A stretch of 64,000 nucleotides of DNA, from the NCBI GenBank assembly GCA_030694985.1, contig JAUYTV010000016.1, positions 1 through 64,000 on the forward strand, read 5' to 3'. How positions within the stretch are numbered: the first letter of the stretch is position 1; each line of letters begins with the position of its first letter. This document shows positions 1 to 64,000 of the stretch, piece by piece. The notes beneath the pieces are model-generated. The model saw only the letters and a list, made by a program, of their open reading frames with translations. It was not told where the DNA came from and did no database searches. This DNA comes from Methanoregula sp. Lineage in GTDB: Archaea > Halobacteriota > Methanomicrobia > Methanomicrobiales > Methanospirillaceae. Made by a program: the position numbers and the translations under genes.

Positions 1-146
1 TTTCAACATTTTAGTCATCAAAACCGCCGCGGGGGCGTCCCCTCGGGGGCGGCGGCGTTCATCGTATTTTGGGGTATAATGGCATCAGCCACCATCTTTG
101 TAATTTACTCACTTCAAGCTTTACCCATTCAAAATAGCGATGAGCC
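1..146. repeat. Structured dispersed repeat, copy 1 (left-truncated by window)
   Basis: This stretch aligns almost without gaps to 55818-55966, so it is a two-copy repeat that starts at or before the window edge. Its core is a two-part G+C-rich hairpin. The outer stem is CGCCGC (25-30) with GCGGCG (52-57). A five-G bulge follows at 31-35. The inner stem is CGTCCC (36-41) with GGGGCG (46-51), closed by loop CTCG. Copy 2 keeps both stems but has loop TACA. About 85 further bases after the hairpin are also conserved. No reading frame is shared. It could be a small structured RNA, the relic end of an IS200/IS605-type element, or a MITE; the sequence does not decide. Confidence 0.75.
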
Positions 147-405
147 ATAAAAAAATCTTAACGTTCGATCCTAATCTCCAACGTGCTTTATAAACCAAAT
201 CCATAACAATTCTTGTAAGCAAAAAAACCGGTTAAGGAAACAGCGACACTCCTCATTATCAAAAATATAGAACTTTTTTATTGCTTTTCTCTTCGCTCAC
301 TATCAGAGTTTCAACACTTTCACCCTTCGCTCTTATCGATTTAATAACCCGCTCTTTTTACTCTATTGTATGGAATGCCTGCATAAACCAATGGAGATGA
401 AAAGA
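147..405. other. Intergenic, no gene seen
   Basis: This is A+T-rich DNA between the structured repeat and the small ORF at 406. I see no RNA gene and no convincing ORF. A/T-rich stretches near 330-365 could hold the promoter of the downstream small ORF, but no TATA box stands out. Confidence 0.5.
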
Positions 406-564
406 ATGGAAATACGTATACCGAAATATGATGGTGAGAAAATTACAAAAATTCGCAAAAAAATTGAACTGGTCTTTGGCAGGGCTAGTACCTGGGATGA
501 TGTGACAATTTCAGAACGATACAACATCTCCGGAGATGGCGATTTGATTATGATCATTCGATAA
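406..564 (+). CDS. Small hypothetical protein, 52 aa
   Basis: I do not recognise this gene. The frame is open from 370 (64 codons), but the ATG at 406 is preferred. A GGAG lies about ten bases upstream of it, and the protein then begins MEIRIPKYDG. The product is small and mixed-charge, with a basic central segment (KITKIRKKIE) and a hydrophobic C-terminus (DLIMIIR). There is no signal peptide or membrane segment. The opposite strand is also open here, which lowers confidence that this is a real gene. It lies alone between the structured repeat and a lipoprotein gene on the other strand. Confidence 0.35.
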   Translation: MEIRIPKYDGEKITKIRKKIELVFGRASTWDDVTISERYNISGDGDLIMIIR

Positions 565-659
565 CTTTTCTGGAATCACATACAATGCAGGGGATGGGTT
601 TTTGTTGTCAATGATCTATCAGCGGTTAAGAGAAGTGCATAGCTAAAAATTGAAATGGA

Positions 660-1913
660 TCAGGGTTTTCCACCAGGAATTGAACACGCACCACTTGTGC
701 AGGAAAGACCGGAAGCACAATCGCTGCTTGTTTTACACGCAGACCCGGGACCGTTCCCACCAATGGATCCGGATCCCGGCGGGGTAACCGGCCCTGTATT
801 CTGCTGCTGACTTTGTCCTGCACCCGGTTTTACACAATAGCCTGCATTGCAGGATAATCCACTGAGACAGTCACTATCCCGCGAGCAGTCTTTATTGAAC
901 GCTTTTTCCACAGTCCAGTCATTGCAGTTCTCACAGGGTTTGCAGGCATGATACTTCCAGACCGTGCCAGGATCTCCCTTGAGCTGGGATTCAGCTGAAT
1001 AGACTTTACCCTGTCCGATCGCGATATACCCAATACCGATCTGGACGTCCCAGTAGTCCTGTGTATTGTCCGAATCGTGCCAGATTACCTCATAAATTTT
1101 CTGGTTCTGGTTTCCCGAACGGGTGAGTTCTTTATTGTCAAGATTGATGAACGATTTTTTTATTTTGGAGGCAAAATATGCTTTTGCATCCGATTCGCTC
1201 ATGGTAAGAGCGGGTAAGGCGCTGATCATTGCAAACTGCGATTTTCCGGTAACGTTAGTATAAAACACCGCTAGCTGGTACTGTGAGAAATCTATGGCGT
1301 CCGGAGAATTTTCACCCATATGCCCGCTGATTCCTTTCGGCTTTTCTTCCCAGTATCCTATAATGTAGTAATCGAGCCCGGCAACAGGTGACGGTTCACC
1401 CACTCCCGTCCAGGCAGTTTTCTGTGAATCTATAGCAGGACCAAAGGCTGTGGAGAGATCGTAATAATAGCCCGGGTAAGGGTTGCCTGCAGGAAGGATC
1501 TTAGTCTGCCAGTTGGGTGCACGTATGGAGTCCGGAGGATTGACAAGGATTTTATTGACCTCTGTTAACATCTTTTGTTTGACTACCGGAGTGTCGCAAG
1601 CTGTGCCTGCACCCCCGGTAGGCCCGGTTGATTTCTGACCCTGTGCACCGCCAAGCTGGCTGCAGACATCGGCATGATCACGACAGTACTGTTCACAGAC
1701 CTCTTTATTGGCGGAACAGTAAGCAGCACATTCCGCAATGGAGGCACAATTGTTGGGCCCGGTAATTCCAACCATCGCTCCACCGGAAATGTTTTTACCA
1801 GTCACACCAGCAGAAGGTACCGTAGTCGATGGATTGATACACCCTGCAGCAACAAGCAAAAATGTTAAAAAAATCACGAGCAGGAAATATGTTAAGTATC
1901 TGAGTGATTTCAT
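660..1913 (-). CDS. Secreted Cys-rich lipoprotein
   Basis: The product is 417 residues and predicted to be exported and lipid-anchored. The N-terminus is a signal peptide with a hydrophobic core (residues 8-22) ending in a lipobox, LLVAAGC, with Cys25 as the likely acylated residue. The middle of the protein matches no family I recognise. A first Cys-rich patch lies near residues 50-87. The C-terminal part carries two short motifs of the form C-x(5)-C-x(4)-L-x-C-x(4)-C, resembling Dickkopf- or EGF-type knots, separated by a Gly/Pro/Ser-rich linker. A TATA-like GTATAAAAC lies just upstream of the start. Function is unknown; a surface-exposed disulfide-rich protein is the reasonable inference. 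Confidence 0.8.
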   Translation of the reverse strand: MKSLRYLTYFLLVIFLTFLLVAAGCINPSTTVPSAGVTGKNISGGAMVGITGPNNCASIAECAAYCSANKEVCEQYCRDHADVCSQLGGAQGQKSTGPTGGAGTACDTPVVKQKMLTEVNKILVNPPDSIRAPNWQTKILPAGNPYPGYYYDLSTAFGPAIDSQKTAWTGVGEPSPVAGLDYYIIGYWEEKPKGISGHMGENSPDAIDFSQYQLAVFYTNVTGKSQFAMISALPALTMSESDAKAYFASKIKKSFINLDNKELTRSGNQNQKIYEVIWHDSDNTQDYWDVQIGIGYIAIGQGKVYSAESQLKGDPGTVWKYHACKPCENCNDWTVEKAFNKDCSRDSDCLSGLSCNAGYCVKPGAGQSQQQNTGPVTPPGSGSIGGNGPGSACKTSSDCASGLSCTSGACSIPGGKP

Positions 1914-2139
1914 AAGAGTGTGTTTTATACCTGCTCATAAAAAAAGGGCATCTATTTGGACTTTTATCAGTGTGCGCTTAAAAAAAAAAGATCCACACCA
2001 ACTCACAATGATCGCGAGTTTTTTTTAACCGGGTTGTCTCACGGGTGTAAAGATTTCTGTAAATTGAAAAGCCCGGATCTGATTGATTGATGTAACTAAA
2101 AAATTATTGGGTTGACCCATCGAAATAAAAAAAATGGAA

Positions 2140-3891
2140 CTAATACACCAGCACGAAATACGCAATCGCAGTAGTCAGGAAGGCCACTAAAAGAATTATA
2201 ATAGCAACCGGGAGCATAAACCCCATCATTCCGTTAACAGTCGAAGCGATCTGGGAGATCCGCTGCGATCCAAAGACCACGATCCCATTGCACCATGCAG
2301 TCGACCCTTCCGTGCTGGCAGGAGCTGCATCGGCAAGGGCTTCCATGACCGCCTCCTCAACAAGAGGGTAAAAGGCATCGACTTTGACCCTGAGCCCAAC
2401 CTGATTTCTCCCGGAGATAGTGTTGACCACATGAGTATCAGTTGTTGTTACCTCGCACTCGTCGACATGGGCAAGCAGTCTCCTGCGGATCTCGTCCCGG
2501 GTGCCGGTTTGCATATTGTTACCATCGAAGAGAACATATGCGGTCTTCTGACCGCAAGCATCAATGACAAGAACCTGGACACCAAGGTCGCCAAATCCCT
2601 CCTGCCGTGAGAACGGGAGCACCCTTGCTGCATATCCGGCAGAGAAACTTCCTTGTTTTTCTTTTGCGGTTGCAGCAAACGCAGCATCAGTAGCGCTGAT
2701 ATACTCCATAGCGAGTTCTGTTGCCGGTGAGACCCCGTTTACCATAGCATCCATGCAATTGTGGGCGTCAACAAACGCAACGTGGCGGAAATATTTCTCT
2801 CCGGACCTCATGATCGCAAACCCGACCGAGAAGTCAAGGTCTTCAGTAACTATTGGTGACCGGGTTGCAACAGCAATGACCGTGTCACCAAATGCCTGCG
2901 CAAGCACATCAACAGAACCGCTCCGGAACCTCGCCGAAGCCGTGCAGCTGTGATTGGAGCAGAACTGCGGGAGGCACTGCTTTACTGCAACGCCCACTTT
3001 TCTTACCTCCACTTCATCAACCGGATTGAAATCGTGCGTGGCAGAGCCGTGAAAGACCATCGAAGCAGAACCAAGCATGCTGTTAAGGATCTTTGGCAGG
3101 TTGCTCCCACCGATCTCACCAAGGGGACCGGGATGGACATTTGGGACAGTAAATATGATCTCCTCCTTTTCCTCCCGATGAATAACAAGGGAGACCTGTG
3201 GTACAATCACGCTCTCTCCTATGCTACGGAAAAAATCGTCAAGCTTCTTGCTGCCTTCAGAGAGGTGCGCAAGAAACGCATTGGCCAGTTCGAGTGGGCC
3301 GATCTTGAAGTTGGCTTTCATCGGGCGTTCGATCACCATGATAAAGACAAAGACGCCAAGAGCAAAACTGATGTGGAGGATGATTGAGAGCTGCAAAAAA
3401 TGCAGGCCTAAAAAAGGTGCCGCTCCAATGACTGCAACTCCGGAGTGAAGAAGAGCCGGAACCACGACTCTCCGTAGATGGAAATCAACTACTGCTGCAA
3501 GAAGGAGCATACGGAACGTGAATACCAGTGCAAGCGAAGTTGCAAAGAAGACTGGAAACGAGGATCTGAAAAACAGGATGGGTATGAGGGAGATAAAGAG
3601 CGAGATGATAAGACCGAATGCCGCAGTGAGCCCTGACCAGCCGTAGTCTAGTTTTCCGGAAAATATACGGGCCAGCCGGGGTGTCAGGGCGAGGGCAGCG
3701 AGGGCCGGGATGAGGTAGGCAGTGATAGGAAAGAGGTTGGGGTGAGTTAGGGAGTTTCCGGATCCCAAAATCGACATGACCTCTATGCAACCAGAGAGGA
3801 TGAGGATCAGAGCAAGCGACCTTGCCCACGACGGGCTGGTGACGATATACTTCGAGAGAGCCTCCAATTTTAGATCCATTTCGCCAGTCAA
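2140..3891 (-). CDS. DUF2070 family integral membrane protein
   Basis: This 583-residue archaeal protein fits the DUF2070 family, whose function is unknown. Hydrophobic segments at roughly 24-44, 53-72, 86-108, 111-136, 145-162 and 168-186 form an N-terminal membrane domain. A soluble domain of about 350 residues carries the signature NVHPGPLGEIGG at 251-262. One more membrane helix lies at about 552-578 at the C-terminus. The listed start is TTG; an in-frame ATG four codons later (3879) is equally plausible. A perfect 9-bp inverted repeat lies 36-71 bp upstream of the listed TTG start. The gene is not obviously in an operon. Confidence 0.8.
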   Translation of the reverse strand: MTGEMDLKLEALSKYIVTSPSWARSLALILILSGCIEVMSILGSGNSLTHPNLFPITAYLIPALAALALTPRLARIFSGKLDYGWSGLTAAFGLIISLFISLIPILFFRSSFPVFFATSLALVFTFRMLLLAAVVDFHLRRVVVPALLHSGVAVIGAAPFLGLHFLQLSIILHISFALGVFVFIMVIERPMKANFKIGPLELANAFLAHLSEGSKKLDDFFRSIGESVIVPQVSLVIHREEKEEIIFTVPNVHPGPLGEIGGSNLPKILNSMLGSASMVFHGSATHDFNPVDEVEVRKVGVAVKQCLPQFCSNHSCTASARFRSGSVDVLAQAFGDTVIAVATRSPIVTEDLDFSVGFAIMRSGEKYFRHVAFVDAHNCMDAMVNGVSPATELAMEYISATDAAFAATAKEKQGSFSAGYAARVLPFSRQEGFGDLGVQVLVIDACGQKTAYVLFDGNNMQTGTRDEIRRRLLAHVDECEVTTTDTHVVNTISGRNQVGLRVKVDAFYPLVEEAVMEALADAAPASTEGSTAWCNGIVVFGSQRISQIASTVNGMMGFMLPVAIIILLVAFLTTAIAYFVLVY

Positions 3892-3926
3892 CGGGCATCC
3901 TTCCTGTACGGGTTCTCCTGCTATCA

Positions 3927-3962
3927 GTACCCGATGATGGCAGCGAGCCTAAAATCGGGTAC
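3927..3962. promoter_or_regulatory. Perfect 9-bp inverted repeat upstream of the DUF2070 gene
   Basis: GTACCCGAT (3927-3935) and ATCGGGTAC (3954-3962) are exact reverse complements separated by 18 bases. The repeat lies upstream of the DUF2070 start on the minus strand. It could be a spaced operator half-site pair or a hairpin in the mRNA leader. It is not followed by a T-run, so a terminator is unlikely. Confidence 0.4.
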
Positions 3963-4154
3963 CATAGATGGAGACAATAATCATTGTCTTAGTGGTGTAT
4001 GTGGATTAATATTGGATGAACGTTTCCGCTCATGCAAAGACTCAATAAAAAAACGAATCACTTTAAAAGCCGGGAGAAAATGCAAAACCGGGTTTAACGG
4101 ATACTGATGAATAGTTCTTAAGGAAGTATTGAAGATATTAGTTAAGCCGATGAT

Positions 4155-4322
4155 TTAGTACCGCTCAAAGTAACATTCACCGGACGCAAGTTTTTCCCCG
4201 GGCTTGAGAGCAAGAACCAGGTTATCGGCATGATCAAGGCACACGTATGCTGAACAACACCCAAATCCCTGGTACCCGATAGCGTCCTTCTCACAGTATT
4301 CACATTTCGTTTTTTTTACCAT
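4155..4322 (-). CDS. Cys-rich mini-protein, 55 aa, putative zinc-binding
   Basis: This is a short ORF (55 codons plus stop) starting MVKKTKCEYCEKDAIG. It has CxxC at residues 7-10, a CC pair at 22-23, Cys28, His31 and Cys50, which would suit a treble-clef-like or small zinc-binding fold. The stop is TAA. A purine-rich GAGAG precedes the ATG. It lies alone between the DUF2070 gene and the ABC transporter, in the same orientation as both. I do not recognise the family; regular spacing of Cys and His and a clean frame make it a credible gene. Confidence 0.6.
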   Translation of the reverse strand: MVKKTKCEYCEKDAIGYQGFGCCSAYVCLDHADNLVLALKPGEKLASGECYFERY

Positions 4323-4515
4323 GTTACTCTCTTTTTAACTTCTTTTGATAGATATTTTTCCAGATCGCAATGGGAGATATTCAGGTAAAATCTTAAAAAA
4401 AAATGATCCGGGACCGGTAATATTCATACGGATTCTGCCAAAAAGACCAGAACTTTTATGAGCGGGCATATATAATAACCCGATTTGAGCAATATCTGAC
4501 CAGCGCAAAAAAAAT

Positions 4516-5352
4516 TTAAGTCACTACCGCTTTGTTGAACCGCCAGCAGGCAAACACGTACATAATCAATGCAAAAACGACAAGACCTCCAAACGAGAGC
4601 AGTATGTCGTTTGTTGTGTACACGTAATGCGTACCCATGGCCACAAAATCATCGCCAATCGCAAAATAACGGATCCCGTTGATGAGGAGTGTCATCGGGT
4701 TGTAAGTCGAAATCACCTTTAAAAATTCCGGGAAAGCATTGAGCGGGTACAGGGCATTGCTTGCAAAAAAAATCGGCATGGTGAGAAGCGTCATGATGCC
4801 CTGCATCCCTTCTGGAGTTTCCATTGAAATGGCAATTCCTGCCGAGAGAAAGAGAAATCCAAGAGCAAAGACTGCGACAAACACTAAAATTCCCAAAACC
4901 GCAATTGCGATCTGCACCGCGCTGAAACCGACAAAGAATCCTGCGCCGATAAGGATGCCAAATACCATGATAATGATCGCCTGGATAAACGATTTTGTCA
5001 TACCCGAAAGTCCGATGCCGATGATCACGTGATCGCGGGGCATGGGACTTGCCAGGATCTCCCGCATGAGTCCCCAGTTCTTGTCAAAGAGAATGATCAT
5101 GCCCCCAAAGAGACACGTAAACAGCGTAGTCATCGCAATAATCCCGGCTGCCATGAACGTGAGATACCCGACAGCATGTGCACCCGGAGGAATTGGCACA
5201 CCAATCATCAGCGAATCAAAACTACTCGACATGGCAATTCCAAAGAATGCAAGCCAGAGTGCCGGCTGGAGGAGCGATGAGAACAGCATGGTCCTGAACC
5301 GGACAAACCGGATCATGTCACGCCAATAGATATTTACAAAACCATAATTCAT
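4516..5352 (-). CDS. ABC-2 type transporter permease
   Basis: The product is 278 residues and forms the membrane subunit of a drug/lipid-type ABC exporter (DrrB/NodJ-like ABC-2 family). An amphipathic N-terminus (WRDMIRFVRFRTMLFSSLLQP) precedes about six hydrophobic segments, the pattern of ABC-2 permeases. The ATG lies one base after the stop of the ATPase gene. A GGAGGT eight bases upstream of the ATG is inside the ATPase coding end, so the two are translationally coupled. The substrate cannot be read from sequence. The gene is the last in a PadR-ATPase-permease operon. Confidence 0.88.
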   Translation of the reverse strand: MNYGFVNIYWRDMIRFVRFRTMLFSSLLQPALWLAFFGIAMSSSFDSLMIGVPIPPGAHAVGYLTFMAAGIIAMTTLFTCLFGGMIILFDKNWGLMREILASPMPRDHVIIGIGLSGMTKSFIQAIIIMVFGILIGAGFFVGFSAVQIAIAVLGILVFVAVFALGFLFLSAGIAISMETPEGMQGIMTLLTMPIFFASNALYPLNAFPEFLKVISTYNPMTLLINGIRYFAIGDDFVAMGTHYVYTTNDILLSFGGLVVFALIMYVFACWRFNKAVVT

Positions 5353-5353
5353 C

Positions 5354-6361
5354 TCAATGACCTCCCGGGCGAAGAGAAATAAACGCGCTTTTTCCTATAG
5401 GTTCGTCACGTATCTCTTTTCCGGTATAATAGACAAACACATCATCCATGGACGGTTTTTTAAGATTTACCGTATCGATACTAATCTCTGCGTTGTGCAG
5501 ACATTCCATAATCATTGGGAGAACTTTTGTCCCGTCTTCATTAACACTGATTAAAAATCCACGGGTTTTTGAAGTAATATCCTTAACAGACGAGAGATTA
5601 CGGATCAGTTGAATTGCAGCATCGTTATCGCTGGTCTCTAAATAGATTATGTCCTGCCCAAGGGTGTTTTTCAGTTCCCATGACGTGCCGGAGATGATGA
5701 TCTTACCGTTGTCGATGATGCTTATCTGGTCTGACAGTTGGTCAGCCTCATCCATGTAATGCGTTGTTAAAAAGATAGTTGTCCCTTCCTTGTTAACATC
5801 CTTGATATAATCCCACATACGCATTCGTGTCTGCGGATCGAGGCCGATTGTCGGTTCATCTAAAAAAAGCACTTTCGGGCGCGTCATCAGTCCCCGTGCA
5901 ATCTCAAGCCGGCGTTTCATGCCCCCGCTCAAGTGTTTGGTCCTGACATCGCGTTTGTTTTCAAGCTGGACAAGCGTTAACAATTCTTCGATTCGTTTCC
6001 TGCGATCAGCGTGAGGCATGGAATAGAGTTTTCCATGGAACTCAAGACTTTCCCATACGGTCATGTCCCGATCAAGGGTGATCTCCTGGAAAACAATGCC
6101 TATCGATTCCCGAACCTTCTGGGGATCTTTTGTCACATCATAACCGGCCACACTCGCTTTTCCTTTTTGCAGTGCGAGCAGGGTGATGAGCACGTTGATC
6201 GCAGTGCTCTTGCCTGCCCCGTTTGGCCCGAGAAACGAAAAGATTTCACCTTTTTTAACCGTGAAACTGATCCCATCAACTGCCTTGAAATCGCCATACA
6301 AAAATTCAAGATTTTCAACCGTGATTATTGCATCCTTTTCAGTGAGGGGTTGTGCTGCCAT
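5354..6361 (-). CDS. ABC transporter ATP-binding protein
   Basis: This is a 335-residue nucleotide-binding subunit of an ABC-2 exporter (DrrA-like). It has a Walker A (GPNGAGKST), a Q-loop region, the signature LSGGMKRR, a Walker B (KVLFLDEPTIGLD) and a switch His (TTHYMDE). A C-terminal extension of about 100 residues is typical of the DrrA/CcmA group. The start at 6361 is chosen because a strong GGGGAGGTGG lies seven bases upstream. A longer frame opens at a TTG at 6379 that sits inside that ribosome site. The start overlaps the 3' end of the PadR gene by about 23 bases, indicating a coupled operon. Confidence 0.92.
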   Translation of the reverse strand: MAAQPLTEKDAIITVENLEFLYGDFKAVDGISFTVKKGEIFSFLGPNGAGKSTAINVLITLLALQKGKASVAGYDVTKDPQKVRESIGIVFQEITLDRDMTVWESLEFHGKLYSMPHADRRKRIEELLTLVQLENKRDVRTKHLSGGMKRRLEIARGLMTRPKVLFLDEPTIGLDPQTRMRMWDYIKDVNKEGTTIFLTTHYMDEADQLSDQISIIDNGKIIISGTSWELKNTLGQDIIYLETSDNDAAIQLIRNLSSVKDITSKTRGFLISVNEDGTKVLPMIMECLHNAEISIDTVNLKKPSMDDVFVYYTGKEIRDEPIGKSAFISLRPGGH

Positions 6362-6908
6362 GCTGTTCCACCTCCCCAATAAATTTTAAGACCCATTTTT
6401 TTTCAGTGTTAAGATGCGCAAGCGTGCGATCAAAGAGTGCAAGCACATAAAAAGGGCGTTTCTCAATCACTTTCTGCTCACGAATCTGCCGGACATGTTC
6501 GATCACTTTGTCAAGTCCTGCCAGACGCTCTCGCAGGCAGGCAACTGTTTCCAGTTCCGGAATGAGCGTGAGGTGGGCAATACCGAGATCAAAAGGTGAA
6601 CGGTTCCTTGTGTTCAAGGTAAGAAATGATCGCACAGTGCGCTTCATCATATCAAGTCCGGCATCCGTAATCGTGTACACCTTTCGCGAGGGTTTGTCCT
6701 CCTGCTGTTCGCAGGAACTGGTGATCAACATTTTTGATTCAAGCCGTTTGAGCACATAATAGATGGAGGAAAAACCGATATCTGTCCAGTGCCGCATCCC
6801 CCGCTCTTCAATAATTTTTTCTATGGTATACCCATAGAGCGGGCTTTCGCACAGGAGCCCGAGGACTGCTGCCTCCCGCTCATTGATAATGGGATCCGAT
6901 TGTTCCAT
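6339..6908 (-). CDS. PadR family transcriptional regulator
   Basis: This is a 189-residue winged-helix repressor of the PadR type. The N-terminal third has the family pattern (ILGLL...PLYGYTIEKIIEERG, then a helix and wing ending SRKVYTITDAG). The C-terminal part is the helical PadR dimerisation region (Vir_Reg-like). It is the first gene of the operon with the ABC ATPase and permease, so it most likely autoregulates and controls the exporter, as PadR-linked exporters usually do. This is inference from context; the inducer is unknown. It starts from ATG at 6908. Confidence 0.88.
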   Translation of the reverse strand: MEQSDPIINEREAAVLGLLCESPLYGYTIEKIIEERGMRHWTDIGFSSIYYVLKRLESKMLITSSCEQQEDKPSRKVYTITDAGLDMMKRTVRSFLTLNTRNRSPFDLGIAHLTLIPELETVACLRERLAGLDKVIEHVRQIREQKVIEKRPFYVLALFDRTLAHLNTEKKWVLKFIGEVEQHGSTTPH

Positions 6909-7147
6909 ATCTGTAATATTCTAATCATAGAACATAAAAATTCTTGGTTGCAGCAAATTTTGACGTTCAGTAGCGATTGGGTAATTGAAAATAGAGATGA
7001 TGAACAACGTGTTCCGGGCAATAATTCGTATGGTAAGTTTCAATCCACGATCCTAAGCAATCCCTGTCATTTCATCTGAAATTTCAATCTGACGAAAAAT
7101 GATCACTTTTTCATAGTTAAATTATAAACAATTGTTAAGGTTTCGTT

Positions 7148-8179
7148 GTGACGCTTGACAATAATCCGGAAATCAAAGCCCCGGAAAAGGACAGTCTGAA
7201 GAGAGGAAACGCACAAGAACAATCTGTTTTTAGCAAAAGTACAATAGTCGCTATCATCGGTATCGCTGTGGTGATTGTGATTCTGCTTGCAGCCGGGTTT
7301 ACGCAAACTATGCCAAGTCAGGGAACAGTTATCCCCGCACCGACCTGTGCTGAAAAAACCCTCACCTATGTCAATAACAATCTTGTTTCTCCTGGTACAT
7401 CTGCCTCGCTCACCTCCATAACTGAAAACCGGGGAATATATGAGATGCAGATTTCTTATGGGGGCAGGGATATGATGATCTTTACAACCCGTGACTGTTC
7501 TTCCCTGTTTACCAGCAGGATTGATATGACTGGGACGACAGGAAGCCGGACTGCTCCGACACAAACAGCGGCCCCTCCAATAAAAACAGAACGCCCGGTA
7601 GTAGATCTTTACGTTATGGCCTTCTGCCCGGGTGGCACCTATGCCGGGAATGTGATGAAACCTGTCGCAGCCCTGCTCGGTTCAAAAGCAGATATTCGTG
7701 TAAGGTATCTCACAACCTCAACCGGGACAACCGTTGCGTCAGTCCAGTCATTGCATGGAATGTCAGAAGTAAAAGAAGATCTGCACCAGATCTGCATTCT
7801 CAAAAAGAACCCCGAAAAATTCTGGGAATATTTAGGAAAGTTCAATGATGCGTGCTATCCACAATACCAGAATGCAGCTCTGTTGAATGCCTGCCGGGTA
7901 AATGTCACTATGGCTGTTGGGATAGATTTAAAGAATATCGATACCTGTGCCAGCGGAAAAGAAGGTCTCGATCTGCTCAGAGCTGATGAGGCACTTTCGT
8001 ATAAGGATGGTGCAAGTTCATCGCCAACGCTCGTCATCAACGGTCAGGAGTACCGGGGAACGCGAACTCCTGATGCCTATAAGCAGGCAATCTGCGATCG
8101 TTTTGTTACTCCTCCGGCTGAGTGCTCCACCATTCTTCCCCCCTTGTCGGGGACTGCAGTGAGTGGAGTGTGCGGGTGA
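7148..8179 (+). CDS. Membrane-anchored thioredoxin-fold protein with CPGG motif
   Basis: The product is 343 residues. A single N-terminal membrane helix (about 32-51) follows a short charged cytoplasmic tail, placing the rest outside the cell. After a Thr/Pro-rich linker comes a DsbA/GILT-like thioredoxin domain: strand VVDLYVMAFC at 151-160, then PGG where CPYC-type enzymes have the second cysteine. A cis-Pro loop (SSPTLVING) and a C-terminal helix follow. Several other Cys occur between residues 200 and 300. With one active-site Cys it may act as a monothiol reductase or isomerase, or use a distal Cys. Start is GTG at 7148 with AAGG upstream; ATG-based alternatives are much further in. Confidence 0.75.
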   Translation: MTLDNNPEIKAPEKDSLKRGNAQEQSVFSKSTIVAIIGIAVVIVILLAAGFTQTMPSQGTVIPAPTCAEKTLTYVNNNLVSPGTSASLTSITENRGIYEMQISYGGRDMMIFTTRDCSSLFTSRIDMTGTTGSRTAPTQTAAPPIKTERPVVDLYVMAFCPGGTYAGNVMKPVAALLGSKADIRVRYLTTSTGTTVASVQSLHGMSEVKEDLHQICILKKNPEKFWEYLGKFNDACYPQYQNAALLNACRVNVTMAVGIDLKNIDTCASGKEGLDLLRADEALSYKDGASSSPTLVINGQEYRGTRTPDAYKQAICDRFVTPPAECSTILPPLSGTAVSGVCG

Positions 8180-8185
8180 TTTAGG

Positions 8186-8212
8186 GTTACAATCTTTTTC
8201 TTTTTTTTATTC
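8186..8212 (+). terminator. T-rich archaeal terminator
   Basis: Two runs of T (5 and 8 or more) follow the thioredoxin-fold gene directly. Such oligo-T stretches are the usual archaeal intrinsic termination signal. There is no strong hairpin. Confidence 0.45.
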
Positions 8213-8324
8213 GTAACCCATTGACGCACCTCTGTCATATTCTGGCAGGATTTTTTTAAAAACAAATCCCAAAAATCAAAGCATCTATACCTATTTGACT
8301 TTCCACAACCAATTATTCAGAACA

Positions 8325-8687
8325 ATGTCAGTCGAGCCCGTCTTCAGATACAAACAATGTCTCATCATAAGAAACGATATCAAGATGAGCTGCGGCAAAC
8401 GTTGCGCCCAGGCATCGCACGCATCCATTGGTGCGTACAATGGAGCTGACAAGGCACTGGCAAAAGCCTGGCTCGCAGAAGGGCAGAAGAAAGTTGTACT
8501 CAAGGCCAATGATGAAAGAACATTGCACGAGCTCAGGGTCATTGCGGAACGCGCCGGTATCTCCCACTCCCTCATCCAGGATGCAGGCATGACCGAGATC
8601 CCGCCCGGCACAATCACCGCGCTCGGGCTTGGACCGGCCAAGACTGAAGACCTCGATAAGATCACCGGCACGCTCACACTGTTATGA
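8325..8687 (+). CDS. pth2: Peptidyl-tRNA hydrolase Pth2
   Basis: Pth2 releases tRNA from prematurely dropped peptidyl-tRNA. The 120-residue product carries the family core: YKQCLIIRNDIKMSCGK near the N-terminus, AQASHASIGA in the first helix, then LHELRVIAERAGISHSLIQDAG and the end segment TALGLGPAKTEDLDKITG. The ATG at 8325 gives the usual archaeal length. A longer frame opens at a TTG at 8295 but adds residues not found in the family. The stop overlaps the truD start in ATGA, so the two genes are translationally coupled and probably one operon for RNA maintenance. Confidence 0.93.
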   Translation: MSVEPVFRYKQCLIIRNDIKMSCGKRCAQASHASIGAYNGADKALAKAWLAEGQKKVVLKANDERTLHELRVIAERAGISHSLIQDAGMTEIPPGTITALGLGPAKTEDLDKITGTLTLL

Positions 8688-9958
8688 AACCGAGCCCTTA
8701 TCCACTCGAACGCGAACTCGGCATGCGCTATTACGCTAGCAATGCGGAAGGAATCGGGGGCAGGCTTCGATCATCTCCGGAAGATTTCCTTGTCGAAGAG
8801 ATCCCACTACCGGAAAAAGGCGGCACTGCCGGCCCGTATCTCATCTGCCTGCTCGTAAAAAAGAACTGGGAACTCCAGCATGCAGTCAAAGAGATTGCAA
8901 AACGGCTCGGCATCAGCCACCGCCGCATTGGCTGGGCAGGCACAAAAGATCGCAATGCAATAACAAAGCAGTGGATCTCAATCTATAATGTGACTGCAGA
9001 ACAGGTTACAGCAATCCATCTCAAGGACATCACGTTAGAGCCGGTCCGGCAATCCAACGAATCACTGGCACTGGGCCAGCTGCTGGGGAACCGCTTTGAT
9101 CTGGTCATACGGGACACTAAATCATCGGATCTCGTTTGCCAGGTACAGACCCTGACCAGCACCGCATCTGACGGTGTCCCCAACTACTTCGGGCTCCAGC
9201 GTTTCGGTGCAATCCGTCCGGTCACCCACCGGGTCGGGGAATGGATCCTGCGCGGAGATTTTGAACAGGCCGTAGTTACGTATGTGGGCCAGGAATTCCC
9301 CGGGGAAGTGGACCCGATCAAAACCATACGGTCAGGCTTTTTAGCCACACGCGATCCGGAACCCGCGCTGCGAGACTTTCCCCTCCATATGGCATTCGAA
9401 CGTTCGATGCTTCACCATCTCTACACTCACCCGGGCGATTATCCCGGTGCCCTTAAGGAATTACCGCCAAAACTCCTGTCCCTGTTTGTCTCTGCCTTCC
9501 AGTCATACCTGTTCAATTGTGCGCTCAGCCAGCGATTCGATGACGGGGGCACACTCAATGACCCGGTTCCCGGTGACCGGCTGATCTTTGCAAACGGGCG
9601 CACAGATACGGTCACAGCGACAAATACCAACGCTGTTTCTCTCCACATAAAACGCGGACGCTGCACTATAGCACTGTTCATGCCCGGCAAAACAAAAACA
9701 GACGCAACTACGCTGGGGGAGCAAATCATGGAATCGCTTATGGTAAAACATCACATAACAGCAGAAAATTTCGAGCGGGCATCGGCATTTGTCAGCACAA
9801 AATTTGATGGTGCCTGGCGCCCGATCACATTAAAAACAGAGATTGAATCTTCTATAGAAAATTCCGATGTGCGGCTCAAGTTCACCTTGCCGCCCGGCCA
9901 TTATGCAACAACCGTCTGCCGTGAATTTATGAAAGCAGACCCGTTACAGATGATATAA
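8684..9958 (+). CDS. truD: tRNA pseudouridine synthase D
   Basis: TruD converts U13 in tRNAs to pseudouridine. The 424-residue length is normal for the archaeal form. The N-terminal half contains the catalytic GTKDR motif in GWAGTKDRNAITKQ, with Asp as the nucleophile. It is followed by NYFGLQRFGAIRPVTHRVG and LFVSAFQSYLFN, which belong to the catalytic and TRUD insertion domains. The ATG overlaps the pth2 stop by four bases. The gene ends a few bases before the convergent sppA-like gene. Confidence 0.95.
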   Translation: MKPSPYPLERELGMRYYASNAEGIGGRLRSSPEDFLVEEIPLPEKGGTAGPYLICLLVKKNWELQHAVKEIAKRLGISHRRIGWAGTKDRNAITKQWISIYNVTAEQVTAIHLKDITLEPVRQSNESLALGQLLGNRFDLVIRDTKSSDLVCQVQTLTSTASDGVPNYFGLQRFGAIRPVTHRVGEWILRGDFEQAVVTYVGQEFPGEVDPIKTIRSGFLATRDPEPALRDFPLHMAFERSMLHHLYTHPGDYPGALKELPPKLLSLFVSAFQSYLFNCALSQRFDDGGTLNDPVPGDRLIFANGRTDTVTATNTNAVSLHIKRGRCTIALFMPGKTKTDATTLGEQIMESLMVKHHITAENFERASAFVSTKFDGAWRPITLKTEIESSIENSDVRLKFTLPPGHYATTVCREFMKADPLQMI

Positions 9959-9965
9959 TAAGACC

Positions 9966-10766
9966 TCATTTCCGCGACTTTGCCATCTTCTTTGCGCCGC
10001 TTATCGCATCGTTTAAGTTGCCCAGTTCATCGACAACATTGATTTTTACCGCATCGGCACCACGGATTACCCTGCCGTCCTGAATATCCGATCGTGAGAT
10101 CACTCGCTGGGATGTCACATCGGCAATGAAGGTCTCAAAACTCTCATCTACAATCTTCTGGGCATACGTTTCTTCATCACTGCTGAGCGGTCGGGCTTCA
10201 GAACCCATATCCTTCTTGCTGCCGGACTTTACTACACTTAAATTGTAACCTTCCTTCTCCATCCAGCGGCTGATATCGGAAAATTTCCAGATCACGCCAA
10301 CACCTGCTGTAAACGTATCCGGGTTGGCATAGATCCTGTCTGCATGAGAGCTGACGTAATAGGCAGCCGAGGTTCCCATGTCGCCCATGGAGACAATGAC
10401 CGGCTTTTTCGTTTTTGCATATTCGAGATCGCCGATAATCTCCTGCGCAGCAGCAGGTGTACCACCCGGACTGTTTACCCGCAACACAATTGCTTCTACC
10501 ATCGGATCGTCAGCAGCCTGCCGCAACTCTTTTCCTACCACCTCGCTGCCAATGCTGTCGCCATCGGACACTTCACCGGTCACCATGGTGCCTTCCATAC
10601 GGACAATGGTTACGCCCATCTGATCACTATGGGTGTAGTAGAATGCGGCTATCATAATCCCAAATAGTACGATAAGCCCGAATATAAGGATCAAAAACCA
10701 TTTCAGTCCCGATTGGGACGGGGGTTTTACAGACCCAGAAGGAACGAGAATGTAGGTACCATCCAT
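9966..10766 (-). CDS. sppA: Signal peptide peptidase SppA
   Basis: This is a membrane-anchored Ser/Lys peptidase that degrades cleaved signal peptides. One helix at about 22-44 anchors it. The S49 domain follows, with VLRVNSPGGT and the nucleophile region GDMGTSAAYYVSS (Ser133). The general base is probably Lys185 in SGSKKDMGS; the spacing of 52 residues matches the bacterial Ser147/Lys199 pair. The C-terminus has the GRVIRGADAVKINVVDELG segment typical of the family. An AAGGAG at the end of the upstream reductase gene precedes the ATG by about seven bases, so the pair is coupled. Confidence 0.92.
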   Translation of the reverse strand: MDGTYILVPSGSVKPPSQSGLKWFLILIFGLIVLFGIMIAAFYYTHSDQMGVTIVRMEGTMVTGEVSDGDSIGSEVVGKELRQAADDPMVEAIVLRVNSPGGTPAAAQEIIGDLEYAKTKKPVIVSMGDMGTSAAYYVSSHADRIYANPDTFTAGVGVIWKFSDISRWMEKEGYNLSVVKSGSKKDMGSEARPLSSDEETYAQKIVDESFETFIADVTSQRVISRSDIQDGRVIRGADAVKINVVDELGNLNDAISGAKKMAKSRK

Positions 10767-10769
10767 CTG

Positions 10770-11456
10770 TTACTCCTTTGTATAGAGGACATCAAACTCA
10801 GAGACAAGGTTACTGCCACACATATAATATTTCTTTAAATTAAGACGGATCATCTCGTCTTCAGTATTGATATGCATGCCCCCGACAAGTGAGGGGGTAT
10901 CGGCACCCCCTACAATGAAGGGGAGGTGTATCAGGCGGATCTCATCAACAAGCCGGTCATGGAGCATGTGCCAGTTAAGCGTTGGTCCACCTTCGATCAT
11001 CAGCTTGTTCACGCCGAATTTTTCCTTAAGAATTTTTAAGAGGAGCGGAAGTTCAACATGATTTTTGCCGGCAACAATCACATGCGCTCCTTTATTTTTT
11101 ATTGCATCAGTCCGCTCTTTAGGAGCCATTTCACAGACTGCAATCGCTGTGGGTGCATCGGTTCCGAGCACGTTTGCATCGAGCGGGATATCTGCCATGC
11201 TGCACGGGATTACCCGCAGCGGACTCTTACCCTCTACATAGCGCACAGTGAGAAACGAATTGTCGATGCGGATCGTATTGGCACCTACCATGATGGCATC
11301 ATATTCTGCCCGCGTATTGTGGAGCAACAGCTCAGTCTCGTGGGCCATATACTTCATCAGGATCTTTGAAGATGCGCCCTTTTTTAATGTCAATTTACCG
11401 TCAGCGGTGATCTCTGACATCATCAGTACATGCGGGCGATCGATTGTTGAGATCAT
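10770..11456 (-). CDS. 2,5-diamino-6-ribosylamino-pyrimidinone 5'-phosphate reductase
   Basis: This is the archaeal riboflavin-pathway reductase of the RibD C-terminal (DHFR-like) fold. It reduces the ribose of the diaminopyrimidine intermediate with NAD(P)H before deamination. The 228-residue length fits the stand-alone archaeal enzyme. Visible family segments are MMSEITADGKLTLKKG at the N-terminus, YDAIMVGANTIRIDNSFLTVR, and LMIEGGPTLNWHMLHDRLVDEI for cofactor binding. It is coupled to sppA downstream (three bases between them), an unexpected partner that need not be functional. Flavin supply matters for F420 and FAD enzymes in methanogens. Confidence 0.9.
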   Translation of the reverse strand: MISTIDRPHVLMMSEITADGKLTLKKGASSKILMKYMAHETELLLHNTRAEYDAIMVGANTIRIDNSFLTVRYVEGKSPLRVIPCSMADIPLDANVLGTDAPTAIAVCEMAPKERTDAIKNKGAHVIVAGKNHVELPLLLKILKEKFGVNKLMIEGGPTLNWHMLHDRLVDEIRLIHLPFIVGGADTPSLVGGMHINTEDEMIRLNLKKYYMCGSNLVSEFDVLYTKE

Positions 11457-11530
11457 TATTCCTCAGCTCACCGGTTACATTGGGCGGGTGATATAAATAA
11501 AGTGATGATAGGGGGATTCAACTCTTCCGA

Positions 11531-11540
11531 CGCTATATAG
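11531..11540 (+). promoter_or_regulatory. TATA box for the CDP-alcohol phosphotransferase gene
   Basis: GCTATATAGC is centred about 40 bases upstream of the ATG at 11577. This predicts transcription start near 11562 and a short leader. The assignment rests on pattern only. Confidence 0.4.
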
Positions 11541-11576
11541 CAATTATTAAACGTTTACATTCCTATGATTTGAGCA

Positions 11577-12209
11577 ATGAACATTACTGCACTCCGTCCA
11601 AGGTTTACCAGATACTTTGAGCCGGTCGCAGAGGTATTTGTCAGGATCGGCATCACGCCCAACCAGATTTCACTACTTGCGCTTCTTTCTGGTATTGCGT
11701 GCGCTGTACTTTTTTTTCAGCGGCAGTTCTTTTTAGGAGCTCTTTTTCTGCTGCTCTCTGCAATCTTTGACCTTATTGACGGGAGTGTTGCAAGAAAGAC
11801 CAATGCCCATACGGATTTTGGGGCGGTCTTTGACTGGATTGTGGACAAGTATGTCGATGCTCTTGTGCTGCTTGGTGTGGGACTAAGCGGTATTGCGATC
11901 GTCAGCCAGTACTTTGCTGTTCCCCCGATAGCCGATTTTGCTGTAGTTACATTTGCTATCATCGGTTCTCTGATGAACACGTTCATAAAACCGGTGGTCT
12001 ATGCAGAGATCGGGTACCACGAAAAAGTTGAGGGAAAGATTGACGATCCGCTGGAAGGAGTGGGTTTTTTCGGACGGCCCGAAACCATTCTTGTGCTGAT
12101 TCTAGGTGGCGTATCAGGATTTATCGGGGTGTCTGTGATAATCATTGCAGTCTGCACAAATCTTTCTGCAATCCAGAGGATCATCTACCTTTACAAAACG
12201 CTCTCTTAA
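11577..12209 (+). CDS. CDP-alcohol phosphotransferase, probable archaetidylinositol phosphate synthase
   Basis: This is an integral membrane enzyme of about 210 residues that joins a CDP-archaeol donor to a polar head group. The signature D-G-x2-A-R-x8-G-x3-D-x3-D is present: DLIDGSVARKTNAHTDFGAVFDWIVDKYVD, with the G8-9/D3 metal site intact. Around it are six hydrophobic segments. The segment FGRPETILVLIL near the C-terminus resembles archaeal inositol-phosphate enzymes, but head-group specificity cannot be settled from sequence. The 3' end overlaps the 3' end of archaeosortase A by 29 bases. In haloarchaea, phosphatidylserine-type enzymes of this superfamily act with archaeosortase in lipid anchoring, which makes the pairing suggestive. 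Confidence 0.85.
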   Translation: MNITALRPRFTRYFEPVAEVFVRIGITPNQISLLALLSGIACAVLFFQRQFFLGALFLLLSAIFDLIDGSVARKTNAHTDFGAVFDWIVDKYVDALVLLGVGLSGIAIVSQYFAVPPIADFAVVTFAIIGSLMNTFIKPVVYAEIGYHEKVEGKIDDPLEGVGFFGRPETILVLILGGVSGFIGVSVIIIAVCTNLSAIQRIIYLYKTLS

Positions 12210-12990
12210 TTTCGCCATAGTAGAGCTGATAGAGGTCATCGGCAAAACTTCCGAGTTTTGGAATGACTGTAAATAATCCGTACGCGATCATGACCAGAAA
12301 GACAAGAGCCAGCAGTTCTGCAATCACATTATGTGCCCAGAAGAAACTCTCGTACCCCAGTTCACCGTTGCTGGCAATCTCCGGGTAATAGGGAAACATC
12401 TGGTTAGTGTATGCAATGATGACAAAAGCATTTCTTAAAAGATTTAAGATATAGATTGTCGGGACGATGATGAGAAGGGCATAACATTTCTGCTTAATTG
12501 TTGTCGGGACTGCCGCTGCAACTCCCAGCATGATCGCAATGCTCTGAATGCCTGTGCACCCCAAAATGATCTCTACTCTGAAACTATTCCGGGCAATGAT
12601 ATTCCATTCGGTATTGGTCACATTGAACTGTAGCAGGTCAAGTATCCAGATCACCTGTCCCAGTACAACTGCAATAAGCCAGTCCCCGAGAGCAGGAATG
12701 TACTCAAACGGTGCGTAGATAATAAACGCAACCGCAGCTGCCCGTGACAGGTGCATCACCCGGTCATCTTCAGCAAGAAGGTATCTGGCAGTGATCACAA
12801 GAAATGGCACGGATAGGGCAGCAATTATCGGATACATGAAATTATTTTCAGAGAAATAATCCGGTAATTTGACAAACAGTGCCAGAACAATAAAAGTCCA
12901 GCCTACTATCGCGGCATATTTCCGGTGCCGACCTGGAATAAGGAACAAAAGAAATCCAATACAAGAGATCAGCACCAGATACTCGATCAT
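12181..12990 (-). CDS. artA: Archaeosortase A
   Basis: This is a polytopic membrane transpeptidase-like enzyme that removes PGF-CTERM tripartite tails and allows lipid attachment of surface proteins. It is about 269 residues with around eight hydrophobic segments. The catalytic triad of the exosortase/archaeosortase fold is visible: Cys in ILGCTGIQS, Arg in LNLLRNAFVI, His in FFWAHNVIAE. The ATG at 12990 is preferred because AAGGAG lies about 14 bases upstream; the longer GTG start at 13005 would sit inside that site. No PGF-CTERM protein is encoded in the window, so its substrates lie elsewhere. Confidence 0.88.
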   Translation of the reverse strand: MIEYLVLISCIGFLLFLIPGRHRKYAAIVGWTFIVLALFVKLPDYFSENNFMYPIIAALSVPFLVITARYLLAEDDRVMHLSRAAAVAFIIYAPFEYIPALGDWLIAVVLGQVIWILDLLQFNVTNTEWNIIARNSFRVEIILGCTGIQSIAIMLGVAAAVPTTIKQKCYALLIIVPTIYILNLLRNAFVIIAYTNQMFPYYPEIASNGELGYESFFWAHNVIAELLALVFLVMIAYGLFTVIPKLGSFADDLYQLYYGEIKRAFCKGR

Positions 12991-13173
12991 TACACAATTA
13001 TTCACTCCTTAACAAAAAAAGGATTCTGAAGGTACACTTTTGTTTCCTGTTGTCGTAAAAAAAAATGTGTTTAGTAAGCAATCGAAATTTTTCCATACCC
13101 ATTAAAAAAACACGAGGAAATTTGCAGTCCCTGACAAAAGGATTAATCTTCTTTGCTCACTCATGGAATTGCG

Positions 13174-13488
13174 ATGTTCTGTCCTGAATGTAAGACGATG
13201 ATGATCTCTTCGGGGGGTCAGCTTAAGTGCCGGAAATGCGGGTATATTCGTAATATTGAAATTGCCGACCAGATGAAAACCCGTAAGATGCGTACGGAAA
13301 ATGAGATCACTATTGTGGATGATGAAGACACTAAAATTAAAACCATGCCTACCATCCAGATCAAATGCCCGAAATGCGAGCACAATCTTGCCTTCTGGTG
13401 GCTCCGCCAGTTGCGGGCTGCAGATGAAAGCGAGGTGCGGTTCTTCCGGTGCACGGAATGCGGACATACCTGGCGACAATATGATTAG
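13174..13488 (+). CDS. tfs: Transcription elongation factor S (TFS/RPB9-like)
   Basis: TFS stimulates transcript cleavage by backtracked archaeal RNA polymerase. The protein is 104 residues with an N-terminal zinc ribbon (CPEC near residue 3, CRKC near 21) and a C-terminal ribbon (CPKC, then CTEC). The cleavage-stimulating acidic hairpin is present as RAADESEVRFFRC, with the Asp-Glu pair intact. The ATG at 13174 is chosen because it starts the zinc ribbon directly; an in-frame ATG seven codons upstream adds residues not seen in the family. A T-rich terminator follows. Confidence 0.93.
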   Translation: MFCPECKTMMISSGGQLKCRKCGYIRNIEIADQMKTRKMRTENEITIVDDEDTKIKTMPTIQIKCPKCEHNLAFWWLRQLRAADESEVRFFRCTECGHTWRQYD

Positions 13489-13863
13489 ATAACAATCATT
13501 TTTTCACCATTAACTTTTTTTTAATATCACGTATCCTTCCGTTGGTTTAACTTTTTTTTCTTATAAGGTTGTACACATCGTTTCAAAGGCATCAAACTCA
13601 GGATTAGACATGCAATATTACCTGCCTGTCAAAGAACTTGTTATATTGAAATATTGTTAGCGGGCATGACAACATTGCTTAAAGGCATGATACTACATAC
13701 AACCGGAGAGAGGGTAAGTAAAAAATGTGTGTGCCAACACTAAACGATGCTTATTTATATACTAAAAACCTTTTTCTTTATATACCCTTAAAAAGAGAGT
13801 GTAGATTTTCATGATGTTATTCGTCATAAAAATTTCAATGACGAAAAAATGAGGTGATAATGA
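13489..13863. other. Intergenic region carrying the tbp promoter
   Basis: This 375-base gap holds T-rich terminator-like runs after tfs (about 13498-13560). It then holds a stretch with two TATA-like boxes before tbp. I see no convincing ORF; a 25-codon frame near 13666 is too weak to call. Confidence 0.6.
13753..13785 (+). promoter_or_regulatory. Tandem TATA boxes upstream of tbp
   Basis: ATTTATATAC (13753-13762) and CTTTATATAC (13776-13785) lie 23 bases apart. The downstream box predicts initiation near 13807 and a leader of about 57 bases. Two boxes would allow two start sites or TBP autoregulation. The ribosome site GAGGTGAT sits six bases before the start codon. Confidence 0.55.
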
Positions 13864-14424
13864 ATGAAGGTCAAACCAGAAGATTCCCTCAAGATCGAAA
13901 ACATTGTTGCCTCAGCCAAGGTAACTGACTATCTGGATCTACCCGATATTGCATCCAAAATTCCGGGCGCCGAATACAACAAGAAGCGTTTTCCAGGAGT
14001 TGTATTACGGATGCAGGATCCAAAAATCGCAGCACTTGTCTTTGGTTCGGGAAAAGTGGTATTAACCGGTGCAAAGAGTGTTGAGAGCTTAAGTAAAGGT
14101 CTTAATATCCTTAGCGGCCTCCTGCGCGAACTGGGGATCGACATACCAAAAAAACCGGATTACAAGATCCAGAACATTGTCACTTCAGCAGATCTTGCAA
14201 TTCCCATAAACCTCAATAAGATCGCTGTTGGATTCAACCTTGACCGGATTGAGTACGAACCTGAGCAGTTCCCCGGACTTGTATACCGTCTTGATGTCCC
14301 AAAAGTTGTCGTTCTCCTGTTTGGATCCGGCAAGCTGATCATCACTGGTGGCAAGCAACCTGAAGATGCCAGGAAAGCTGTAATCAAGATTATCTCAGAC
14401 CTTCGCAGTATAGGTATGTTCTGA
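13864..14424 (+). CDS. tbp: TATA-box-binding protein
   Basis: TBP nucleates archaeal transcription with TFB. The 186-residue protein shows the two direct repeats that form the saddle. Repeat 1 (about 8-92) contains FPGVVLRMQDPKIAALVFGS, and repeat 2 (about 98-183) contains FPGLVYRLDVPKVVVLLFGS. The GSGK and TGAK/TGGK turns are conserved in both halves. The length is normal. A strong GAGGTGAT precedes the ATG by six bases. Confidence 0.97.
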   Translation: MKVKPEDSLKIENIVASAKVTDYLDLPDIASKIPGAEYNKKRFPGVVLRMQDPKIAALVFGSGKVVLTGAKSVESLSKGLNILSGLLRELGIDIPKKPDYKIQNIVTSADLAIPINLNKIAVGFNLDRIEYEPEQFPGLVYRLDVPKVVVLLFGSGKLIITGGKQPEDARKAVIKIISDLRSIGMF

Positions 14425-14445
14425 CCGGTTTTTCAATTCGGTTTT

Positions 14446-14457
14446 TGATTTTTTTTA
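14446..14457 (+). terminator. T-rich terminator after tbp
   Basis: Imperfect GGTTTTT repeats and a run of eight Ts follow the tbp stop, consistent with archaeal oligo-T termination. Confidence 0.45.
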
Positions 14458-14528
14458 GGGTATTTCTTCCTCTTCCCAAAAACAGGGGCAATAAATTAAT
14501 AAAATCACAATATATAAACTGCACGATC

Positions 14529-14541
14529 ATTGCATTGCAAT
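14529..14541. promoter_or_regulatory. Palindromic operator candidate for the adjacent winged-helix regulator
   Basis: ATTGCA-T-TGCAAT is a perfect 6+1+6 palindrome. It lies between two TATA-like stretches (14510-14517 and 14550-14557), 72 bases upstream of the regulator start. The position suits autoregulation by a dimeric winged-helix protein. Confidence 0.4.
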
Positions 14542-14613
14542 ACGCGAGCATATATATGGATTAATAGATATATGAAAGGGGTAAATTTAAAAAAAATAGT
14601 GTTGGTGTGATAC

Positions 14614-14988
14614 ATGAGAACCGAAAATGTACAGTATTTCACGGAAAAGGAAGAGGAATTTGCAAACCTCTTAATCGAGATTGGGACCAAGAGAAATGTA
14701 GCAAAGGTGCTGGTATTTCTTGCAAATACGCCTGAAGCCACCTCTCGGGCAATTGAGCGGGGAACCGATCTCAGACAGCCGGAAGTCAGCATTGCAATGC
14801 GCTACCTGCTCGAACAGCACTGGATCTCTAACCGCGAGAGCAAGGCAGAGAGCAAAGGTCGCCCGGTAAAAATCTACGAACTGGCAAAACCGATTCAACA
14901 GATTATGGACAGCATCGAAAAAGAAAAGAAGAAAGAGGCGAACAACCAGCTCGCCCTTGTCCACAAATTACGAAATTATATCAGTTAA
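14614..14988 (+). CDS. Winged-helix transcriptional regulator
   Basis: The product is 124 residues with a helix-turn-helix between about residues 30 and 85: KVLVFLANTPEATSRAIERGTDLRQPEVSIAMRYLLEQHWI, followed by a wing with GRPVKIYELA. The C-terminus is a charged helix (KEKKKEANNQ) likely to form a coiled-coil dimer. This pattern is common in methanogen TrmB/ArsR-like regulators of unknown target. GGTGTGA precedes the ATG by three to four bases. A perfect palindrome and TATA-like sequences lie upstream. The stop overlaps the convergent rpiA stop by four bases. Confidence 0.8.
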   Translation: MRTENVQYFTEKEEEFANLLIEIGTKRNVAKVLVFLANTPEATSRAIERGTDLRQPEVSIAMRYLLEQHWISNRESKAESKGRPVKIYELAKPIQQIMDSIEKEKKKEANNQLALVHKLRNYIS

Positions 14989-15680
14989 GGTATTACCCTG
15001 CAACTTTTTTTTCCACCGACAATGACGGTGGTTTTATGAGTGAACCCACAAAAGAGCCCACTCTCAACAACTCCGGGAATAAGACCAATCACGGCTTCAA
15101 GTTTTTCGGGATTTGTGATCTTTTTGAATTTTGCATCGATGATGAAGTTCATGTTATCAGTTATCACCGGACCATCTTTTTTCATACCTTCCCTCAACAC
15201 CGGGATACATCCCATTGCAGTAAGTTGATCCATAACGGGTCGTATGGCAAATGGAATAATCTCTACCGGTACCAATCCATCGAGACAGGTCACCATCTTC
15301 TGCTCATCAACTACGACAATGAACTGTTTTGCTGCAGCAGCCACGCATTTCTCCCGGGTATGGGCAGCTCCCCTGCCTTTGATCAACCGCAACTGCGGGT
15401 CAACTTCATCTGCCCCATCTATCGCAAGATCGATTACCGGATGATCATCGAGCGTTGTTAACGGTATATTATATTCACGCGCCCTCATCGCTGTCTGAAA
15501 AGAAGTCGGAATACCGGAAATTGTGAGGCCGTCATGAATGCGTTGGGATAACCGTTCCATGGTATACATGACCGTAGAACCCGTACCAAGTCCGAGAACC
15601 ATGCCGTCTTTTACCATCTCTGCTGCCTTGTAGCCAGCTGCACGTTTGGCCACGAAAGGATCACTAGTTAATGAATCCAT
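14985..15680 (-). CDS. rpiA: Ribose-5-phosphate isomerase A
   Basis: RpiA interconverts ribose 5-phosphate and ribulose 5-phosphate. The 231-residue protein has the family landmarks in order: GLGTGSTV at about 30-37, DLAIDGADEVD, and KGRGAAHTREK with the catalytic Glu/Lys region, then VDEQKMV. In this genome it would supply ribulose 5-phosphate to the phosphoribulokinase encoded at 48.4 kb and ribose for nucleotides. It ends tail-to-tail against the regulator gene. Confidence 0.95.
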   Translation of the reverse strand: MDSLTSDPFVAKRAAGYKAAEMVKDGMVLGLGTGSTVMYTMERLSQRIHDGLTISGIPTSFQTAMRAREYNIPLTTLDDHPVIDLAIDGADEVDPQLRLIKGRGAAHTREKCVAAAAKQFIVVVDEQKMVTCLDGLVPVEIIPFAIRPVMDQLTAMGCIPVLREGMKKDGPVITDNMNFIIDAKFKKITNPEKLEAVIGLIPGVVESGLFCGFTHKTTVIVGGKKSCRVIP

Positions 15681-16060
15681 TAAAGTGATACATATCAGTA
15701 CAGGAATTATTAAAACTGGTTATTTGATGGCAGGGATTGTTGTATGTCGCCATACGCATACTTGAGAAAACAAAACATTTCACCAAAAGATATGGACACT
15801 CCTTATACGAATAAAGAATGGATACCTGCACTTAATCGGTTTTTTTGAAATTTCTAAAAAGATAACTACCAATCAAATTAGAATGGTGGGGGTAATTCTT
15901 AATCCGGGTAATCTTTAAGCGCGATAAAAATCATGGCCTTGGTTTTAAGTCTTAATCAACAATCCAGTTCCATTGCGGTGATTTCAGTTTGGAGTCAAAG
16001 TGAACCTATATATAGAACCACAATACAACAGATATTAGAAAAACACAAAAAGGATGCACT
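15681..16060. other. Intergenic region with the grpE-dnaK-dnaJ promoter
   Basis: This is a 380-base divergent gap between rpiA and grpE. Apart from the TATA box at 16006-16015 I see no gene or RNA. No bacterial CIRCE-type inverted repeat is visible, so heat-shock control is probably archaeal in type. Confidence 0.6.
16006..16015 (+). promoter_or_regulatory. TATA box of the chaperone operon
   Basis: CTATATATAG lies 46-55 bases upstream of the grpE ATG. It predicts transcription start near 16036. The ribosome site AAGGATG ends five bases before the ATG. Confidence 0.55.
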
Positions 16061-16588
16061 ATGAATGATGCAGAACGCAGTGAAGAGAAAACCGGCAATG
16101 AATGTACCGGTACTTCGGATACTGCCCCTTTGAGCAGCCAGACGGATTCAACCGCTCTGGACGAGCAAAAGAAGGCTTTTTCCGAACTCAATGATCGGTA
16201 CTTACGTCTGGCTGCGGATTTTGAAAATTTCAAAAAACGCACAGCACGTGACCGTGAAACGATTACGAACCTGGCAAATGAACGATTCGCTGTAGACATT
16301 ATCGAAGTGCTCGACAACTTTGAGCGGGCGATTAAGGCAGATGATGCTCATCTGCGCGAGGGAATCGTACAGATTCAGCGCCTGCTCTCATCACAGTTGC
16401 AGCGCCACGGCATCACGCCAGTTGACGCTCTCAACAAACCCTTCAACCCGGCCGAGCATGAAGCAATTGCGCATTTGCCTTCTGAAGGAGCAGAAGGAAT
16501 CGTTGTCGATGAGGTGGCACGCGGGTATCGTATGCATGACAAGGTAATCCGGTATGCAAAAGTTGCAGTATCAAAAGGAATTCACTAA
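16061..16588 (+). CDS. grpE: Nucleotide exchange factor GrpE
   Basis: GrpE releases ADP from DnaK. The 175-residue protein has an acidic, Ser/Thr-rich N-terminus and a long coiled-coil (about 40-90, with LRLAADFENFKKRTARDRE). The C-terminal beta domain contains NPAEHEAI and GYRMHDKVIRYAKVAVSKG. It is the first gene of the bacterial-type chaperone operon, followed after 16 bases by dnaK. Such operons are lateral acquisitions in mesophilic archaea. Confidence 0.95.
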   Translation: MNDAERSEEKTGNECTGTSDTAPLSSQTDSTALDEQKKAFSELNDRYLRLAADFENFKKRTARDRETITNLANERFAVDIIEVLDNFERAIKADDAHLREGIVQIQRLLSSQLQRHGITPVDALNKPFNPAEHEAIAHLPSEGAEGIVVDEVARGYRMHDKVIRYAKVAVSKGIH

Positions 16589-16604
16589 AAGGAGATAAAA
16601 AATT

Positions 16605-18458
16605 ATGGCACATGAGAAAGTTTTAGGAATTGATCTGGGAACAACGTATTCCTGTATGTCGATTATGGAAGCGGGAAAACCAATTGTTATCCCGAATTCT
16701 GAAGGCGGGCGAACAACAGCATCGGTAGTTGCCTTTACAAAAGAAGGCGAACGGTTAGTCGGTAGTCTGGCAAAGCGGCAGGCTGTCACAAACCCGATGC
16801 GGACAATCCAGTCCATCAAGCGGAAGATGGGCACTACTGAAAAGATCAAGATTGATGACAAGAATTACACACCGCAGGAAATATCATCGATGATTCTGCA
16901 AAAACTAAAAGTTGATGCAGAGGCGTATCTTGGCGAGAAAATTACTAAAGCGGTAGTCACAGTCCCGGCATATTTCAATGATGCCCAGCGGCAGGCAACC
17001 AAGGATGCCGGCAAGATCGCCGGATTGGATGTAATGCGTATCATCAATGAGCCTACCGCAAGCGCGCTTGCGTATGGCATTGACAAGGAACAGGATGCAA
17101 CTGTTCTTGTCTACGATCTCGGTGGCGGCACGTTTGATGTCTCCATCCTCACGCTCGGAGACGGCGTCTTTGAAGTAAAATCCACTGCAGGTAACAATCA
17201 TCTTGGTGGCGACGACTTCGATCAGCGGGTTACCGATTATCTTGTTGAGGAGTTTAAGAAGAAAGAGGGTATCGACCTGCGCACGGATCCGTATGCCATG
17301 CAGCGCCTGCGCGATGCTTCGGAGAATGCAAAGATTGAACTCTCGCAGCGACAGAGCACCAACATCAACCTGCCCTACATCACGCAGGACAAGAGTGGCC
17401 CGAAGTTTTTGAACATCGACCTCACCAAGGCAAAACTCGAACAGCTGATCGGCGATCTGGTTGAATCCACTGTTGGCCCGGTCAAGCAGGCACTCAGTGA
17501 TGCAAAACTTGAGCCAAAGGATATAGACCACGTCCTGCTCGTAGGAGGATCAACCCGTGTCCCGCTCGTTCAGGATACCGTTAAAAAACTTCTCGGAAAA
17601 GAACCCGACAAGGGACTTAACCCGGATGAATGCGTGGCACTTGGTGCCGGTATACAGGGCGCTGTACTGACAGGAGAGACAAAAGATATTGTTCTGTTGG
17701 ATGTCACACCGCTCACTCTTGGTATCGAGACTTTAGGCGGCATTGCAACAAAACTCATTGAGCGCAATACAACAATCCCTACACGGAAAAGCCAGATATT
17801 CTCAACTGCTGCTGATGGCCAGACCAGTGTTGAGATTCATGTAGTCCAGGGCGAACGTGCGCTTGCAAAAGACAACTTCACACTCGGCAAATTCCAGTTG
17901 ACCGGCATTCCCCCGGCTCCTCGCGGTATTCCACAGGTAGAAGTTACGTTCGATATCGATTCGAACGGTATCATCCATGTATCTGCAAAGGACCTTGGCA
18001 CCGGTAACCAGCAGAACATCTCCATCAAAGGCGACAAAAAACTCTCTGATGAAGACATCAAGAAGATGATGGACGCAGCAAAGACGTTTGAGAGTGAGGA
18101 TAAACAGAAACGTGATGAGATCGAGCTGCACAACCAGGCCGACACGGCAGTCTTTACTGCCGAAAAGATGCTCAAAGAGAGTGGTGACAAGATAGAACCT
18201 GAAGACAAAACAAAGATTGAAGAGTGTGCTGCGGCTGTGAAAAAAGCATTGGCAGATGACAATATCGATGAGATCAAGAAGTCCATGGAAGCACTCACCG
18301 AAGCAGTATATGCTGTGACAACCAAGATCTACCAGAAGGTTCAGGCAGAACAGGCAGCTCAACAGGAACAGTCTGCTGGTGCCGGTTCTCCGAAAAACCC
18401 TGATACCAAAGAGGATGACAATGTCGTCAATGCCGATTACAAGGTAAAAGAAGAGTGA
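16605..18458 (+). CDS. dnaK: Molecular chaperone DnaK (Hsp70)
   Basis: This is an ATP-dependent chaperone of 617 residues. The nucleotide-binding domain starts [13 protein letters not shown] and contains [14 protein letters not shown] and [14 protein letters not shown]. The interdomain linker is [15 protein letters not shown]. The substrate-binding domain and a helical lid follow, and an acidic Gln/Ala-rich tail ends VKEE. A clear GGAGAT precedes the ATG by eight bases. The gene sits between grpE and dnaJ with very short gaps, so the three proteins are made together. Confidence 0.98.
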
Positions 18459-18466
18459 ATTAAATT

Positions 18467-19591
18467 ATGGGCGCAGGAGATTACTATGAGACTTTAGGCA
18501 TACCACGGAATGCCGATGAAAAAGAAGTAAAGAAAGCCTACCGCAACCTCGCCCGTAAATATCACCCGGATGTCTGCAAAGAACCGGGAGCCGAAGAGAA
18601 GTTCAAGAAGATCAACGAAGCCTACAGTGTCCTTTCCGATGAACAAAAGAAAGGCCAGTATGATAACATGGGTCACGAGACATTCACCAATGCCTCAAAA
18701 GGCTCCTATACCGGCGGAGGGCATGGCGGCGGAGGATTCTCTTCTGACTTCTCCGGTTTTGGGGATATTTTTGATTTTTTTGGTGGCGGACAGCGGCGCT
18801 CAGGCCCTCAACCGGGCGCTGACCTTCTCATGCGCATCCAGATCCGGCTTGAGGATGCAGTTTCTGGAATGGATCGCGAGATAGAAGTAATGCATACCGA
18901 ACCGTGCACTACCTGCAGTGGATCCGGCAGCGAGACCAAACGACTCAACACATGTCCCCGCTGCGGGGGAACCGGTCAGATGCGACAGACTGCCAATTCA
19001 GCCTTTGGCCAGTTTGTCCGCATGACGCCCTGCACCCAGTGTGGTGGAAAAGGAAAAATCCCTGAGAAGGTTTGTAAAACCTGCCGGGGTTCCGGTCATA
19101 CCCGCGTCAAGAGAAAAGTATCTGTACATATTCCGGCGGGGATTGACAATGGCATGCGGCTTCGCATGGAAGGGTATGGAGAAGCCGGTGATTACGGGGC
19201 TGCAAATGGAGACTTGTTCATCGAAGTGTATGTCCAGACCCATGACCGGTTTGTGAGAACTGGCGATAACCTTGAGACCACAATTGAGATAAGCCCGGCT
19301 CAGGCAGCTCTTGGAACATCTGTAGAGATCGAAACCATTGACAAACGTCATATCGATCTCAAAGTCCCAGCAGGAATACAGTATAATTCGGCATTAAAAC
19401 TTGGTGGCGAAGGAGTGAAACGTCGCGGGCATCCCGGGGATTTGCTCGTAAGAGTAAAAATTGTTACGCCAAAATCCATGAGTGGTGAACAGAGAGATCT
19501 TTACCAGAAACTTGCCGATCTCGAAGGCAGTTCCAATTCTGGCGGGGGATTTTTCTCAGGCATCATGGGAAAGAAAAAAGGAAAACATTAG
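18467..19591 (+). CDS. dnaJ: Chaperone protein DnaJ
   Basis: This is a 374-residue Hsp40 that stimulates DnaK. The J-domain carries HPD in [10 protein letters not shown] (about residues 28-37). A Gly/Phe-rich linker follows (about 75-110). Four zinc motifs follow in order: [24 protein letters not shown] and CKTCRGSG. The C-terminal substrate-binding domains complete a full type I DnaJ. It is the third gene of the operon, and an oligo-T run follows. Confidence 0.97.
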
Positions 19592-19605
19592 TAAATTTTT
19601 CACTC

Positions 19606-19620
19606 CAGCTTTTTTTTCTT
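19606..19620 (+). terminator. T-rich terminator after dnaJ
   Basis: A run of eight Ts (19610-19617), followed by C and TT, begins about 19 bases after the dnaJ stop. This fits an archaeal oligo-T terminator before the next gene. Confidence 0.5.
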
Positions 19621-19666
19621 AATTTTTACGCACTTATTTTTAGTTCCTGCATGTAATGGGATAAGG

Positions 19667-20635
19667 ATGAAGCTGCTCTTTGAGCTTTCTGGAGAGAATC
19701 CAACACTGCCCTTTGCAGAACTTGCCTGTGTCGGTACTATTCTTGAGGAGCGCCTGCAGGTTGCTGTTGTAAATTGTCCGTTCCCTGAAAATGCAAAACG
19801 ACTTGCTATGACACAGGTAGTGCTCGAATATCTTGGGGACTGTGAACCCCAAATTCCGGCATTTAAAAATTTACTCAAAGAACTGGCAATCACTACAAAC
19901 CACACATTTTCCGGCAGGGCAAAAAAAATCCATGGGGGGTTACATGAACACAATCCCTCATCGCAACGGGAGTTCGAACGGTTAATCGGGGATATGATAT
20001 CAGGACCTGTATCTTTAAACAACCCGGAGACTGAATACCGTGCAATCCTTTCTGAAGACAAATGTTATTTTGGAAAAGTCCTCTTCCCGATTAACCGTTC
20101 CGGTTATGATGCGAGAAATCCAGGGAAGCGAGATTTTTTTCACCCGGGTGTGATGATGCCAAGAATGGCGCGGACGCTGGCAAATATCGCAGGAGTTCAG
20201 GTTGGGGATCGTGTTCTCGATCCATTCTGCGGTACTGGTGGAATTCTTATTGAAGCAGATCTGCTGGGCGCAACTGCAATTGGCAGTGATTTTGATCCAT
20301 TGATGGTGCAGGGAAGCCGGCAGAATATTTTACAATCTTTACTGATGCTTGCTGATGCAACTCAGTTACCGTTTCAGGATCATTCGATCGATTCTGTTGT
20401 CACTGATCTACCCTATGGTCAGTCTGTCTGTATTAAAAAAGCAGACACTATGGATAACCTCTATGCCAAAGCACTGGATGAGATCGCCCGCGTCTTAAAA
20501 ATTGGACGGAGGGCGGTTGTTGTAACACATAAGGATATTTCCGGCATTGCCCGGCAACACATGACAATCCTTGAACAGCATAAACAGCGCGTGCACAAGA
20601 GTCTGACCCGGCATGTTCTTGTGCTTAGCCATTAA
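19667..20635 (+). CDS. tRNA (guanine(10)-N2)-methyltransferase, TrmG10-like
   Basis: This is a 322-residue enzyme with a THUMP-like N-terminal half and a C-terminal Rossmann methyltransferase. The SAM-binding motif is LDPFCGTGGILIEADLLG, followed by GSDFDPLM. The catalytic loop is TDLPYGQS, a DxPYG variant of the usual DPPYG. This arrangement fits the archaeal Trm-G10/Trm11 enzymes that methylate N2 of G10 in tRNA. The start ATG at 19667 lies 75 bases after dnaJ, beyond an oligo-T run, so it probably has its own promoter. Confidence 0.87.
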   Translation: MKLLFELSGENPTLPFAELACVGTILEERLQVAVVNCPFPENAKRLAMTQVVLEYLGDCEPQIPAFKNLLKELAITTNHTFSGRAKKIHGGLHEHNPSSQREFERLIGDMISGPVSLNNPETEYRAILSEDKCYFGKVLFPINRSGYDARNPGKRDFFHPGVMMPRMARTLANIAGVQVGDRVLDPFCGTGGILIEADLLGATAIGSDFDPLMVQGSRQNILQSLLMLADATQLPFQDHSIDSVVTDLPYGQSVCIKKADTMDNLYAKALDEIARVLKIGRRAVVVTHKDISGIARQHMTILEQHKQRVHKSLTRHVLVLSH

Positions 20636-20696
20636 TTCACCCGTGTATTTTAAGAATTATTTATGATGGATCCACGCCAGATATGATACAGTTGTT

Positions 20697-21344
20697 ATGT
20701 ACGTTAAAAAAATAATCCACACGGGATTTTTCGTTTTTCTTCTCGTCATTCTTTGCTCCATGCCGGTACTGGCATATTCTCCTGATGCCACTGACTTGTA
20801 CGCACAGGGAAACCTCCTGATGAAAAATAAAAATTACACCCAGGCTGTCGCTGCATATGAAAAAGCTACTTCAATTGCCCCGGATTATTACGAAGCATGG
20901 AATAGCAAAGCTGATGCCTTAAACCGGGCACAACTTTTTAAAGACGCACTCTCTGCATCAGATAAATCCCTGTCTTTGAATCCTGAATATGCGCAGGGAT
21001 GGATCAACCGTGGCTATATCCTCTACAATCTTGGCAGGACTGATGACGAACTGAAAGCCTATGAAAAGGCAATATCCCTCGATCCATCAAATCCTGAGGC
21101 ATGGTTCAACAAAGGCTATTCCCTTGCAGGTATGAAACGGTATAATGAGGCTATTTCCGTATTTGATAAAGTCCAGTCACTCGATCCCAACTATCCGAAT
21201 CTTGCCGCAAACCGGCGGATTGCAGAACAGAGCCGCGATGCAGCTGTGCCGTGGTATGTTAAAAACGCACTCACTTTAGGAATTATTGCCCTTTTTGCCG
21301 TTGGGGCAATCGCGTGGTTTGTTTCGGTAAGGAAAGAATACTAA
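20697..21344 (+). CDS. Secreted, membrane-anchored TPR protein
   Basis: The product is 215 residues. A signal peptide (about 1-26, ending PVLA) precedes roughly four TPR units of 34 residues (for example AWFNKGYSLAGMKRYNEAIS). A C-terminal membrane helix (about 185-208) ends in RKEY. The TPR domain would therefore be extracellular and tethered at the C-terminus. It converges tail-to-tail on the giant TPR gene (72 bases apart). Its repeats follow the same consensus, so the two could be related by duplication, but this one has targeting signals that the giant protein lacks. Confidence 0.85.
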   Translation: MYVKKIIHTGFFVFLLVILCSMPVLAYSPDATDLYAQGNLLMKNKNYTQAVAAYEKATSIAPDYYEAWNSKADALNRAQLFKDALSASDKSLSLNPEYAQGWINRGYILYNLGRTDDELKAYEKAISLDPSNPEAWFNKGYSLAGMKRYNEAISVFDKVQSLDPNYPNLAANRRIAEQSRDAAVPWYVKNALTLGIIALFAVGAIAWFVSVRKEY

Positions 21345-21415
21345 TCTTTTCACACTTCCCGTTGCCCTTACGAAAAAAAGATACAGTGAGTCATAATAAT
21401 GGTGCTTTAACCGGA

Positions 21416-24400
21416 TTACCGGGATTTTTCGTAACAGATCTGTGCATCCTCATGCTTGCCGATCGTATCTAATATTCCTCCAATATCCTTCCAAATCTCT
21501 TTTCTGGATGCATCCAGCTCCAGCGCATGCTTGAATACTGTAAGGGCATCCTGGTATTGTTCCATCTCTTTTAAGGAGCGTCCCTTGTGGATCCATGCAT
21601 CCACAAATTCCGGCTGGAGGGTGATCATATCAGAGTATGCCTCCACTGCCTCATCATACCGTCCCAGTGCATCAAGCGCACTACCTTTAGTAAAGTGGGC
21701 GATAGAAAAGGTTGGATCGATTGATATCGCCCGGTCGTATGAGTCCAAAGCATCCTTATCCTTATTCTGACCTGCCAGTGACATTCCATGACGAGTCCAG
21801 CCAACAACATTTTCGGGATTGATTTCAAGGCCCTGTTCATATGCAGATTGTGCTTCTTTAAATTTCCCCAAATCATAAAAGGCATTACCTTTGCCTATCC
21901 ACGCATCTGCTAATGTATCGTCGTGCTCCAGTGCCCGGTTAAAAGCATCGATGGCATCACGTGCCATACCCAGTTCAGCCAGGGCAACACCTTTGTGAGC
22001 AAATGTAGATGCTACATGATCAATCTCAAGTGCCCGGTCATAGGACTGGATAGCTTCCCGGAACTGCTCAAGTGTTGCATATGCAATACCACGGTACGCA
22101 AAAATTTCCGCAGAGCGGGGCTTGTTCTCAAGCGCATGGTTGTATGCGGTGATCGCAGCATCAACATTACCCTGTTCTGCGTATGCTCTTCCCATCCAGA
22201 AAAATGCAGGAGCGCAGGTAGGAGAACATTCGATTGCGTGTTCGAATGCGGAAATGGCCCATTCATAATTACCCAGTGAGAAATATGCTCTTCCATTTTC
22301 ATAAAGCGCATCAGCAAATCCGGGATTAATTGCCAGTAACCGATCGAATGCGACAATTGCATCTTTAAAATTCTCATTACGTATCAGGGCACGTCCTTTT
22401 TCGTAGAGTGCCTCTTCAGAATCAGGTTTTATTGCAAGTGCCGAATCAAAAGCAGCGATCGCATCACCATACCGTTTAATCCGGGCAAGGGCAATTCCTT
22501 TGTACTGGAATGCTTCATAGTACCGGGTATTAAGGGTCAACGCTTTTTCAAATAAGGCAATTGCTTCATCATACTGTTCCCGGTGAACCAGTGCAACACC
22601 CTTGTGATAAAACGCCTCGGGATATGCAGGCTGGCGTTCCAGAGCCAAATCAAAGGCATCAGCCGCTTCTGTGTACCGTTTCAGCTGGATCAGGGCAATG
22701 CCACGGTATAAATATGGAACCTCGTAGGCAGGGTCAATTGCAACCGCACGATCATAGCAGTCCAGTGCTGAATCGTAACTGCCCAGATTTGTCTCGGCAA
22801 TACCGCGATAGAGCCATGAATCAGCGTAAGTCCCGTTTTGTGCAAGCGCTTTATCAAAAGCGCTGATGGCCTCATGATACATTGAAAGCCCGGACAGTGC
22901 TTGTCCTTTCTGGAAGTATGCTTCAGCGCACCTGGGCCGGTGTGACAGGGCCGCATCCAGGTTTCTAATCGCATCCTGGTACCTTCCCAGACGGACATTT
23001 GATACACCGAGATTGTAATGTGCCTGTGCATCTTTGTTATCGATACCCAGTGCCTTGTTATAGCAGTTGATCGCGTCCTGCTCTTTATGCAATGCTGAAA
23101 GGGCAATACCTTTTCCGGTCCAGATCATCGCAGCTGTCGGACGGATACGCAGTGCAGGATCAAATGCTGCAATTGCATCTTCATACCGTCTAAGTCGGAT
23201 AAGTGCCCGCCCTTTCTGGTACAGGGCATCAATATTTTTCGGTTCGATCAAGATCGCATTTTCAAACGATTGTGTTGCCTCTTTGTACATTCCCAGTTGG
23301 AAGAGCGAACGTCCCTTATTAAAGAAGGCAAGCGTATAATCGGGACGTATCTCAAGCGCCCGGGCAAATGCTTCAATCGCATCATCGTATCCTCCGAGAG
23401 CATAGAGTGCACTACCTTTCAGGTACCATGCCTCTGCATTGGACTGGTCGATCTTCAATGTCCTGACATAAGCTTCAATCGCATCATTATATCGCGTAAG
23501 TCCGGCCAGAGCCCGCCCGCGATGCAGCCATCCGTCGATCGATTGCGGGTCAATCTGGAGCATGCGATCGAACGCAACAATTGCATCAGTCTGCCGCCCG
23601 ATAGCAGCCAGGGATAAACCTTTGTTGTAATGTGCCAGAGCATTGCCTGCATCAAGATCAATGTTTTTGTTAAATGCGATGATGGCATCTTCGTGCCGTC
23701 CCAGATGCGCAAGTGCAAGCCCTTTATCATAATATACCGCAGCGTAATTTTTCTCGATCGCTAATGCTTTATCGAATGTTTTTACCGCTTCGCGATACAT
23801 GCCAAGTGATGAAAGTGATCGGCCCTTGTCATAGAACGCTTCTCCAAATGCAGGATCAATTTCCAGTGCCAGATCATGCTCTTTTGCTGCTTCTTCAAAC
23901 CTGCCAAGATGATAGAGGGCCTTTCCTTTGAAATGATGAGTTTGTGCATGTGCAGGATCGAGCGAGAGCGCACGGTTGTATACAGTGATTGCTTCTTTTG
24001 TCCGGTTGAGAATATCCAAAGAACGGGCCTTGTTATAAACGGCGGCAAAACTATCAGGCTGGAGACTCAGGCATTGATCGAATGCCACTATGGCTTTTTC
24101 ATGCCGGTTGATCCTTGCAAGGATAAGAGCCAGTTCCAGCCATGCAGCCGGATTTTCCGGAGTAAGTGTGAGCAGATGCTCGTAGGATTCTGCGGACTTG
24201 GCATAGTCTCCTGCTTCAGATAATGCAGCAGACCGATAATAGAGTGTACCGGTATTATCTGGATCTGATTCAAGTGATTCATCCAGTGACCGGACCGCTT
24301 CTGAAAACTTTTTGAGATGGAACAAGGCAAGACCTTTTTCATATAATGCAATCGCATCTCCGGGTTTGAGTTGGATGGCCCGATTAAATGCCAAAATGGC

Positions 24401-27400
24401 GTCATCCATCTTCCCAAGAAGAGCATAAGCCATACCCTGTTCAAGGAATGCCCGGTAAGAGTCCGGGTTATACGAAGTGGCATGGGAAAAAGCATCGATT
24501 GCTTCTCCGTAATGCTTGAGATGCAGGAGTACTGAACCTTTCTCTGTCCAGATATCGGGATCTGTCGCATTCAGGTTAAGAGCTGCATTAAAAGCAACTC
24601 CGGCTTCTTCGTACCTGCCAACGATAACCAGAGAGAGTCCCTGTTCATAGGGGGGTTCAAACCGCTCTGGAAGATGGGCAGCTGCGGCTCCAAGGATTTC
24701 TGCAGATTCTGCATATCTTTCAAGATGGACGAGCGCACGTCCTTTTTCAAAGAGTATTTCGCCGTTATCCGGCTCGCGGCCCAGTGCAATGTCAAATATA
24801 TGAATGGCGTCTTCATATTTTTCCAGCCGTGCTAATGTTCTTCCCTCTAAAAAGAGGAGGGAGATATTGTATGGATCACCGTTCCGGGCACGCTCAAATG
24901 CAACAACTGCCTCATTATCCATGCCCAGATGCTCATAAGCGATACCGGTATGGTACCATGCACCAACATGTTCAGGTTCGTACGAGAGCATCCCTGCCAA
25001 TGCAGTGATCTCTTCGTCATATCGCCCGAGTTCTTCGAGAGCAAGCCCATTTTCCAGATACGCCTTAACAAAACCGGGATCGCAGGCAATCGTCCGGTCA
25101 AATGAGTGTGTGGCATTTTCATACCGGTGTAAAGCCACATATGCACGACCTAAGGCAAAGTGTCCATCCCGCCTGCTGTCATCAAGAGAGAGAGCCTGTA
25201 AAAATGCCACAATTGCTTCATCATACCGTAATAACCGGAAAAGTGCACAGCCTTTTTCGAAAAATGAACCATACACTTTTGGATCAAAACCGATCGCCTT
25301 TTCAAATGCTGCTGCTGCTTTCTCAAACTGGCTGGTTTTAGACAGGGCAAGACCTTTGTTATACCAGACATCATAGTTGCCACCGTCAAGACTGATGGCA
25401 GAGTCAAATGCCAAAATTGCATCTTTGAATTTTTTTGTGTGTGAGAGTGCAATACCCTTGTAATAATAGGCCGGGGCATATGAGGCATTAACAGACAGTC
25501 CCTTATCAAAGGCTTTTACGGCTTCTTTGTAATGGGAAAGACGGAGGTTTGCAAGGCCTGTGTCAAAAAATGCAGTGGCAAAATGCGGATCGATTCCCGT
25601 TGCACGTTCAAATGCTGTGATTGCATCGGTATCCCGTTCTAACCGGGTTAAGGCTACACCTTTGTCATAACAGGCATTGGCAAATTTCGGATTAATGGCA
25701 AGAGCACGATCATACGATAAGACGGCTTCATCAAATCTGCCCAGTTCAAAGAGGGCAATTCCACGGTCATACCACCCGTTTGCTGACACGGGCTTGAGCT
25801 CGAGGGCACGGGTTAGTGCATCCACTGCGGGTTCAAACTCCCCTGTCGAGAGATGTGCGCTTCCTTTCTTAAACCATCCTGGGGCACATGCAGGATCTGC
25901 TGACAGCACCCGCTCAAAACATTCTATTGCTTCCCTAGTTCTTACCAGTTCAAGATAGGATTTGCCCTTCCTGTACCATGCTGTGCTGTTCTCAGGTTCC
26001 AGTGCAAGAGCCCGGTCAAATGATTCTAACGATTCTGCGTACCGCTCACATTCATACAGAGCACTTCCTTTCAGAATCCAGACTTCTGATCGGTTATTCT
26101 CACGATCCAGGGCAGATTCAATCGGGACAAGTGCATCAGTAAACCTGTGAAGTTTTGTTAAGGCGAGTGCCCGCTGGTACATAACCGTTGCATCTTCAGG
26201 TGTCAGATCAAGCATCTTGTCAAATACCTGCAGGGCATTTTCATATTTGCCAAGCTGTGCATATGCAAGGCCGGACTGGTAAATCGCATCGTAAATCGAA
26301 GAATCCTGTGTAACTGCTGCTTTAAATTCCCGGATTGCTTTTTCGTATTTTCCTGTTGCGTTCAGTGCGAGACCCTTCTGGTAATGTGCCCCGGCATGTT
26401 CAGGAAGATATTCAAGAGTATAATCGAATGATTTGATCGCTTCAGTATAGTTTAAAAGACGGGCATACGCAAGTCCTTTTCCAAAGGCTGCGTCAGCGAA
26501 TGTTGAGTCCAGTGATAACGCGAGATCATAGGATGTGATGGCAGCTTCATCCTGTCCGAGTGCAAAGTGTGCCTCGCCTTTACCAAATGCGGCATGCGCA
26601 TCCTTTGGATTTAGTTTCAGTGTCTTTGTAAATGCATCAACAACCCCGTTAAAATCCCTAAGTAAAGTCTGTACCTGTCCTTTCTCAAACCATGTTGCCG
26701 GATCATCCGGTGCAATTTCGATCGAACGATTCAGGGAATTTAATGCATCCGAATATCGGTCAATGACAAGGAGTGCGTGAGCCCGGTTCGCATGAACCTG
26801 TGCGTCATCCAGACCAAGAGCGATTGCCTTATCAAAAGCAACAACGGCTTCTTCATACCTTTCAAGGGTAGCAAGAATGAGTCCTTTCTGATAAGCGGCA
26901 TCCGTGAGATGAGGGTTGAATTCAAGGGTACGATCGAATGCAGTAAGGGCATCTTCAAACCGGTGAAGATTTGTTAAAGCGAGCGCCCGTTGGTACAGAA
27001 TCGTTGCATCGGCAGGTGTTATTTCCAGCATCTGGTCAAAAGCACGGAGGGCATTTTCATGTTTGCCAAGCTGGACATAGGCAAAACCAGACTGGTAGAT
27101 CGCATCATGAATTGAAGAATCATGTGTCAGCGCAGTCTTGAATTCCTTGATCGCCCGATCGTATTTTCCGATTTTATTCAGTGCAAGACCTTTCTGGTAA
27201 TGTGCACCTGCATGTCCAGGAATATATTCAAGAGTATAATCGAATGCTTTGATAGCTTCCTGATAATTTAAAAGACGGGCAAGGGCGAGTCCTTTTCCAT
27301 AGGCTGCGTCAGCGAATGTGGAATCCAGAGATAACGCGAGATCATAGGCAGTGATTGCGTCATCATCCCGCTCAAGCCTGAACAGTGCCTCGCCTTTTCC

Positions 27401-30400
27401 AAACAATGCATGAGCATCCTTTGGACTCAGTTCCAGTGTTTTTTCAAAAGCACCAACTGCGCCATTGAAATCCTCAAGGAATGCCAGTGCCTGACCTTTC
27501 TCAAACCAGGCAGCCGCATCTTTTGGTGCGAGTTCTATCGAACGATTCAAAGAACCCAATGCATCGTTATACCGCCCGGCAACCAAAAGCGCATGTCCAC
27601 GACTGAACAGGATCCGGGCGCTCTCATCTCCTATAGTAAGAGCGTGATTAAAAAGGCCTATCGCCTCATCATTCCGGCCAAGAATAAAAAGCGCCAGACC
27701 CTTGTGATAGGCAGCATTCTGTTGCCATGGGTTGAGTTCAAGGGTGCGATCATATGCAGGAAGGGATTCTTCGTATTGTTCAAGCTGTTGAAGGGTCTCT
27801 GCTTTTTCAAACCATGCAACTGTGCATGAACTATCGTTTGCAAGTGCATTCTCAAACGCGTGTAATGCATCATCAAACAATGCCATACGGGCATACCCCT
27901 GTCCCTTGTAGTACCATGCTGCGGTATTTTGGGGGTCAATGCCCAATACTTTTTCAAAGAGAGTGATAGCATCTTCCCACCGTTTGAGGTGCATATAGGC
28001 TTTTGCCCGGAAGAACAGGGTTTTGGTATCCTGCGGTCTCGTCTTTAAGGATTTTCCCAGTGCCTCTACTGATTCTTTGAACCGGTTCAGGCGATACAGT
28101 GCATATCCCTTACAGGTGAGGATATCCGGATTGGCCTTGTCGTAATCCAGTGCATGATCAAGGGATATGACCCCATCTTCATACCTCTGAAGTTTAATGA
28201 GGGCCTCTCCCCGCGCATGGTGTGCCCGTCCATTCTCGGGATCGATAAGAAGTGCAGCATCAAATGCAGAAATTGAATCTTCGTGTCGTCCAACCTGTGC
28301 AAGGGCAAGACCTTTTGCCAGGAGAGATGGGGCATCATGACTGTCACTTGAAAGAGCCCGTTCAAACGATAGGATCGCTTCTGCGTAATTTCCCAGTTCA
28401 AAGAGTACAAATCCTTTTTCTGCATGAACCCTTGATGTATCAAGCCCAAGGGTGATGCTCAGGTTAAACACTTCAAGGGCAGATTCTGCCCTTTTCATCC
28501 GGGTTAAGGCAAGTCCTTTTTCATAGAGAATATGAACGGAATCGGGTTTGATGGAGAGAAATGCATCAAAGGTTTCCACTGCATTTTCGTAATTTTGCAG
28601 TATGACTAATGCTCTTCCTTTGCCGCACAAGGCGTCACTATTTACCGGGTTGAGCTCAAGCGTACGATCAAATGATTCCACAGCATCTTTTTCATGATTT
28701 AACTTTGCCTGTGCCTTGCCCTTATACAAAAATGCACGTTCGCATGCAGGATCAAGCAAGTTGACCCGATCATAAGACTGAATTGCATTATCATATAATC
28801 CCAGTTTATCCAATGCACGTGCCTCACCATAGAGCGCAGTAACCTCTTTTTGATCTTCAGCAATTACCCTGCCGAATGCATCAGCTGCATCCTTATAGCG
28901 TTCCAGTTTAAAAAGTGCCCGTCCCTTCTCGCGATATGCAGGGAAAAAATCAGGAATCAGGCTGTTTGCCTGTTCAAAAGCTGCGACAGATCCGGAAAAA
29001 TTACCAAGACGGTACAATGCGATACCTTTGTAATAGAAGGCCTCCCCAAATTCGGGCTGGTTGACCAGAGCCTGATCGAACGAGCCTGCCGCATCAGAAG
29101 GAGCATCAAGACTGAGTTGTGCACGCCCTTTGTAAAACCATGAATGGGCATTGTTCGAATCGATCTCGAGTGCGTTATTGTAAGACAGGATTGCTTCCTG
29201 GTAGCGCTCTCCGGCGGAAAGACAGAATCCTTTGATCAGCCATGCATTGGCAATCTTCGGATTTGTCTCAAGCGTTTTTGTTAGCGCATCTATGGCGTCA
29301 GCAAATTTTCCCAGTTCAGCAAGTGAGAGCCCTTTATGGTACAGGGCATCGGTGTATCCAGGATCAATATCAAGGGCCAGAGTAAATGACGAGACTGCCT
29401 CTTCGTGCTGAACCAATAATGCGTAAGAGAGTCCTTGCTGGTAAACAATATCAGCCCTCCTTGGTTCAATTTTATGGGCTGCCTCAAACACGATAATTGC
29501 ATCGGTGTAATTCTCCAGATGAGTAAGCGCCCGTCCCTTCTGGTAGAGCGTATCTGCATTATCCGGGGTAATTTCAAGAGTGATGTTGAACGAGAGCACC
29601 GCCTCTTCAAACATGCCAATTGCACATAGGGCAATTCCTTTATGGTAGAACGCCGTGGCATAACCGGGAATCAGATCGAGTACATGATCAAAGGATTCTA
29701 TTGCCTCCTTATGTTTTTCCAGATGTATGAGGGCAAGTCCTTTGTCGAAATATGCCTGTGCATTGGTCTTGTCCAGCTCGATTGTCCGGTTAAATGCAAG
29801 GACCGCCTTGTCGTATTGTTCCAGATCTAAAAATGCAACGCCTTTGCGGTACCATGCCCCTGAAAATTCCGGATTAATCTCGATTGCCCGTTCAGCAGCA
29901 GCAAGGGAATCTTCATTGCGTCCCAGATCGTGCAGTGCAAGCGCTTTGTAAAAAGCTGCATCTGCAAATTGGGGTTTAAGTTCCAGCGAGCGGTCAAAGG
30001 AGTCAAGTGCATCGCGGTAAAGGCCAAGAGTATAAAGAGACAGTCCTTTCTGGTAGACGGAAGACACATCAGTAGGAAGCAAAGAGAGTGCCCGGTCAAA
30101 TGCAGTAATTGCATCGTTATGCCTGCCGGTTTTTGCTAGTGCATAACCCCGGTTATTATGCGCCTTTTCAAAATCGGGATTAATATCGAGCGCCAAATCA
30201 AATGAAGAAACCGCATCATCATATCGCAATAGTTTTAAAAGAACGAGACCTTTATGGAAATGAGCCTCGCAAAATGCCGGGTTTAGTTCCAATGCCCGGT
30301 CGTATGATTCATTGGCTTCAGTGAAGTTCCCAAGATCGAACAAGGCCCGGCCTTTTTGATAATATGCAAAGGAGTTATGGGGGACCTCATGGATAGTACG

Positions 30401-33400
30401 GTCGAAATCCTTAATGGATTCCCGCAATTTTCCCAGTTGATAAAGAGCCAGCCCTTTTTTTAATCGGGCGTCTGTGAATTTTGGTTTGAGATGGAGCGTT
30501 TTATCAAAGGAAAATACGGCCTCACTAAACATCTCTAAGTTTGCATAGGATTGCCCCTTGTGGTAAAAAGCGAGTGCGTTGTCCGGATCATAGATAAGGG
30601 CCTTGTCAAATGCCTCAAGGGCTTCTTTATTCCGGTCAAGTTTCTGGAGAGAGATGCCACGGTTAAAGTGCCCTTGCGCGTTACTCGTATCATTCTCGAG
30701 ATTGCGGTCAAAAGCATCGATCGCTTCTTTGTATTTATCCAGTTTGAGATAGGAAAAGCCCAGGTAATAATAGGCTTCCGTATACGAAGATTCGATCTCA
30801 AGCGCACAGTTAAACGCATCAACTGCTTCCTTGTACATGCCAATCTCTGTTAACGACCGGCCTTTATTGTACCAGACAGGGGCAGATGGCTTAAGTGCAA
30901 TCGTCTTATCAAAAGCAACAATTGCATCCTGGTGATCCCCAAGTTTTGAGAGGGCCAGTCCTTTGTGGTACTGGGCATCACTGTTGAGAGGATCGATCTC
31001 AAGCAGCACTTCAAACACATGGATTGACTCTTCAACCCGGTTGATCTTTTCAAGTGACAGCCCTTTGTAATGGAATGCCTCAAGACACCGGTGATCCAAT
31101 GCAATTGCATTATCAAACGCATCAATGGCATCCTGGTATCTCCCCAGATCATAATATGCCCTGCCGCTTTTTACCCAGGCATCAACATGCCCGGGATCAA
31201 TTTTTACTGCTTTGGTATATGCAGTAATGGCATCATGAGTTTTTCCGAGTTCATTTAAGGCATCGCCTTTACAAACCCAGATATCCCGTAACGATGGATT
31301 TATGTCCAGTCCGCGGGTGTAGGCAACAATCGCATCCGTAGTTTTTCCCATCTCATAAAGGACATGTCCTTTTTTTACCCAGCCTTCGGACAGGTTTGGA
31401 TCAATCTCAAGGACTTTTGTAAATGCTATCAGTGCGTCGGGTTTTTTTAATAGACTGATATTTGCATTTCCTTTCAGCATCCAGATATCGACAAGAGTCG
31501 GATTCAAAGAGAGGATACGGTCTGCTGTTTCAATGGCCTCTGCATACCGTGTGAGATAGATTAAGGATTCAGCCCGGTAGATCAGCGCCTCCATCAGCGA
31601 GGGATTTGCTGCCAGACTCTTATCAATACTTATTACCGCTTCTTCATGACTGGAGAGGTGTGCAAGTGCCATACCTTGGTACATGTACCCTTCAGAAAGA
31701 GATGGGTCCATGTCGGTTGCTGACTTAAGTGCCCCTAACGCCTTCTCGTATTGCTTTGACTGGAGATAGGCAATGCCAAGATAATGATAGGACTGGGGAT
31801 TTGCCGGATCCCGCTCAATAGCCTGTTCAAAGGTGTTTACTGCATCCTCATATCTTTCAGACTGTATGAGTGCTATACCCCTGAAATGATATGCCGGGGC
31901 ATTGGTGGGATCGATCGTGAGCGCCTGATCAAAAGCTCTGACCGCTTCATCGTAGCGTTCCCGCCCGGCAAGAGAGATACCAAGATAGTAGTATGCCAAG
32001 CCATTTTCGGGTTGCAAGGTGAGAACACGTTCAAAGGTTTTGATCGCATCATCATACCGTTCACGCTGGGCAAGAGCAAGTCCTTTGTGATAGAGCGTCT
32101 GAGGATCATCCGGAAAGAGTTCAAGCGCCTGATCATAAGACAGCACCGCTTCAAGGTGTTTCCCCATTCTGGCAAGTGCAGTGCCCCGCTCATACCAAGC
32201 AGGTGCGCAGCGGCGGTTGATTTCCAGCACCCGGTCAAATGCTTTTACCGCATCTTCGGTCTTATCCAGCGCTGCAAGAGAAAGACCGGAATAATACCAT
32301 GCCGAAATATTTTCTGCATCATCTTCCAGTGCCAGATTTAGTATAGTAACTGCATCTGAAAACCGGGAGAGGTTGACAAGAGCAATTCCTTTTTTTACTG
32401 TGGCTTCAGTGAGTTGAGGGTTAAGGGCAATCGCTTTTTCAAACGCTTCAACTGATTTTTCTTCCAATCCCAGGTGAGATAGGGTTACACCTTTTTTGAG
32501 CCAGGCATCAACAAGGGTAGGATCCTGTTCAAGAGCATAGTTAAAAGCGACATTTGCCTCTTCAAATCTCCTCAGGTGCATCAGGGCTGCGCCTTTCTCA
32601 CTGGCAGCATCTGCATGCCGAGGAGAGAGAGCAAGAACCCGGTCAAATGCGGCAACAGCATCGTCAAACCGGTTGACCTTTTGGAGAGATTTTGCCCGAT
32701 AATACTGGGAATTGAGGTGTGCAGGGTCAATATCTATTACACTTTCGAATGCCTGTACCGCTTTTTCATAATTCCCGATATGGAAAAGTGCCTGGGCTTT
32801 TTCATAGAGAGCATCGATATTTTGAGGAGCAAATACAAGAACCTGTTCAAATGTCTTTAAGGCCTCATCGTATTGCTCATTTTTTACAAGAGCAAGTCCT
32901 TTTTTGAAGAGTGTTTCCCTATTGTCAGGATCGAACTCAAGTGCATTATTATAGGAATTTATTGCATCCGGCAGTCGGTTGGTTAAAAGAAGTGCGTTTC
33001 CCCGCTCGTAATGAGCTCTCGAGAAATGGTTATTGATCTCCAGTGCCTTATCAAATGCCCGGATCGCTTCATCAAACCGGTTTAAGGAAAGGAGGGCAAT
33101 GCCCTTATAGCACCATGCCCAGACATCCTGTGGATTATCTTCAAGGGAACGGTTGAAAAGAACGATTGCCTCGCCAAACCGGTCAAGGTTCACCAGCGCT
33201 ATTCCCTTGCGGACTGATGCTTCGTTATGTTTTGGGTTTAAGAGAATTGCTTTATCAAATGCGACAATGGCATCATCCTGCATACCAAGAGTTGCCAGAG
33301 ATATTCCTTTATGGAACCAGGCATTGATAAGAGAAGGATTCTGTTCAAGTGCTTCGTCAAAGACCAGAAGAGCTTCATCAAGCCGTTCAAGTTGCACAAG

Positions 33401-35281
33401 AGCCATTGCTTTTTCATACAATGCGCCGGCATTTTGTGGGGAGAGAACAAGAACGCAGTCAAATGCATCTATGGCATCGTCATAGCGCATAAGTTGCATG
33501 AGCATCATGCCACGCTGGTAGAGAGTCAGCGTGTGGGAAGGATCGATCTCTGCTGCCCGATCAAAAGCATCGAAAGCATCACTATACCGACCCAGGCTGG
33601 TAAGTGCGAGTCCCCGGTTGTAATGCGCATTTACATAATTGGGATTGATGGCAATGGCACGTTCAAACGCTTCGATTGCCTCTTTTGACTGTTCAAGCCG
33701 TGCGTAAGAAAGACCCAGGTCATAGAATGCCTGCGCATATGCAGGCTTTATCTCAATACTCCGCAGGTATGCATCAACCGCATCTTCAAATTTTCCGAGT
33801 TTTGCAAGCAGGAGTCCTTTCTGGTGGTATGCCTGGGGGTTTTTTGGTTGTTCTTCAATTGTCCTGTCAAATTCAGTTATCGCTTCAGTATTTCGTCCCA
33901 GTTTTGCAAGGGCAAATCCTTTGTGGTACAATGCATCCGCATATGCCGGACGGATTTGCAGTGCAAGGTCATAGGCAAGAATTGCTTCAGCATAGCGACT
34001 GAGATGTGCATAGGACAATCCCTTCTGGTACACAGCTGCTGCACATGTGGGATCTATGGTTTGTGCATCATCAAATGATTCAAGTGCATCGTTGTACCTG
34101 CCAAGTCGGGTGAGCGCAACCCCGCGGTAATAGAATGATGCTGCGTGATCTTCTTTTTTGCTTAACGCGTGATTAAACGCATCAAGAGCTTCATCATACC
34201 GGTTTAAGTTGATGCATGACACTCCTTTTAAATAAAAAGCATCTGCATTCGATTGATCAAAAGAAAGCGTCCGGTCGAAGTCCTGCACCGCTTCATCATA
34301 GTAGTTTAAGAATGCATAGGCAATACCACGGTTATAGTAGGTTTGGGCATGAGCCGGGCTGAGTTCTGCAGCTTTATCAAAAGCGCGAATTGCTTCGTTG
34401 TATTGCTGGAGCTGGTTATGAGCAAGTCCCTGGTGATACCATGCATCGGCCTGCTGGGGACTTAGTAAAAGTGCCTGGTGAAGTGCTGATATTGCGTCTT
34501 CATATTTTCCAATTTTCAGGAGTGAAATGCCGTTTATTGTCCAGATATCGGCATGATCGGGCTCGTGTTCAAGGAATTTTGCAGCTGATTGTGCAGCCGC
34601 ATCATAATGTTCCTGTTTTGCTAATATGAAACAACGGTAATACCAGACCCATATGTCGGCAGGGTCCAGTTCACTGGCCTTTTCAAATGCAGCCAGCGCT
34701 TCATCGTATTTTCCTATTTCATAAAGAGAGATCCCGCGGTTATAAAATGCCCTGGCATATTCGGGCACAATCGCGATCGCTTTATCGTAAGCGATGATTG
34801 CCTCATGGTGCCTGCCGATATCTCCAAGGGCTATGCCTTTATTGTAAAAAACTTTTGCCTGTTTTGGATCAATGGCGAGCGCATGATCGTATGCGCTGAT
34901 TGCCTCTTTGAACCGTCCCAGTTCGTACAATGCAATGCCTTTTAAGATCCAGACTTCGGCATTGTCAAACTGTATAGAGAGCAGTTGTTCACAAGCGTCC
35001 AGAGCTTCTTCATTCCTGCCAATCTGCGCCAATGTTGCTGCTTTATTATACCATGTGTTTGGGTCACCGGGTTCGATCGACAGGGCAAGATCATAAGCTA
35101 TGATTGCCTCATCAAATTTCCCGAGATCATAGAGGGCAATTCCTTTAAAATAATGGGCTTTTGCAAGTTTGGGAAACAGCGCAAGTCCACGGTCAAACAT
35201 GACGATGGCTTCCTGGTACCTGCCAAGGTCATAGAGTTCGATGCCCTGACGCAACAATGCTTCAGCATCACTCTTATTCAT
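21416..35281 (-). CDS. Giant all-TPR protein, about 4,621 aa, 136 TPR repeats
   Basis: One uninterrupted frame encodes only tetratricopeptide repeats. Each 34-residue unit follows W-x3-G-x2-L-x2-LG-x-[YF]-x2-A-[IL]-x2-[FY]-[DE]-x-[AT]-[LI]-x-[LI]-x-P. The repeat glycine is at residue 13 in the first unit and 4601 in the last. The distance is 135 steps of 34 minus two single-residue deletions (near KPSAPVW and DHVASTF), giving 136 units. No signal peptide, membrane helix or enzyme domain is present, so a cytoplasmic scaffold is inferred. The ATG at 35281 is chosen: GAGGTA lies nine bases upstream. An in-frame GTG at 35329 would add 16 lysine-rich residues. Two tandem eight-repeat duplications are visible inside. 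The role and partners are unknown. Confidence 0.93.
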   Translation of the reverse strand: MNKSDAEALLRQGIELYDLGRYQEAIVMFDRGLALFPKLAKAHYFKGIALYDLGKFDEAIIAYDLALSIEPGDPNTWYNKAATLAQIGRNEEALDACEQLLSIQFDNAEVWILKGIALYELGRFKEAISAYDHALAIDPKQAKVFYNKGIALGDIGRHHEAIIAYDKAIAIVPEYARAFYNRGISLYEIGKYDEALAAFEKASELDPADIWVWYYRCFILAKQEHYDAAAQSAAKFLEHEPDHADIWTINGISLLKIGKYEDAISALHQALLLSPQQADAWYHQGLAHNQLQQYNEAIRAFDKAAELSPAHAQTYYNRGIAYAFLNYYDEAVQDFDRTLSFDQSNADAFYLKGVSCINLNRYDEALDAFNHALSKKEDHAASFYYRGVALTRLGRYNDALESFDDAQTIDPTCAAAVYQKGLSYAHLSRYAEAILAYDLALQIRPAYADALYHKGFALAKLGRNTEAITEFDRTIEEQPKNPQAYHQKGLLLAKLGKFEDAVDAYLRSIEIKPAYAQAFYDLGLSYARLEQSKEAIEAFERAIAINPNYVNAHYNRGLALTSLGRYSDAFDAFDRAAEIDPSHTLTLYQRGMMLMQLMRYDDAIDAFDCVLVLSPQNAGALYEKAMALVQLERLDEALLVFDEALEQNPSLINAWFHKGISLATLGMQDDAIVAFDKAILLNPKHNEASVRKGIALVNLDRFGEAIVLFNRSLEDNPQDVWAWCYKGIALLSLNRFDEAIRAFDKALEINNHFSRAHYERGNALLLTNRLPDAINSYNNALEFDPDNRETLFKKGLALVKNEQYDEALKTFEQVLVFAPQNIDALYEKAQALFHIGNYEKAVQAFESVIDIDPAHLNSQYYRAKSLQKVNRFDDAVAAFDRVLALSPRHADAASEKGAALMHLRRFEEANVAFNYALEQDPTLVDAWLKKGVTLSHLGLEEKSVEAFEKAIALNPQLTEATVKKGIALVNLSRFSDAVTILNLALEDDAENISAWYYSGLSLAALDKTEDAVKAFDRVLEINRRCAPAWYERGTALARMGKHLEAVLSYDQALELFPDDPQTLYHKGLALAQRERYDDAIKTFERVLTLQPENGLAYYYLGISLAGRERYDEAVRAFDQALTIDPTNAPAYHFRGIALIQSERYEDAVNTFEQAIERDPANPQSYHYLGIAYLQSKQYEKALGALKSATDMDPSLSEGYMYQGMALAHLSSHEEAVISIDKSLAANPSLMEALIYRAESLIYLTRYAEAIETADRILSLNPTLVDIWMLKGNANISLLKKPDALIAFTKVLEIDPNLSEGWVKKGHVLYEMGKTTDAIVAYTRGLDINPSLRDIWVCKGDALNELGKTHDAITAYTKAVKIDPGHVDAWVKSGRAYYDLGRYQDAIDAFDNAIALDHRCLEAFHYKGLSLEKINRVEESIHVFEVLLEIDPLNSDAQYHKGLALSKLGDHQDAIVAFDKTIALKPSAPVWYNKGRSLTEIGMYKEAVDAFNCALEIESSYTEAYYYLGFSYLKLDKYKEAIDAFDRNLENDTSNAQGHFNRGISLQKLDRNKEALEAFDKALIYDPDNALAFYHKGQSYANLEMFSEAVFSFDKTLHLKPKFTDARLKKGLALYQLGKLRESIKDFDRTIHEVPHNSFAYYQKGRALFDLGNFTEANESYDRALELNPAFCEAHFHKGLVLLKLLRYDDAVSSFDLALDINPDFEKAHNNRGYALAKTGRHNDAITAFDRALSLLPTDVSSVYQKGLSLYTLGLYRDALDSFDRSLELKPQFADAAFYKALALHDLGRNEDSLAAAERAIEINPEFSGAWYRKGVAFLDLEQYDKAVLAFNRTIELDKTNAQAYFDKGLALIHLEKHKEAIESFDHVLDLIPGYATAFYHKGIALCAIGMFEEAVLSFNITLEITPDNADTLYQKGRALTHLENYTDAIIVFEAAHKIEPRRADIVYQQGLSYALLVQHEEAVSSFTLALDIDPGYTDALYHKGLSLAELGKFADAIDALTKTLETNPKIANAWLIKGFCLSAGERYQEAILSYNNALEIDSNNAHSWFYKGRAQLSLDAPSDAAGSFDQALVNQPEFGEAFYYKGIALYRLGNFSGSVAAFEQANSLIPDFFPAYREKGRALFKLERYKDAADAFGRVIAEDQKEVTALYGEARALDKLGLYDNAIQSYDRVNLLDPACERAFLYKGKAQAKLNHEKDAVESFDRTLELNPVNSDALCGKGRALVILQNYENAVETFDAFLSIKPDSVHILYEKGLALTRMKRAESALEVFNLSITLGLDTSRVHAEKGFVLFELGNYAEAILSFERALSSDSHDAPSLLAKGLALAQVGRHEDSISAFDAALLIDPENGRAHHARGEALIKLQRYEDGVISLDHALDYDKANPDILTCKGYALYRLNRFKESVEALGKSLKTRPQDTKTLFFRAKAYMHLKRWEDAITLFEKVLGIDPQNTAAWYYKGQGYARMALFDDALHAFENALANDSSCTVAWFEKAETLQQLEQYEESLPAYDRTLELNPWQQNAAYHKGLALFILGRNDEAIGLFNHALTIGDESARILFSRGHALLVAGRYNDALGSLNRSIELAPKDAAAWFEKGQALAFLEDFNGAVGAFEKTLELSPKDAHALFGKGEALFRLERDDDAITAYDLALSLDSTFADAAYGKGLALARLLNYQEAIKAFDYTLEYIPGHAGAHYQKGLALNKIGKYDRAIKEFKTALTHDSSIHDAIYQSGFAYVQLGKHENALRAFDQMLEITPADATILYQRALALTNLHRFEDALTAFDRTLEFNPHLTDAAYQKGLILATLERYEEAVVAFDKAIALGLDDAQVHANRAHALLVIDRYSDALNSLNRSIEIAPDDPATWFEKGQVQTLLRDFNGVVDAFTKTLKLNPKDAHAAFGKGEAHFALGQDEAAITSYDLALSLDSTFADAAFGKGLAYARLLNYTEAIKSFDYTLEYLPEHAGAHYQKGLALNATGKYEKAIREFKAAVTQDSSIYDAIYQSGLAYAQLGKYENALQVFDKMLDLTPEDATVMYQRALALTKLHRFTDALVPIESALDRENNRSEVWILKGSALYECERYAESLESFDRALALEPENSTAWYRKGKSYLELVRTREAIECFERVLSADPACAPGWFKKGSAHLSTGEFEPAVDALTRALELKPVSANGWYDRGIALFELGRFDEAVLSYDRALAINPKFANACYDKGVALTRLERDTDAITAFERATGIDPHFATAFFDTGLANLRLSHYKEAVKAFDKGLSVNASYAPAYYYKGIALSHTKKFKDAILAFDSAISLDGGNYDVWYNKGLALSKTSQFEKAAAAFEKAIGFDPKVYGSFFEKGCALFRLLRYDEAIVAFLQALSLDDSRRDGHFALGRAYVALHRYENATHSFDRTIACDPGFVKAYLENGLALEELGRYDEEITALAGMLSYEPEHVGAWYHTGIAYEHLGMDNEAVVAFERARNGDPYNISLLFLEGRTLARLEKYEDAIHIFDIALGREPDNGEILFEKGRALVHLERYAESAEILGAAAAHLPERFEPPYEQGLSLVIVGRYEEAGVAFNAALNLNATDPDIWTEKGSVLLHLKHYGEAIDAFSHATSYNPDSYRAFLEQGMAYALLGKMDDAILAFNRAIQLKPGDAIALYEKGLALFHLKKFSEAVRSLDESLESDPDNTGTLYYRSAALSEAGDYAKSAESYEHLLTLTPENPAAWLELALILARINRHEKAIVAFDQCLSLQPDSFAAVYNKARSLDILNRTKEAITVYNRALSLDPAHAQTHHFKGKALYHLGRFEEAAKEHDLALEIDPAFGEAFYDKGRSLSSLGMYREAVKTFDKALAIEKNYAAVYYDKGLALAHLGRHEDAIIAFNKNIDLDAGNALAHYNKGLSLAAIGRQTDAIVAFDRMLQIDPQSIDGWLHRGRALAGLTRYNDAIEAYVRTLKIDQSNAEAWYLKGSALYALGGYDDAIEAFARALEIRPDYTLAFFNKGRSLFQLGMYKEATQSFENAILIEPKNIDALYQKGRALIRLRRYEDAIAAFDPALRIRPTAAMIWTGKGIALSALHKEQDAINCYNKALGIDNKDAQAHYNLGVSNVRLGRYQDAIRNLDAALSHRPRCAEAYFQKGQALSGLSMYHEAISAFDKALAQNGTYADSWLYRGIAETNLGSYDSALDCYDRAVAIDPAYEVPYLYRGIALIQLKRYTEAADAFDLALERQPAYPEAFYHKGVALVHREQYDEAIALFEKALTLNTRYYEAFQYKGIALARIKRYGDAIAAFDSALAIKPDSEEALYEKGRALIRNENFKDAIVAFDRLLAINPGFADALYENGRAYFSLGNYEWAISAFEHAIECSPTCAPAFFWMGRAYAEQGNVDAAITAYNHALENKPRSAEIFAYRGIAYATLEQFREAIQSYDRALEIDHVASTFAHKGVALAELGMARDAIDAFNRALEHDDTLADAWIGKGNAFYDLGKFKEAQSAYEQGLEINPENVVGWTRHGMSLAGQNKDKDALDSYDRAISIDPTFSIAHFTKGSALDALGRYDEAVEAYSDMITLQPEFVDAWIHKGRSLKEMEQYQDALTVFKHALELDASRKEIWKDIGGILDTIGKHEDAQICYEKSR
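26125..27750 (-). repeat. Tandem duplication of an 8-TPR (816-bp) module inside the giant gene
   Basis: Two neighbouring blocks (about 26125-26935 and 26935-27750) are homologous at a fixed offset of 816 bases, which is eight TPRs. For example, the segment CCTTTCTCAAACCA begins at 26679 and again at 27495. At protein level the matching phrases include DSTFADAA(Y/F)GKGLA-ARLLNY and PEHAGAHYQKGLALN. Similarity runs through all eight repeats, so this is a recent block duplication. Boundaries are approximate. Confidence 0.85.
31817..33448 (-). repeat. Second tandem 8-TPR (816-bp) module duplication inside the giant gene
   Basis: Blocks at about 32633-33448 and 31817-32632 pair at the same 816-base offset. 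The encoded phrases KGIALVNLDRFGEAIVLFN and KGIALVNLSRFSDAVTILN mark equivalent positions (GGTT at 33187 and 32371). All eight repeats align in order, but divergence is greater than in the other pair, so this duplication is older. Confidence 0.75.
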
Positions 35282-35352
35282 ATATTTTTTTACCTCGCAC
35301 GATAGTTTTTTTGTTTTTTTTATTTTCACGTGGCAATACTTAAAGGATATAA

Positions 35353-35362
35353 GTTTTATAAA
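35353..35362 (-). promoter_or_regulatory. TATA box of the giant TPR gene
   Basis: On the minus strand this reads TTTATAAAAC. Initiation is predicted near 35331, giving a leader of about 50 bases with GAGGTA before the ATG at 35281. That leader fits the ATG start and would place the GTG at 35329 almost at the transcript end. Confidence 0.5.
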
Positions 35363-35607
35363 GGCGGCATATACCCTTTCCGGTACAATATATGTACATC
35401 CGTCATTTATGAATCCTGTTTTTTATACAGGGAAATTGAAGGAGAGAAGAGATATTTACCACACTTTTTTATTTGCTCTAAAAAACGTTACGCCATCAAC
35501 AGTGAAAAAGATCTCATTATGAAATTGCGATGATAGAGGTAATTTTAAAAAACAGCGGCGACAAAATGAGGTAAAAAACAAAATTAGATTTGAACATCTT
35601 ATATGAG

Positions 35608-35681
35608 AGCCTATGCCGAGATTTGAACTCGGGACTTCCTCCTTACCAAGGAGGCACACTGCCGGGCTGTGTCACATAGGC
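35608..35681 (-). tRNA. tRNA-Thr (anticodon GGT)
   Basis: This is a complete cloverleaf on the minus strand. The acceptor stem is GCCTATG with CATAGGC, and the D arm is ACAC with GTGT. The anticodon stem CCTCC/GGAGG encloses loop TTGGTAA, and the T arm is CCGAG-TTCAAAT-CTCGG. The anticodon GGT reads ACC threonine codons. The discriminator is U, as is usual for archaeal tRNA-Thr. CCA is not encoded and there is no intron. Confidence 0.97.
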
Positions 35682-36168
35682 ATTTTTGTTGAGAGAGAAT
35701 CTTTTTTGCAATCGCCCTTAACAAGGCGTGCGGGTTCACTAATCCACAGAAGCGAATTGCCTAACAACGTTGTAAGTCATCCCTATAAAACATTGCGGAA
35801 AGAAAAACATGAATCCAGAAATGATTCCCGTAACTTCAGGGAACACATTCTTGCAATCTATCGTTCAGAGCGCACAAATGCGTTAAATGATCTGCATTAC
35901 TCTATCGTATGCAGAAACTTTAATGTAATAATTATAGCAGTTTTCCTTACAGCAATAAAGAATTGAGGCCATACGTTTATTGCCAAGCCATAACGATTGA
36001 GTAACATTCAGCATTTGCCGTTTGCGTAAATCTCTGGCAATAAAAATCTTCATGAAATGAAAGTTTTTTAAAAAAGGAAATCTCAAACCGGAACGGTGAG
36101 AATATGGAAATTACTAATCTTTCTGCCATAATAGAAAAGAAAATCTACATATCAAAAAAGGATGCTCT
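35682..36168. other. Intergenic region, no gene seen
   Basis: A gap of nearly 490 bases lies between the tRNA and the HprK-like gene. It contains a perfect 10-bp palindrome, ACAACGTTGT (35764-35773), of unknown meaning. It also contains the purine-rich ribosome site AAAAAGGATG just before the downstream ATG. Short frames on both strands look like chance. Confidence 0.55.
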
Positions 36169-37122
36169 ATGACTTATACCATTACCTTGATCACCACTGA
36201 TGAAAACGAGCGCCTGATGGAACTATATCTCCCAAAAGTCCTCTACGAGATCAAATCAGAAATTTACGGGTGTTGCATCAAACTGCTATCAGATGACCAA
36301 ACCGTAAAGGAAACCTGGCAGGATAATTTTTATCCGATGTCACAAAATGTGCGGTCTCACGGCCGCCTTTTTGTATTCAAAGATCCCTCCTGTGGACCAG
36401 ACACAGTTTTTTTCGATTCGCATTCGAGGTCTGCGTACCTGATTAATTTCAATTACTATGGCTGGATAAAATCAATCGCCCTCAGTCTTGCCGGGGATAT
36501 CCTGGAAGATCAACATAACATCTATTCTGTGCATGGAGCCTGCATGGACATTGACGGAAAAGGTCTCTGCCTTATTGGAAATTCCGGTGCAGGCAAAACC
36601 ACCCAGACCTACGGACTCTTAAAAGATCCTAATACCCGCATCGTATCGGATGACTGGTTTTTTTCACGGGTTTATGGGCCGGACATCCTTGCTTATGGTT
36701 CGGAAAAAAACTTTTACATACGAAAAGATCTCGCAACGGTCTGGAAAGAATATGACGGGCTTGTTCCTGAAGGGGATTTTGATAAGGAAGGAAGAGCAGT
36801 TGCAGATCTCCGGTGGGTGATTGGAAAAGGCAGAATCCTTCCGATGACGACCTTGAAGATGATGATAATATTAAAACGGGATCCAATGGATAAAAACGAA
36901 GCCCGATCGCTGCTCCCCGAAGAAGGTCTCTTGCTCTTTGAGGGAAATAACTACTTTAACCCTCATCTTCTGGTCAACAATTCCTATAAAAAACATATAC
37001 GGAAACGGTATATTACAAATCTCTTAGAAAGGACAACAGTGTACCTGGTAAATACAATCAATACCCCTGAGGAAACCCAAAGGCTGATCCGTTCACTTGC
37101 AAATGTTCCCCAGAGTCCCTGA
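36169..37122 (+). CDS. HPr kinase-like P-loop protein
   Basis: The product is 317 residues with the fold pattern of HPr kinase/PEP carboxykinase C-terminal domains. The sequence VHGACMDIDGKGLCLIGNSGAGKTTQ holds a Walker A at 137-145, followed by RIVSDDWFFSR as the acidic metal-binding region. The N-terminal 100 residues are not recognisable. Methanogens lack a normal sugar PTS, so the substrate is unlikely to be HPr. It lies directly before a PPDK fragment and the PPDK gene, enzymes that handle PEP and phospho-histidine, so a role in phosphorylating a related protein is possible but unproven. Confidence 0.75.
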   Translation: MTYTITLITTDENERLMELYLPKVLYEIKSEIYGCCIKLLSDDQTVKETWQDNFYPMSQNVRSHGRLFVFKDPSCGPDTVFFDSHSRSAYLINFNYYGWIKSIALSLAGDILEDQHNIYSVHGACMDIDGKGLCLIGNSGAGKTTQTYGLLKDPNTRIVSDDWFFSRVYGPDILAYGSEKNFYIRKDLATVWKEYDGLVPEGDFDKEGRAVADLRWVIGKGRILPMTTLKMMIILKRDPMDKNEARSLLPEEGLLLFEGNNYFNPHLLVNNSYKKHIRKRYITNLLERTTVYLVNTINTPEETQRLIRSLANVPQSP

Positions 37123-37344
37123 TCGTAAATTGTTCCCGTCACGGTTACACCCTATGCTGGCAGGATTTTTTTTTTAAAAAAAAAAGCGAGCGATATGCAC
37201 TGCAAGGTGTACCGCAAAATGTACCGCAAAATGCGGGCATGACAATTTTATCTTTTGTTTCATAGTACACACAAACAGGAAGCGTAAGCGCGACTTCAAG
37301 GGTATGACAACACAGAACGCGGCCAAACTAAAAAAAAAGGGTGA

Positions 37345-37854
37345 ATCATAACAACGAAATGGGTAGATGAGATCCACACCCGTGTTGAAAAAACCTACAC
37401 CATGAAACTGAACCTAATGTGCGATTCCCTGCTCGAAGTGGTACGCGCCTGCATGCGGGCAGACAATCTTGCAGAACAGGCAGAATTCTTTTCGTTTGGA
37501 ACAAACGACCTGACACAGGCCACGTTCTCTTTTTCTCGCGAAGATGCAGAGAACAAGTTCCTTCCCATGTATAACCAGAGCGGCATACTACAGGACAATC
37601 CGTTTGAAGTATTGGATGTCAAGGGAGTAAAAAGGCTCATGCAGTCAGCAGTCAAATGGGGGCGGCACACACGTCCTGACATGAAAGTCGGAATTTGCGG
37701 CGAACATGGCAGACATCCCGCATCCATCCGCTTCTGCCACAAGATCGGCCTGACCTATGTCACCTGCTCCGGCCCCCGCATCCCCATCGCACGGCAGGCG
37801 GCTGCACAGGCTGCAATTACTGAAGGCGAAAAGATGAATGACAAGGCGGCTTAA
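37345..37854 (+). pseudogene. C-terminal fragment of pyruvate phosphate dikinase (partial duplication)
   Basis: This region matches the last 170 or so codons of the intact PPDK gene at a constant offset of 3,100 bases. It reaches to the same stop position without any gap. Homology begins near 37354 (KWVDEI) just after an in-frame TGA at 37342. An ATG at 37402 would give a 150-residue product. That product keeps the catalytic cysteine motif GICGEHG but has lost the ATP-grasp and swivelling-histidine domains. The frame is intact, so it could be expressed as a stand-alone PEP/pyruvate-binding barrel half. A decaying relic is more likely. Confidence 0.85.
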
Positions 37855-38179
37855 AACAGGTACTTTTTTGCTCTCTTTTTTTATTTTTTTATGCCCCTTA
37901 GTATTAAAAAACCAAAACGACAATACAGAACCTTTTTTTTGTCATGGTGCCAATTTTTCCATTGGATATTAAAAAAAGTGCTGGAAGCCTTTTAGCGTTC
38001 ACCGGATTTTTGGAAAAATGCACTAATCGCGTTTGCGAACTGAAGAGAACAATGACATAATCTTTGCTCTTTTATCGTAACTTCGCATTAATGCAGCTAA
38101 ACCAAGGATAACCCTGATTGTTATCTTAAAAAAAAGTCCAGTGTCCCAGTGCAGAATATAAAAAAAAGAGGAGTAGATC
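37855..38179. other. Intergenic region before ppdK
   Basis: T-rich runs at about 37863-37890 follow the PPDK fragment and could terminate transcription. The rest is A+T-rich and carries the ppdK ribosome site GAGGAG shortly before the ATG. No ORF or RNA is evident. Confidence 0.5.
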
Positions 38180-40954
38180 ATGAACAGGAAATGGGTATAT
38201 GCATTCACCGAAGGCGACGGCAAGAACAAAAAACTGCTGGGCGGCAAGGGCGCAAACCTCTGCGAGATGACACAGATCGGGCTCAAGGTGCCTCCCGGTT
38301 TTGTTATCACAACCGAAGCCTGTCTGGCAGTTGTAAATGATCCGAAGAAAAAACTCCCGGAGGGTATGATGGACCAGGTGCATGCCCAGCTTGCTGATGT
38401 GGAACGCAAAAGCCAGCATGTTTTTGGCGGGCGCAATAACCCTCTCCTTATCTCAGTCCGTTCCGGCTCTGCCATGTCCATGCCGGGCATGATGGACACC
38501 ATACTCAATCTCGGCCTCAACGCTGAGACCCTCCAGGGCTTGATAGCCCAGACCGGAAATGAACGTTTCTGTTACGATGCCTACAGGCGCTTTATCCAGC
38601 TCTTCGGGAAGGTTGCACTCGGGGTTCCGGAAGCGGAGTTTGATGCCGAGTTCGAGGCAATCAAGTCAAAAGCCGGCGCAAAGCATGACGTAGATCTCTC
38701 CGCTCATGACCTTGCTGAGATATCAGAGCGGTTCTTAAAAGTTGTCCACCGCAACACCGGCAAACCCTTTCCTGTTGAACCCTATGAACAGCTGGAGATT
38801 GCAATCAGGGCCGTGTTTAATTCATGGAGCGGCAAACGGGCAGTAGATTACCGCAGGGAATTTAAGATCACGCCCGATATGGCAAACGGCACTGCAGTGA
38901 ATGTGATGCAGATGGTCTTTGGCAATATGGGTAACGACTCTGCCACGGGTGTTGGTTTCACCCGCGATCCCGGTACGGGCGAGAATGTCATGTTTGGCGA
39001 GTATCTGGTAAACGCGCAGGGAGAAGATGTAGTGGCCGGCATACGTACTCCAAAGCCGATTGCCGCAATGGCCGATGAGATGCCGGGTCTTTACCGGGAA
39101 CTGCTGGTGCTGCACAAAATCTTAGAAGCACATTATAAAGAAGTTCAGGATTTCGAATTCACTATCGAAAAAGGCATTCTTTACCTTTTGCAGACAAGAA
39201 ACGGCAAGATGAACGCTTCAGCATTGGTGCGGACTTCAGTTGAGATGGTAAAAGAAGGACTCATTGATAAATCCCATGCACTCCTTCGCATCCAGCCGGA
39301 GTTGCTTGACCAGATGCTCTTTCCCCGTCTGGACCCACGAGTTACTGAAAAGCCCATTGCAAAAGGCCTGCCAGCTTCTCCAGGAGTCGCTGTTGGCATT
39401 GCCGTTTTTGATGCCGACCGTGCCGAAAAACTTGGCCGGACCGGTGAGCGTGTCATCCTTGTCCGGGAAGAGACCAAACCTGAGGACATTCACGGGTTCT
39501 TTGCGTCACAGGGAATTCTCACAAGTCGTGGAGGCAAGACTTCCCATGCGGCCGTTGTCGCGCGGGGCATGGGCAAACCCTGCGTATCCGGGGCCGAAGG
39601 TATTCATGTTGATGTCCGCATGCGTCAGGCAAGAGCCGGGGAACAGGAATTTGGGGAGGGTGCGTTGATCACAATCGACGGAACTACCGGGGCTGTTTAC
39701 TTAGGAGAAGTGGCTATGATCGAAGCCGAATTCTCACCAGAGCTCAACATTTTACTCTCATGGGCAGACGAAAAAGCCCGCCTCGGGGTCATGGCCAATG
39801 CCGACACTCCTGATGACGCGGCAAGAGCAGTGAAGTTTGGCGCTGTGGGTATCGGACTGTGCCGCACCGAACGCATGTTCAATGGCACCGAACGACTCCC
39901 GATAATGGTAGAGATGATTGTTGCCGAGACAAAGGCTGACAGACAGGCAGCACTGGATAAGCTGCTGCCGATACAGCGCGAGGATTTCAACGGCATCTTC
40001 AAAGTCATGACTCCCCGCCCGGTAACTATCCGCCTGTTAGATCCCCCCATCCACGAGTTCCTGCCTACAGAAAACCTTCTCGTTGAAGATATCGAACATC
40101 TCCGCAACCTGCGCGAGATCTTAACGGGCATGCAGGTACTCTCTGAAGCAGTCACGTTCATGAACCATACACGGGATTCAAAACCACAGGTGCAGAAATT
40201 TACCGACCCGGTACTGGTTGATGAAGCAATTGTGAAAAAAGAGGCAATATTAAGAAAAGTCCGCGCCCTGCACGAAGTCAACCCCATGCTCGGCCACAGG
40301 GGTGTCCGACTCGGCTTAACCTTCCCTGAGATCTACACCATGCAGATCCGTGCCATATTAGAAGCCGCTGCCGAGTGCCAGAAAACAGGTATCGAAGTTC
40401 ACCCGGAGATCATGGTACCACAAGTCTGCACGGCCCAGGAACTAAAAAGGGTAAAAATTTGGGTGGATGAGATTAGAAAGGATGTGGAATCAGCCTACAA
40501 GGTAAAACTCGATTTCAAGTTCGGCTCCATGTTAGAAGTGGTCCGCGCCTGCATGCGGGCAGACAATCTTGCAGAAGAGGCAGAGTTTTTCTCGTTTGGG
40601 ACAAACGACCTGACCCAGGCCACGTTCTCTTTTTCGCGCGAAGATGCAGAGAACAAATTCCTGCCCATGTATAACCAGAGCGGCATTTTACAGGACAATC
40701 CGTTTGAGGTACTGGATGTCAAGGGAGTTGGACGGCTCATGGAACAGGCAGTTAAATGGGGACGTCGCACCCGCCCGGATATGAAGATGGGTATCTGCGG
40801 GGAGCATGGGGGTCATCCCGCTTCAATTATGTTCTGCCACAGGATTGGCCTGACCTATGTCTCCTGCTCCGGACCCCGCATCCCGATCGCCAGACTGGCA
40901 GCAGCCCAGGCGGCCCTCCTTGATGCCGAAATGACAGGGGGCAAGGTTGCCTGA
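38180..40954 (+). CDS. ppdK: Pyruvate, phosphate dikinase
   Basis: PPDK interconverts pyruvate, ATP and phosphate with PEP, AMP and pyrophosphate. The 924-residue protein is complete. The N-terminal ATP-grasp domain starts FTEGDGKNKKLLGGKGANL. The swivelling domain has the phosphorylated His456 in RGGKTSHAAVVARGMGKPC. The PEP/pyruvate TIM barrel follows, with GLCRTERMF and the catalytic Cys in GICGEHGGHPAS. In a methanogen it would favour PEP formation for gluconeogenesis, feeding the sugar-phosphate island downstream. A partial copy of its 3' end lies 3.1 kb upstream. Confidence 0.97.
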   Translation: MNRKWVYAFTEGDGKNKKLLGGKGANLCEMTQIGLKVPPGFVITTEACLAVVNDPKKKLPEGMMDQVHAQLADVERKSQHVFGGRNNPLLISVRSGSAMSMPGMMDTILNLGLNAETLQGLIAQTGNERFCYDAYRRFIQLFGKVALGVPEAEFDAEFEAIKSKAGAKHDVDLSAHDLAEISERFLKVVHRNTGKPFPVEPYEQLEIAIRAVFNSWSGKRAVDYRREFKITPDMANGTAVNVMQMVFGNMGNDSATGVGFTRDPGTGENVMFGEYLVNAQGEDVVAGIRTPKPIAAMADEMPGLYRELLVLHKILEAHYKEVQDFEFTIEKGILYLLQTRNGKMNASALVRTSVEMVKEGLIDKSHALLRIQPELLDQMLFPRLDPRVTEKPIAKGLPASPGVAVGIAVFDADRAEKLGRTGERVILVREETKPEDIHGFFASQGILTSRGGKTSHAAVVARGMGKPCVSGAEGIHVDVRMRQARAGEQEFGEGALITIDGTTGAVYLGEVAMIEAEFSPELNILLSWADEKARLGVMANADTPDDAARAVKFGAVGIGLCRTERMFNGTERLPIMVEMIVAETKADRQAALDKLLPIQREDFNGIFKVMTPRPVTIRLLDPPIHEFLPTENLLVEDIEHLRNLREILTGMQVLSEAVTFMNHTRDSKPQVQKFTDPVLVDEAIVKKEAILRKVRALHEVNPMLGHRGVRLGLTFPEIYTMQIRAILEAAAECQKTGIEVHPEIMVPQVCTAQELKRVKIWVDEIRKDVESAYKVKLDFKFGSMLEVVRACMRADNLAEEAEFFSFGTNDLTQATFSFSREDAENKFLPMYNQSGILQDNPFEVLDVKGVGRLMEQAVKWGRRTRPDMKMGICGEHGGHPASIMFCHRIGLTYVSCSGPRIPIARLAAAQAALLDAEMTGGKVA

Positions 40955-41286
40955 AGAGGCAAATCCATTCCCACACCATGTAAATTCGAATGCGACCGGG
41001 CAAATTCGGGAACCCTGCAACAATTAAAAGACATATCCGGTAAAAAACCATAAAACGGGTGCATCAGTGAAATGAGGGGGTAAATTCATTGGAGATTTAC
41101 CATACTGATTGAGGGCAGCTGCCCTAAAAAAACTCCTGCTTTGTGAGGAAAAATCCTTCCTGATGGGGGTCGGTGCGACACCTCGTTTTGATCGCACCAG
41201 GGAAAAGCGGTTCAAGTGACTGCATGAAAGCAAAATTTGTCATTCCTTTTCCTCAGGAAAAACGAAAACAAATAGACAAAAATCGG
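40955..41286. other. Intergenic region with several hairpins
   Basis: No gene is visible between the convergent ppdK and glgP genes. A perfect palindrome GGGCAGCTGCCC (41113-41124) and a 7-bp stem GGTGCGA (41172-41178) with TCGCACC (41192-41198) could be 3'-UTR structures or a small RNA. T-runs are weak. Confidence 0.5.
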
Positions 41287-43452
41287 TTACATATCCTCAT
41301 TTTTGTATTTTGCTGCTATTGTAAGGGCAGGGTCATACCCGTTTCTGACATATTCTTTTAACATCCTTTTTGCAGAGAATTTGCCGGCTGTGCTCCGGAT
41401 CGTCTCCTTCATTTTTTTCACCCACATATGCGGAATCCCGTCATCGGAAAGTGTGTAGTACATCGGGATCACTTCGCGTTCGAGCAGATTGTAAAGCTGT
41501 TCGGCATCCCCCCGGTCCTGGTTCAGTCCGGGAGGATTATCTCCAAAAGCCCAGCCGTTCTTCCCATTATACGCTTCTATCCACCAGCCGTCGAGCACGC
41601 TCATGTGCAGGACTCCGTTTAACGATGCTTTGATCCCGCTTGTCCCGCAGGCTTCCATGGGGGGAACCGGGTTGTTGAGCCAGACATCAACTCCATGCAC
41701 AAGGTATTGTGCCATCTGTTCGCCATAATCCTCAACAAATGCAATCCGCCCCCCGAAATCCTGCTGGTGAGCATACCGGTATATCTTCTGGATGATCCGT
41801 TTCCCATCATCATCGGCAGGATGAGCTTTTCCTGCAAAAACAATCTGTACCGGCATCCACTGGTTGTTGACGATCCTCTTGAGTCGTTCGAGATCATTAA
41901 AGATGAGATCCGCGCGTTTATAGGTGGAAAACCTTCGGGCAAACCCAATCGTAAGGGCATAGGGATCCAGCAGTGCACCTCCGGTAATTACATTGACAGG
42001 ATCCGTTCCTTCCCCACTCCATTTCCGGCGCTTGAACTCCCGTATCCGGTTGACCAGTTTTCGTTTGAGCGTGGTATGAACCGCCCACAGTTCTTCATCA
42101 GGAATCTCGCCAATCATCTCCCAGATGAGCGGGCTGTCATGTTCTGTCATCCAGTTCGGGCAATGAGGTGAGAAATATTTGTTTATCAGAAGTTCCATTT
42201 TAGGATCAAGCCACGTGGGCACATGGACACCGTTTGTTATGTGGTGGATAGGAATTTTTTCTTTTGTAAGATCCGGCCAGAGGGGCTGCCACATCTCCCG
42301 TGCAACCTCGCCATGCTTTTTGCTCACGCCATTTTTGAATGAACACATTTTCAAGGCAAATGCAGTCATATTGAACAGATCCCCGTGATCCTTGGAAGAA
42401 TGTCCCAGTTCGAGGAATGTTTTCCGGTCTATGCCAAGAAGGGGAAAATAATGGGAAAAATATTTGTCCATCAACGAGTAGGAGAATGCATCATGTCCGG
42501 CCGGGACCGGGGTATGTGTAGTGAAGATACTTGTCTTACGAACTTTTTTTGAGGCTTCTGAAAAACTCATCTTATCGTTAACCTGTTCACGGATCCGTTC
42601 AAGAAGGGCAAATGCCGGGTGCCCTTCATTCAGGTGGATAATGGACGGGCGTATGCCAAGAATATCGAGAACATAACTTCCACCAATTCCAAGCACAATC
42701 TCCTGCCGGAGCCTGAGCTCATTGTCACCCGTGTAAAGGCGATACGTGATCATACGGTTGACCGGATCATTTTCTTTGATATCGGTGTCCATAAGGTAGA
42801 GGGGGATATTTCCCACGTCAACTTTCCAGACGGCCACATAGATTGGGGGTTCAATAAAGGGAACCCGCGCCACCAGCTGGGTGTCGTGGTTATACATGAC
42901 TCGTTTGATGGGCGCTGCATCCCGGTTGAGAAGCTCATTGATATCTGCCTGCCAGCCATCTGCACCGATATGCTGGTGAAGATATCCCTCCGAATACATG
43001 AAACCAACAGCAACAAGCGGCAAGCCAAGATCACTGGACTCTTTTAAGTGATCCCCGGCAAGAAAACCAAGGCCGCCGGCATAAAAGGGCAGGGAGTGCT
43101 GGAGACCGTATTCAGCCGAGAAATAGGCAATGGAAAGTCCGTTTTTATTCGGGAAATTTTCAGTGAACCAACTGTTTTTCTGGTTCATCTCCTGTTTGAA
43201 ACGGGCCATTACAAGATCGTAATGTCTGAGGTACATGGAGTTTTTTGAAGCTGCGATCAGGGTTTCTTCGGGAAGTTCCCGAAGCATTTTGACCGGGTTA
43301 TGGATACTGTCTATCCATGCCTGCGGGTTTAAATTTTTAAAAACCATCTTTACTGCAGGATTCCAGCTCCACCAGAGATTGTAGGCCAGATCGATGAGCC
43401 CCGAAATTCGATCCGGAACTTTTGGAAAATCCGTATTGCTGTTGACAGCCAC
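41287..43452 (-). CDS. glgP: Alpha-glucan (glycogen) phosphorylase
   Basis: This enzyme splits glucose 1-phosphate from alpha-1,4-glucan using pyridoxal phosphate. The 721-residue size fits the short archaeal/DUF3417-containing GlgP group. The N-terminal domain has LAYNLWWSWNP. The catalytic region includes FSAEYGLQHSLPFYAGGLGFLAGDHLKE, IHLNEGHPAF and TTHTPVPAGHD. The PLP-side motif is EACGTSGIKASLNGVLHMSVLDGWW. The start is GTG at 43452 with GAGGGG upstream. It faces the ADP-dependent kinase gene across a gap holding a MITE, and heads the glycogen-utilisation island. Confidence 0.94.
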   Translation of the reverse strand: MAVNSNTDFPKVPDRISGLIDLAYNLWWSWNPAVKMVFKNLNPQAWIDSIHNPVKMLRELPEETLIAASKNSMYLRHYDLVMARFKQEMNQKNSWFTENFPNKNGLSIAYFSAEYGLQHSLPFYAGGLGFLAGDHLKESSDLGLPLVAVGFMYSEGYLHQHIGADGWQADINELLNRDAAPIKRVMYNHDTQLVARVPFIEPPIYVAVWKVDVGNIPLYLMDTDIKENDPVNRMITYRLYTGDNELRLRQEIVLGIGGSYVLDILGIRPSIIHLNEGHPAFALLERIREQVNDKMSFSEASKKVRKTSIFTTHTPVPAGHDAFSYSLMDKYFSHYFPLLGIDRKTFLELGHSSKDHGDLFNMTAFALKMCSFKNGVSKKHGEVAREMWQPLWPDLTKEKIPIHHITNGVHVPTWLDPKMELLINKYFSPHCPNWMTEHDSPLIWEMIGEIPDEELWAVHTTLKRKLVNRIREFKRRKWSGEGTDPVNVITGGALLDPYALTIGFARRFSTYKRADLIFNDLERLKRIVNNQWMPVQIVFAGKAHPADDDGKRIIQKIYRYAHQQDFGGRIAFVEDYGEQMAQYLVHGVDVWLNNPVPPMEACGTSGIKASLNGVLHMSVLDGWWIEAYNGKNGWAFGDNPPGLNQDRGDAEQLYNLLEREVIPMYYTLSDDGIPHMWVKKMKETIRSTAGKFSAKRMLKEYVRNGYDPALTIAAKYKNEDM

Positions 43453-43612
43453 TAATACCCCTCAGTGAATGAGTAGTGGTTCTATCTTCTTTAAAAAGCA
43501 TTGTAAGGAAAAAATGTAACGAATTCTTGAGAGACTTTCATTTGAGTGAGGTCCACAGATGTTAAAAAAGTGCCTAATTTGCAAAAAATGGATCTATATT
43601 AAAAAAAAAAAC

Positions 43613-43758
43613 GGTTCTGTTGAAACCCTCTAAAAAAAAGGAGGGTCAAGGGGATCCACCCCTTGGGCTGCTTCCCCCTCTGGGGGAGAGAGGGGGTCAC
43701 CCTCCAAACCGCTGATAAGATGAAGCGAATCACAGGAAAATAGGATTTCAACAGAGCC
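43613..43758. mobile_element. MITE-like element, copy 1
   Basis: This 146-bp element has terminal inverted repeats GGTTCTGTTGAAACCCT and the near-identical complement at the right end (GGCTCTGTTGAAATCCT). An exact 8-bp target duplication AAAAAAAC flanks it at 43605-43612 and 43759-43766. The interior is G/C-rich and self-complementary (AAGGGG/CCCCTT, CCCCC/GGGGG, GAGGGT/ACCCTC). No transposase is encoded. A second copy lies at 58834-58979. The ends and 8-bp duplication resemble IS6-type elements, but the parent family is not established. Confidence 0.85.
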
Positions 43759-44047
43759 AAAAAAACCTCAAATTGTACTCCATTTGTCTGGGTACGGAAA
43801 AAACGGGGTAAAAATAGAGCTCAATCGGGCTCAATCAGATTGCCGATCTCTTGTCAGATGTGCTGAATTTTGTGGAAAATGAAAGACATTCCTGTTTTTG
43901 GTGAAAAAATTAAAAAATTTTTCATAGGACATCTACGTGAATTTCACGAGATCTCCAAAACCCCCTGTTTATGCGAATACTCCAGAAGTTTTCAATCAAA
44001 CATTTGAAATCACACAACACCAAAAAAGAATTCAGGAAAACTTTTTC

Positions 44048-45298
44048 ATGGACGAAAGTATCTGGAAAGAACTCTACGATAATATCAGTTCCGTACTGTT
44101 AAAATCCACAATTGTCGGATTCAATGTGAACCTTGACCGTATCATAACCGTCACTCCGGAATTACTCAGCTCACCGCTCTTAAATCTCCCAATCCTGTCT
44201 GAACTCCGATCGCGGCTCCTGCATTCCATGCAAACCTGTACAGCCGAGGAATGGTTTGTGACCGACCCCAAGATGTACCAACTGTACACCCGCTTGTTTG
44301 AAGATTACGGCCATCTCATCATAGGAGGACAGGCCGGTATTGCGGCGGTTCATCTGGCAACAATTGGGATTTCCAATGTGCTCTGTATCACTCACTCCCC
44401 GGGGCCGGACACCAAAAAAACCCTTACTGATGCTGGGGTTCATCTGCTTGATCTCAAAGTGGATAATGAACCCTCTTCTGATACCATCCATCTCATATTT
44501 GAATATCCACCGGGTCTCGTGCCTCTCGCTAAAGGAGTGACCCCAAGAAATAATCGTTTCATTGCATCCCCGGCTCATACTCCAGAGTCTGTACTCATTC
44601 CGGGTGCGAAAATGGATGCATTAAATCAATGGATTGCTCAATACACCCGTGCTTTTCTCTCCGGTTACCAGTACCTTCAGACCGATGAAGAATTTTGTCA
44701 AGCGGCAGATCAGTGCCGGCTCATGAAAAAGAATAACAACCGGATGCGGGTCCATGTGGAATGCGTATCGGTTACCGATAATAAAATTATTAACGGTTTT
44801 TATCACCATATTCTTCCCGTGGCAGACAGTATAGGACTCAACGAACATGAACTTGCATTATTGCTTGATAGTCAGAAATTAAAACACGAAGAACCGGGGA
44901 TTTTTGAGATCCTGTCTCCGGTTCAACTGGTGAAAGGGGCTCTTTTAATCTGTAAAAAAAGCGGGCTCAAACGCCTCCATCTTCACACGTTTGGGTATTA
45001 TGTGCAGGTTCTCAGAAATGATTGTGCACACCCGGAAAAATCGCAAAACGCCCTGCTCTTTGCCTCCCGTGCAGTTGCTCAGGCTGCACAGGGAACGCAC
45101 ACAGAAATTTCACCCGGAGGTTTATCTGCAATTGTTGAGGTTGATAAGACATTCGGACCGCAAATATCACCGGGGATTTTTCGTAACAACACGCATACGA
45201 TTGTCATGATTCCAACGATCATTGCAAAAGAGATTAAGAAAACCTCCGGGCTCGGAGACATCCTTTCATCCAGCGCTTTTGTCGCGGATCAATTCTGA
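44048..45298 (+). CDS. ADP-dependent phosphofructokinase/glucokinase
   Basis: This is an archaeal sugar kinase of the ribokinase superfamily that uses ADP as phosphoryl donor. It contains GFNVNLDRI near the N-terminus (sugar-binding region, normally NxNxD), IGGQAGIAAVHLA, and the C-terminal catalytic GLGD motif in KKTSGLGDILSSSAFV. The ATG at 44048 places the NVNLD motif about 25 residues from the start, as in characterised relatives. The frame is also open from a GTG at 43937, which would add 37 residues. Fructose 6-phosphate or glucose as substrate cannot be told from sequence alone. It lies in the glycogen island 5.4 kb from a second, unrelated phosphofructokinase. Confidence 0.87.
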   Translation: MDESIWKELYDNISSVLLKSTIVGFNVNLDRIITVTPELLSSPLLNLPILSELRSRLLHSMQTCTAEEWFVTDPKMYQLYTRLFEDYGHLIIGGQAGIAAVHLATIGISNVLCITHSPGPDTKKTLTDAGVHLLDLKVDNEPSSDTIHLIFEYPPGLVPLAKGVTPRNNRFIASPAHTPESVLIPGAKMDALNQWIAQYTRAFLSGYQYLQTDEEFCQAADQCRLMKKNNNRMRVHVECVSVTDNKIINGFYHHILPVADSIGLNEHELALLLDSQKLKHEEPGIFEILSPVQLVKGALLICKKSGLKRLHLHTFGYYVQVLRNDCAHPEKSQNALLFASRAVAQAAQGTHTEISPGGLSAIVEVDKTFGPQISPGIFRNNTHTIVMIPTIIAKEIKKTSGLGDILSSSAFVADQF

Positions 45299-45600
45299 AT
45301 TTTAAATCCTGCCTTATCACACAAATTGCGACAGTTCAAAGGCAAAAAAAAGTCCAACCATCTCAAATTTCCCTTTTATCAGATTTCATTTTTCATTATG
45401 ACCTCTGGTAATCGTAGAAACGTATTTATCATACATATCGGTTATGTAGTAATACTGGGAAAAGGAACAATCTGTAAACTTACATGAGGATAATCCATGT
45501 CCCTGCTTTCTCATGGATATCTTAAAAACGTAACAGACTGGCGCAGATGATCCAGCGGGTCTGGTACCCAGTGGATTGTACCCTTTTTCATAAGTAAGAA
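45299..45600. other. Intergenic region upstream of the GH57 gene
   Basis: It contains an imperfect inverted repeat, GATAATCCATG (45489-45499) with CATGGATATC (45512-45521), about 90 bases before the GH57 start. This could be an operator or leader hairpin controlling the downstream sugar genes. Nothing else is recognisable. Confidence 0.5.
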
Positions 45601-47064
45601 GTGTTTACCATGCCACCCATCTGTATCGGGTTTGAAGTTCACCAGCCATACCGGCTGAACCGGCAGTTTGAACCCATCCCAAATATGAAAAAAAAAGATT
45701 TATTTGATCACTATTTTGACAGCCTGAATAAGGAAGTACTCCTGCGGGTAGCAGAAAAGTGCTACAATCCTGCAACAAAAATTATTCTAGAAAAACTTGA
45801 TGATGGTTTTTCCTGCTCATTTTCCTTATCAGGAACACTCATCGAACAGCTGGAAAAGTGGAGCAAAGACACCCTCTCACTCTTTGAACAGGTGGCACAG
45901 CATAAAAACAGCGAGATGATCGGGCAGACCTACTACCACAGTATTGCCAGTTGTTTTCATGATAAAACAGAATTTAAAGAACAAGTCAGGCTTCACTCGG
46001 ACCTGATGCACGACCATTTCAAAGTCAGACCGACAATCTTTGAAAATACCGAATTCACGTTCAATAACGAGGTAGCCGCTACAACAAAAGAGATGGGTTT
46101 TTCAGGTATCTTTACTGAAGGCGTTGACCGCATACTTGGGTGGCGCAGCCCAAATCATCTCTACAGCTGTAAGGATCTTCCGGTAATACTTCGAAACACC
46201 AGATTTTCCGATGACATTGCATTCCGGTTTGCCAACCCCACATGGGACATGTTTCCGTTAACTGCCGATACCTATGCCCAATGGATCGCCTCATCGCAGG
46301 GAGATGTGATCAATGTGTTCCTCGATTACGAAACCTTTGGCGAGCATTTCTGGCAGGAGACCGGAATATTTAATTTCTTAAATTCCCTCCCGGATGAGCT
46401 TGCCAAACGGGGTGTAGAATCGATCTTACCATCAGAGAATGTTTCCCGCTTTTCACCGGTAGGAGAAATAGATGTAAAAGAAACCATATCGTGGGCAGAC
46501 CTTGAAAAGGATACCTCCGCATGGATGGGAAACGATCGACAGCGGGCAGCGTTTCATGCAGTCCAGCTGGCCCAACCTTATGCCATGGAAAAACCGATCT
46601 GGCGATATCTCCAGACCAGTGACCATTTCTATTACATGGCTTCCAAATACGGTACGTGCGGAGAAGTCCACTCCTACTTCAGCCACCACGATGCCGATGA
46701 TGCCTTCAAAACATACATGAATGTGCTGGCAGACTATGAATCGCGAAATATCCGCATAATGAAAAACAGGAAATCGGCAAAAACCCTGCGAACTCTTGCT
46801 CCGGAACAGGCATTTCATTTCGCAAGCCCGTCAGGGTTCATCGGTCATACGGCCTATAACCTTGACCAGTTTGAAGAATTGTTATACATCGTACCCAAGG
46901 ATTCAATCCAGTTCCACCAGGAACGGGGCGATTTCTCGAAATGGATTGCAGATATTTTACTTGATCCGCGACTTTCAGAGAGCATTGCCGGGCTGACAGA
47001 GCGCCATGATCTTACTCAGGTAATAAAAGAACGGAGAGAGCTGCTGTGGAGTCACTTAAAATAG
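45601..47064 (+). CDS. GH57 family alpha-amylase
   Basis: This is a retaining glycoside hydrolase or glucanotransferase of family 57, 487 residues, with no signal peptide and so intracellular. It starts ICIGFEVHQPYR (motif I). The nucleophile region is FENTEFTF (Glu151), and the acid/base Asp242 is in FLDYETFGEHF. A helical C-terminal region ends at about residue 487. A GTG at 45601 or an ATG three codons later could start translation. The next gene, a GT4 glycosyltransferase, overlaps it by 19 bases. The pairing of GH57 with GT4 is common in archaeal glycogen loci and suggests joint glucan synthesis or trimming. Confidence 0.92.
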   Translation: MFTMPPICIGFEVHQPYRLNRQFEPIPNMKKKDLFDHYFDSLNKEVLLRVAEKCYNPATKIILEKLDDGFSCSFSLSGTLIEQLEKWSKDTLSLFEQVAQHKNSEMIGQTYYHSIASCFHDKTEFKEQVRLHSDLMHDHFKVRPTIFENTEFTFNNEVAATTKEMGFSGIFTEGVDRILGWRSPNHLYSCKDLPVILRNTRFSDDIAFRFANPTWDMFPLTADTYAQWIASSQGDVINVFLDYETFGEHFWQETGIFNFLNSLPDELAKRGVESILPSENVSRFSPVGEIDVKETISWADLEKDTSAWMGNDRQRAAFHAVQLAQPYAMEKPIWRYLQTSDHFYYMASKYGTCGEVHSYFSHHDADDAFKTYMNVLADYESRNIRIMKNRKSAKTLRTLAPEQAFHFASPSGFIGHTAYNLDQFEELLYIVPKDSIQFHQERGDFSKWIADILLDPRLSESIAGLTERHDLTQVIKERRELLWSHLK

Positions 47065-48188
47065 CCTTTTTCTGCTGGGAATCAATGTACGCAGAACGGG
47101 TTGGCGGACTTGCCAATGCGGCCACCCATCTTGCAGAAACTTTAGTGAAACAACATCATGACGTGCATTTCTTCACACGAGGAAAGATACCCGATCAGGT
47201 AGTCAACGGAGTCAGTTACCACTATTGCCATCCGAAGGGGAAAAATATTGTAGAATATTGTGATGCGCTGAGCCGGGCGATGGTGGATCAGTTTAAGAAA
47301 TTTGATGCCACATGCAAATTCGACATCCTTCACTTCCATGACTGGCATGTGGTGCAAGCCCTCCATTTCCTGCAGGACAGAAACACCATCCTTACGTTCC
47401 ATTCAACAGAATACGGCAGGTGTGGCAACAAGTTTGGGGACTGGTGGGAGTTTAAAGAAATTTCCGGAAAAGAGTGGTACGGCGGGCTGATTGCAAAACG
47501 GATAACAGCAGTATCAGCAACACTGAAAAATGAATTGATGCAGTTATACAATATCCCGTCTGAAAAATGCGATGTGATCCCAAACGGCGTAGTCCCGCAG
47601 GAGTACCGGGCAAATATCGACCCTGGCGAAGTGAAACAGGCGTACGGTATCCATCCCTATGCCCCTCTTCTCCTGTTTGTCGGAAGGTTAGTGTACCAGA
47701 AAGGGCCGGATCTGTTTATCGACGCGATTAGAAAAGTCTGTCAGCACCGCTGGGATGCAAAAGTGATTGTTGCCGGTAATGGAGATATGAAGCAGTTCCT
47801 GCAGGAGCGCTCAAAGGATCTGCCCATAAACTTTGTTGGGTATATATCTGACTCAGAGTATATCCGCATCCTGAATGCCGCAGATATAGTTGTCATTCCC
47901 AGCCGCAATGAACCGTTTGGACTTGTGCTTCTTGAGGCATGGAGTGCAGAAAGATGTGTTGTCGCCTCCAATGTCGGGGGGCTCTCAGAGAACATCGACG
48001 CGTTTGTAAACGGTGTAAAAGTTGATGTGAACCCGGAATCCATTGCCTGGGGTATCAATGCCATGATCGACGAACCCTGGAATGCAGAGGCTCTTGGAAA
48101 ACGGGGAAGAAAGAAAGTGGAACGGATTTTTTTATGGGGTCCGATAGTAAAAGATCTGGTAGAAACCTATGCCCGTACGGTCTCATGA
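47046..48188 (+). CDS. GT4 glycosyltransferase, probable glycogen synthase
   Basis: This is a 380-residue GT-B enzyme. The N-terminal domain has the GGLANAATHLAETLV glycine-rich loop and FDILHFHDWHVVQAL. The C-terminal nucleotide-sugar domain has LLFVGRLVYQKGPDLFIDAI and the E-x7-E motif in PSRNEPFGLVLLEAWS. These features fit the archaeal glycogen-synthase-like GT4 group. It starts at GTG 47046 inside the end of the GH57 gene, so the two are coupled. ADP- or UDP-glucose specificity is not decided here. Confidence 0.88.
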   Translation: MESLKIAFFCWESMYAERVGGLANAATHLAETLVKQHHDVHFFTRGKIPDQVVNGVSYHYCHPKGKNIVEYCDALSRAMVDQFKKFDATCKFDILHFHDWHVVQALHFLQDRNTILTFHSTEYGRCGNKFGDWWEFKEISGKEWYGGLIAKRITAVSATLKNELMQLYNIPSEKCDVIPNGVVPQEYRANIDPGEVKQAYGIHPYAPLLLFVGRLVYQKGPDLFIDAIRKVCQHRWDAKVIVAGNGDMKQFLQERSKDLPINFVGYISDSEYIRILNAADIVVIPSRNEPFGLVLLEAWSAERCVVASNVGGLSENIDAFVNGVKVDVNPESIAWGINAMIDEPWNAEALGKRGRKKVERIFLWGPIVKDLVETYARTVS

Positions 48189-48411
48189 AAAAGGGGTTAC
48201 CTGATATGTCCTGCCGTGCTTATGATGTGAAAACGTGCCCTCCCCATGTTAAAACTGTACATGATTGATTTCAGGTTTATCTCAGGTATTTTTCCTGTTC
48301 CATCCATTACAGGTATATCATCTGAACAGAAAATCTCTGAGGTATCACAGCGATCACAAAGGAAATAGCAGATGGTTTTTACCTGATGTAATCACCAGTA
48401 AGGAATTGCGC

Positions 48412-49374
48412 ATGCCTCATCCAAACTTTAAAGACACGATTGCCGCATCGCCATACATCTTTACCATTGGGGTTGCCGGCGACAGTGGATCGGGAAAGAC
48501 TACGTTTACACAGGGTGTCAGAAGTATTTTTGGAAATGATCTCGTCTCTACCATCACGCTTGACGATTACCATAGTCTGGACAGGGACGGACGCAGGGAC
48601 CAGGGAATTACGGCATTAAATCCAAAAGCAAACCGTATTGACAGGCTCGAACAGGATCTCATATCGCTCAGACGAGGAGTTCCCGTAGAAAAACCATCCT
48701 ACAACCACACCACTGGAAAATTTGATCCACCGGCAATCTTTATTCCAAAGAAGATCCTCATACTTGAAGGACTTCATACGCTCTTTTCGCCCACACTAAG
48801 GAAATATCTTGATTTTACCCTCTTTGTGGATCCAGAAAAGCAAGTGAAGTATGACTGGAAGATCTTACGGGATGTAAACATGCGGGGATATTCCCGTGAG
48901 ACAGTGCTAAAAGAGATAGCAGAACGAGAACCGGAGTATGAACGCTATATCGCCCCCCAGAAGGAGTACGCAGATGCCGTGATAGGTATTGATTATTCCC
49001 GGTACGGGCAGCCATTAGGAAAAGAGCGGAATGTGTACAAGGTCACACTCTCCCAGAACCGGATGAAGCAGAGCATTGAAGATATCGACCTGTCTTTGGA
49101 TCTCTATTCCATACTCTCTTTGTCCGAGCGGAATTTTTCTTTAGAGTTTGTGACAAGTGAGCAGGGAGGATACAAGATGGGCAAGCTTATTATTGACGGG
49201 GAACTGAGCGAGCATGTGGTGCAAAAACTTGAGCACAGCATCGAAAAGCAGACTCGTGTTAATCCTATATCCATTTTCAATGACCGTGCTTACGTAACAG
49301 CAGGAGATCTTGTCCAGCTGGTTCTCTGCTGGCGCATTATCCACCGCAGGATTTTTTTAGAAACCTGCAAGTAA
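48412..49374 (+). CDS. prk: Phosphoribulokinase
   Basis: The product is about 321 residues and phosphorylates ribulose 5-phosphate to ribulose 1,5-bisphosphate. The P-loop GDSGSGKT is at 23-30. Substrate-binding DDYHSLDRDGRRDQGITALNP follows at about 51-71, typical of phosphoribulokinase rather than uridine kinase. EGLHTLFSP is the Walker B-side segment. The ATG at 48412 is chosen: AAGGA lies about eight bases upstream and the length fits known archaeal enzymes. A longer frame from 48265 has no family support. It implies a RuBisCO-linked reductive hexulose-phosphate route, as shown for Methanospirillum hungatei. Confidence 0.87.
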   Translation: MPHPNFKDTIAASPYIFTIGVAGDSGSGKTTFTQGVRSIFGNDLVSTITLDDYHSLDRDGRRDQGITALNPKANRIDRLEQDLISLRRGVPVEKPSYNHTTGKFDPPAIFIPKKILILEGLHTLFSPTLRKYLDFTLFVDPEKQVKYDWKILRDVNMRGYSRETVLKEIAEREPEYERYIAPQKEYADAVIGIDYSRYGQPLGKERNVYKVTLSQNRMKQSIEDIDLSLDLYSILSLSERNFSLEFVTSEQGGYKMGKLIIDGELSEHVVQKLEHSIEKQTRVNPISIFNDRAYVTAGDLVQLVLCWRIIHRRIFLETCK

Positions 49375-49447
49375 AGCCGTTTATAGCAATCCCTGCATAC
49401 AAAAAGACCATATCCTGTGAATGAGAAGGAAAGAGTAGGAGCGATCA

Positions 49448-50590
49448 ATGAAAGCAGATGAACCCACCAGTATCCCGCGTGATGTGCCTTTCGATCATTA
49501 TGCTGAAAATCCGGGTGGAGGGCCCCATGAATCCAGTAGTTGTCCGGTTATTAAAACCATTGGCGTCCTGACCGGGGGGGGTGACTGCCCCGGGCTTAAC
49601 GCGGTAATCCGGGCAGTCGAAAGAGCGGGAATAAAATATCATTTTGTAACTCTGGGTATCCGGAACGGGTGGCAGGGTCTCATCGATGGCGATGTCGAAC
49701 CGCTCACCGATTTCTCGGTATCTGGAATCCTGCCTAAGGGTGGAACGATTCTCGGTACATCGCGCACGAACCCGTTAAAAAAAACATCTGATTTCCAGAA
49801 GATCAAAGCCAATATAAAAAAATTCGGTATCCATGCGCTGATAATCATTGGCGGTGACGGAACCCTTTCCGCTGCCCGCGATGTGGCAAAGCATGGAATT
49901 CCTGTTGTAGGAATTCCAAAAACCATTGATAATGATATCTCCGGAACCGATATGACATTTGGCTTTGATACCGCAGTATCTACCGTAACTGAAGCAATTG
50001 ATCGTCTCCATACCACGGCTGAGTCGCACCACCGTATCATCGTTGTTGAGGTAATGGGCCGAAACGTAGGATGGATCGCAGTCACGGCAGGAATTGCAGG
50101 AGGAGCTGACGAGATCCTGATTCCTGAAGTCCACTTCACCATGGACCAGGTCTGTAAAAGATTAAAGGACCGGTACGATGCAGGAAAAAAATTCTCTATT
50201 GTTGTGATTGCAGAAGGAGCACATGAAAAAGATCTCGGTTTGTCATCAGTTCCTGAGAATGAACGGGATGAATGCGGTCACGAGAAGTTTGTGGGTGTAG
50301 GAAATATTTTAGGAAAAGAGCTGGAGCGCCGTCTGGGTATTGAGACCCGTGTTACCATTCTTGGACATGTCCAGCGCGGTGGATCACCTACGGCGTACGA
50401 TCGTGTTCTTGCCACGCGCTTTGGTGTTGCAGCAGTCCAACTGGTACATGCCAGTGATTTTGGTAAGATGGTTGCCCTGCAGGGAAATCGAATTACCAGT
50501 ATCCCACTCGAATCAGCAGTCAACCAGCTAAAAACGGTAGACAATGATTTCTATGAACTGGCAATGACAGTAATAGGTGGCCGGAAATGA
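49448..50590 (+). CDS. PfkA-type 6-phosphofructokinase (ATP or PPi donor uncertain)
   Basis: This is a 380-residue enzyme of the PfkA superfamily, uncommon in archaea. An N-terminal extension of about 35 residues precedes IGVLTGGGDCPGLNAVI. The donor-site motif is GGDGT (135-139) with Gly as in ATP enzymes. The next motif is PKTIDND (157-163), whose Lys is usual in pyrophosphate enzymes, so the donor is ambiguous. MGRNVGWIA and the later QRGG motif complete the active site. AGGAG precedes the ATG. The stop overlaps the phosphoglucose isomerase start in ATGA, so the two are coupled. Confidence 0.93.
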   Translation: MKADEPTSIPRDVPFDHYAENPGGGPHESSSCPVIKTIGVLTGGGDCPGLNAVIRAVERAGIKYHFVTLGIRNGWQGLIDGDVEPLTDFSVSGILPKGGTILGTSRTNPLKKTSDFQKIKANIKKFGIHALIIIGGDGTLSAARDVAKHGIPVVGIPKTIDNDISGTDMTFGFDTAVSTVTEAIDRLHTTAESHHRIIVVEVMGRNVGWIAVTAGIAGGADEILIPEVHFTMDQVCKRLKDRYDAGKKFSIVVIAEGAHEKDLGLSSVPENERDECGHEKFVGVGNILGKELERRLGIETRVTILGHVQRGGSPTAYDRVLATRFGVAAVQLVHASDFGKMVALQGNRITSIPLESAVNQLKTVDNDFYELAMTVIGGRK

Positions 50591-51345
50591 ACAAAAAATT
50601 CAGACTTGAAAAAACCCAGCCCGACCGTCCAGCATTTACGGTCTGCTGGAAGGGATCGCTGCCCGAACCTGCTGTCCGGACAGCAGAAGATCTGCGAGGG
50701 GTTTTAGCAAATCCCGGTTGTTCCTGCACAGGACCGGCGTATTACATGTACCGTAATGTTACCCGTTCCCCTGAAGATCGCAGCTGGCTTGCCGCACAGG
50801 ATCTGCGATTCGATATCACAGTCATTCCCCCGCGGGAACTCTGCGGAGAGTACAATAAAACAAAAGGGCATTATCACCCTGATGATCCTTCCGGTACCGG
50901 ATATCCGGAGATATACGAAGTTCTTGCAGGTGAAGCTCATTACCTGATCCAGAACAAGGATTGTTCTGATGTAGTGATGATAGCTGCCTGTGCAGGTGAT
51001 GTTGTTATTGTTCCTCCGGGATACGGACATGTGACCATCAACCCTACCCGCTCAACTATTCTCCAGATGGCAAACATTGTCTCTTCAAAGTTTTCCAGCA
51101 ATTATCATGGCTACGAAGCGCAGAACGGGGCCGCTTTTTTTGAATGGATAAAAGAAGGATTTGTTAAGAATCCTGCCTACCGGAACCACCCGCATCTCCG
51201 GATTGTAAAAGCGCAGCGCCTTTTGAATATAAAGGATGCAATTCCAGACCCGCTCTACAATCTCATTGAAAAGCGGTCTCCTGTTCTTGAATTTCTTAAC
51301 CATCCTGAAAAGTTTGAATCATTATTCCATGGACACTGCCTGTAA
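50587..51345 (+). CDS. Glucose-6-phosphate isomerase, cupin type
   Basis: This is a metal-dependent archaeal phosphoglucose isomerase of the cupin fold, 252 residues. The core has KTKGHYHPDDPSGTGYPEIYEVLAGEAHYLI, with the HxH...E metal ligands, then PPGYGHVTINPT with the fourth ligand His. This matches the Pyrococcus-type enzyme and is unrelated to bacterial Pgi. It is translationally coupled (ATGA) to the PfkA-type kinase, so the pair interconverts glucose 6-phosphate, fructose 6-phosphate and fructose 1,6-bisphosphate. Confidence 0.93.
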   Translation: MNKKFRLEKTQPDRPAFTVCWKGSLPEPAVRTAEDLRGVLANPGCSCTGPAYYMYRNVTRSPEDRSWLAAQDLRFDITVIPPRELCGEYNKTKGHYHPDDPSGTGYPEIYEVLAGEAHYLIQNKDCSDVVMIAACAGDVVIVPPGYGHVTINPTRSTILQMANIVSSKFSSNYHGYEAQNGAAFFEWIKEGFVKNPAYRNHPHLRIVKAQRLLNIKDAIPDPLYNLIEKRSPVLEFLNHPEKFESLFHGHCL

Positions 51346-51374
51346 AATTTTTATTCCGGTGCTTTTTTTTTCAC

Positions 51375-52874
51375 TCATGATCTCCTGAAAATCCGCGTCA
51401 TATCGGCAAGGTTTTGAATTAAAAAAGGATCAATTGGGACTTTTTCCATCTGCCATCTCCAGTTACCCTCATCAGTTCCCGGGCGATTCATCCGGGATTT
51501 GTTCCCCAGTCCGTAAATATCCTGCATGGGAAAGATGACCGTATCTGCAACAGACATCATGGCGAGCCGGATTAATTCGGCAGGTAATTTTTCTGCGGGA
51601 ATTTCCCGTCCCATGTACTTAAAGAGTCTCTGTCTCTCTTCTGGTGCAGCGTCCGATTCGAGCCATCCTCTTATAGTAGCATTGTCATGCGTGCCGGTAT
51701 ACAGGATGCAGTTTTTAATCAGGTTATGCGGAGCATGCGGACTGGTAGCAGGATCGTCAGTAAAGGCAAATAAGAGTACCCGTATGCCCGGCAGCTCGAA
51801 CCGGTCAATGAGTTCAGAAACATCCGGAGTAATAATTCCAAGGTCTTCTGCAATGAACGGAAGATTGACAAACCTGCTTTTCATAGCGATTAATAATTTC
51901 TCACCCGGTGCAGTAACCCATCTCCCGTTTATTGCATTTTTTTCTCCTGCCGCTACTTCCCAGTACGCGACTAGTCCTCTGAAATGATCAATTCGTGTAT
52001 AGTCAAATAAGGAGAGGTTGTGCCCGACACGACAGATCCACCAGGAAAAATCCTCTTTTTCATGTTCTTCCCAACAATAGAGCGGGTTCTTCCAGAGCTG
52101 CCCGTTTTTACTGAAATAATCCGGAGGTACTCCTGCCACAACGAGGGGTAAAAGCTTATCATCGAGCCGGAACAATTTCGGGTGTGTCCAGACATCAGCG
52201 CTGTGATAATTAAGATAAATCGGGATATCTCCAATCAGGCAGATCCCTTTTTTTTTGGAATATCTCCTCAGCGCCTCCCACTGTTTATAAAAAATATACT
52301 GGAGAAATTTTTCTTTCTCAATCATTTTTTCAAGAGACCTGCCTAGTGCATCCAGTGCAAATGGGTCACGATATTTTATCTCATCTGGCCAATTGCTCCA
52401 GGTCTGGCCATTATAATGCCGGTCTAAAGAGGTAAAGAGTGCAAAATCTTCAAGCCATACAGAATTGTTCCTGCAGAATTTGTTATAATCAGGAAGTCCG
52501 TTTTTTTCATTCATGAACCGTTCAAAGGCAAGTGAAAATATTCTTTCTTTAAACCGGATTACGGTATTATAATCCACTGTGCCGCAGGGATAGTAAGGAA
52601 TTTTGTCTATATCAGTTTTATTTAAAAAACCGTCACTTACCATACAATCGGGGCTTATGAGCATGGTATTGAAGGCAAAGGCAGATGTACTATGATACGG
52701 TGAATTATCATATTCAGGATTGGTGGGATTTAAAGGCAGTATCTGCCAGTAACTCTGTTGAGCATCAGATAAAAAATCCACAAACTTGTGGGCAGAAGGA
52801 CCAAGATCACCGATGCCGTATATTGAAAACAACGAAGTGATATGTAAAAGGATTCCGCTTCTTCTTCTGTTCAC
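51375..52874 (-). CDS. malQ: 4-alpha-glucanotransferase
   Basis: This is a GH77 amylomaltase of 499 residues that transfers maltodextrin segments. The N-terminus SGILLHITSLFSIYGIGDLGP is diagnostic. YTRIDHFRGLVAYWEV holds the catalytic Asp, FIAEDLGIITPDV the acid Glu, and YTGTHDNATIRGWLES the third conserved acidic region. The size is normal. It faces the phosphoglucose isomerase gene tail-to-tail and has the same orientation as the large GH57 gene. It would prepare linear glucan for the phosphorylase at 41 kb. Confidence 0.95.
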   Translation of the reverse strand: MNRRRSGILLHITSLFSIYGIGDLGPSAHKFVDFLSDAQQSYWQILPLNPTNPEYDNSPYHSTSAFAFNTMLISPDCMVSDGFLNKTDIDKIPYYPCGTVDYNTVIRFKERIFSLAFERFMNEKNGLPDYNKFCRNNSVWLEDFALFTSLDRHYNGQTWSNWPDEIKYRDPFALDALGRSLEKMIEKEKFLQYIFYKQWEALRRYSKKKGICLIGDIPIYLNYHSADVWTHPKLFRLDDKLLPLVVAGVPPDYFSKNGQLWKNPLYCWEEHEKEDFSWWICRVGHNLSLFDYTRIDHFRGLVAYWEVAAGEKNAINGRWVTAPGEKLLIAMKSRFVNLPFIAEDLGIITPDVSELIDRFELPGIRVLLFAFTDDPATSPHAPHNLIKNCILYTGTHDNATIRGWLESDAAPEERQRLFKYMGREIPAEKLPAELIRLAMMSVADTVIFPMQDIYGLGNKSRMNRPGTDEGNWRWQMEKVPIDPFLIQNLADMTRIFRRS

Positions 52875-53028
52875 ACTGCGCCCCCTGTTTTTATTATGAA
52901 AATATCCTTACATTTTTCATGTACCAGTATGCTTGAGACCGTCAGAATCATGGGGTAATTACTGACGAGTGTGGAGTCTGAACCGGCATTTCGTTCATTT
53001 CTTAAGAAATTTCCCAGCCTCAGGCACA

Positions 53029-55533
53029 TCATAAAAATTTCACCCCCAGGTATCCTCCAAGCTCCTCAAACCGTCTGGTCCATTCTCTTGCATGAATATC
53101 TCCTGAAACTGAAAGTGCCTGCATCGTGGCTGCTTTTTTTTGTCCTATATGAAAAAAGTCATTTTGAGATTCCCAGAGATTGTATTTCAGTGAGAGCGGG
53201 GACAATATTTTAAAAACGGTTGCGATCTTTTCCATGAGGACGAGATCGTCCGGGTTGTCAATAAGGCATTGCATGAGGTGGGTTATTGCATTGCTTGCAG
53301 TAAAATTTAGAGTTTCACCATCCGGTTCAAATTTTCCTTTGGTCATTTCATCGACAAGAACTGCAAGTCTTTGTGTATCGGGACTGGAATTAGAAAGAAC
53401 CTTTTTTAGATCAAGATTTATGATATACCAGACCGGATCCTCTAATACTTTTGGCGGGGGAATCTGCATCTCTCTCATGGCATGGAGAAGCGGTAAAAAC
53501 TGGTTGTAGATGTGCCGGAATGAGATTTCCATATCGGCAAGCGTGGAGTTAAGAATTGAGAACAATACTTTTCTCTGCCCATCTCTGAACAGGTCCCAGA
53601 GGGAATAAAAATGGCTGCCAAAATGATTTTCAAGATTAAGAATCATCCGGGGGATGTCGCTTTTTAAAAAACCATCCAGTAATTTATCCCGCATGGCAAA
53701 ATACGTTTTATCTTCGGAAAATTCTGTTGCTCCTCCCATGAAATTATGGTTTCCCAAGTGAAGAACGGCAAACTGTAAGGTATTTTCTTCCCAGGTGATA
53801 TCGGAATACAAAAAGACCTTTCCAATCGCCAGTTTGAGTTCGCCCGATTCTGTTTTTTGGTAATCCTCATTTTTTAGAGTATAATTTTTAATCCGGATCA
53901 TTTCAGGAGATTTCACAATCAGCGATGACAATGCATAGTGAAAACCTACCCGTGAAAGATCAACGACGGAGGTCTGGACGAAATTCCGGTACACCAGAGC
54001 CCCGTCCTTGTATTCCGGTACATTACTGGGGGCATTTTTTAATATAAGGATAAAATCCGGTTCAGGATCAAATCCGGCAACTTCCCGTACAAGTTGCATT
54101 GCCCGGCAGGCATAACGCAGTACCTGGACAGATTCTATGCCGGAAATGTCATCAAAGAACCACCCGCAGCTGGTATACATGAGCATACCATTCCTCTGGA
54201 TTTCGAGCAGTTTGAGTACTTCGACTTTCTCTTTATCTGAAAGTGTACGGATAGCATGTTTTAAGAAGAACAATTCAATGTTTTTAGGAGAGCGGTTGAG
54301 AATGATATCAATATAATCATCCCGTGCCTGCCAGGGATCTGTTACAAACTGGTTCATCCGGTCATTAAAAAGTGAGACAAGAATCTGACGGAGCCAGTCC
54401 ATGGCTTCCCGAAGCGGAAAACGCCATTTCTGTCGTGAAATCAGTCCACAATTTTTTACTGTAATGGGTCGATCCCTTGCTGTGGTTTGGACAACCGGAT
54501 TAGATACTGGCATCTGGACAATGGAACCAGTGGTACAACACCCACAGTCATCTCTCCAGCGTTCTACCCCATGAGTGCAGCTCCAGGACGTATTTTCAAT
54601 TATTTCGACCTGGTGCGTGGGAGGATTTTTACTTAAGTATTCTCCGTAGATGGTAATCCGGGCAAGGTTTTTGGATTCAATGAGGTAGAGGGCATAGGCA
54701 AGCGCCATATCCCCAAACCGGTGGTGATGTCCATAGGTCTCGCCATCGGAAGCGATATTTAAAAGCCCTGACGGTTTCTGGTACTGTGAAAAATACCGGA
54801 TCATCCTGTTGGCAAACACTTCACCATTCTCTAAAAGATTGCTAAACGCTATTTCCTGTGAAATCGCCTCATCATAAAAAAAGATCGCAATCGATTCACC
54901 GGATGGCAGCCGGCAGAGGTACGGCATGGAAGTGTCAATGCCCCCACGGCTCACATCTTTCCACTGCATATCATTGAACGGTTTTATCCGGTGTGCCTGT
55001 TTTGTTGAGAGAATGGTAAACTTGATTTTCTGTTCTGCAAGAATCTCTAATGTTTCTAAATCAACTGCCGCTTCAGGGAGCCACATGCCTTCAGGTTCGC
55101 GTCCGAACCGGGATATGAAATCCTTAATTCCCCAGATCACCTGGGTGTGCTTATCCCTGCTGTTTGCTAAGGGCATGATAATATGGTTGTATACCTGCGC
55201 AATGGCAGAACCATGCCCCGAGAAACGGTTCATGCTCTCTTTATCCGCATCGAGAATAGACTGATATGCTTCCTTGTTGTTCTGCTCTAACCAGGCAAGC
55301 AGTGTTGGGCCGAAATTAAAACTAATCTTTGCATAGTTATTGACAATATCGATAATCTTCTTATTTGAATCGAGGATACGGGATGCCGCATTCGGTGCAT
55401 AACACTCAGCAGTGATGCGTTCATTCCAGTCATGATACGGGTATGCAGAATCCTCAGTCTCAACTTCTTCAAGCCAGGGATTCTCGCGGGGGGGCTGGTA
55501 AAAATGACCATGTATACAGACAAAACGACTCAT
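53029..55533 (-). CDS. Large GH57 protein with DUF3536 domain
   Basis: The product is 834 residues and intracellular. The N-terminal GH57 domain starts FVCIHGHFYQPPRENPW (motif I). The probable nucleophile is Glu154 in GMWLPEAAVD, and the acid/base is Asp263 in ASDGETYGHHH. The C-terminal half, rich in helices, matches the DUF3536-type extension of this subgroup. Substrate (glycogen branching, amylase or another glucan activity) cannot be read from sequence. It lies next to malQ in the glycogen island, in the same orientation. Translation starts at ATG 55533. Confidence 0.9.
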   Translation of the reverse strand: MSRFVCIHGHFYQPPRENPWLEEVETEDSAYPYHDWNERITAECYAPNAASRILDSNKKIIDIVNNYAKISFNFGPTLLAWLEQNNKEAYQSILDADKESMNRFSGHGSAIAQVYNHIIMPLANSRDKHTQVIWGIKDFISRFGREPEGMWLPEAAVDLETLEILAEQKIKFTILSTKQAHRIKPFNDMQWKDVSRGGIDTSMPYLCRLPSGESIAIFFYDEAISQEIAFSNLLENGEVFANRMIRYFSQYQKPSGLLNIASDGETYGHHHRFGDMALAYALYLIESKNLARITIYGEYLSKNPPTHQVEIIENTSWSCTHGVERWRDDCGCCTTGSIVQMPVSNPVVQTTARDRPITVKNCGLISRQKWRFPLREAMDWLRQILVSLFNDRMNQFVTDPWQARDDYIDIILNRSPKNIELFFLKHAIRTLSDKEKVEVLKLLEIQRNGMLMYTSCGWFFDDISGIESVQVLRYACRAMQLVREVAGFDPEPDFILILKNAPSNVPEYKDGALVYRNFVQTSVVDLSRVGFHYALSSLIVKSPEMIRIKNYTLKNEDYQKTESGELKLAIGKVFLYSDITWEENTLQFAVLHLGNHNFMGGATEFSEDKTYFAMRDKLLDGFLKSDIPRMILNLENHFGSHFYSLWDLFRDGQRKVLFSILNSTLADMEISFRHIYNQFLPLLHAMREMQIPPPKVLEDPVWYIINLDLKKVLSNSSPDTQRLAVLVDEMTKGKFEPDGETLNFTASNAITHLMQCLIDNPDDLVLMEKIATVFKILSPLSLKYNLWESQNDFFHIGQKKAATMQALSVSGDIHAREWTRRFEELGGYLGVKFL

Positions 55534-56141
55534 GCATCCATCCTAAAAAAATCTCCCTGATACCCGGATTGTTTTTTACTATTCACCCATTCTCTTTTTT
55601 ACCAGATAATAAACTTCCGGACGGGATTATTTTTTAAAGATGATCTTCGTTGGTACCATTCTCATATTGCCTTTCGAATTTTAAAACAGCAGGTATTTAC
55701 CAGTGTAATATATCTTTGGTTATTCGCTGGTTCATGTGGGTACGACCGGTTATCAAAAATTAGTTGTGATGTACCCCTGCCTCAGGGCCTCTCTTTAGGC
55801 ATGGCGGGGCAATACGGTTTCTACATTTTAATCAATAAAACCGCCGCGGGGGCGTCCCTACAGGGGCGGCGGCGTTCATCCTATTTTGGTATATTAGGGC
55901 ATCAGCTACCATCACTGGAAACTACTCAATTTCTGCATTACCCACTCAAAACAGCAATGTAAAAAATCCTTTATCATTACTCTGCAATAAGAACGGAGTT
56001 GATTGACAGCCATACAATCACACATATCGTTCATGTATTGTACGATACGGAAATCCCACAGATGTGTTTACTACAAAAAACTGTATCACAAGATAAAAAA
56101 AAGTGCAAAACAACTTGTTGGGTTAACCGGCTATATGAAAA
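55534..56141. other. Intergenic region containing the second structured repeat
   Basis: Between the GH57 gene and a small gene, about 600 bases carry no credible ORF. Upstream of the repeat lie further self-complementary stretches: GGGTAC (55738-55743) with GTACCC (55771-55776), and GCCTC...GGC segments before 55800. Transcription from a TATA-like TAATATATC at about 55707-55715 would give an RNA reaching through the repeat. This is the best place in the window to look for a small structured RNA. Confidence 0.5.
55818..55966. repeat. Structured dispersed repeat, copy 2
   Basis: This is the complete counterpart of the sequence at 1-146. It has outer stem CGCCGC/GCGGCG, a GGGGG bulge, inner stem CGTCCC/GGGGCG, and loop TACA in place of CTCG. 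After the hairpin, TTCATC and about 85 bases including GGGCATCAGC-ACCATC remain conserved. Loop variation with preserved stems argues that the folded form matters. Flanking genes differ from those at copy 1. Confidence 0.75.
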
Positions 56142-56330
56142 TCAGAGTTTCTCTACAGTGATCCGGATCCGGTCACCTGCTTTTAAAATATGGCCTTTTG
56201 GGATGTCGATGTTGTACCAGAGAGCATTTGGCGTCTCCTGCGTTGGGTCCTGTGACATCAGGCAGTCCTTGTGGTCATTGATATCTGCCACAAATTCGAT
56301 CTCGGATTCGAACTCCAGAACTTTTCCCAT
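56142..56330 (-). CDS. Small hypothetical protein, 62 aa
   Basis: I do not recognise this protein. It begins MGKVLEFESEIEF and ends KAGDRIRITVEKL. It is acidic with alternating hydrophobic residues, suggesting a small beta-barrel (the GHILKAGDRIRI segment resembles an OB- or AbrB-like strand-turn). There are no membrane helices or Cys pairs. The gene follows the helix-turn-helix gene at 56358 in the same direction, 27 bases apart, so the two may form one transcript. Confidence 0.55.
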   Translation of the reverse strand: MGKVLEFESEIEFVADINDHKDCLMSQDPTQETPNALWYNIDIPKGHILKAGDRIRITVEKL

Positions 56331-56357
56331 GATAAAAGAGTGAGATTATGGATGGGA

Positions 56358-56609
56358 TTAGCACACCCTTGGTGTGACCATCCATGTTGTGCTGTTCGAA
56401 TAGCTCCACCGTTTGATGTCCAGTTCTTTGCAGTTGTCTGCAAGGATCGCCATGTTGGTTCCCACCTCTTTTGGTGATAACCCAAGGTCTTTTGCAATAT
56501 ATTTCGATTTGAAATAGTGCTTGCCCAGAGTTATACCTGAATTGAGGTACTGGACGATCTTGTGCTGGGTCTCATTATACGTTTCACGTAACTTTTTTGT
56601 CGTTGACAT
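56358..56609 (-). CDS. Small winged-helix protein, DUF7123-like
   Basis: This is an 83-residue protein with the pattern KHYFKSKYIAKDLGLSPKEVGTNMAILA, a helix-turn-helix, followed by KRWSYSNSTTWMV as the wing. Similar small proteins are common in haloarchaea and methanogens and are presumed DNA-binding. The ATG at 56609 is chosen because TGAGG lies six bases upstream. The longer frame from 56624 starts almost at the predicted transcript end. A TATA box at about 56648-56657 (GCATATATAG on the minus strand) supports this. Confidence 0.75.
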   Translation of the reverse strand: MSTTKKLRETYNETQHKIVQYLNSGITLGKHYFKSKYIAKDLGLSPKEVGTNMAILADNCKELDIKRWSYSNSTTWMVTPRVC

Positions 56610-56647
56610 GTTGTGCCTCAGCATTAGAGAGTCATATAAGTTAACTG

Positions 56648-56657
56648 CTATATATGC
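56648..56657 (-). promoter_or_regulatory. TATA box of the DUF7123-like gene
   Basis: GCATATATAG on the minus strand is centred about 44 bases before the ATG at 56609. It predicts initiation near 56626 and a leader of about 17 bases containing TGAGG. Confidence 0.5.
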
Positions 56658-56834
56658 GTATCTGTTTTTCGGGCGAAAAATTCAGTCATTATTCTCTTAC
56701 TGCACGATAATTCTGACAAGAATTATGTATCGGACGCTCCGGTCGGGCTGTTTTTTTAATGGCAGATTTTTTTGCATGTTTCGACTGCTACGACGATAAT
56801 TACAAATAACAGGCAATAATTATTAAAAAAAAGA

Positions 56835-58682
56835 TTATTGCTGTACATGTGCATCGGCAATCTTATCTATCAATGCTTCGAGAACAACAGAGCGCATACC
56901 TTCTACAAATTTTATACTGCCAACTACCAGGTGCCCGCCACCGCTGATTCCGCCGCCCGGAATCTCGACTCGCAACTCCCTGACCATTTTGGGGATGTTC
57001 ATAAGGACGCCACGGGACCGGAGCACGGCAAAGTCCGGCCCAAAACCGATAGTTACAACCGGCTTACCGGCATTCTGCTGGCAGAGACGGTCATGCACCT
57101 CACCTGAAGTTTTACCCGGGGGTGGGAAGGTGAACTTGTGGGCATGGATCTCCACATCGAGAAGGAACAGGCGAGCTTCATTTTTCAAGACCCGTGGTGC
57201 TACGTGGGCCATGCAGGCGCTCATCTGATCAGCGATCATGGTATTTGCCCCATCGATCAGGAGGGTTAAGAGTTTCTTGTGCCGCTCGGTATTTCCGGTT
57301 AAATTTAAGATATCTTTTACAATCTCCCTGCCATCGTTAAACCGGAGCCAGAACTGCTCGTAGTCAAGCGCAAGGGCAATATCCTTACAGTGCTGTTCAG
57401 GAAAGTTGTCACGCACAAGTGCAAGATATAATGCCCGTTCGGGAGCCTCGCTCCTGTCCCCGACTGCTGCCACAGCCGGCAGGTGGCGGATCAACGATTC
57501 AACTTTGGGGTTGATCAACCGTGCAACTTCCGTCCCGAGCATCCCGGCAGTGATACCAAAGTCTCCCCCGACATGGTAAGGGTTGACATGAGCAAGCAGG
57601 TATTTGTCGATCGTGGTATCCGGGTGGTGGTGGTCTATTACCACAAACGGGATATCGTAGACGCTTGCGATCTTATACGAGGGTTCGTCTTCTTCGGTTG
57701 ATCCATTGTCGGTGAGGATCACAAGCGGCATCTTCTGACCGAAGCGGACATGATCTTTTAACGAGAAGTCAAGGTCCCGCGTGATATCTTCGATCTCGTA
57801 GAACGGTGCTTTTGAAGGAGCCCGCTTGAATAAGAAGTACTCTGCATCAAAGTCACCCCCACTCTCGCGGATAAGGGAGACTACTGCCTGCTCGATTGCA
57901 ACTGCCGAGCAGATACCGTCTGCATCTGCATGGTGCCGCAGGATGATCGGCTGGGATGTGAAGACCGCTTTTCTGATGATCTTTGCAACCTTTCTCATCT
58001 CGGGACGGAGTTTTTCCATGACTTCACTGGGGACAAGGAGTGCGATATCCTCCGGCTCTGAACGAAGATCCAAAGCTTTTTCGATCCTTACCTTCACCAC
58101 TGCCGCTTCTTCATCAGTGAGTATGGAAAGTCCGTCAACTTCAATCTGGAGCTGGCCGTTTCTCATCATCACTTCTCCAATGAGCTTGACCATGTTTCCG
58201 AGTTCCGCTTCAGGATATGCCCGTACACCCGCTTCGATAAACGCAGCACCGTTCTGGGTTCCGGTTTCGTCAACGATCGTAAAGATGGTAGGACCGCTGG
58301 TCTGTTTGATCTGGGCGATCTCACCTTCGATGGCAACAGTCTTTCCCAGTTTTTCCGGAAGATCGATGATTCTTACCGTTGTGGATTTTCGCTCCACGTT
58401 CTCAACCTGGTACACCTGGTGCTGCACCTCTACGAGATCGATATTTCCGTTTGGCCGTATTTCACGGACTTTTACAAGTACGGAATCGCGCTCCTTGTGT
58501 TCTGCCTTGACATTACTCTTGTGCACAAGTCCCTTGATCCGGTCATTTAACTGTACAAACATACCAAAGGTTGCAAAACCCTGCACCTTTCCCTGGTAGA
58601 TATTTCCTTCTGTAACATCAGCAAGATCACAGCCGGCGCCGAGCCGGTAGACAAGCACATTGTTTGAATCGTTATTTTGCAT
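56835..58682 (-). CDS. S1-OB-DHH phosphoesterase, archaeal RecJ-like
   Basis: This is a 615-residue single-strand nucleic acid exonuclease candidate. Domains in order are: an S1 RNA-binding fold (about 20-95, YQGKVQGFATFGMFVQL); an OB/tRNA-anticodon-type domain (about 100-190, with TIFTIVDETGTQNGAAF); the DHH catalytic region with RHHADADGICSAVAIEQ, LTDNGS and VIDHHHPD; and a DHHA1 domain ending GGGISGGGHLVVG. Extra nucleic-acid-binding modules are typical of archaeal RecJ homologs, which work with replication or RNA decay. It is a single gene with a MITE in its upstream gap. Confidence 0.9.
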   Translation of the reverse strand: MQNNDSNNVLVYRLGAGCDLADVTEGNIYQGKVQGFATFGMFVQLNDRIKGLVHKSNVKAEHKERDSVLVKVREIRPNGNIDLVEVQHQVYQVENVERKSTTVRIIDLPEKLGKTVAIEGEIAQIKQTSGPTIFTIVDETGTQNGAAFIEAGVRAYPEAELGNMVKLIGEVMMRNGQLQIEVDGLSILTDEEAAVVKVRIEKALDLRSEPEDIALLVPSEVMEKLRPEMRKVAKIIRKAVFTSQPIILRHHADADGICSAVAIEQAVVSLIRESGGDFDAEYFLFKRAPSKAPFYEIEDITRDLDFSLKDHVRFGQKMPLVILTDNGSTEEDEPSYKIASVYDIPFVVIDHHHPDTTIDKYLLAHVNPYHVGGDFGITAGMLGTEVARLINPKVESLIRHLPAVAAVGDRSEAPERALYLALVRDNFPEQHCKDIALALDYEQFWLRFNDGREIVKDILNLTGNTERHKKLLTLLIDGANTMIADQMSACMAHVAPRVLKNEARLFLLDVEIHAHKFTFPPPGKTSGEVHDRLCQQNAGKPVVTIGFGPDFAVLRSRGVLMNIPKMVRELRVEIPGGGISGGGHLVVGSIKFVEGMRSVVLEALIDKIADAHVQQ

Positions 58683-58833
58683 TTTCTTTCACCACACATA
58701 AAAAGCGAAACGGGCATTTGTCCGAGATTTTTTCATCAATGCCACGCTATTTTGAATACTGCTCTGTATATCCATGAATGGGTGTCTTAAGATTAAATTT
58801 ACTTGTAATGCTGCTAAAAAAATTAAAAAAAAT

Positions 58834-58979
58834 GGCTCTGTTGAAATCCTCTAAAAAGAGGGGGGTCAAGGGGATCCCCCCCCCTTGGGCTGCCTCCCCC
58901 TTGGGGGGAGAGAGGGGGTCACCCTCCAAACCGCAGATAAGATGAAGCGAATCAGAGGAAAATAAGATTTCAACAGAGC
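58834..58979. mobile_element. MITE-like element, copy 2
   Basis: This is the second copy of the 146-bp element at 43613. The left end is GGCTCTGTTGAAATCCT and the right end is its complement, lacking only the last C. A-rich target duplications AAAAAAAAT flank it at 58825-58833 and 58980-58988. The internal hairpin-rich core (AAGGGGATCC, CCCCCTTGGGG, GAGAGGGGGTCACCCTCC) is shared with copy 1 with minor changes. It sits in the gap between the RecJ-like gene's start and the RNase Z gene's end and may add a promoter or terminator there. Confidence 0.85.
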
Positions 58980-59009
58980 AAAAAAAATAAAAAACGTGCA
59001 GAAATGTAT

Positions 59010-59948
59010 TCAATCACGGAATGGCACTTCAATCATATCGAGGTCATTCGGGCATACAACGGTTCCGGAGAATTTTTTCTTTGCATCGCTGATATGAGCC
59101 TGTGAATCGATATACCGTGAACTGATGTGGACGAGAACAAGGGTGCGGGCTGAAAGCAGGGTTGCAGCTTCTCCGGCCTGGGCTGCCGTTGCATGGTAAA
59201 ATTCCGCAGCCCTGCCCGCTTCAGTTTCATCATAGGTAGCATCATGGATCAACAGATCTGCATTCCGGGCAATCTCTCCTAATGTTGTATGGACTGCCCG
59301 CGTATCTCCCGTGTATACAATCTTACGCCCGGGGCGGGGGGTGCCAAGAACCTCTTCGGGTTTCACTTCTCGCCTTTCCCCATCGGCACCTATGGTCACT
59401 GTTTCCCCTCGCTGGAGCCGGCCAAACAGGGGGCCCGGTGGAACGCCAAGAGCAATTGCCCCTTCGCGGTCGAACCTGCCCGGGCGCGGATCCTCTTCAA
59501 GTGAATATCCCAGTGCCGGCATCCCATGGCTTACGGCAAATGCGGTGATGGTATACTCATCGAACCGCACCCACGAACCATGCGTGAGTTCAACCGCATC
59601 TATGGAAAATTTCAGGTTAAAACGTGTTACCTGACGCAGTGTAGTGACAAACTCCTGCACCCATTCCGGCCCGTAGATGGTGAGAGGTTCGGTGCGCCCG
59701 TTGAATGACATGGTCTGGACAAGACCAAATATCCCAAGGAAGTGATCTGCGTGCCAGTGGGAGACAAAGATTGCATTAACTAAAAATCCGCATCGCGCTC
59801 TCATCATCTGCTGCTGGGCTCCTTCCCCGCAGTCAAAAAGCAGGGTGTCAGAACCGCGCCGTATCATGATGCAGGGGGGATTGCGCTGCGGAGTTGGCAG
59901 GGCACCGGCAGTGCCAAGGAAATAAACATGCAGGGTCTCGCCGCTCAT
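59010..59948 (-). CDS. rnz: Ribonuclease Z
   Basis: RNase Z cleaves the 3' trailer of tRNA precursors, required here because tRNAs do not encode CCA. The protein is about 312 residues of metallo-beta-lactamase type. It has SHWHADHFLG (HxHxDH), YTGDTRAVHTT with the third ligand Asp/His, and a final VHISSRY. The ATG at 59948 overlaps the upstream stop in ATGA and is preferred over an ATG three codons earlier. It is the last gene of a four-gene operon. Confidence 0.95.
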   Translation of the reverse strand: MSGETLHVYFLGTAGALPTPQRNPPCIMIRRGSDTLLFDCGEGAQQQMMRARCGFLVNAIFVSHWHADHFLGIFGLVQTMSFNGRTEPLTIYGPEWVQEFVTTLRQVTRFNLKFSIDAVELTHGSWVRFDEYTITAFAVSHGMPALGYSLEEDPRPGRFDREGAIALGVPPGPLFGRLQRGETVTIGADGERREVKPEEVLGTPRPGRKIVYTGDTRAVHTTLGEIARNADLLIHDATYDETEAGRAAEFYHATAAQAGEAATLLSARTLVLVHISSRYIDSQAHISDAKKKFSGTVVCPNDLDMIEVPFRD

Positions 59949-60718
59949 GAAAAACACTTCCTGAATACCGGCAGGCTCGTTCTTGCTTCTTCTATGGACC
60001 GGCCTTCGATAACAACAATACCGTTATAGTTCGCTGCAACCGCTTTTCCTACAACGTTCCAGTTGATGAGCCCGTCGCCCAGTGCCAGGTGTTCATCAGA
60101 GATTCCGTGATTGTCATGGATATGGATATGGCTGGCTTTTTTAACATGCGGTAAGAAACTGTTCACTTTACCCAGCGTATTTGCGTGACCGAAATCAAAG
60201 GTCATCCCGATCCCCTCAATTCCTTCGGTCATGCCAATGAGTTCTTCAGGAAGCTGGCAGAGGAACTCTTTTACCCCGATCATATTCTCAACACATGCCA
60301 GTACTGAATGTTCAGCTGCACATTTTCCTATCTGCCTGAGCGCCTCTTTCTGGAGTGCCCAGACTTTCTGTGGCAGCAGTTTTCCTATAGGCGAAAGGTA
60401 ACCGGGATGGATGGTGATGCGGTCCGCAAAATCAGATGCATGGGTTATGCAGGCACATATCTGCCGGATAGATTCGTGCCAGATAGGATCGTTTAATGTA
60501 GCCAGATTCAGGTCGCCAAAAGGGGCATGCACTGAAATGCCCATATGTGTGCTGGCAATCACCTCTTTTATTTTTTTAAGGCATTCGGGATTTTCAAGTT
60601 TGTAGTTACCATCCGCTACAATCTCCCAGCCATCATAACCCGCCTCTTCGATCCCGTACACCCATGCGATATCGTCCCAGACTTTAGATGATGAAGAGAA
60701 ATACGGTTTTAATGTCAT
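59945..60718 (-). CDS. Sugar phosphate isomerase/epimerase family TIM barrel
   Basis: This is a 257-residue protein of the AP-endonuclease-2/xylose-isomerase-like fold. It has TIM-barrel features: an N-terminal YGIEEAGYDGWEIVAD, SVHAPFGDLNLATL for a metal ligand, TIHPGY, and FDFGHANTLG, SHIHIHDNHGISDEHLALGDG and VVIEGRS for further ligands. Substrate is unknown. It is coupled to the UPF0200 gene upstream (ATGA overlap) and RNase Z downstream (ATGA overlap). Confidence 0.85.
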   Translation of the reverse strand: MTLKPYFSSSSKVWDDIAWVYGIEEAGYDGWEIVADGNYKLENPECLKKIKEVIASTHMGISVHAPFGDLNLATLNDPIWHESIRQICACITHASDFADRITIHPGYLSPIGKLLPQKVWALQKEALRQIGKCAAEHSVLACVENMIGVKEFLCQLPEELIGMTEGIEGIGMTFDFGHANTLGKVNSFLPHVKKASHIHIHDNHGISDEHLALGDGLINWNVVGKAVAANYNGIVVIEGRSIEEARTSLPVFRKCFS

Positions 60719-61263
60719 GGCACACGTCCCAGTGAGGCAAGGACGGAATTTACTGATATAGAGAATTCTTCCAGACTGCCCTCATTTTTTATATTGATAT
60801 CGGCTTCTCCCAGTGCGTTCATAAGACCCCAGTTCATCTCACGATCATCGCGTGTACGCAGGGATTCCGGCAGGACAAAATCGTCAGAGCGTCCACGTGC
60901 CCTGATCCGTTCCAATCGTTTTTCAAACGAAGAATCGATGCTGATGAGAGTAAATGTAGAGAAGTGCTTCCGGAACAACTCAACTTCAGCATCCCCCCGT
61001 ATTCCATCGACAAGGACCAGTGGAGCAGTCTGCCGGCTTATCTCTGGCACACACAGCGCAGCGATCGCATCCATGCCATTTTCTGCCCTCAAACGGTTTG
61101 CTGTTGCACCGAAATTGGCATCGGTAGGTTCCAGTCCCGCTTGTGAAACAGCAGCCCTGATCATATCGCCCATGACGATGACCGGGATACCCGCTTCTGC
61201 AGCAATCTTTGAAAATTCACCTTTGCCGCTTGCGGGCAGCCCTACGACTCCGATCACCTTCAT
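60715..61263 (-). CDS. UPF0200 nucleoside monophosphate kinase-like protein
   Basis: This is a 182-residue P-loop protein of the archaeal UPF0200 family. It begins MKVIGVVGLPASGKGEFSK (Walker A GLPASGKGE). It is followed by VIVMGDMIRAAVSQAGLEPT, the pattern of adenylate/dephospho-CoA kinase-like folds, and LVLVDGIRGDAEVELFR as the Walker B side. The exact substrate is unknown. A perfect GGAGGTGA eight bases before the ATG lies inside the end of the radical SAM gene, with which it overlaps by 47 bases. Confidence 0.88.
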   Translation of the reverse strand: MKVIGVVGLPASGKGEFSKIAAEAGIPVIVMGDMIRAAVSQAGLEPTDANFGATANRLRAENGMDAIAALCVPEISRQTAPLVLVDGIRGDAEVELFRKHFSTFTLISIDSSFEKRLERIRARGRSDDFVLPESLRTRDDREMNWGLMNALGEADINIKNEGSLEEFSISVNSVLASLGRVP

Positions 61264-61978
61264 AGACTATTTCACCTCCTTCACGGGTCCGGATCTTTAC
61301 ACTCCGCGCAAGTCCGTCAGCAATTTTCTTCATCTCTGCTTCAGTGAGGGGGCGCACAGATTCGGTTACTCCCTGTTGCAGTACAAGATCTACATTACCT
61401 GCTTCTTTTGCAATGATGGAAACTTCATCATCATATCCCCGGAACAGGGTGATTACGACTTCGAACCCCGGCAGGTTGCCGCTCACGTGCGCTTCTTTAC
61501 AGAGAGCAAGTGACTTCTGTACATCCTTAACATAATCTCCCTTGAGGAGATTATTATACCGCGCCCACCGCGCTTTTATGTCAAGGGCTACGTGGTCAAT
61601 CAGTTTTTCTTTGATGAGTGCTTCAAGAGTGGCCGGGTACACGCCATTGGTATGAACGCCGACAGCAAGTCCCATGGTTTTTGCGGCACGGGCAAGGTAG
61701 AGCAATGCCTCTTTTTGTGCTGTAGGTTCGCCTCCGGAAAAGACCACACCGCTGATGGCGAGCAGGGAACCGCGTATCATCTCAATGATCTGTTCAATGT
61801 CGCGTTCGTCTTTCCCCGCAAGTATTGTTAAGTTCTGGCAGTACGCGCAGCGGACCGGGCATCCACGGAAAAATACCGTGCAGGCCGATCGTCCGCGCCA
61901 GTCTACGGTTGATAGCGGGACAAAACCCCCAAAGTTAAGTTTGATTGAGATCACCGTGCCGGAATAGTTGAACTTCAA
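61217..61978 (-). CDS. Radical SAM protein, anaerobic ribonucleotide reductase activase-like
   Basis: This is a 253-residue radical SAM enzyme. The [4Fe-4S] motif is CPVRCAYC (CxxxCxxC) in FFRGCPVRCAYCQN. GVVFSGGEPTAQ is the conserved GGE motif and VGVHTNGVYP follows. The N-terminus GGFVPLSTVDWRGRSACTVFF matches NrdG2/pyruvate-formate-lyase-activase-like proteins. The start listed is a TTG with no clear ribosome site; the true start could be a little downstream. It is the first gene of the operon and overlaps the UPF0200 gene. Its target protein is not in the window. Confidence 0.87.
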   Translation of the reverse strand: MKFNYSGTVISIKLNFGGFVPLSTVDWRGRSACTVFFRGCPVRCAYCQNLTILAGKDERDIEQIIEMIRGSLLAISGVVFSGGEPTAQKEALLYLARAAKTMGLAVGVHTNGVYPATLEALIKEKLIDHVALDIKARWARYNNLLKGDYVKDVQKSLALCKEAHVSGNLPGFEVVITLFRGYDDEVSIIAKEAGNVDLVLQQGVTESVRPLTEAEMKKIADGLARSVKIRTREGGEIVYEGDRSRRAARKRQR

Positions 61979-62356
61979 AGATTATTTGACTCTATTAAAG
62001 TTGAGTATGCATAATTAAGATACTGCAGGGTATCCTTAACTGCCGCAACAGATTTCACGCCGTTCATTGATGATGAGGTTCATCGCAGGATTGTTCCTTA
62101 CAATTATGTGCAGCAGAAGATCACGGATAAAAAAAATCGGTTTTTATCTCATCATGAGCGATCTCTGCACACCGCTTTTTTTTTTAAAAGTAATGCCGGA
62201 TTTGCATTTTTTATGTAATCGTGCCGTGGCATGCGCGATCGTGGCTGTCACTTAGTTTTTTTATACGTTAAATTCCCTAAGGGTGACTTACAAAACACCA
62301 TAAAAAAACCTGGTGAAAAGATAAGATAGCGTGGCAAAAATTTGGATGGATCCGGA
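61979..62356. other. Intergenic region, no gene seen
   Basis: This is a 378-base gap between the radical SAM gene's start and the thiC end. A 62-codon frame at 62067-62255 has no support. T-runs near 62168-62184 (10 Ts or more) could terminate transcription on the plus strand. No riboswitch-like structure is apparent. Confidence 0.5.
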
Positions 62357-63634
62357 TTAGAACTGGAAATGCCTGTTCACAATCTTGATCGCACAGTAGT
62401 CACCGCACATCGTGCAGCCATCAGTATCAGCAGGCATACGCTCCTTTCTGATTGCCTTTGCGCGTGCCGGGTTCATGGCAACAGCAAACTGGCGGTCCCA
62501 GTCAAGATCCCTGCGGGCATGCCCCATCTCAAGATCAAGGTCACGGGTCTTTTTCAGTTTGATCATATCGCCGACATGAGCGGCGATGCGGGAACTCATG
62601 ACCCCTTCATAGACCTCTTCTGGTGTCGGAAGTGCGAGATGCTCGGCAGGGGTCACGTAGCAGATGAAATCTGCGCCAAGCGATGAAGATATTGCCGCAC
62701 CAATCGCAGCCACACGGTCATCATAACCCGGTGCGATATCAGTGACAATGGGCCCCAGCATATAGAACGGTTTGTTGTTGGTGACACGTTTCATTAACAT
62801 GACATTGGCAGCGATCTCATCGATCGGCACATGGCCCGGACCTTCAACAATTACCGGTACATTTTCATTGTGTGCTTTATCGGCAAGCTCTGCATTGATG
62901 AGCAGTTCCTGGATTGCTGCACGATCGGTTGCATCATGGATGGCGCCAGCGCGCATACCGTTACCCATGGAAAGGGTGACTTCGTGCTCCTTCATGATCT
63001 CTAACAGGTAGTCAAACTCACGGTATAACGGGTTCTCCTTTTCATTGTGGAGCATCCAGGCGGTCATGAACGCGCCGCCCCGTGAGACAAGCCCGCCATG
63101 CCGGCCCTGGTTTTTCAAGCGCTTGACCGTCTCCCAGTTGATGCCGGTGTGGATGGCCATGAAGTTGGTTCCGAGTTTGGCCTGCTCTGCGGTGATCCGG
63201 AAAAGGTCGTCTTCGTTCATGTTGACAACCGCGCCATCCTTGATTGCCGCTTCAATGAATGCCTGGTAGAGAGGAACGCAACCCACTGACAGGGATGTGT
63301 TGGCAATCACCTGTTTGCGGATCTCGACAAAGTCGCCGCCAGTTGAGAGTTCCATCAGGGTATCAGCACCGGCACGCTCAGCCTGTTTTGCCTTTTCAAT
63401 CTCCTGGGGGATATCAACGATATCTGTGGAGGTTCCAATCGATGCATTGACCTTTGTGCGAAGTCCTTCTCCAATACCGCAGATCTTCACTTTCCGGTAG
63501 GGTGAGACCGGTATGACGATATGGCCTCCTGCAACGCCGCGCCGGACAAAGTCTTCGGTGACTCCTTCCTGTTTTGCGACGATCTTCATCTCTTCTGTTA
63601 CAATACCACGCTTGGCATCAGCGACTATACTCAT
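62357..63634 (-). CDS. thiC: Phosphomethylpyrimidine synthase ThiC
   Basis: ThiC converts AIR to HMP-phosphate in thiamine synthesis using a radical SAM mechanism. The 425-residue protein has the TIM-barrel core with GASIGTSTDI-type and STGGDFVEIR segments, EGPGHVPIDEI, and the C-terminal cluster motif CTMCGDYCAIKI (CxxCxxxC form). The length is typical of archaeal ThiC. It diverges from the CDC48 gene. No TPP riboswitch signature is seen in the upstream gap. Confidence 0.97.
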   Translation of the reverse strand: MSIVADAKRGIVTEEMKIVAKQEGVTEDFVRRGVAGGHIVIPVSPYRKVKICGIGEGLRTKVNASIGTSTDIVDIPQEIEKAKQAERAGADTLMELSTGGDFVEIRKQVIANTSLSVGCVPLYQAFIEAAIKDGAVVNMNEDDLFRITAEQAKLGTNFMAIHTGINWETVKRLKNQGRHGGLVSRGGAFMTAWMLHNEKENPLYREFDYLLEIMKEHEVTLSMGNGMRAGAIHDATDRAAIQELLINAELADKAHNENVPVIVEGPGHVPIDEIAANVMLMKRVTNNKPFYMLGPIVTDIAPGYDDRVAAIGAAISSSLGADFICYVTPAEHLALPTPEEVYEGVMSSRIAAHVGDMIKLKKTRDLDLEMGHARRDLDWDRQFAVAMNPARAKAIRKERMPADTDGCTMCGDYCAIKIVNRHFQF

Positions 63635-63832
63635 GGCATACAGGTTGCAGTAAAGACCAGATAAAGGCTTGTTTTTTAAATTCTGGACTAAATCTGGCTT
63701 GTCCTCTCAACAAGTAAAGTTTAGTTGGAGTAACACAGAATTTTTTGTTTATAAAAAAATTACTTCAGAAGACTAACTAAATTAAAAGCGAATATTTACT
63801 TAGAGATTATTAGTTTTTGTACCGAATCGATA

Positions 63833-63842
63833 TTTTATATTT
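63833..63842 (+). promoter_or_regulatory. TATA box of the CDC48 gene
   Basis: TTTTATATTT lies about 48 bases before the ATG at 63885 and predicts initiation near 63864. Confidence 0.4.
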
Positions 63843-63884
63843 TACCGCACTAAATCAGGAAAATAAGGAAACTTACGTGTTCCA

Positions 63885-64000
63885 ATGACAAATAACAATT
63901 ATGTTGAAGTGAGCGTCAAAGAAGCCGCCCGAGATGATGTCGGCCGGGGTATCGCGCGCCTGAGTGTAGAAGTGATGAAGAACCTCGGTCTTGTATCAGG
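63885..64000 (+). CDS. CDC48/VAT AAA+ ATPase, N-terminal end (cut by window)
   Basis: Only the first 38 codons are present (MTNNNYVEVSVKEAARDDVG...). VKEAARDDVGRGIARLS is the conserved beginning of the double-psi-barrel N domain of archaeal CDC48/VAT, an unfoldase that works with the proteasome. The ATPase domains lie beyond the window. It is divergent from thiC. Confidence 0.88.
   Translation, partial: MTNNNYVEVSVKEAARDDVGRGIARLSVEVMKNLGLVS

Follow-up and report, generated by a model that had tools for sequence, protein, structure and literature searches.

A natural protein of 136 tetratricopeptide repeats in Methanoregula, from a family whose array lengths differ mostly by multiples of eight repeats

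The window analysed here is a 64,000-nucleotide stretch at the start of a Methanoregula sp. contig (JAUYTV010000016.1). Its minus strand carries a frame of 4,637 open codons (21416-35329, counted from a GTG at 35329) that contains a giant tetratricopeptide repeat (TPR) gene. The ATG at 35281 is the start equivalent in all orthologues examined, and from it the gene encodes a protein of 4,621 aa with a computed mass of 516.9 kDa and pI of 5.2. A sequence-only reading of this DNA had proposed the same frame and start, and our analysis confirmed both. The locus comprises the following features:

16061-19591, plus strand: grpE-dnaK-dnaJ, conserved neighbours, convergent to the giant gene and not sharing an operon with it
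19667-20635, plus strand: TIGR01177-like methyltransferase, a conserved neighbour
20697-21344, plus strand: 215-aa TPR protein, convergent; its N-terminus has a signal-like segment and its C-terminus a membrane helix
21416-35281, minus strand: giant TPR gene from the conserved ATG (4,621 aa, 136 units)
35353-35362, minus strand: putative TATA box, recognised by its sequence TTTATAAAAC, directly 3' of the palindromic element
35370-35385, minus strand: palindromic promoter element TACCGGAAAGGGTATA, core ATATACC-N6-GGTATATG
35607-35681, minus strand: tRNA-Thr(GGT), located upstream of the promoter; several relatives also carry this sequence upstream

We divided the giant frame into units with a weight matrix built from the frame itself. 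The division returned exactly 136 contiguous units, the number claimed earlier, and they follow the TPR pattern of tandem 34-aa helix-turn-helix units with W4-L7-G8-Y11-A20-F24-A27-P32 (G8 0.88, A20 0.89, P32 0.74). Of these units, 133 are full-scoring, two have 33 aa and the final one has 28 aa; apart from these three the spacing is exactly 34 aa. The protein opens with MNKSDAEALLRQG straight into unit 1 and terminates within unit 136. Pfam matched TPR or TPR-like models only (TPR_1 with 2,194 bits) and found no non-TPR domain in all 4,637 aa of the frame, which agrees with the proposal of a protein made of nothing but TPRs; the C-terminal glycosyltransferase domain that marks OGT and SPINDLY was also absent by Pfam. 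Judged from the sequence, the protein has no signal peptide, lipobox or membrane helix, and together with the Pfam result this upholds the earlier statement that signal peptide, membrane helix and catalytic domain are all missing. The gene is a genuine, pure TPR array.

Repetitive genes are error-prone, and breaks do exist among the relatives: G015 is the sole finished genome in which the giant gene is split into two frames, and the frame of G019 is interrupted by N in the assembly. Against an assembly artefact or mis-joined array, colinear intact frames of 3,800-5,400 aa occur in more than 20 other, independent assemblies, six of them single-contig genomes (G011, G033, G017, G020, G062, and G178). 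Tandem Repeats Finder detected no DNA-level tandem repeat with a period of up to 500 in the gene, so the array is old and diverged, and collapse or expansion of a repeat during assembly does not account for it. The dN/dS ratio between G000 and G001 was 0.149 over 4,590 codons and fairly even along the length (0.12-0.19), and that between G006 and G008 was 0.089, with dnaK at 0.07 for comparison. The gene is thus under purifying selection (dN/dS 0.09-0.15), which also argues against an artefact, and we regard that explanation as negligible. Neither the collapsed or mis-joined array nor the split into several frameshifted genes of which the sequence-only reading had warned was found. A very large protein in a 2.5-Mb genome must, moreover, pay for itself.

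Of the 39 genomes in the genus, about 34 have a giant orthologue, finished single-contig genomes among these; the N-terminal 323 aa were matched in 31 of the 39. G004 and G012 contain gene fragments, in G028 the start of the gene lies at a contig end, and some related genomes have no detectable giant gene. The sister genus g20 has the gene in five genomes, plus a contig-end promoter in G177. Beyond these two genera no orthologue was found among the 232 genomes of the order at the threshold used, and a contig scan with sequence-specific peptides of the giant returned unrelated TPR proteins only. Typical TPR domains have 3-16 repeats (PMC4304861), or 2-20 according to one review (PMC7279152). 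The giant family, conserved over two genera, has 112-159 units per chain and nothing else, and searches of the literature for giant TPR proteins of methanogens did not turn up any description of this family.

Two further pure TPR giants come from methanogens of the same order: G000:C3, encoded in the same genome, has 88 units, and G037, which belongs to another family of the order, encodes one of 196 units and about 6,700 aa. Pure-TPR giants are therefore not unique to this lineage. Both differ from the giant studied here in that they show no orthology signal with it beyond the TPR consensus and do not share its promoter element.

This palindromic element sits about 110-160 nt ahead of unit 1, upstream of the TATA-like box. 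We found exact TACCRGAAAGRGTATA in 35 of the 232 genomes, as a single copy in each. The match precedes the giant gene, or a contig end where the gene would start, in 33 genomes. No TPR frame follows either of the two remaining matches (G184 and G151); the one in G151 directly precedes a 209-aa non-TPR frame. Slightly diverged versions occur in G006, G010, G026, and G031. A wider regulon was also considered and rejected, as no second target gene emerged from the 232 genomes. From this sequence pattern the giant gene appears to be controlled separately, perhaps through a regulator with a single target that acts on the element, and the single-copy nature of the element makes such a regulator findable.

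Most genomes of the genus, and the sister genus as well, maintain the order giant gene - small TPR gene - methyltransferase - dnaJ - dnaK - grpE. This synteny is what speaks for a giant Hsp70 co-chaperone or client platform partnering the adjacent grpE-dnaK-dnaJ, an explanation that we consider improbable. Transcription is convergent and the giant gene has its own promoter element; in G011, G017, and G029 the neighbour order is lost although gene and element are retained. TPR co-chaperones of Hsp70 and Hsp90 clamp the EEVD tail of their partner chaperone, but the neighbouring DnaK ends in ...NADYKVKEE and has no EEVD-type tail. The loss of synteny in several clades and the missing tail both disfavour the co-chaperone idea.

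A comparison of repeat number across the order, suggested by the sequence-only reading, showed that the number differs among orthologues, between 112 and 159 units, and that it does so in a regular way. Complete orthologues of the genus have 112 (n=2), 120 (n=7), 128 (n=4; the N-broken G019, counted as 127, would make it 5), 136 (n=4), or 144 units (n=2), and one clade deviates with 134, 151, and 159. The sister-genus orthologues, retrieved after the rule of eight had been noticed, have 112, 128, 121, and 121 units, with G179 cut by its contig. Overall, complete orthologues run from 112 to 144 in steps of 8, with the exceptions 121, 121, 134, 151, and 159. Unit-level alignments, made under an affine gap cost without preference for any one length, gave pairwise gaps of 8 (222), 16 (42), and 24 units (16), a few of 1 unit, and gaps of 7 and 15 units that come mainly from one clade. 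On the tree we inferred at least 15 length changes, of which two are of 7 units, one is of 1 unit and the others are multiples of 8; these events were counted by hand and are not fully independent. The exceptions of 7, 7, and 1 units show that the rule is not absolute.

We then asked where these changes lie in the DNA. Periods of 816 bp are beyond Tandem Repeats Finder, and duplications were therefore sought with a DNA lag scan. In 19 genomes all internal duplications of at least 72% identity over 204 bp occurred at lags of 8, 16, or 24 units, and none at any other lag from 1 to 32. In each clade, both 8-unit copies resemble each other more than they resemble any other clade. There are at least three separate indel sites (units 19-34; in clade I, near 41-53; in the sister genus, 51-66; and 75-105). 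In the window, two of them are seen as duplications:

31799-33430, minus strand: site A, units 19-26 and 27-34, an old 8-unit duplication in tandem
26804-27619, minus strand: site C copy one (units 76-83) of the 8-unit duplication of 816 bp, the most recent one
25988-26803, minus strand: site C copy two (units 84-91)

At site A, 8 units are missing in some clades and 7 extra ones are found in another, and most length changes are concentrated at site C, where G005 and G031 have 2-4 nearly identical 8-unit copies.

For consensus TPRs, one superhelical turn is completed every eight repeats (PMC7885266). The nearest solved structures by sequence are such consensus TPRs (9qhb, E=3e-97). AlphaFold2 models, built on orthologue alignments for units 1-34 and for the final 35 units, show unbroken helical hairpins with mean pLDDT of 91.8 and 92.9, which supports the long superhelical rod or spring envisaged earlier; the pTM of 0.41-0.42 leaves the global shape uncertain, as is expected for flexible, long solenoids. 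The CTPR8 crystal 8chy, which represents one turn, fits the two models well (2.4 and 2.3 Å, 269 columns each; TM 0.89 and 0.90), suggesting that locally eight units make about one turn in the giant too. If this is so, a whole-turn insertion or deletion would shift the remainder along the axis without rotating the ends against each other. The pitch of CTPRs is about 7.2 nm per turn, at which the 17 turns of the giant would be about 120 nm long.

The steps of eight could also be a by-product of DNA recombination, in which a chance duplication is followed by unequal crossing-over of 816 bp and the match to the turn is a coincidence. Recent duplications do cluster at site C, the 2-4 near-identical copies there are typical of higher-order-repeat dynamics, and unequal exchange between 8-unit copies already present could repeat the step without selection; the clustering thus keeps this explanation alive. 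However, 8-unit changes also occurred at units 19-34, at 41-53, and at 51-66. In orthologue profiles of the 120-unit core the lag-8 similarity at site C never exceeds 0.2, and G061 and G176 have deletions of 8 and 16 units at places without detectable lag-8 similarity. Furthermore, the paralogue G000:C3 shows internal similarity at lags 1-2 and not 8, and the 7-unit exceptions are also about one turn. Because these exceptions approximate a turn and the changes arose at multiple sites, selection on register is favoured over pure higher-order-repeat recombination, which we judge unlikely while still giving it serious weight. Period-8 physico-chemical surface signals in the oldest core are weak, multiply tested and suggestive only.

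Conservation across nine clades is highest at the head of the array, and the far end is specialised as well:

34553-35266, minus strand: conserved head, units 1-7 (63-87% mean identity, nine clades)
21419-21502, minus strand: unit 136, the last, of 28 aa; its conserved polar residues look like a cap (position 21 Q/K/R)

Units 1-5 are the most conserved in the array (74-87%), conservation in units 131-135 likewise exceeds the average, and units from about 73 to 111 are mostly lower (0.40-0.55), with exceptions around 80 and at 93-95. Within the unit, identity beyond the TPR consensus (nine clades) peaks at positions 2-6, 9, 31, and 34 of helix A and the loop. It is also high at the core packing positions 24 and 27, intermediate at position 13 and lowest at the helix-B positions 18, 19, 22, 26, 29, and 33. 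In TPRs the helix-A positions face the concave side and those helix-B positions the convex side; by this assignment the predicted concave-face residues of the giant are conserved.

Both end units have unusual residues at packing positions. Position 10 of unit 1 is E, or G or N in two sister-genus members, and position 21 of the last unit is Q, K or R in all orthologues but one; in internal units each of E, G, and N reaches at most 0.5% at position 10, and the same holds for K and for Q at position 21. These polar residues look like solvent-facing caps, and capped ends would disfavour end-to-end polymerisation. They therefore bear on the idea that molecules stack end to end as TPR filaments, in which whole turns keep the subunit orientation constant. 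The totals themselves, besides their differences, are mostly multiples of 8, and both array ends are well conserved, as this idea would have it, but conserved polar residues at the packing positions of both ends count against it, and we rate filaments as quite improbable.

Taken together, the mostly whole-turn length differences among about 40 related species and the dedicated promoter motif argue for a real, selected protein, probably a scaffold. We favour, with somewhat better than even confidence, a monomeric cytoplasmic superhelical scaffold or spacer whose length evolves by whole turns with its ends in rotational register. The protein would be a TPR superhelix of about 0.52 MDa with 17 turns (14 to about 20 in relatives). 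A whole-turn indel would lengthen the rod and leave one end unrotated against the other, and selection would discard other lengths. The conserved head (units 1-7) and the tail would hold partners at a fixed mutual orientation, the concave groove would bind extended ligands, and length would be tuned turn by turn in the middle, at about units 73-111, which is less conserved. From this we infer a scaffold role, its partners sitting at the two ends and along the groove. Conservation of the ends makes these partners findable. More tentatively, and with slightly less than even confidence, the giant may be a single-chain TPR ruler or spring of 100-140 nm with a dedicated promoter, in which whole-turn length changes fix the rotational relation of the ends, and the first natural repeat protein in which selection on register can be read from evolution. 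The family is in any case a natural test of whether superhelical geometry constrains repeat-protein evolution, as a rule of whole turns only predicts workable engineered lengths.

The TPR solenoid is of a known kind; what is new is the size, the quantisation by one turn and a promoter element dedicated to the gene. CTPR8 and CTPR16-20 (2fo7, 8bu0/8chy, 9qhb) are the closest solved structures by sequence, with 34-aa units, eight units per turn and the one-turn fold match described above. CTPRs are, however, designed proteins of identical repeats with at most about 20 of them, whereas the giant family is natural, diverged and unit-specific, with 112-159 units and specialised ends. O-GlcNAc transferase and SPINDLY (1w3b, 7y4i) have natural pure TPR superhelices with a conserved concave groove, which match the giant strongly in sequence and fold, but they combine about a dozen TPRs with a catalytic domain that the giant lacks. 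TPR scaffolds of the PilW, PrsT, and BamD type are secreted or membrane-bound, unlike the giant with its lack of signal peptide, lipobox and membrane helix. Ski3/TTC37 and the IFT-A TTC21-type scaffolds are the longest natural TPR scaffolds among the fold matches and consist mostly of TPRs; they are eukaryotic complex subunits of 1,300-1,600 aa with irregular repeats, at most about one third of the size of the giant.

Besides the giant of the window, its genome (G000) carries a further giant pure-TPR gene, and a pure-TPR open frame was also found in G037, a genome from a different family of the same order:

G000:C3, 1121-10216, minus strand: second pure-TPR giant (locus L082), 3,031 aa, 88 units
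G037:C6, about 153802-173934: pure-TPR open frame (loci L083-L084), about 6,710 aa, 196 units

Within the 88-unit array of the second giant, similarity peaks between adjacent units (lags of 1-2 units), and relatives of this gene were found only in G001, G004 and G012. G000 is very rich in TPR, with 54 places matching the first 2,000 aa of the window's giant. G052 has a partial pure-TPR frame resembling that of G037, and next to both the TPR giant in G037 and the partial one in G052 lies a gene related to the RibD-like gene of the window. In the single-contig genome G015, the giant (L072) is broken in two: one frame has 3,232 aa, the other 1,831 aa, and about 1 kb is not in frame; this split is either a sequencing error or a real disruption.

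Around the giant, the following features of the window were noted:

20697-21344: small TPR protein, convergent with the giant
35370-35385: palindromic promoter element of the giant
36169-37122: protein of 317 aa whose core is HPr-kinase-like
37402-37854: frame of 150 aa that matches PEP-utilising enzymes in their C-terminal part only
38180-40954: full-length pyruvate phosphate dikinase/PEP-synthase-like gene

The small TPR protein, which is also kept in the sister genus, has a signal-like N-terminus and a membrane helix at its C-terminus. The palindromic element occurs as a single copy per genome across the two genera. The HPr-kinase-like core lies in an archaeal protein whose gene is upstream of the PEP-utilising enzymes, where the 150-aa frame, possibly a partial duplicate, adjoins the full-length gene.
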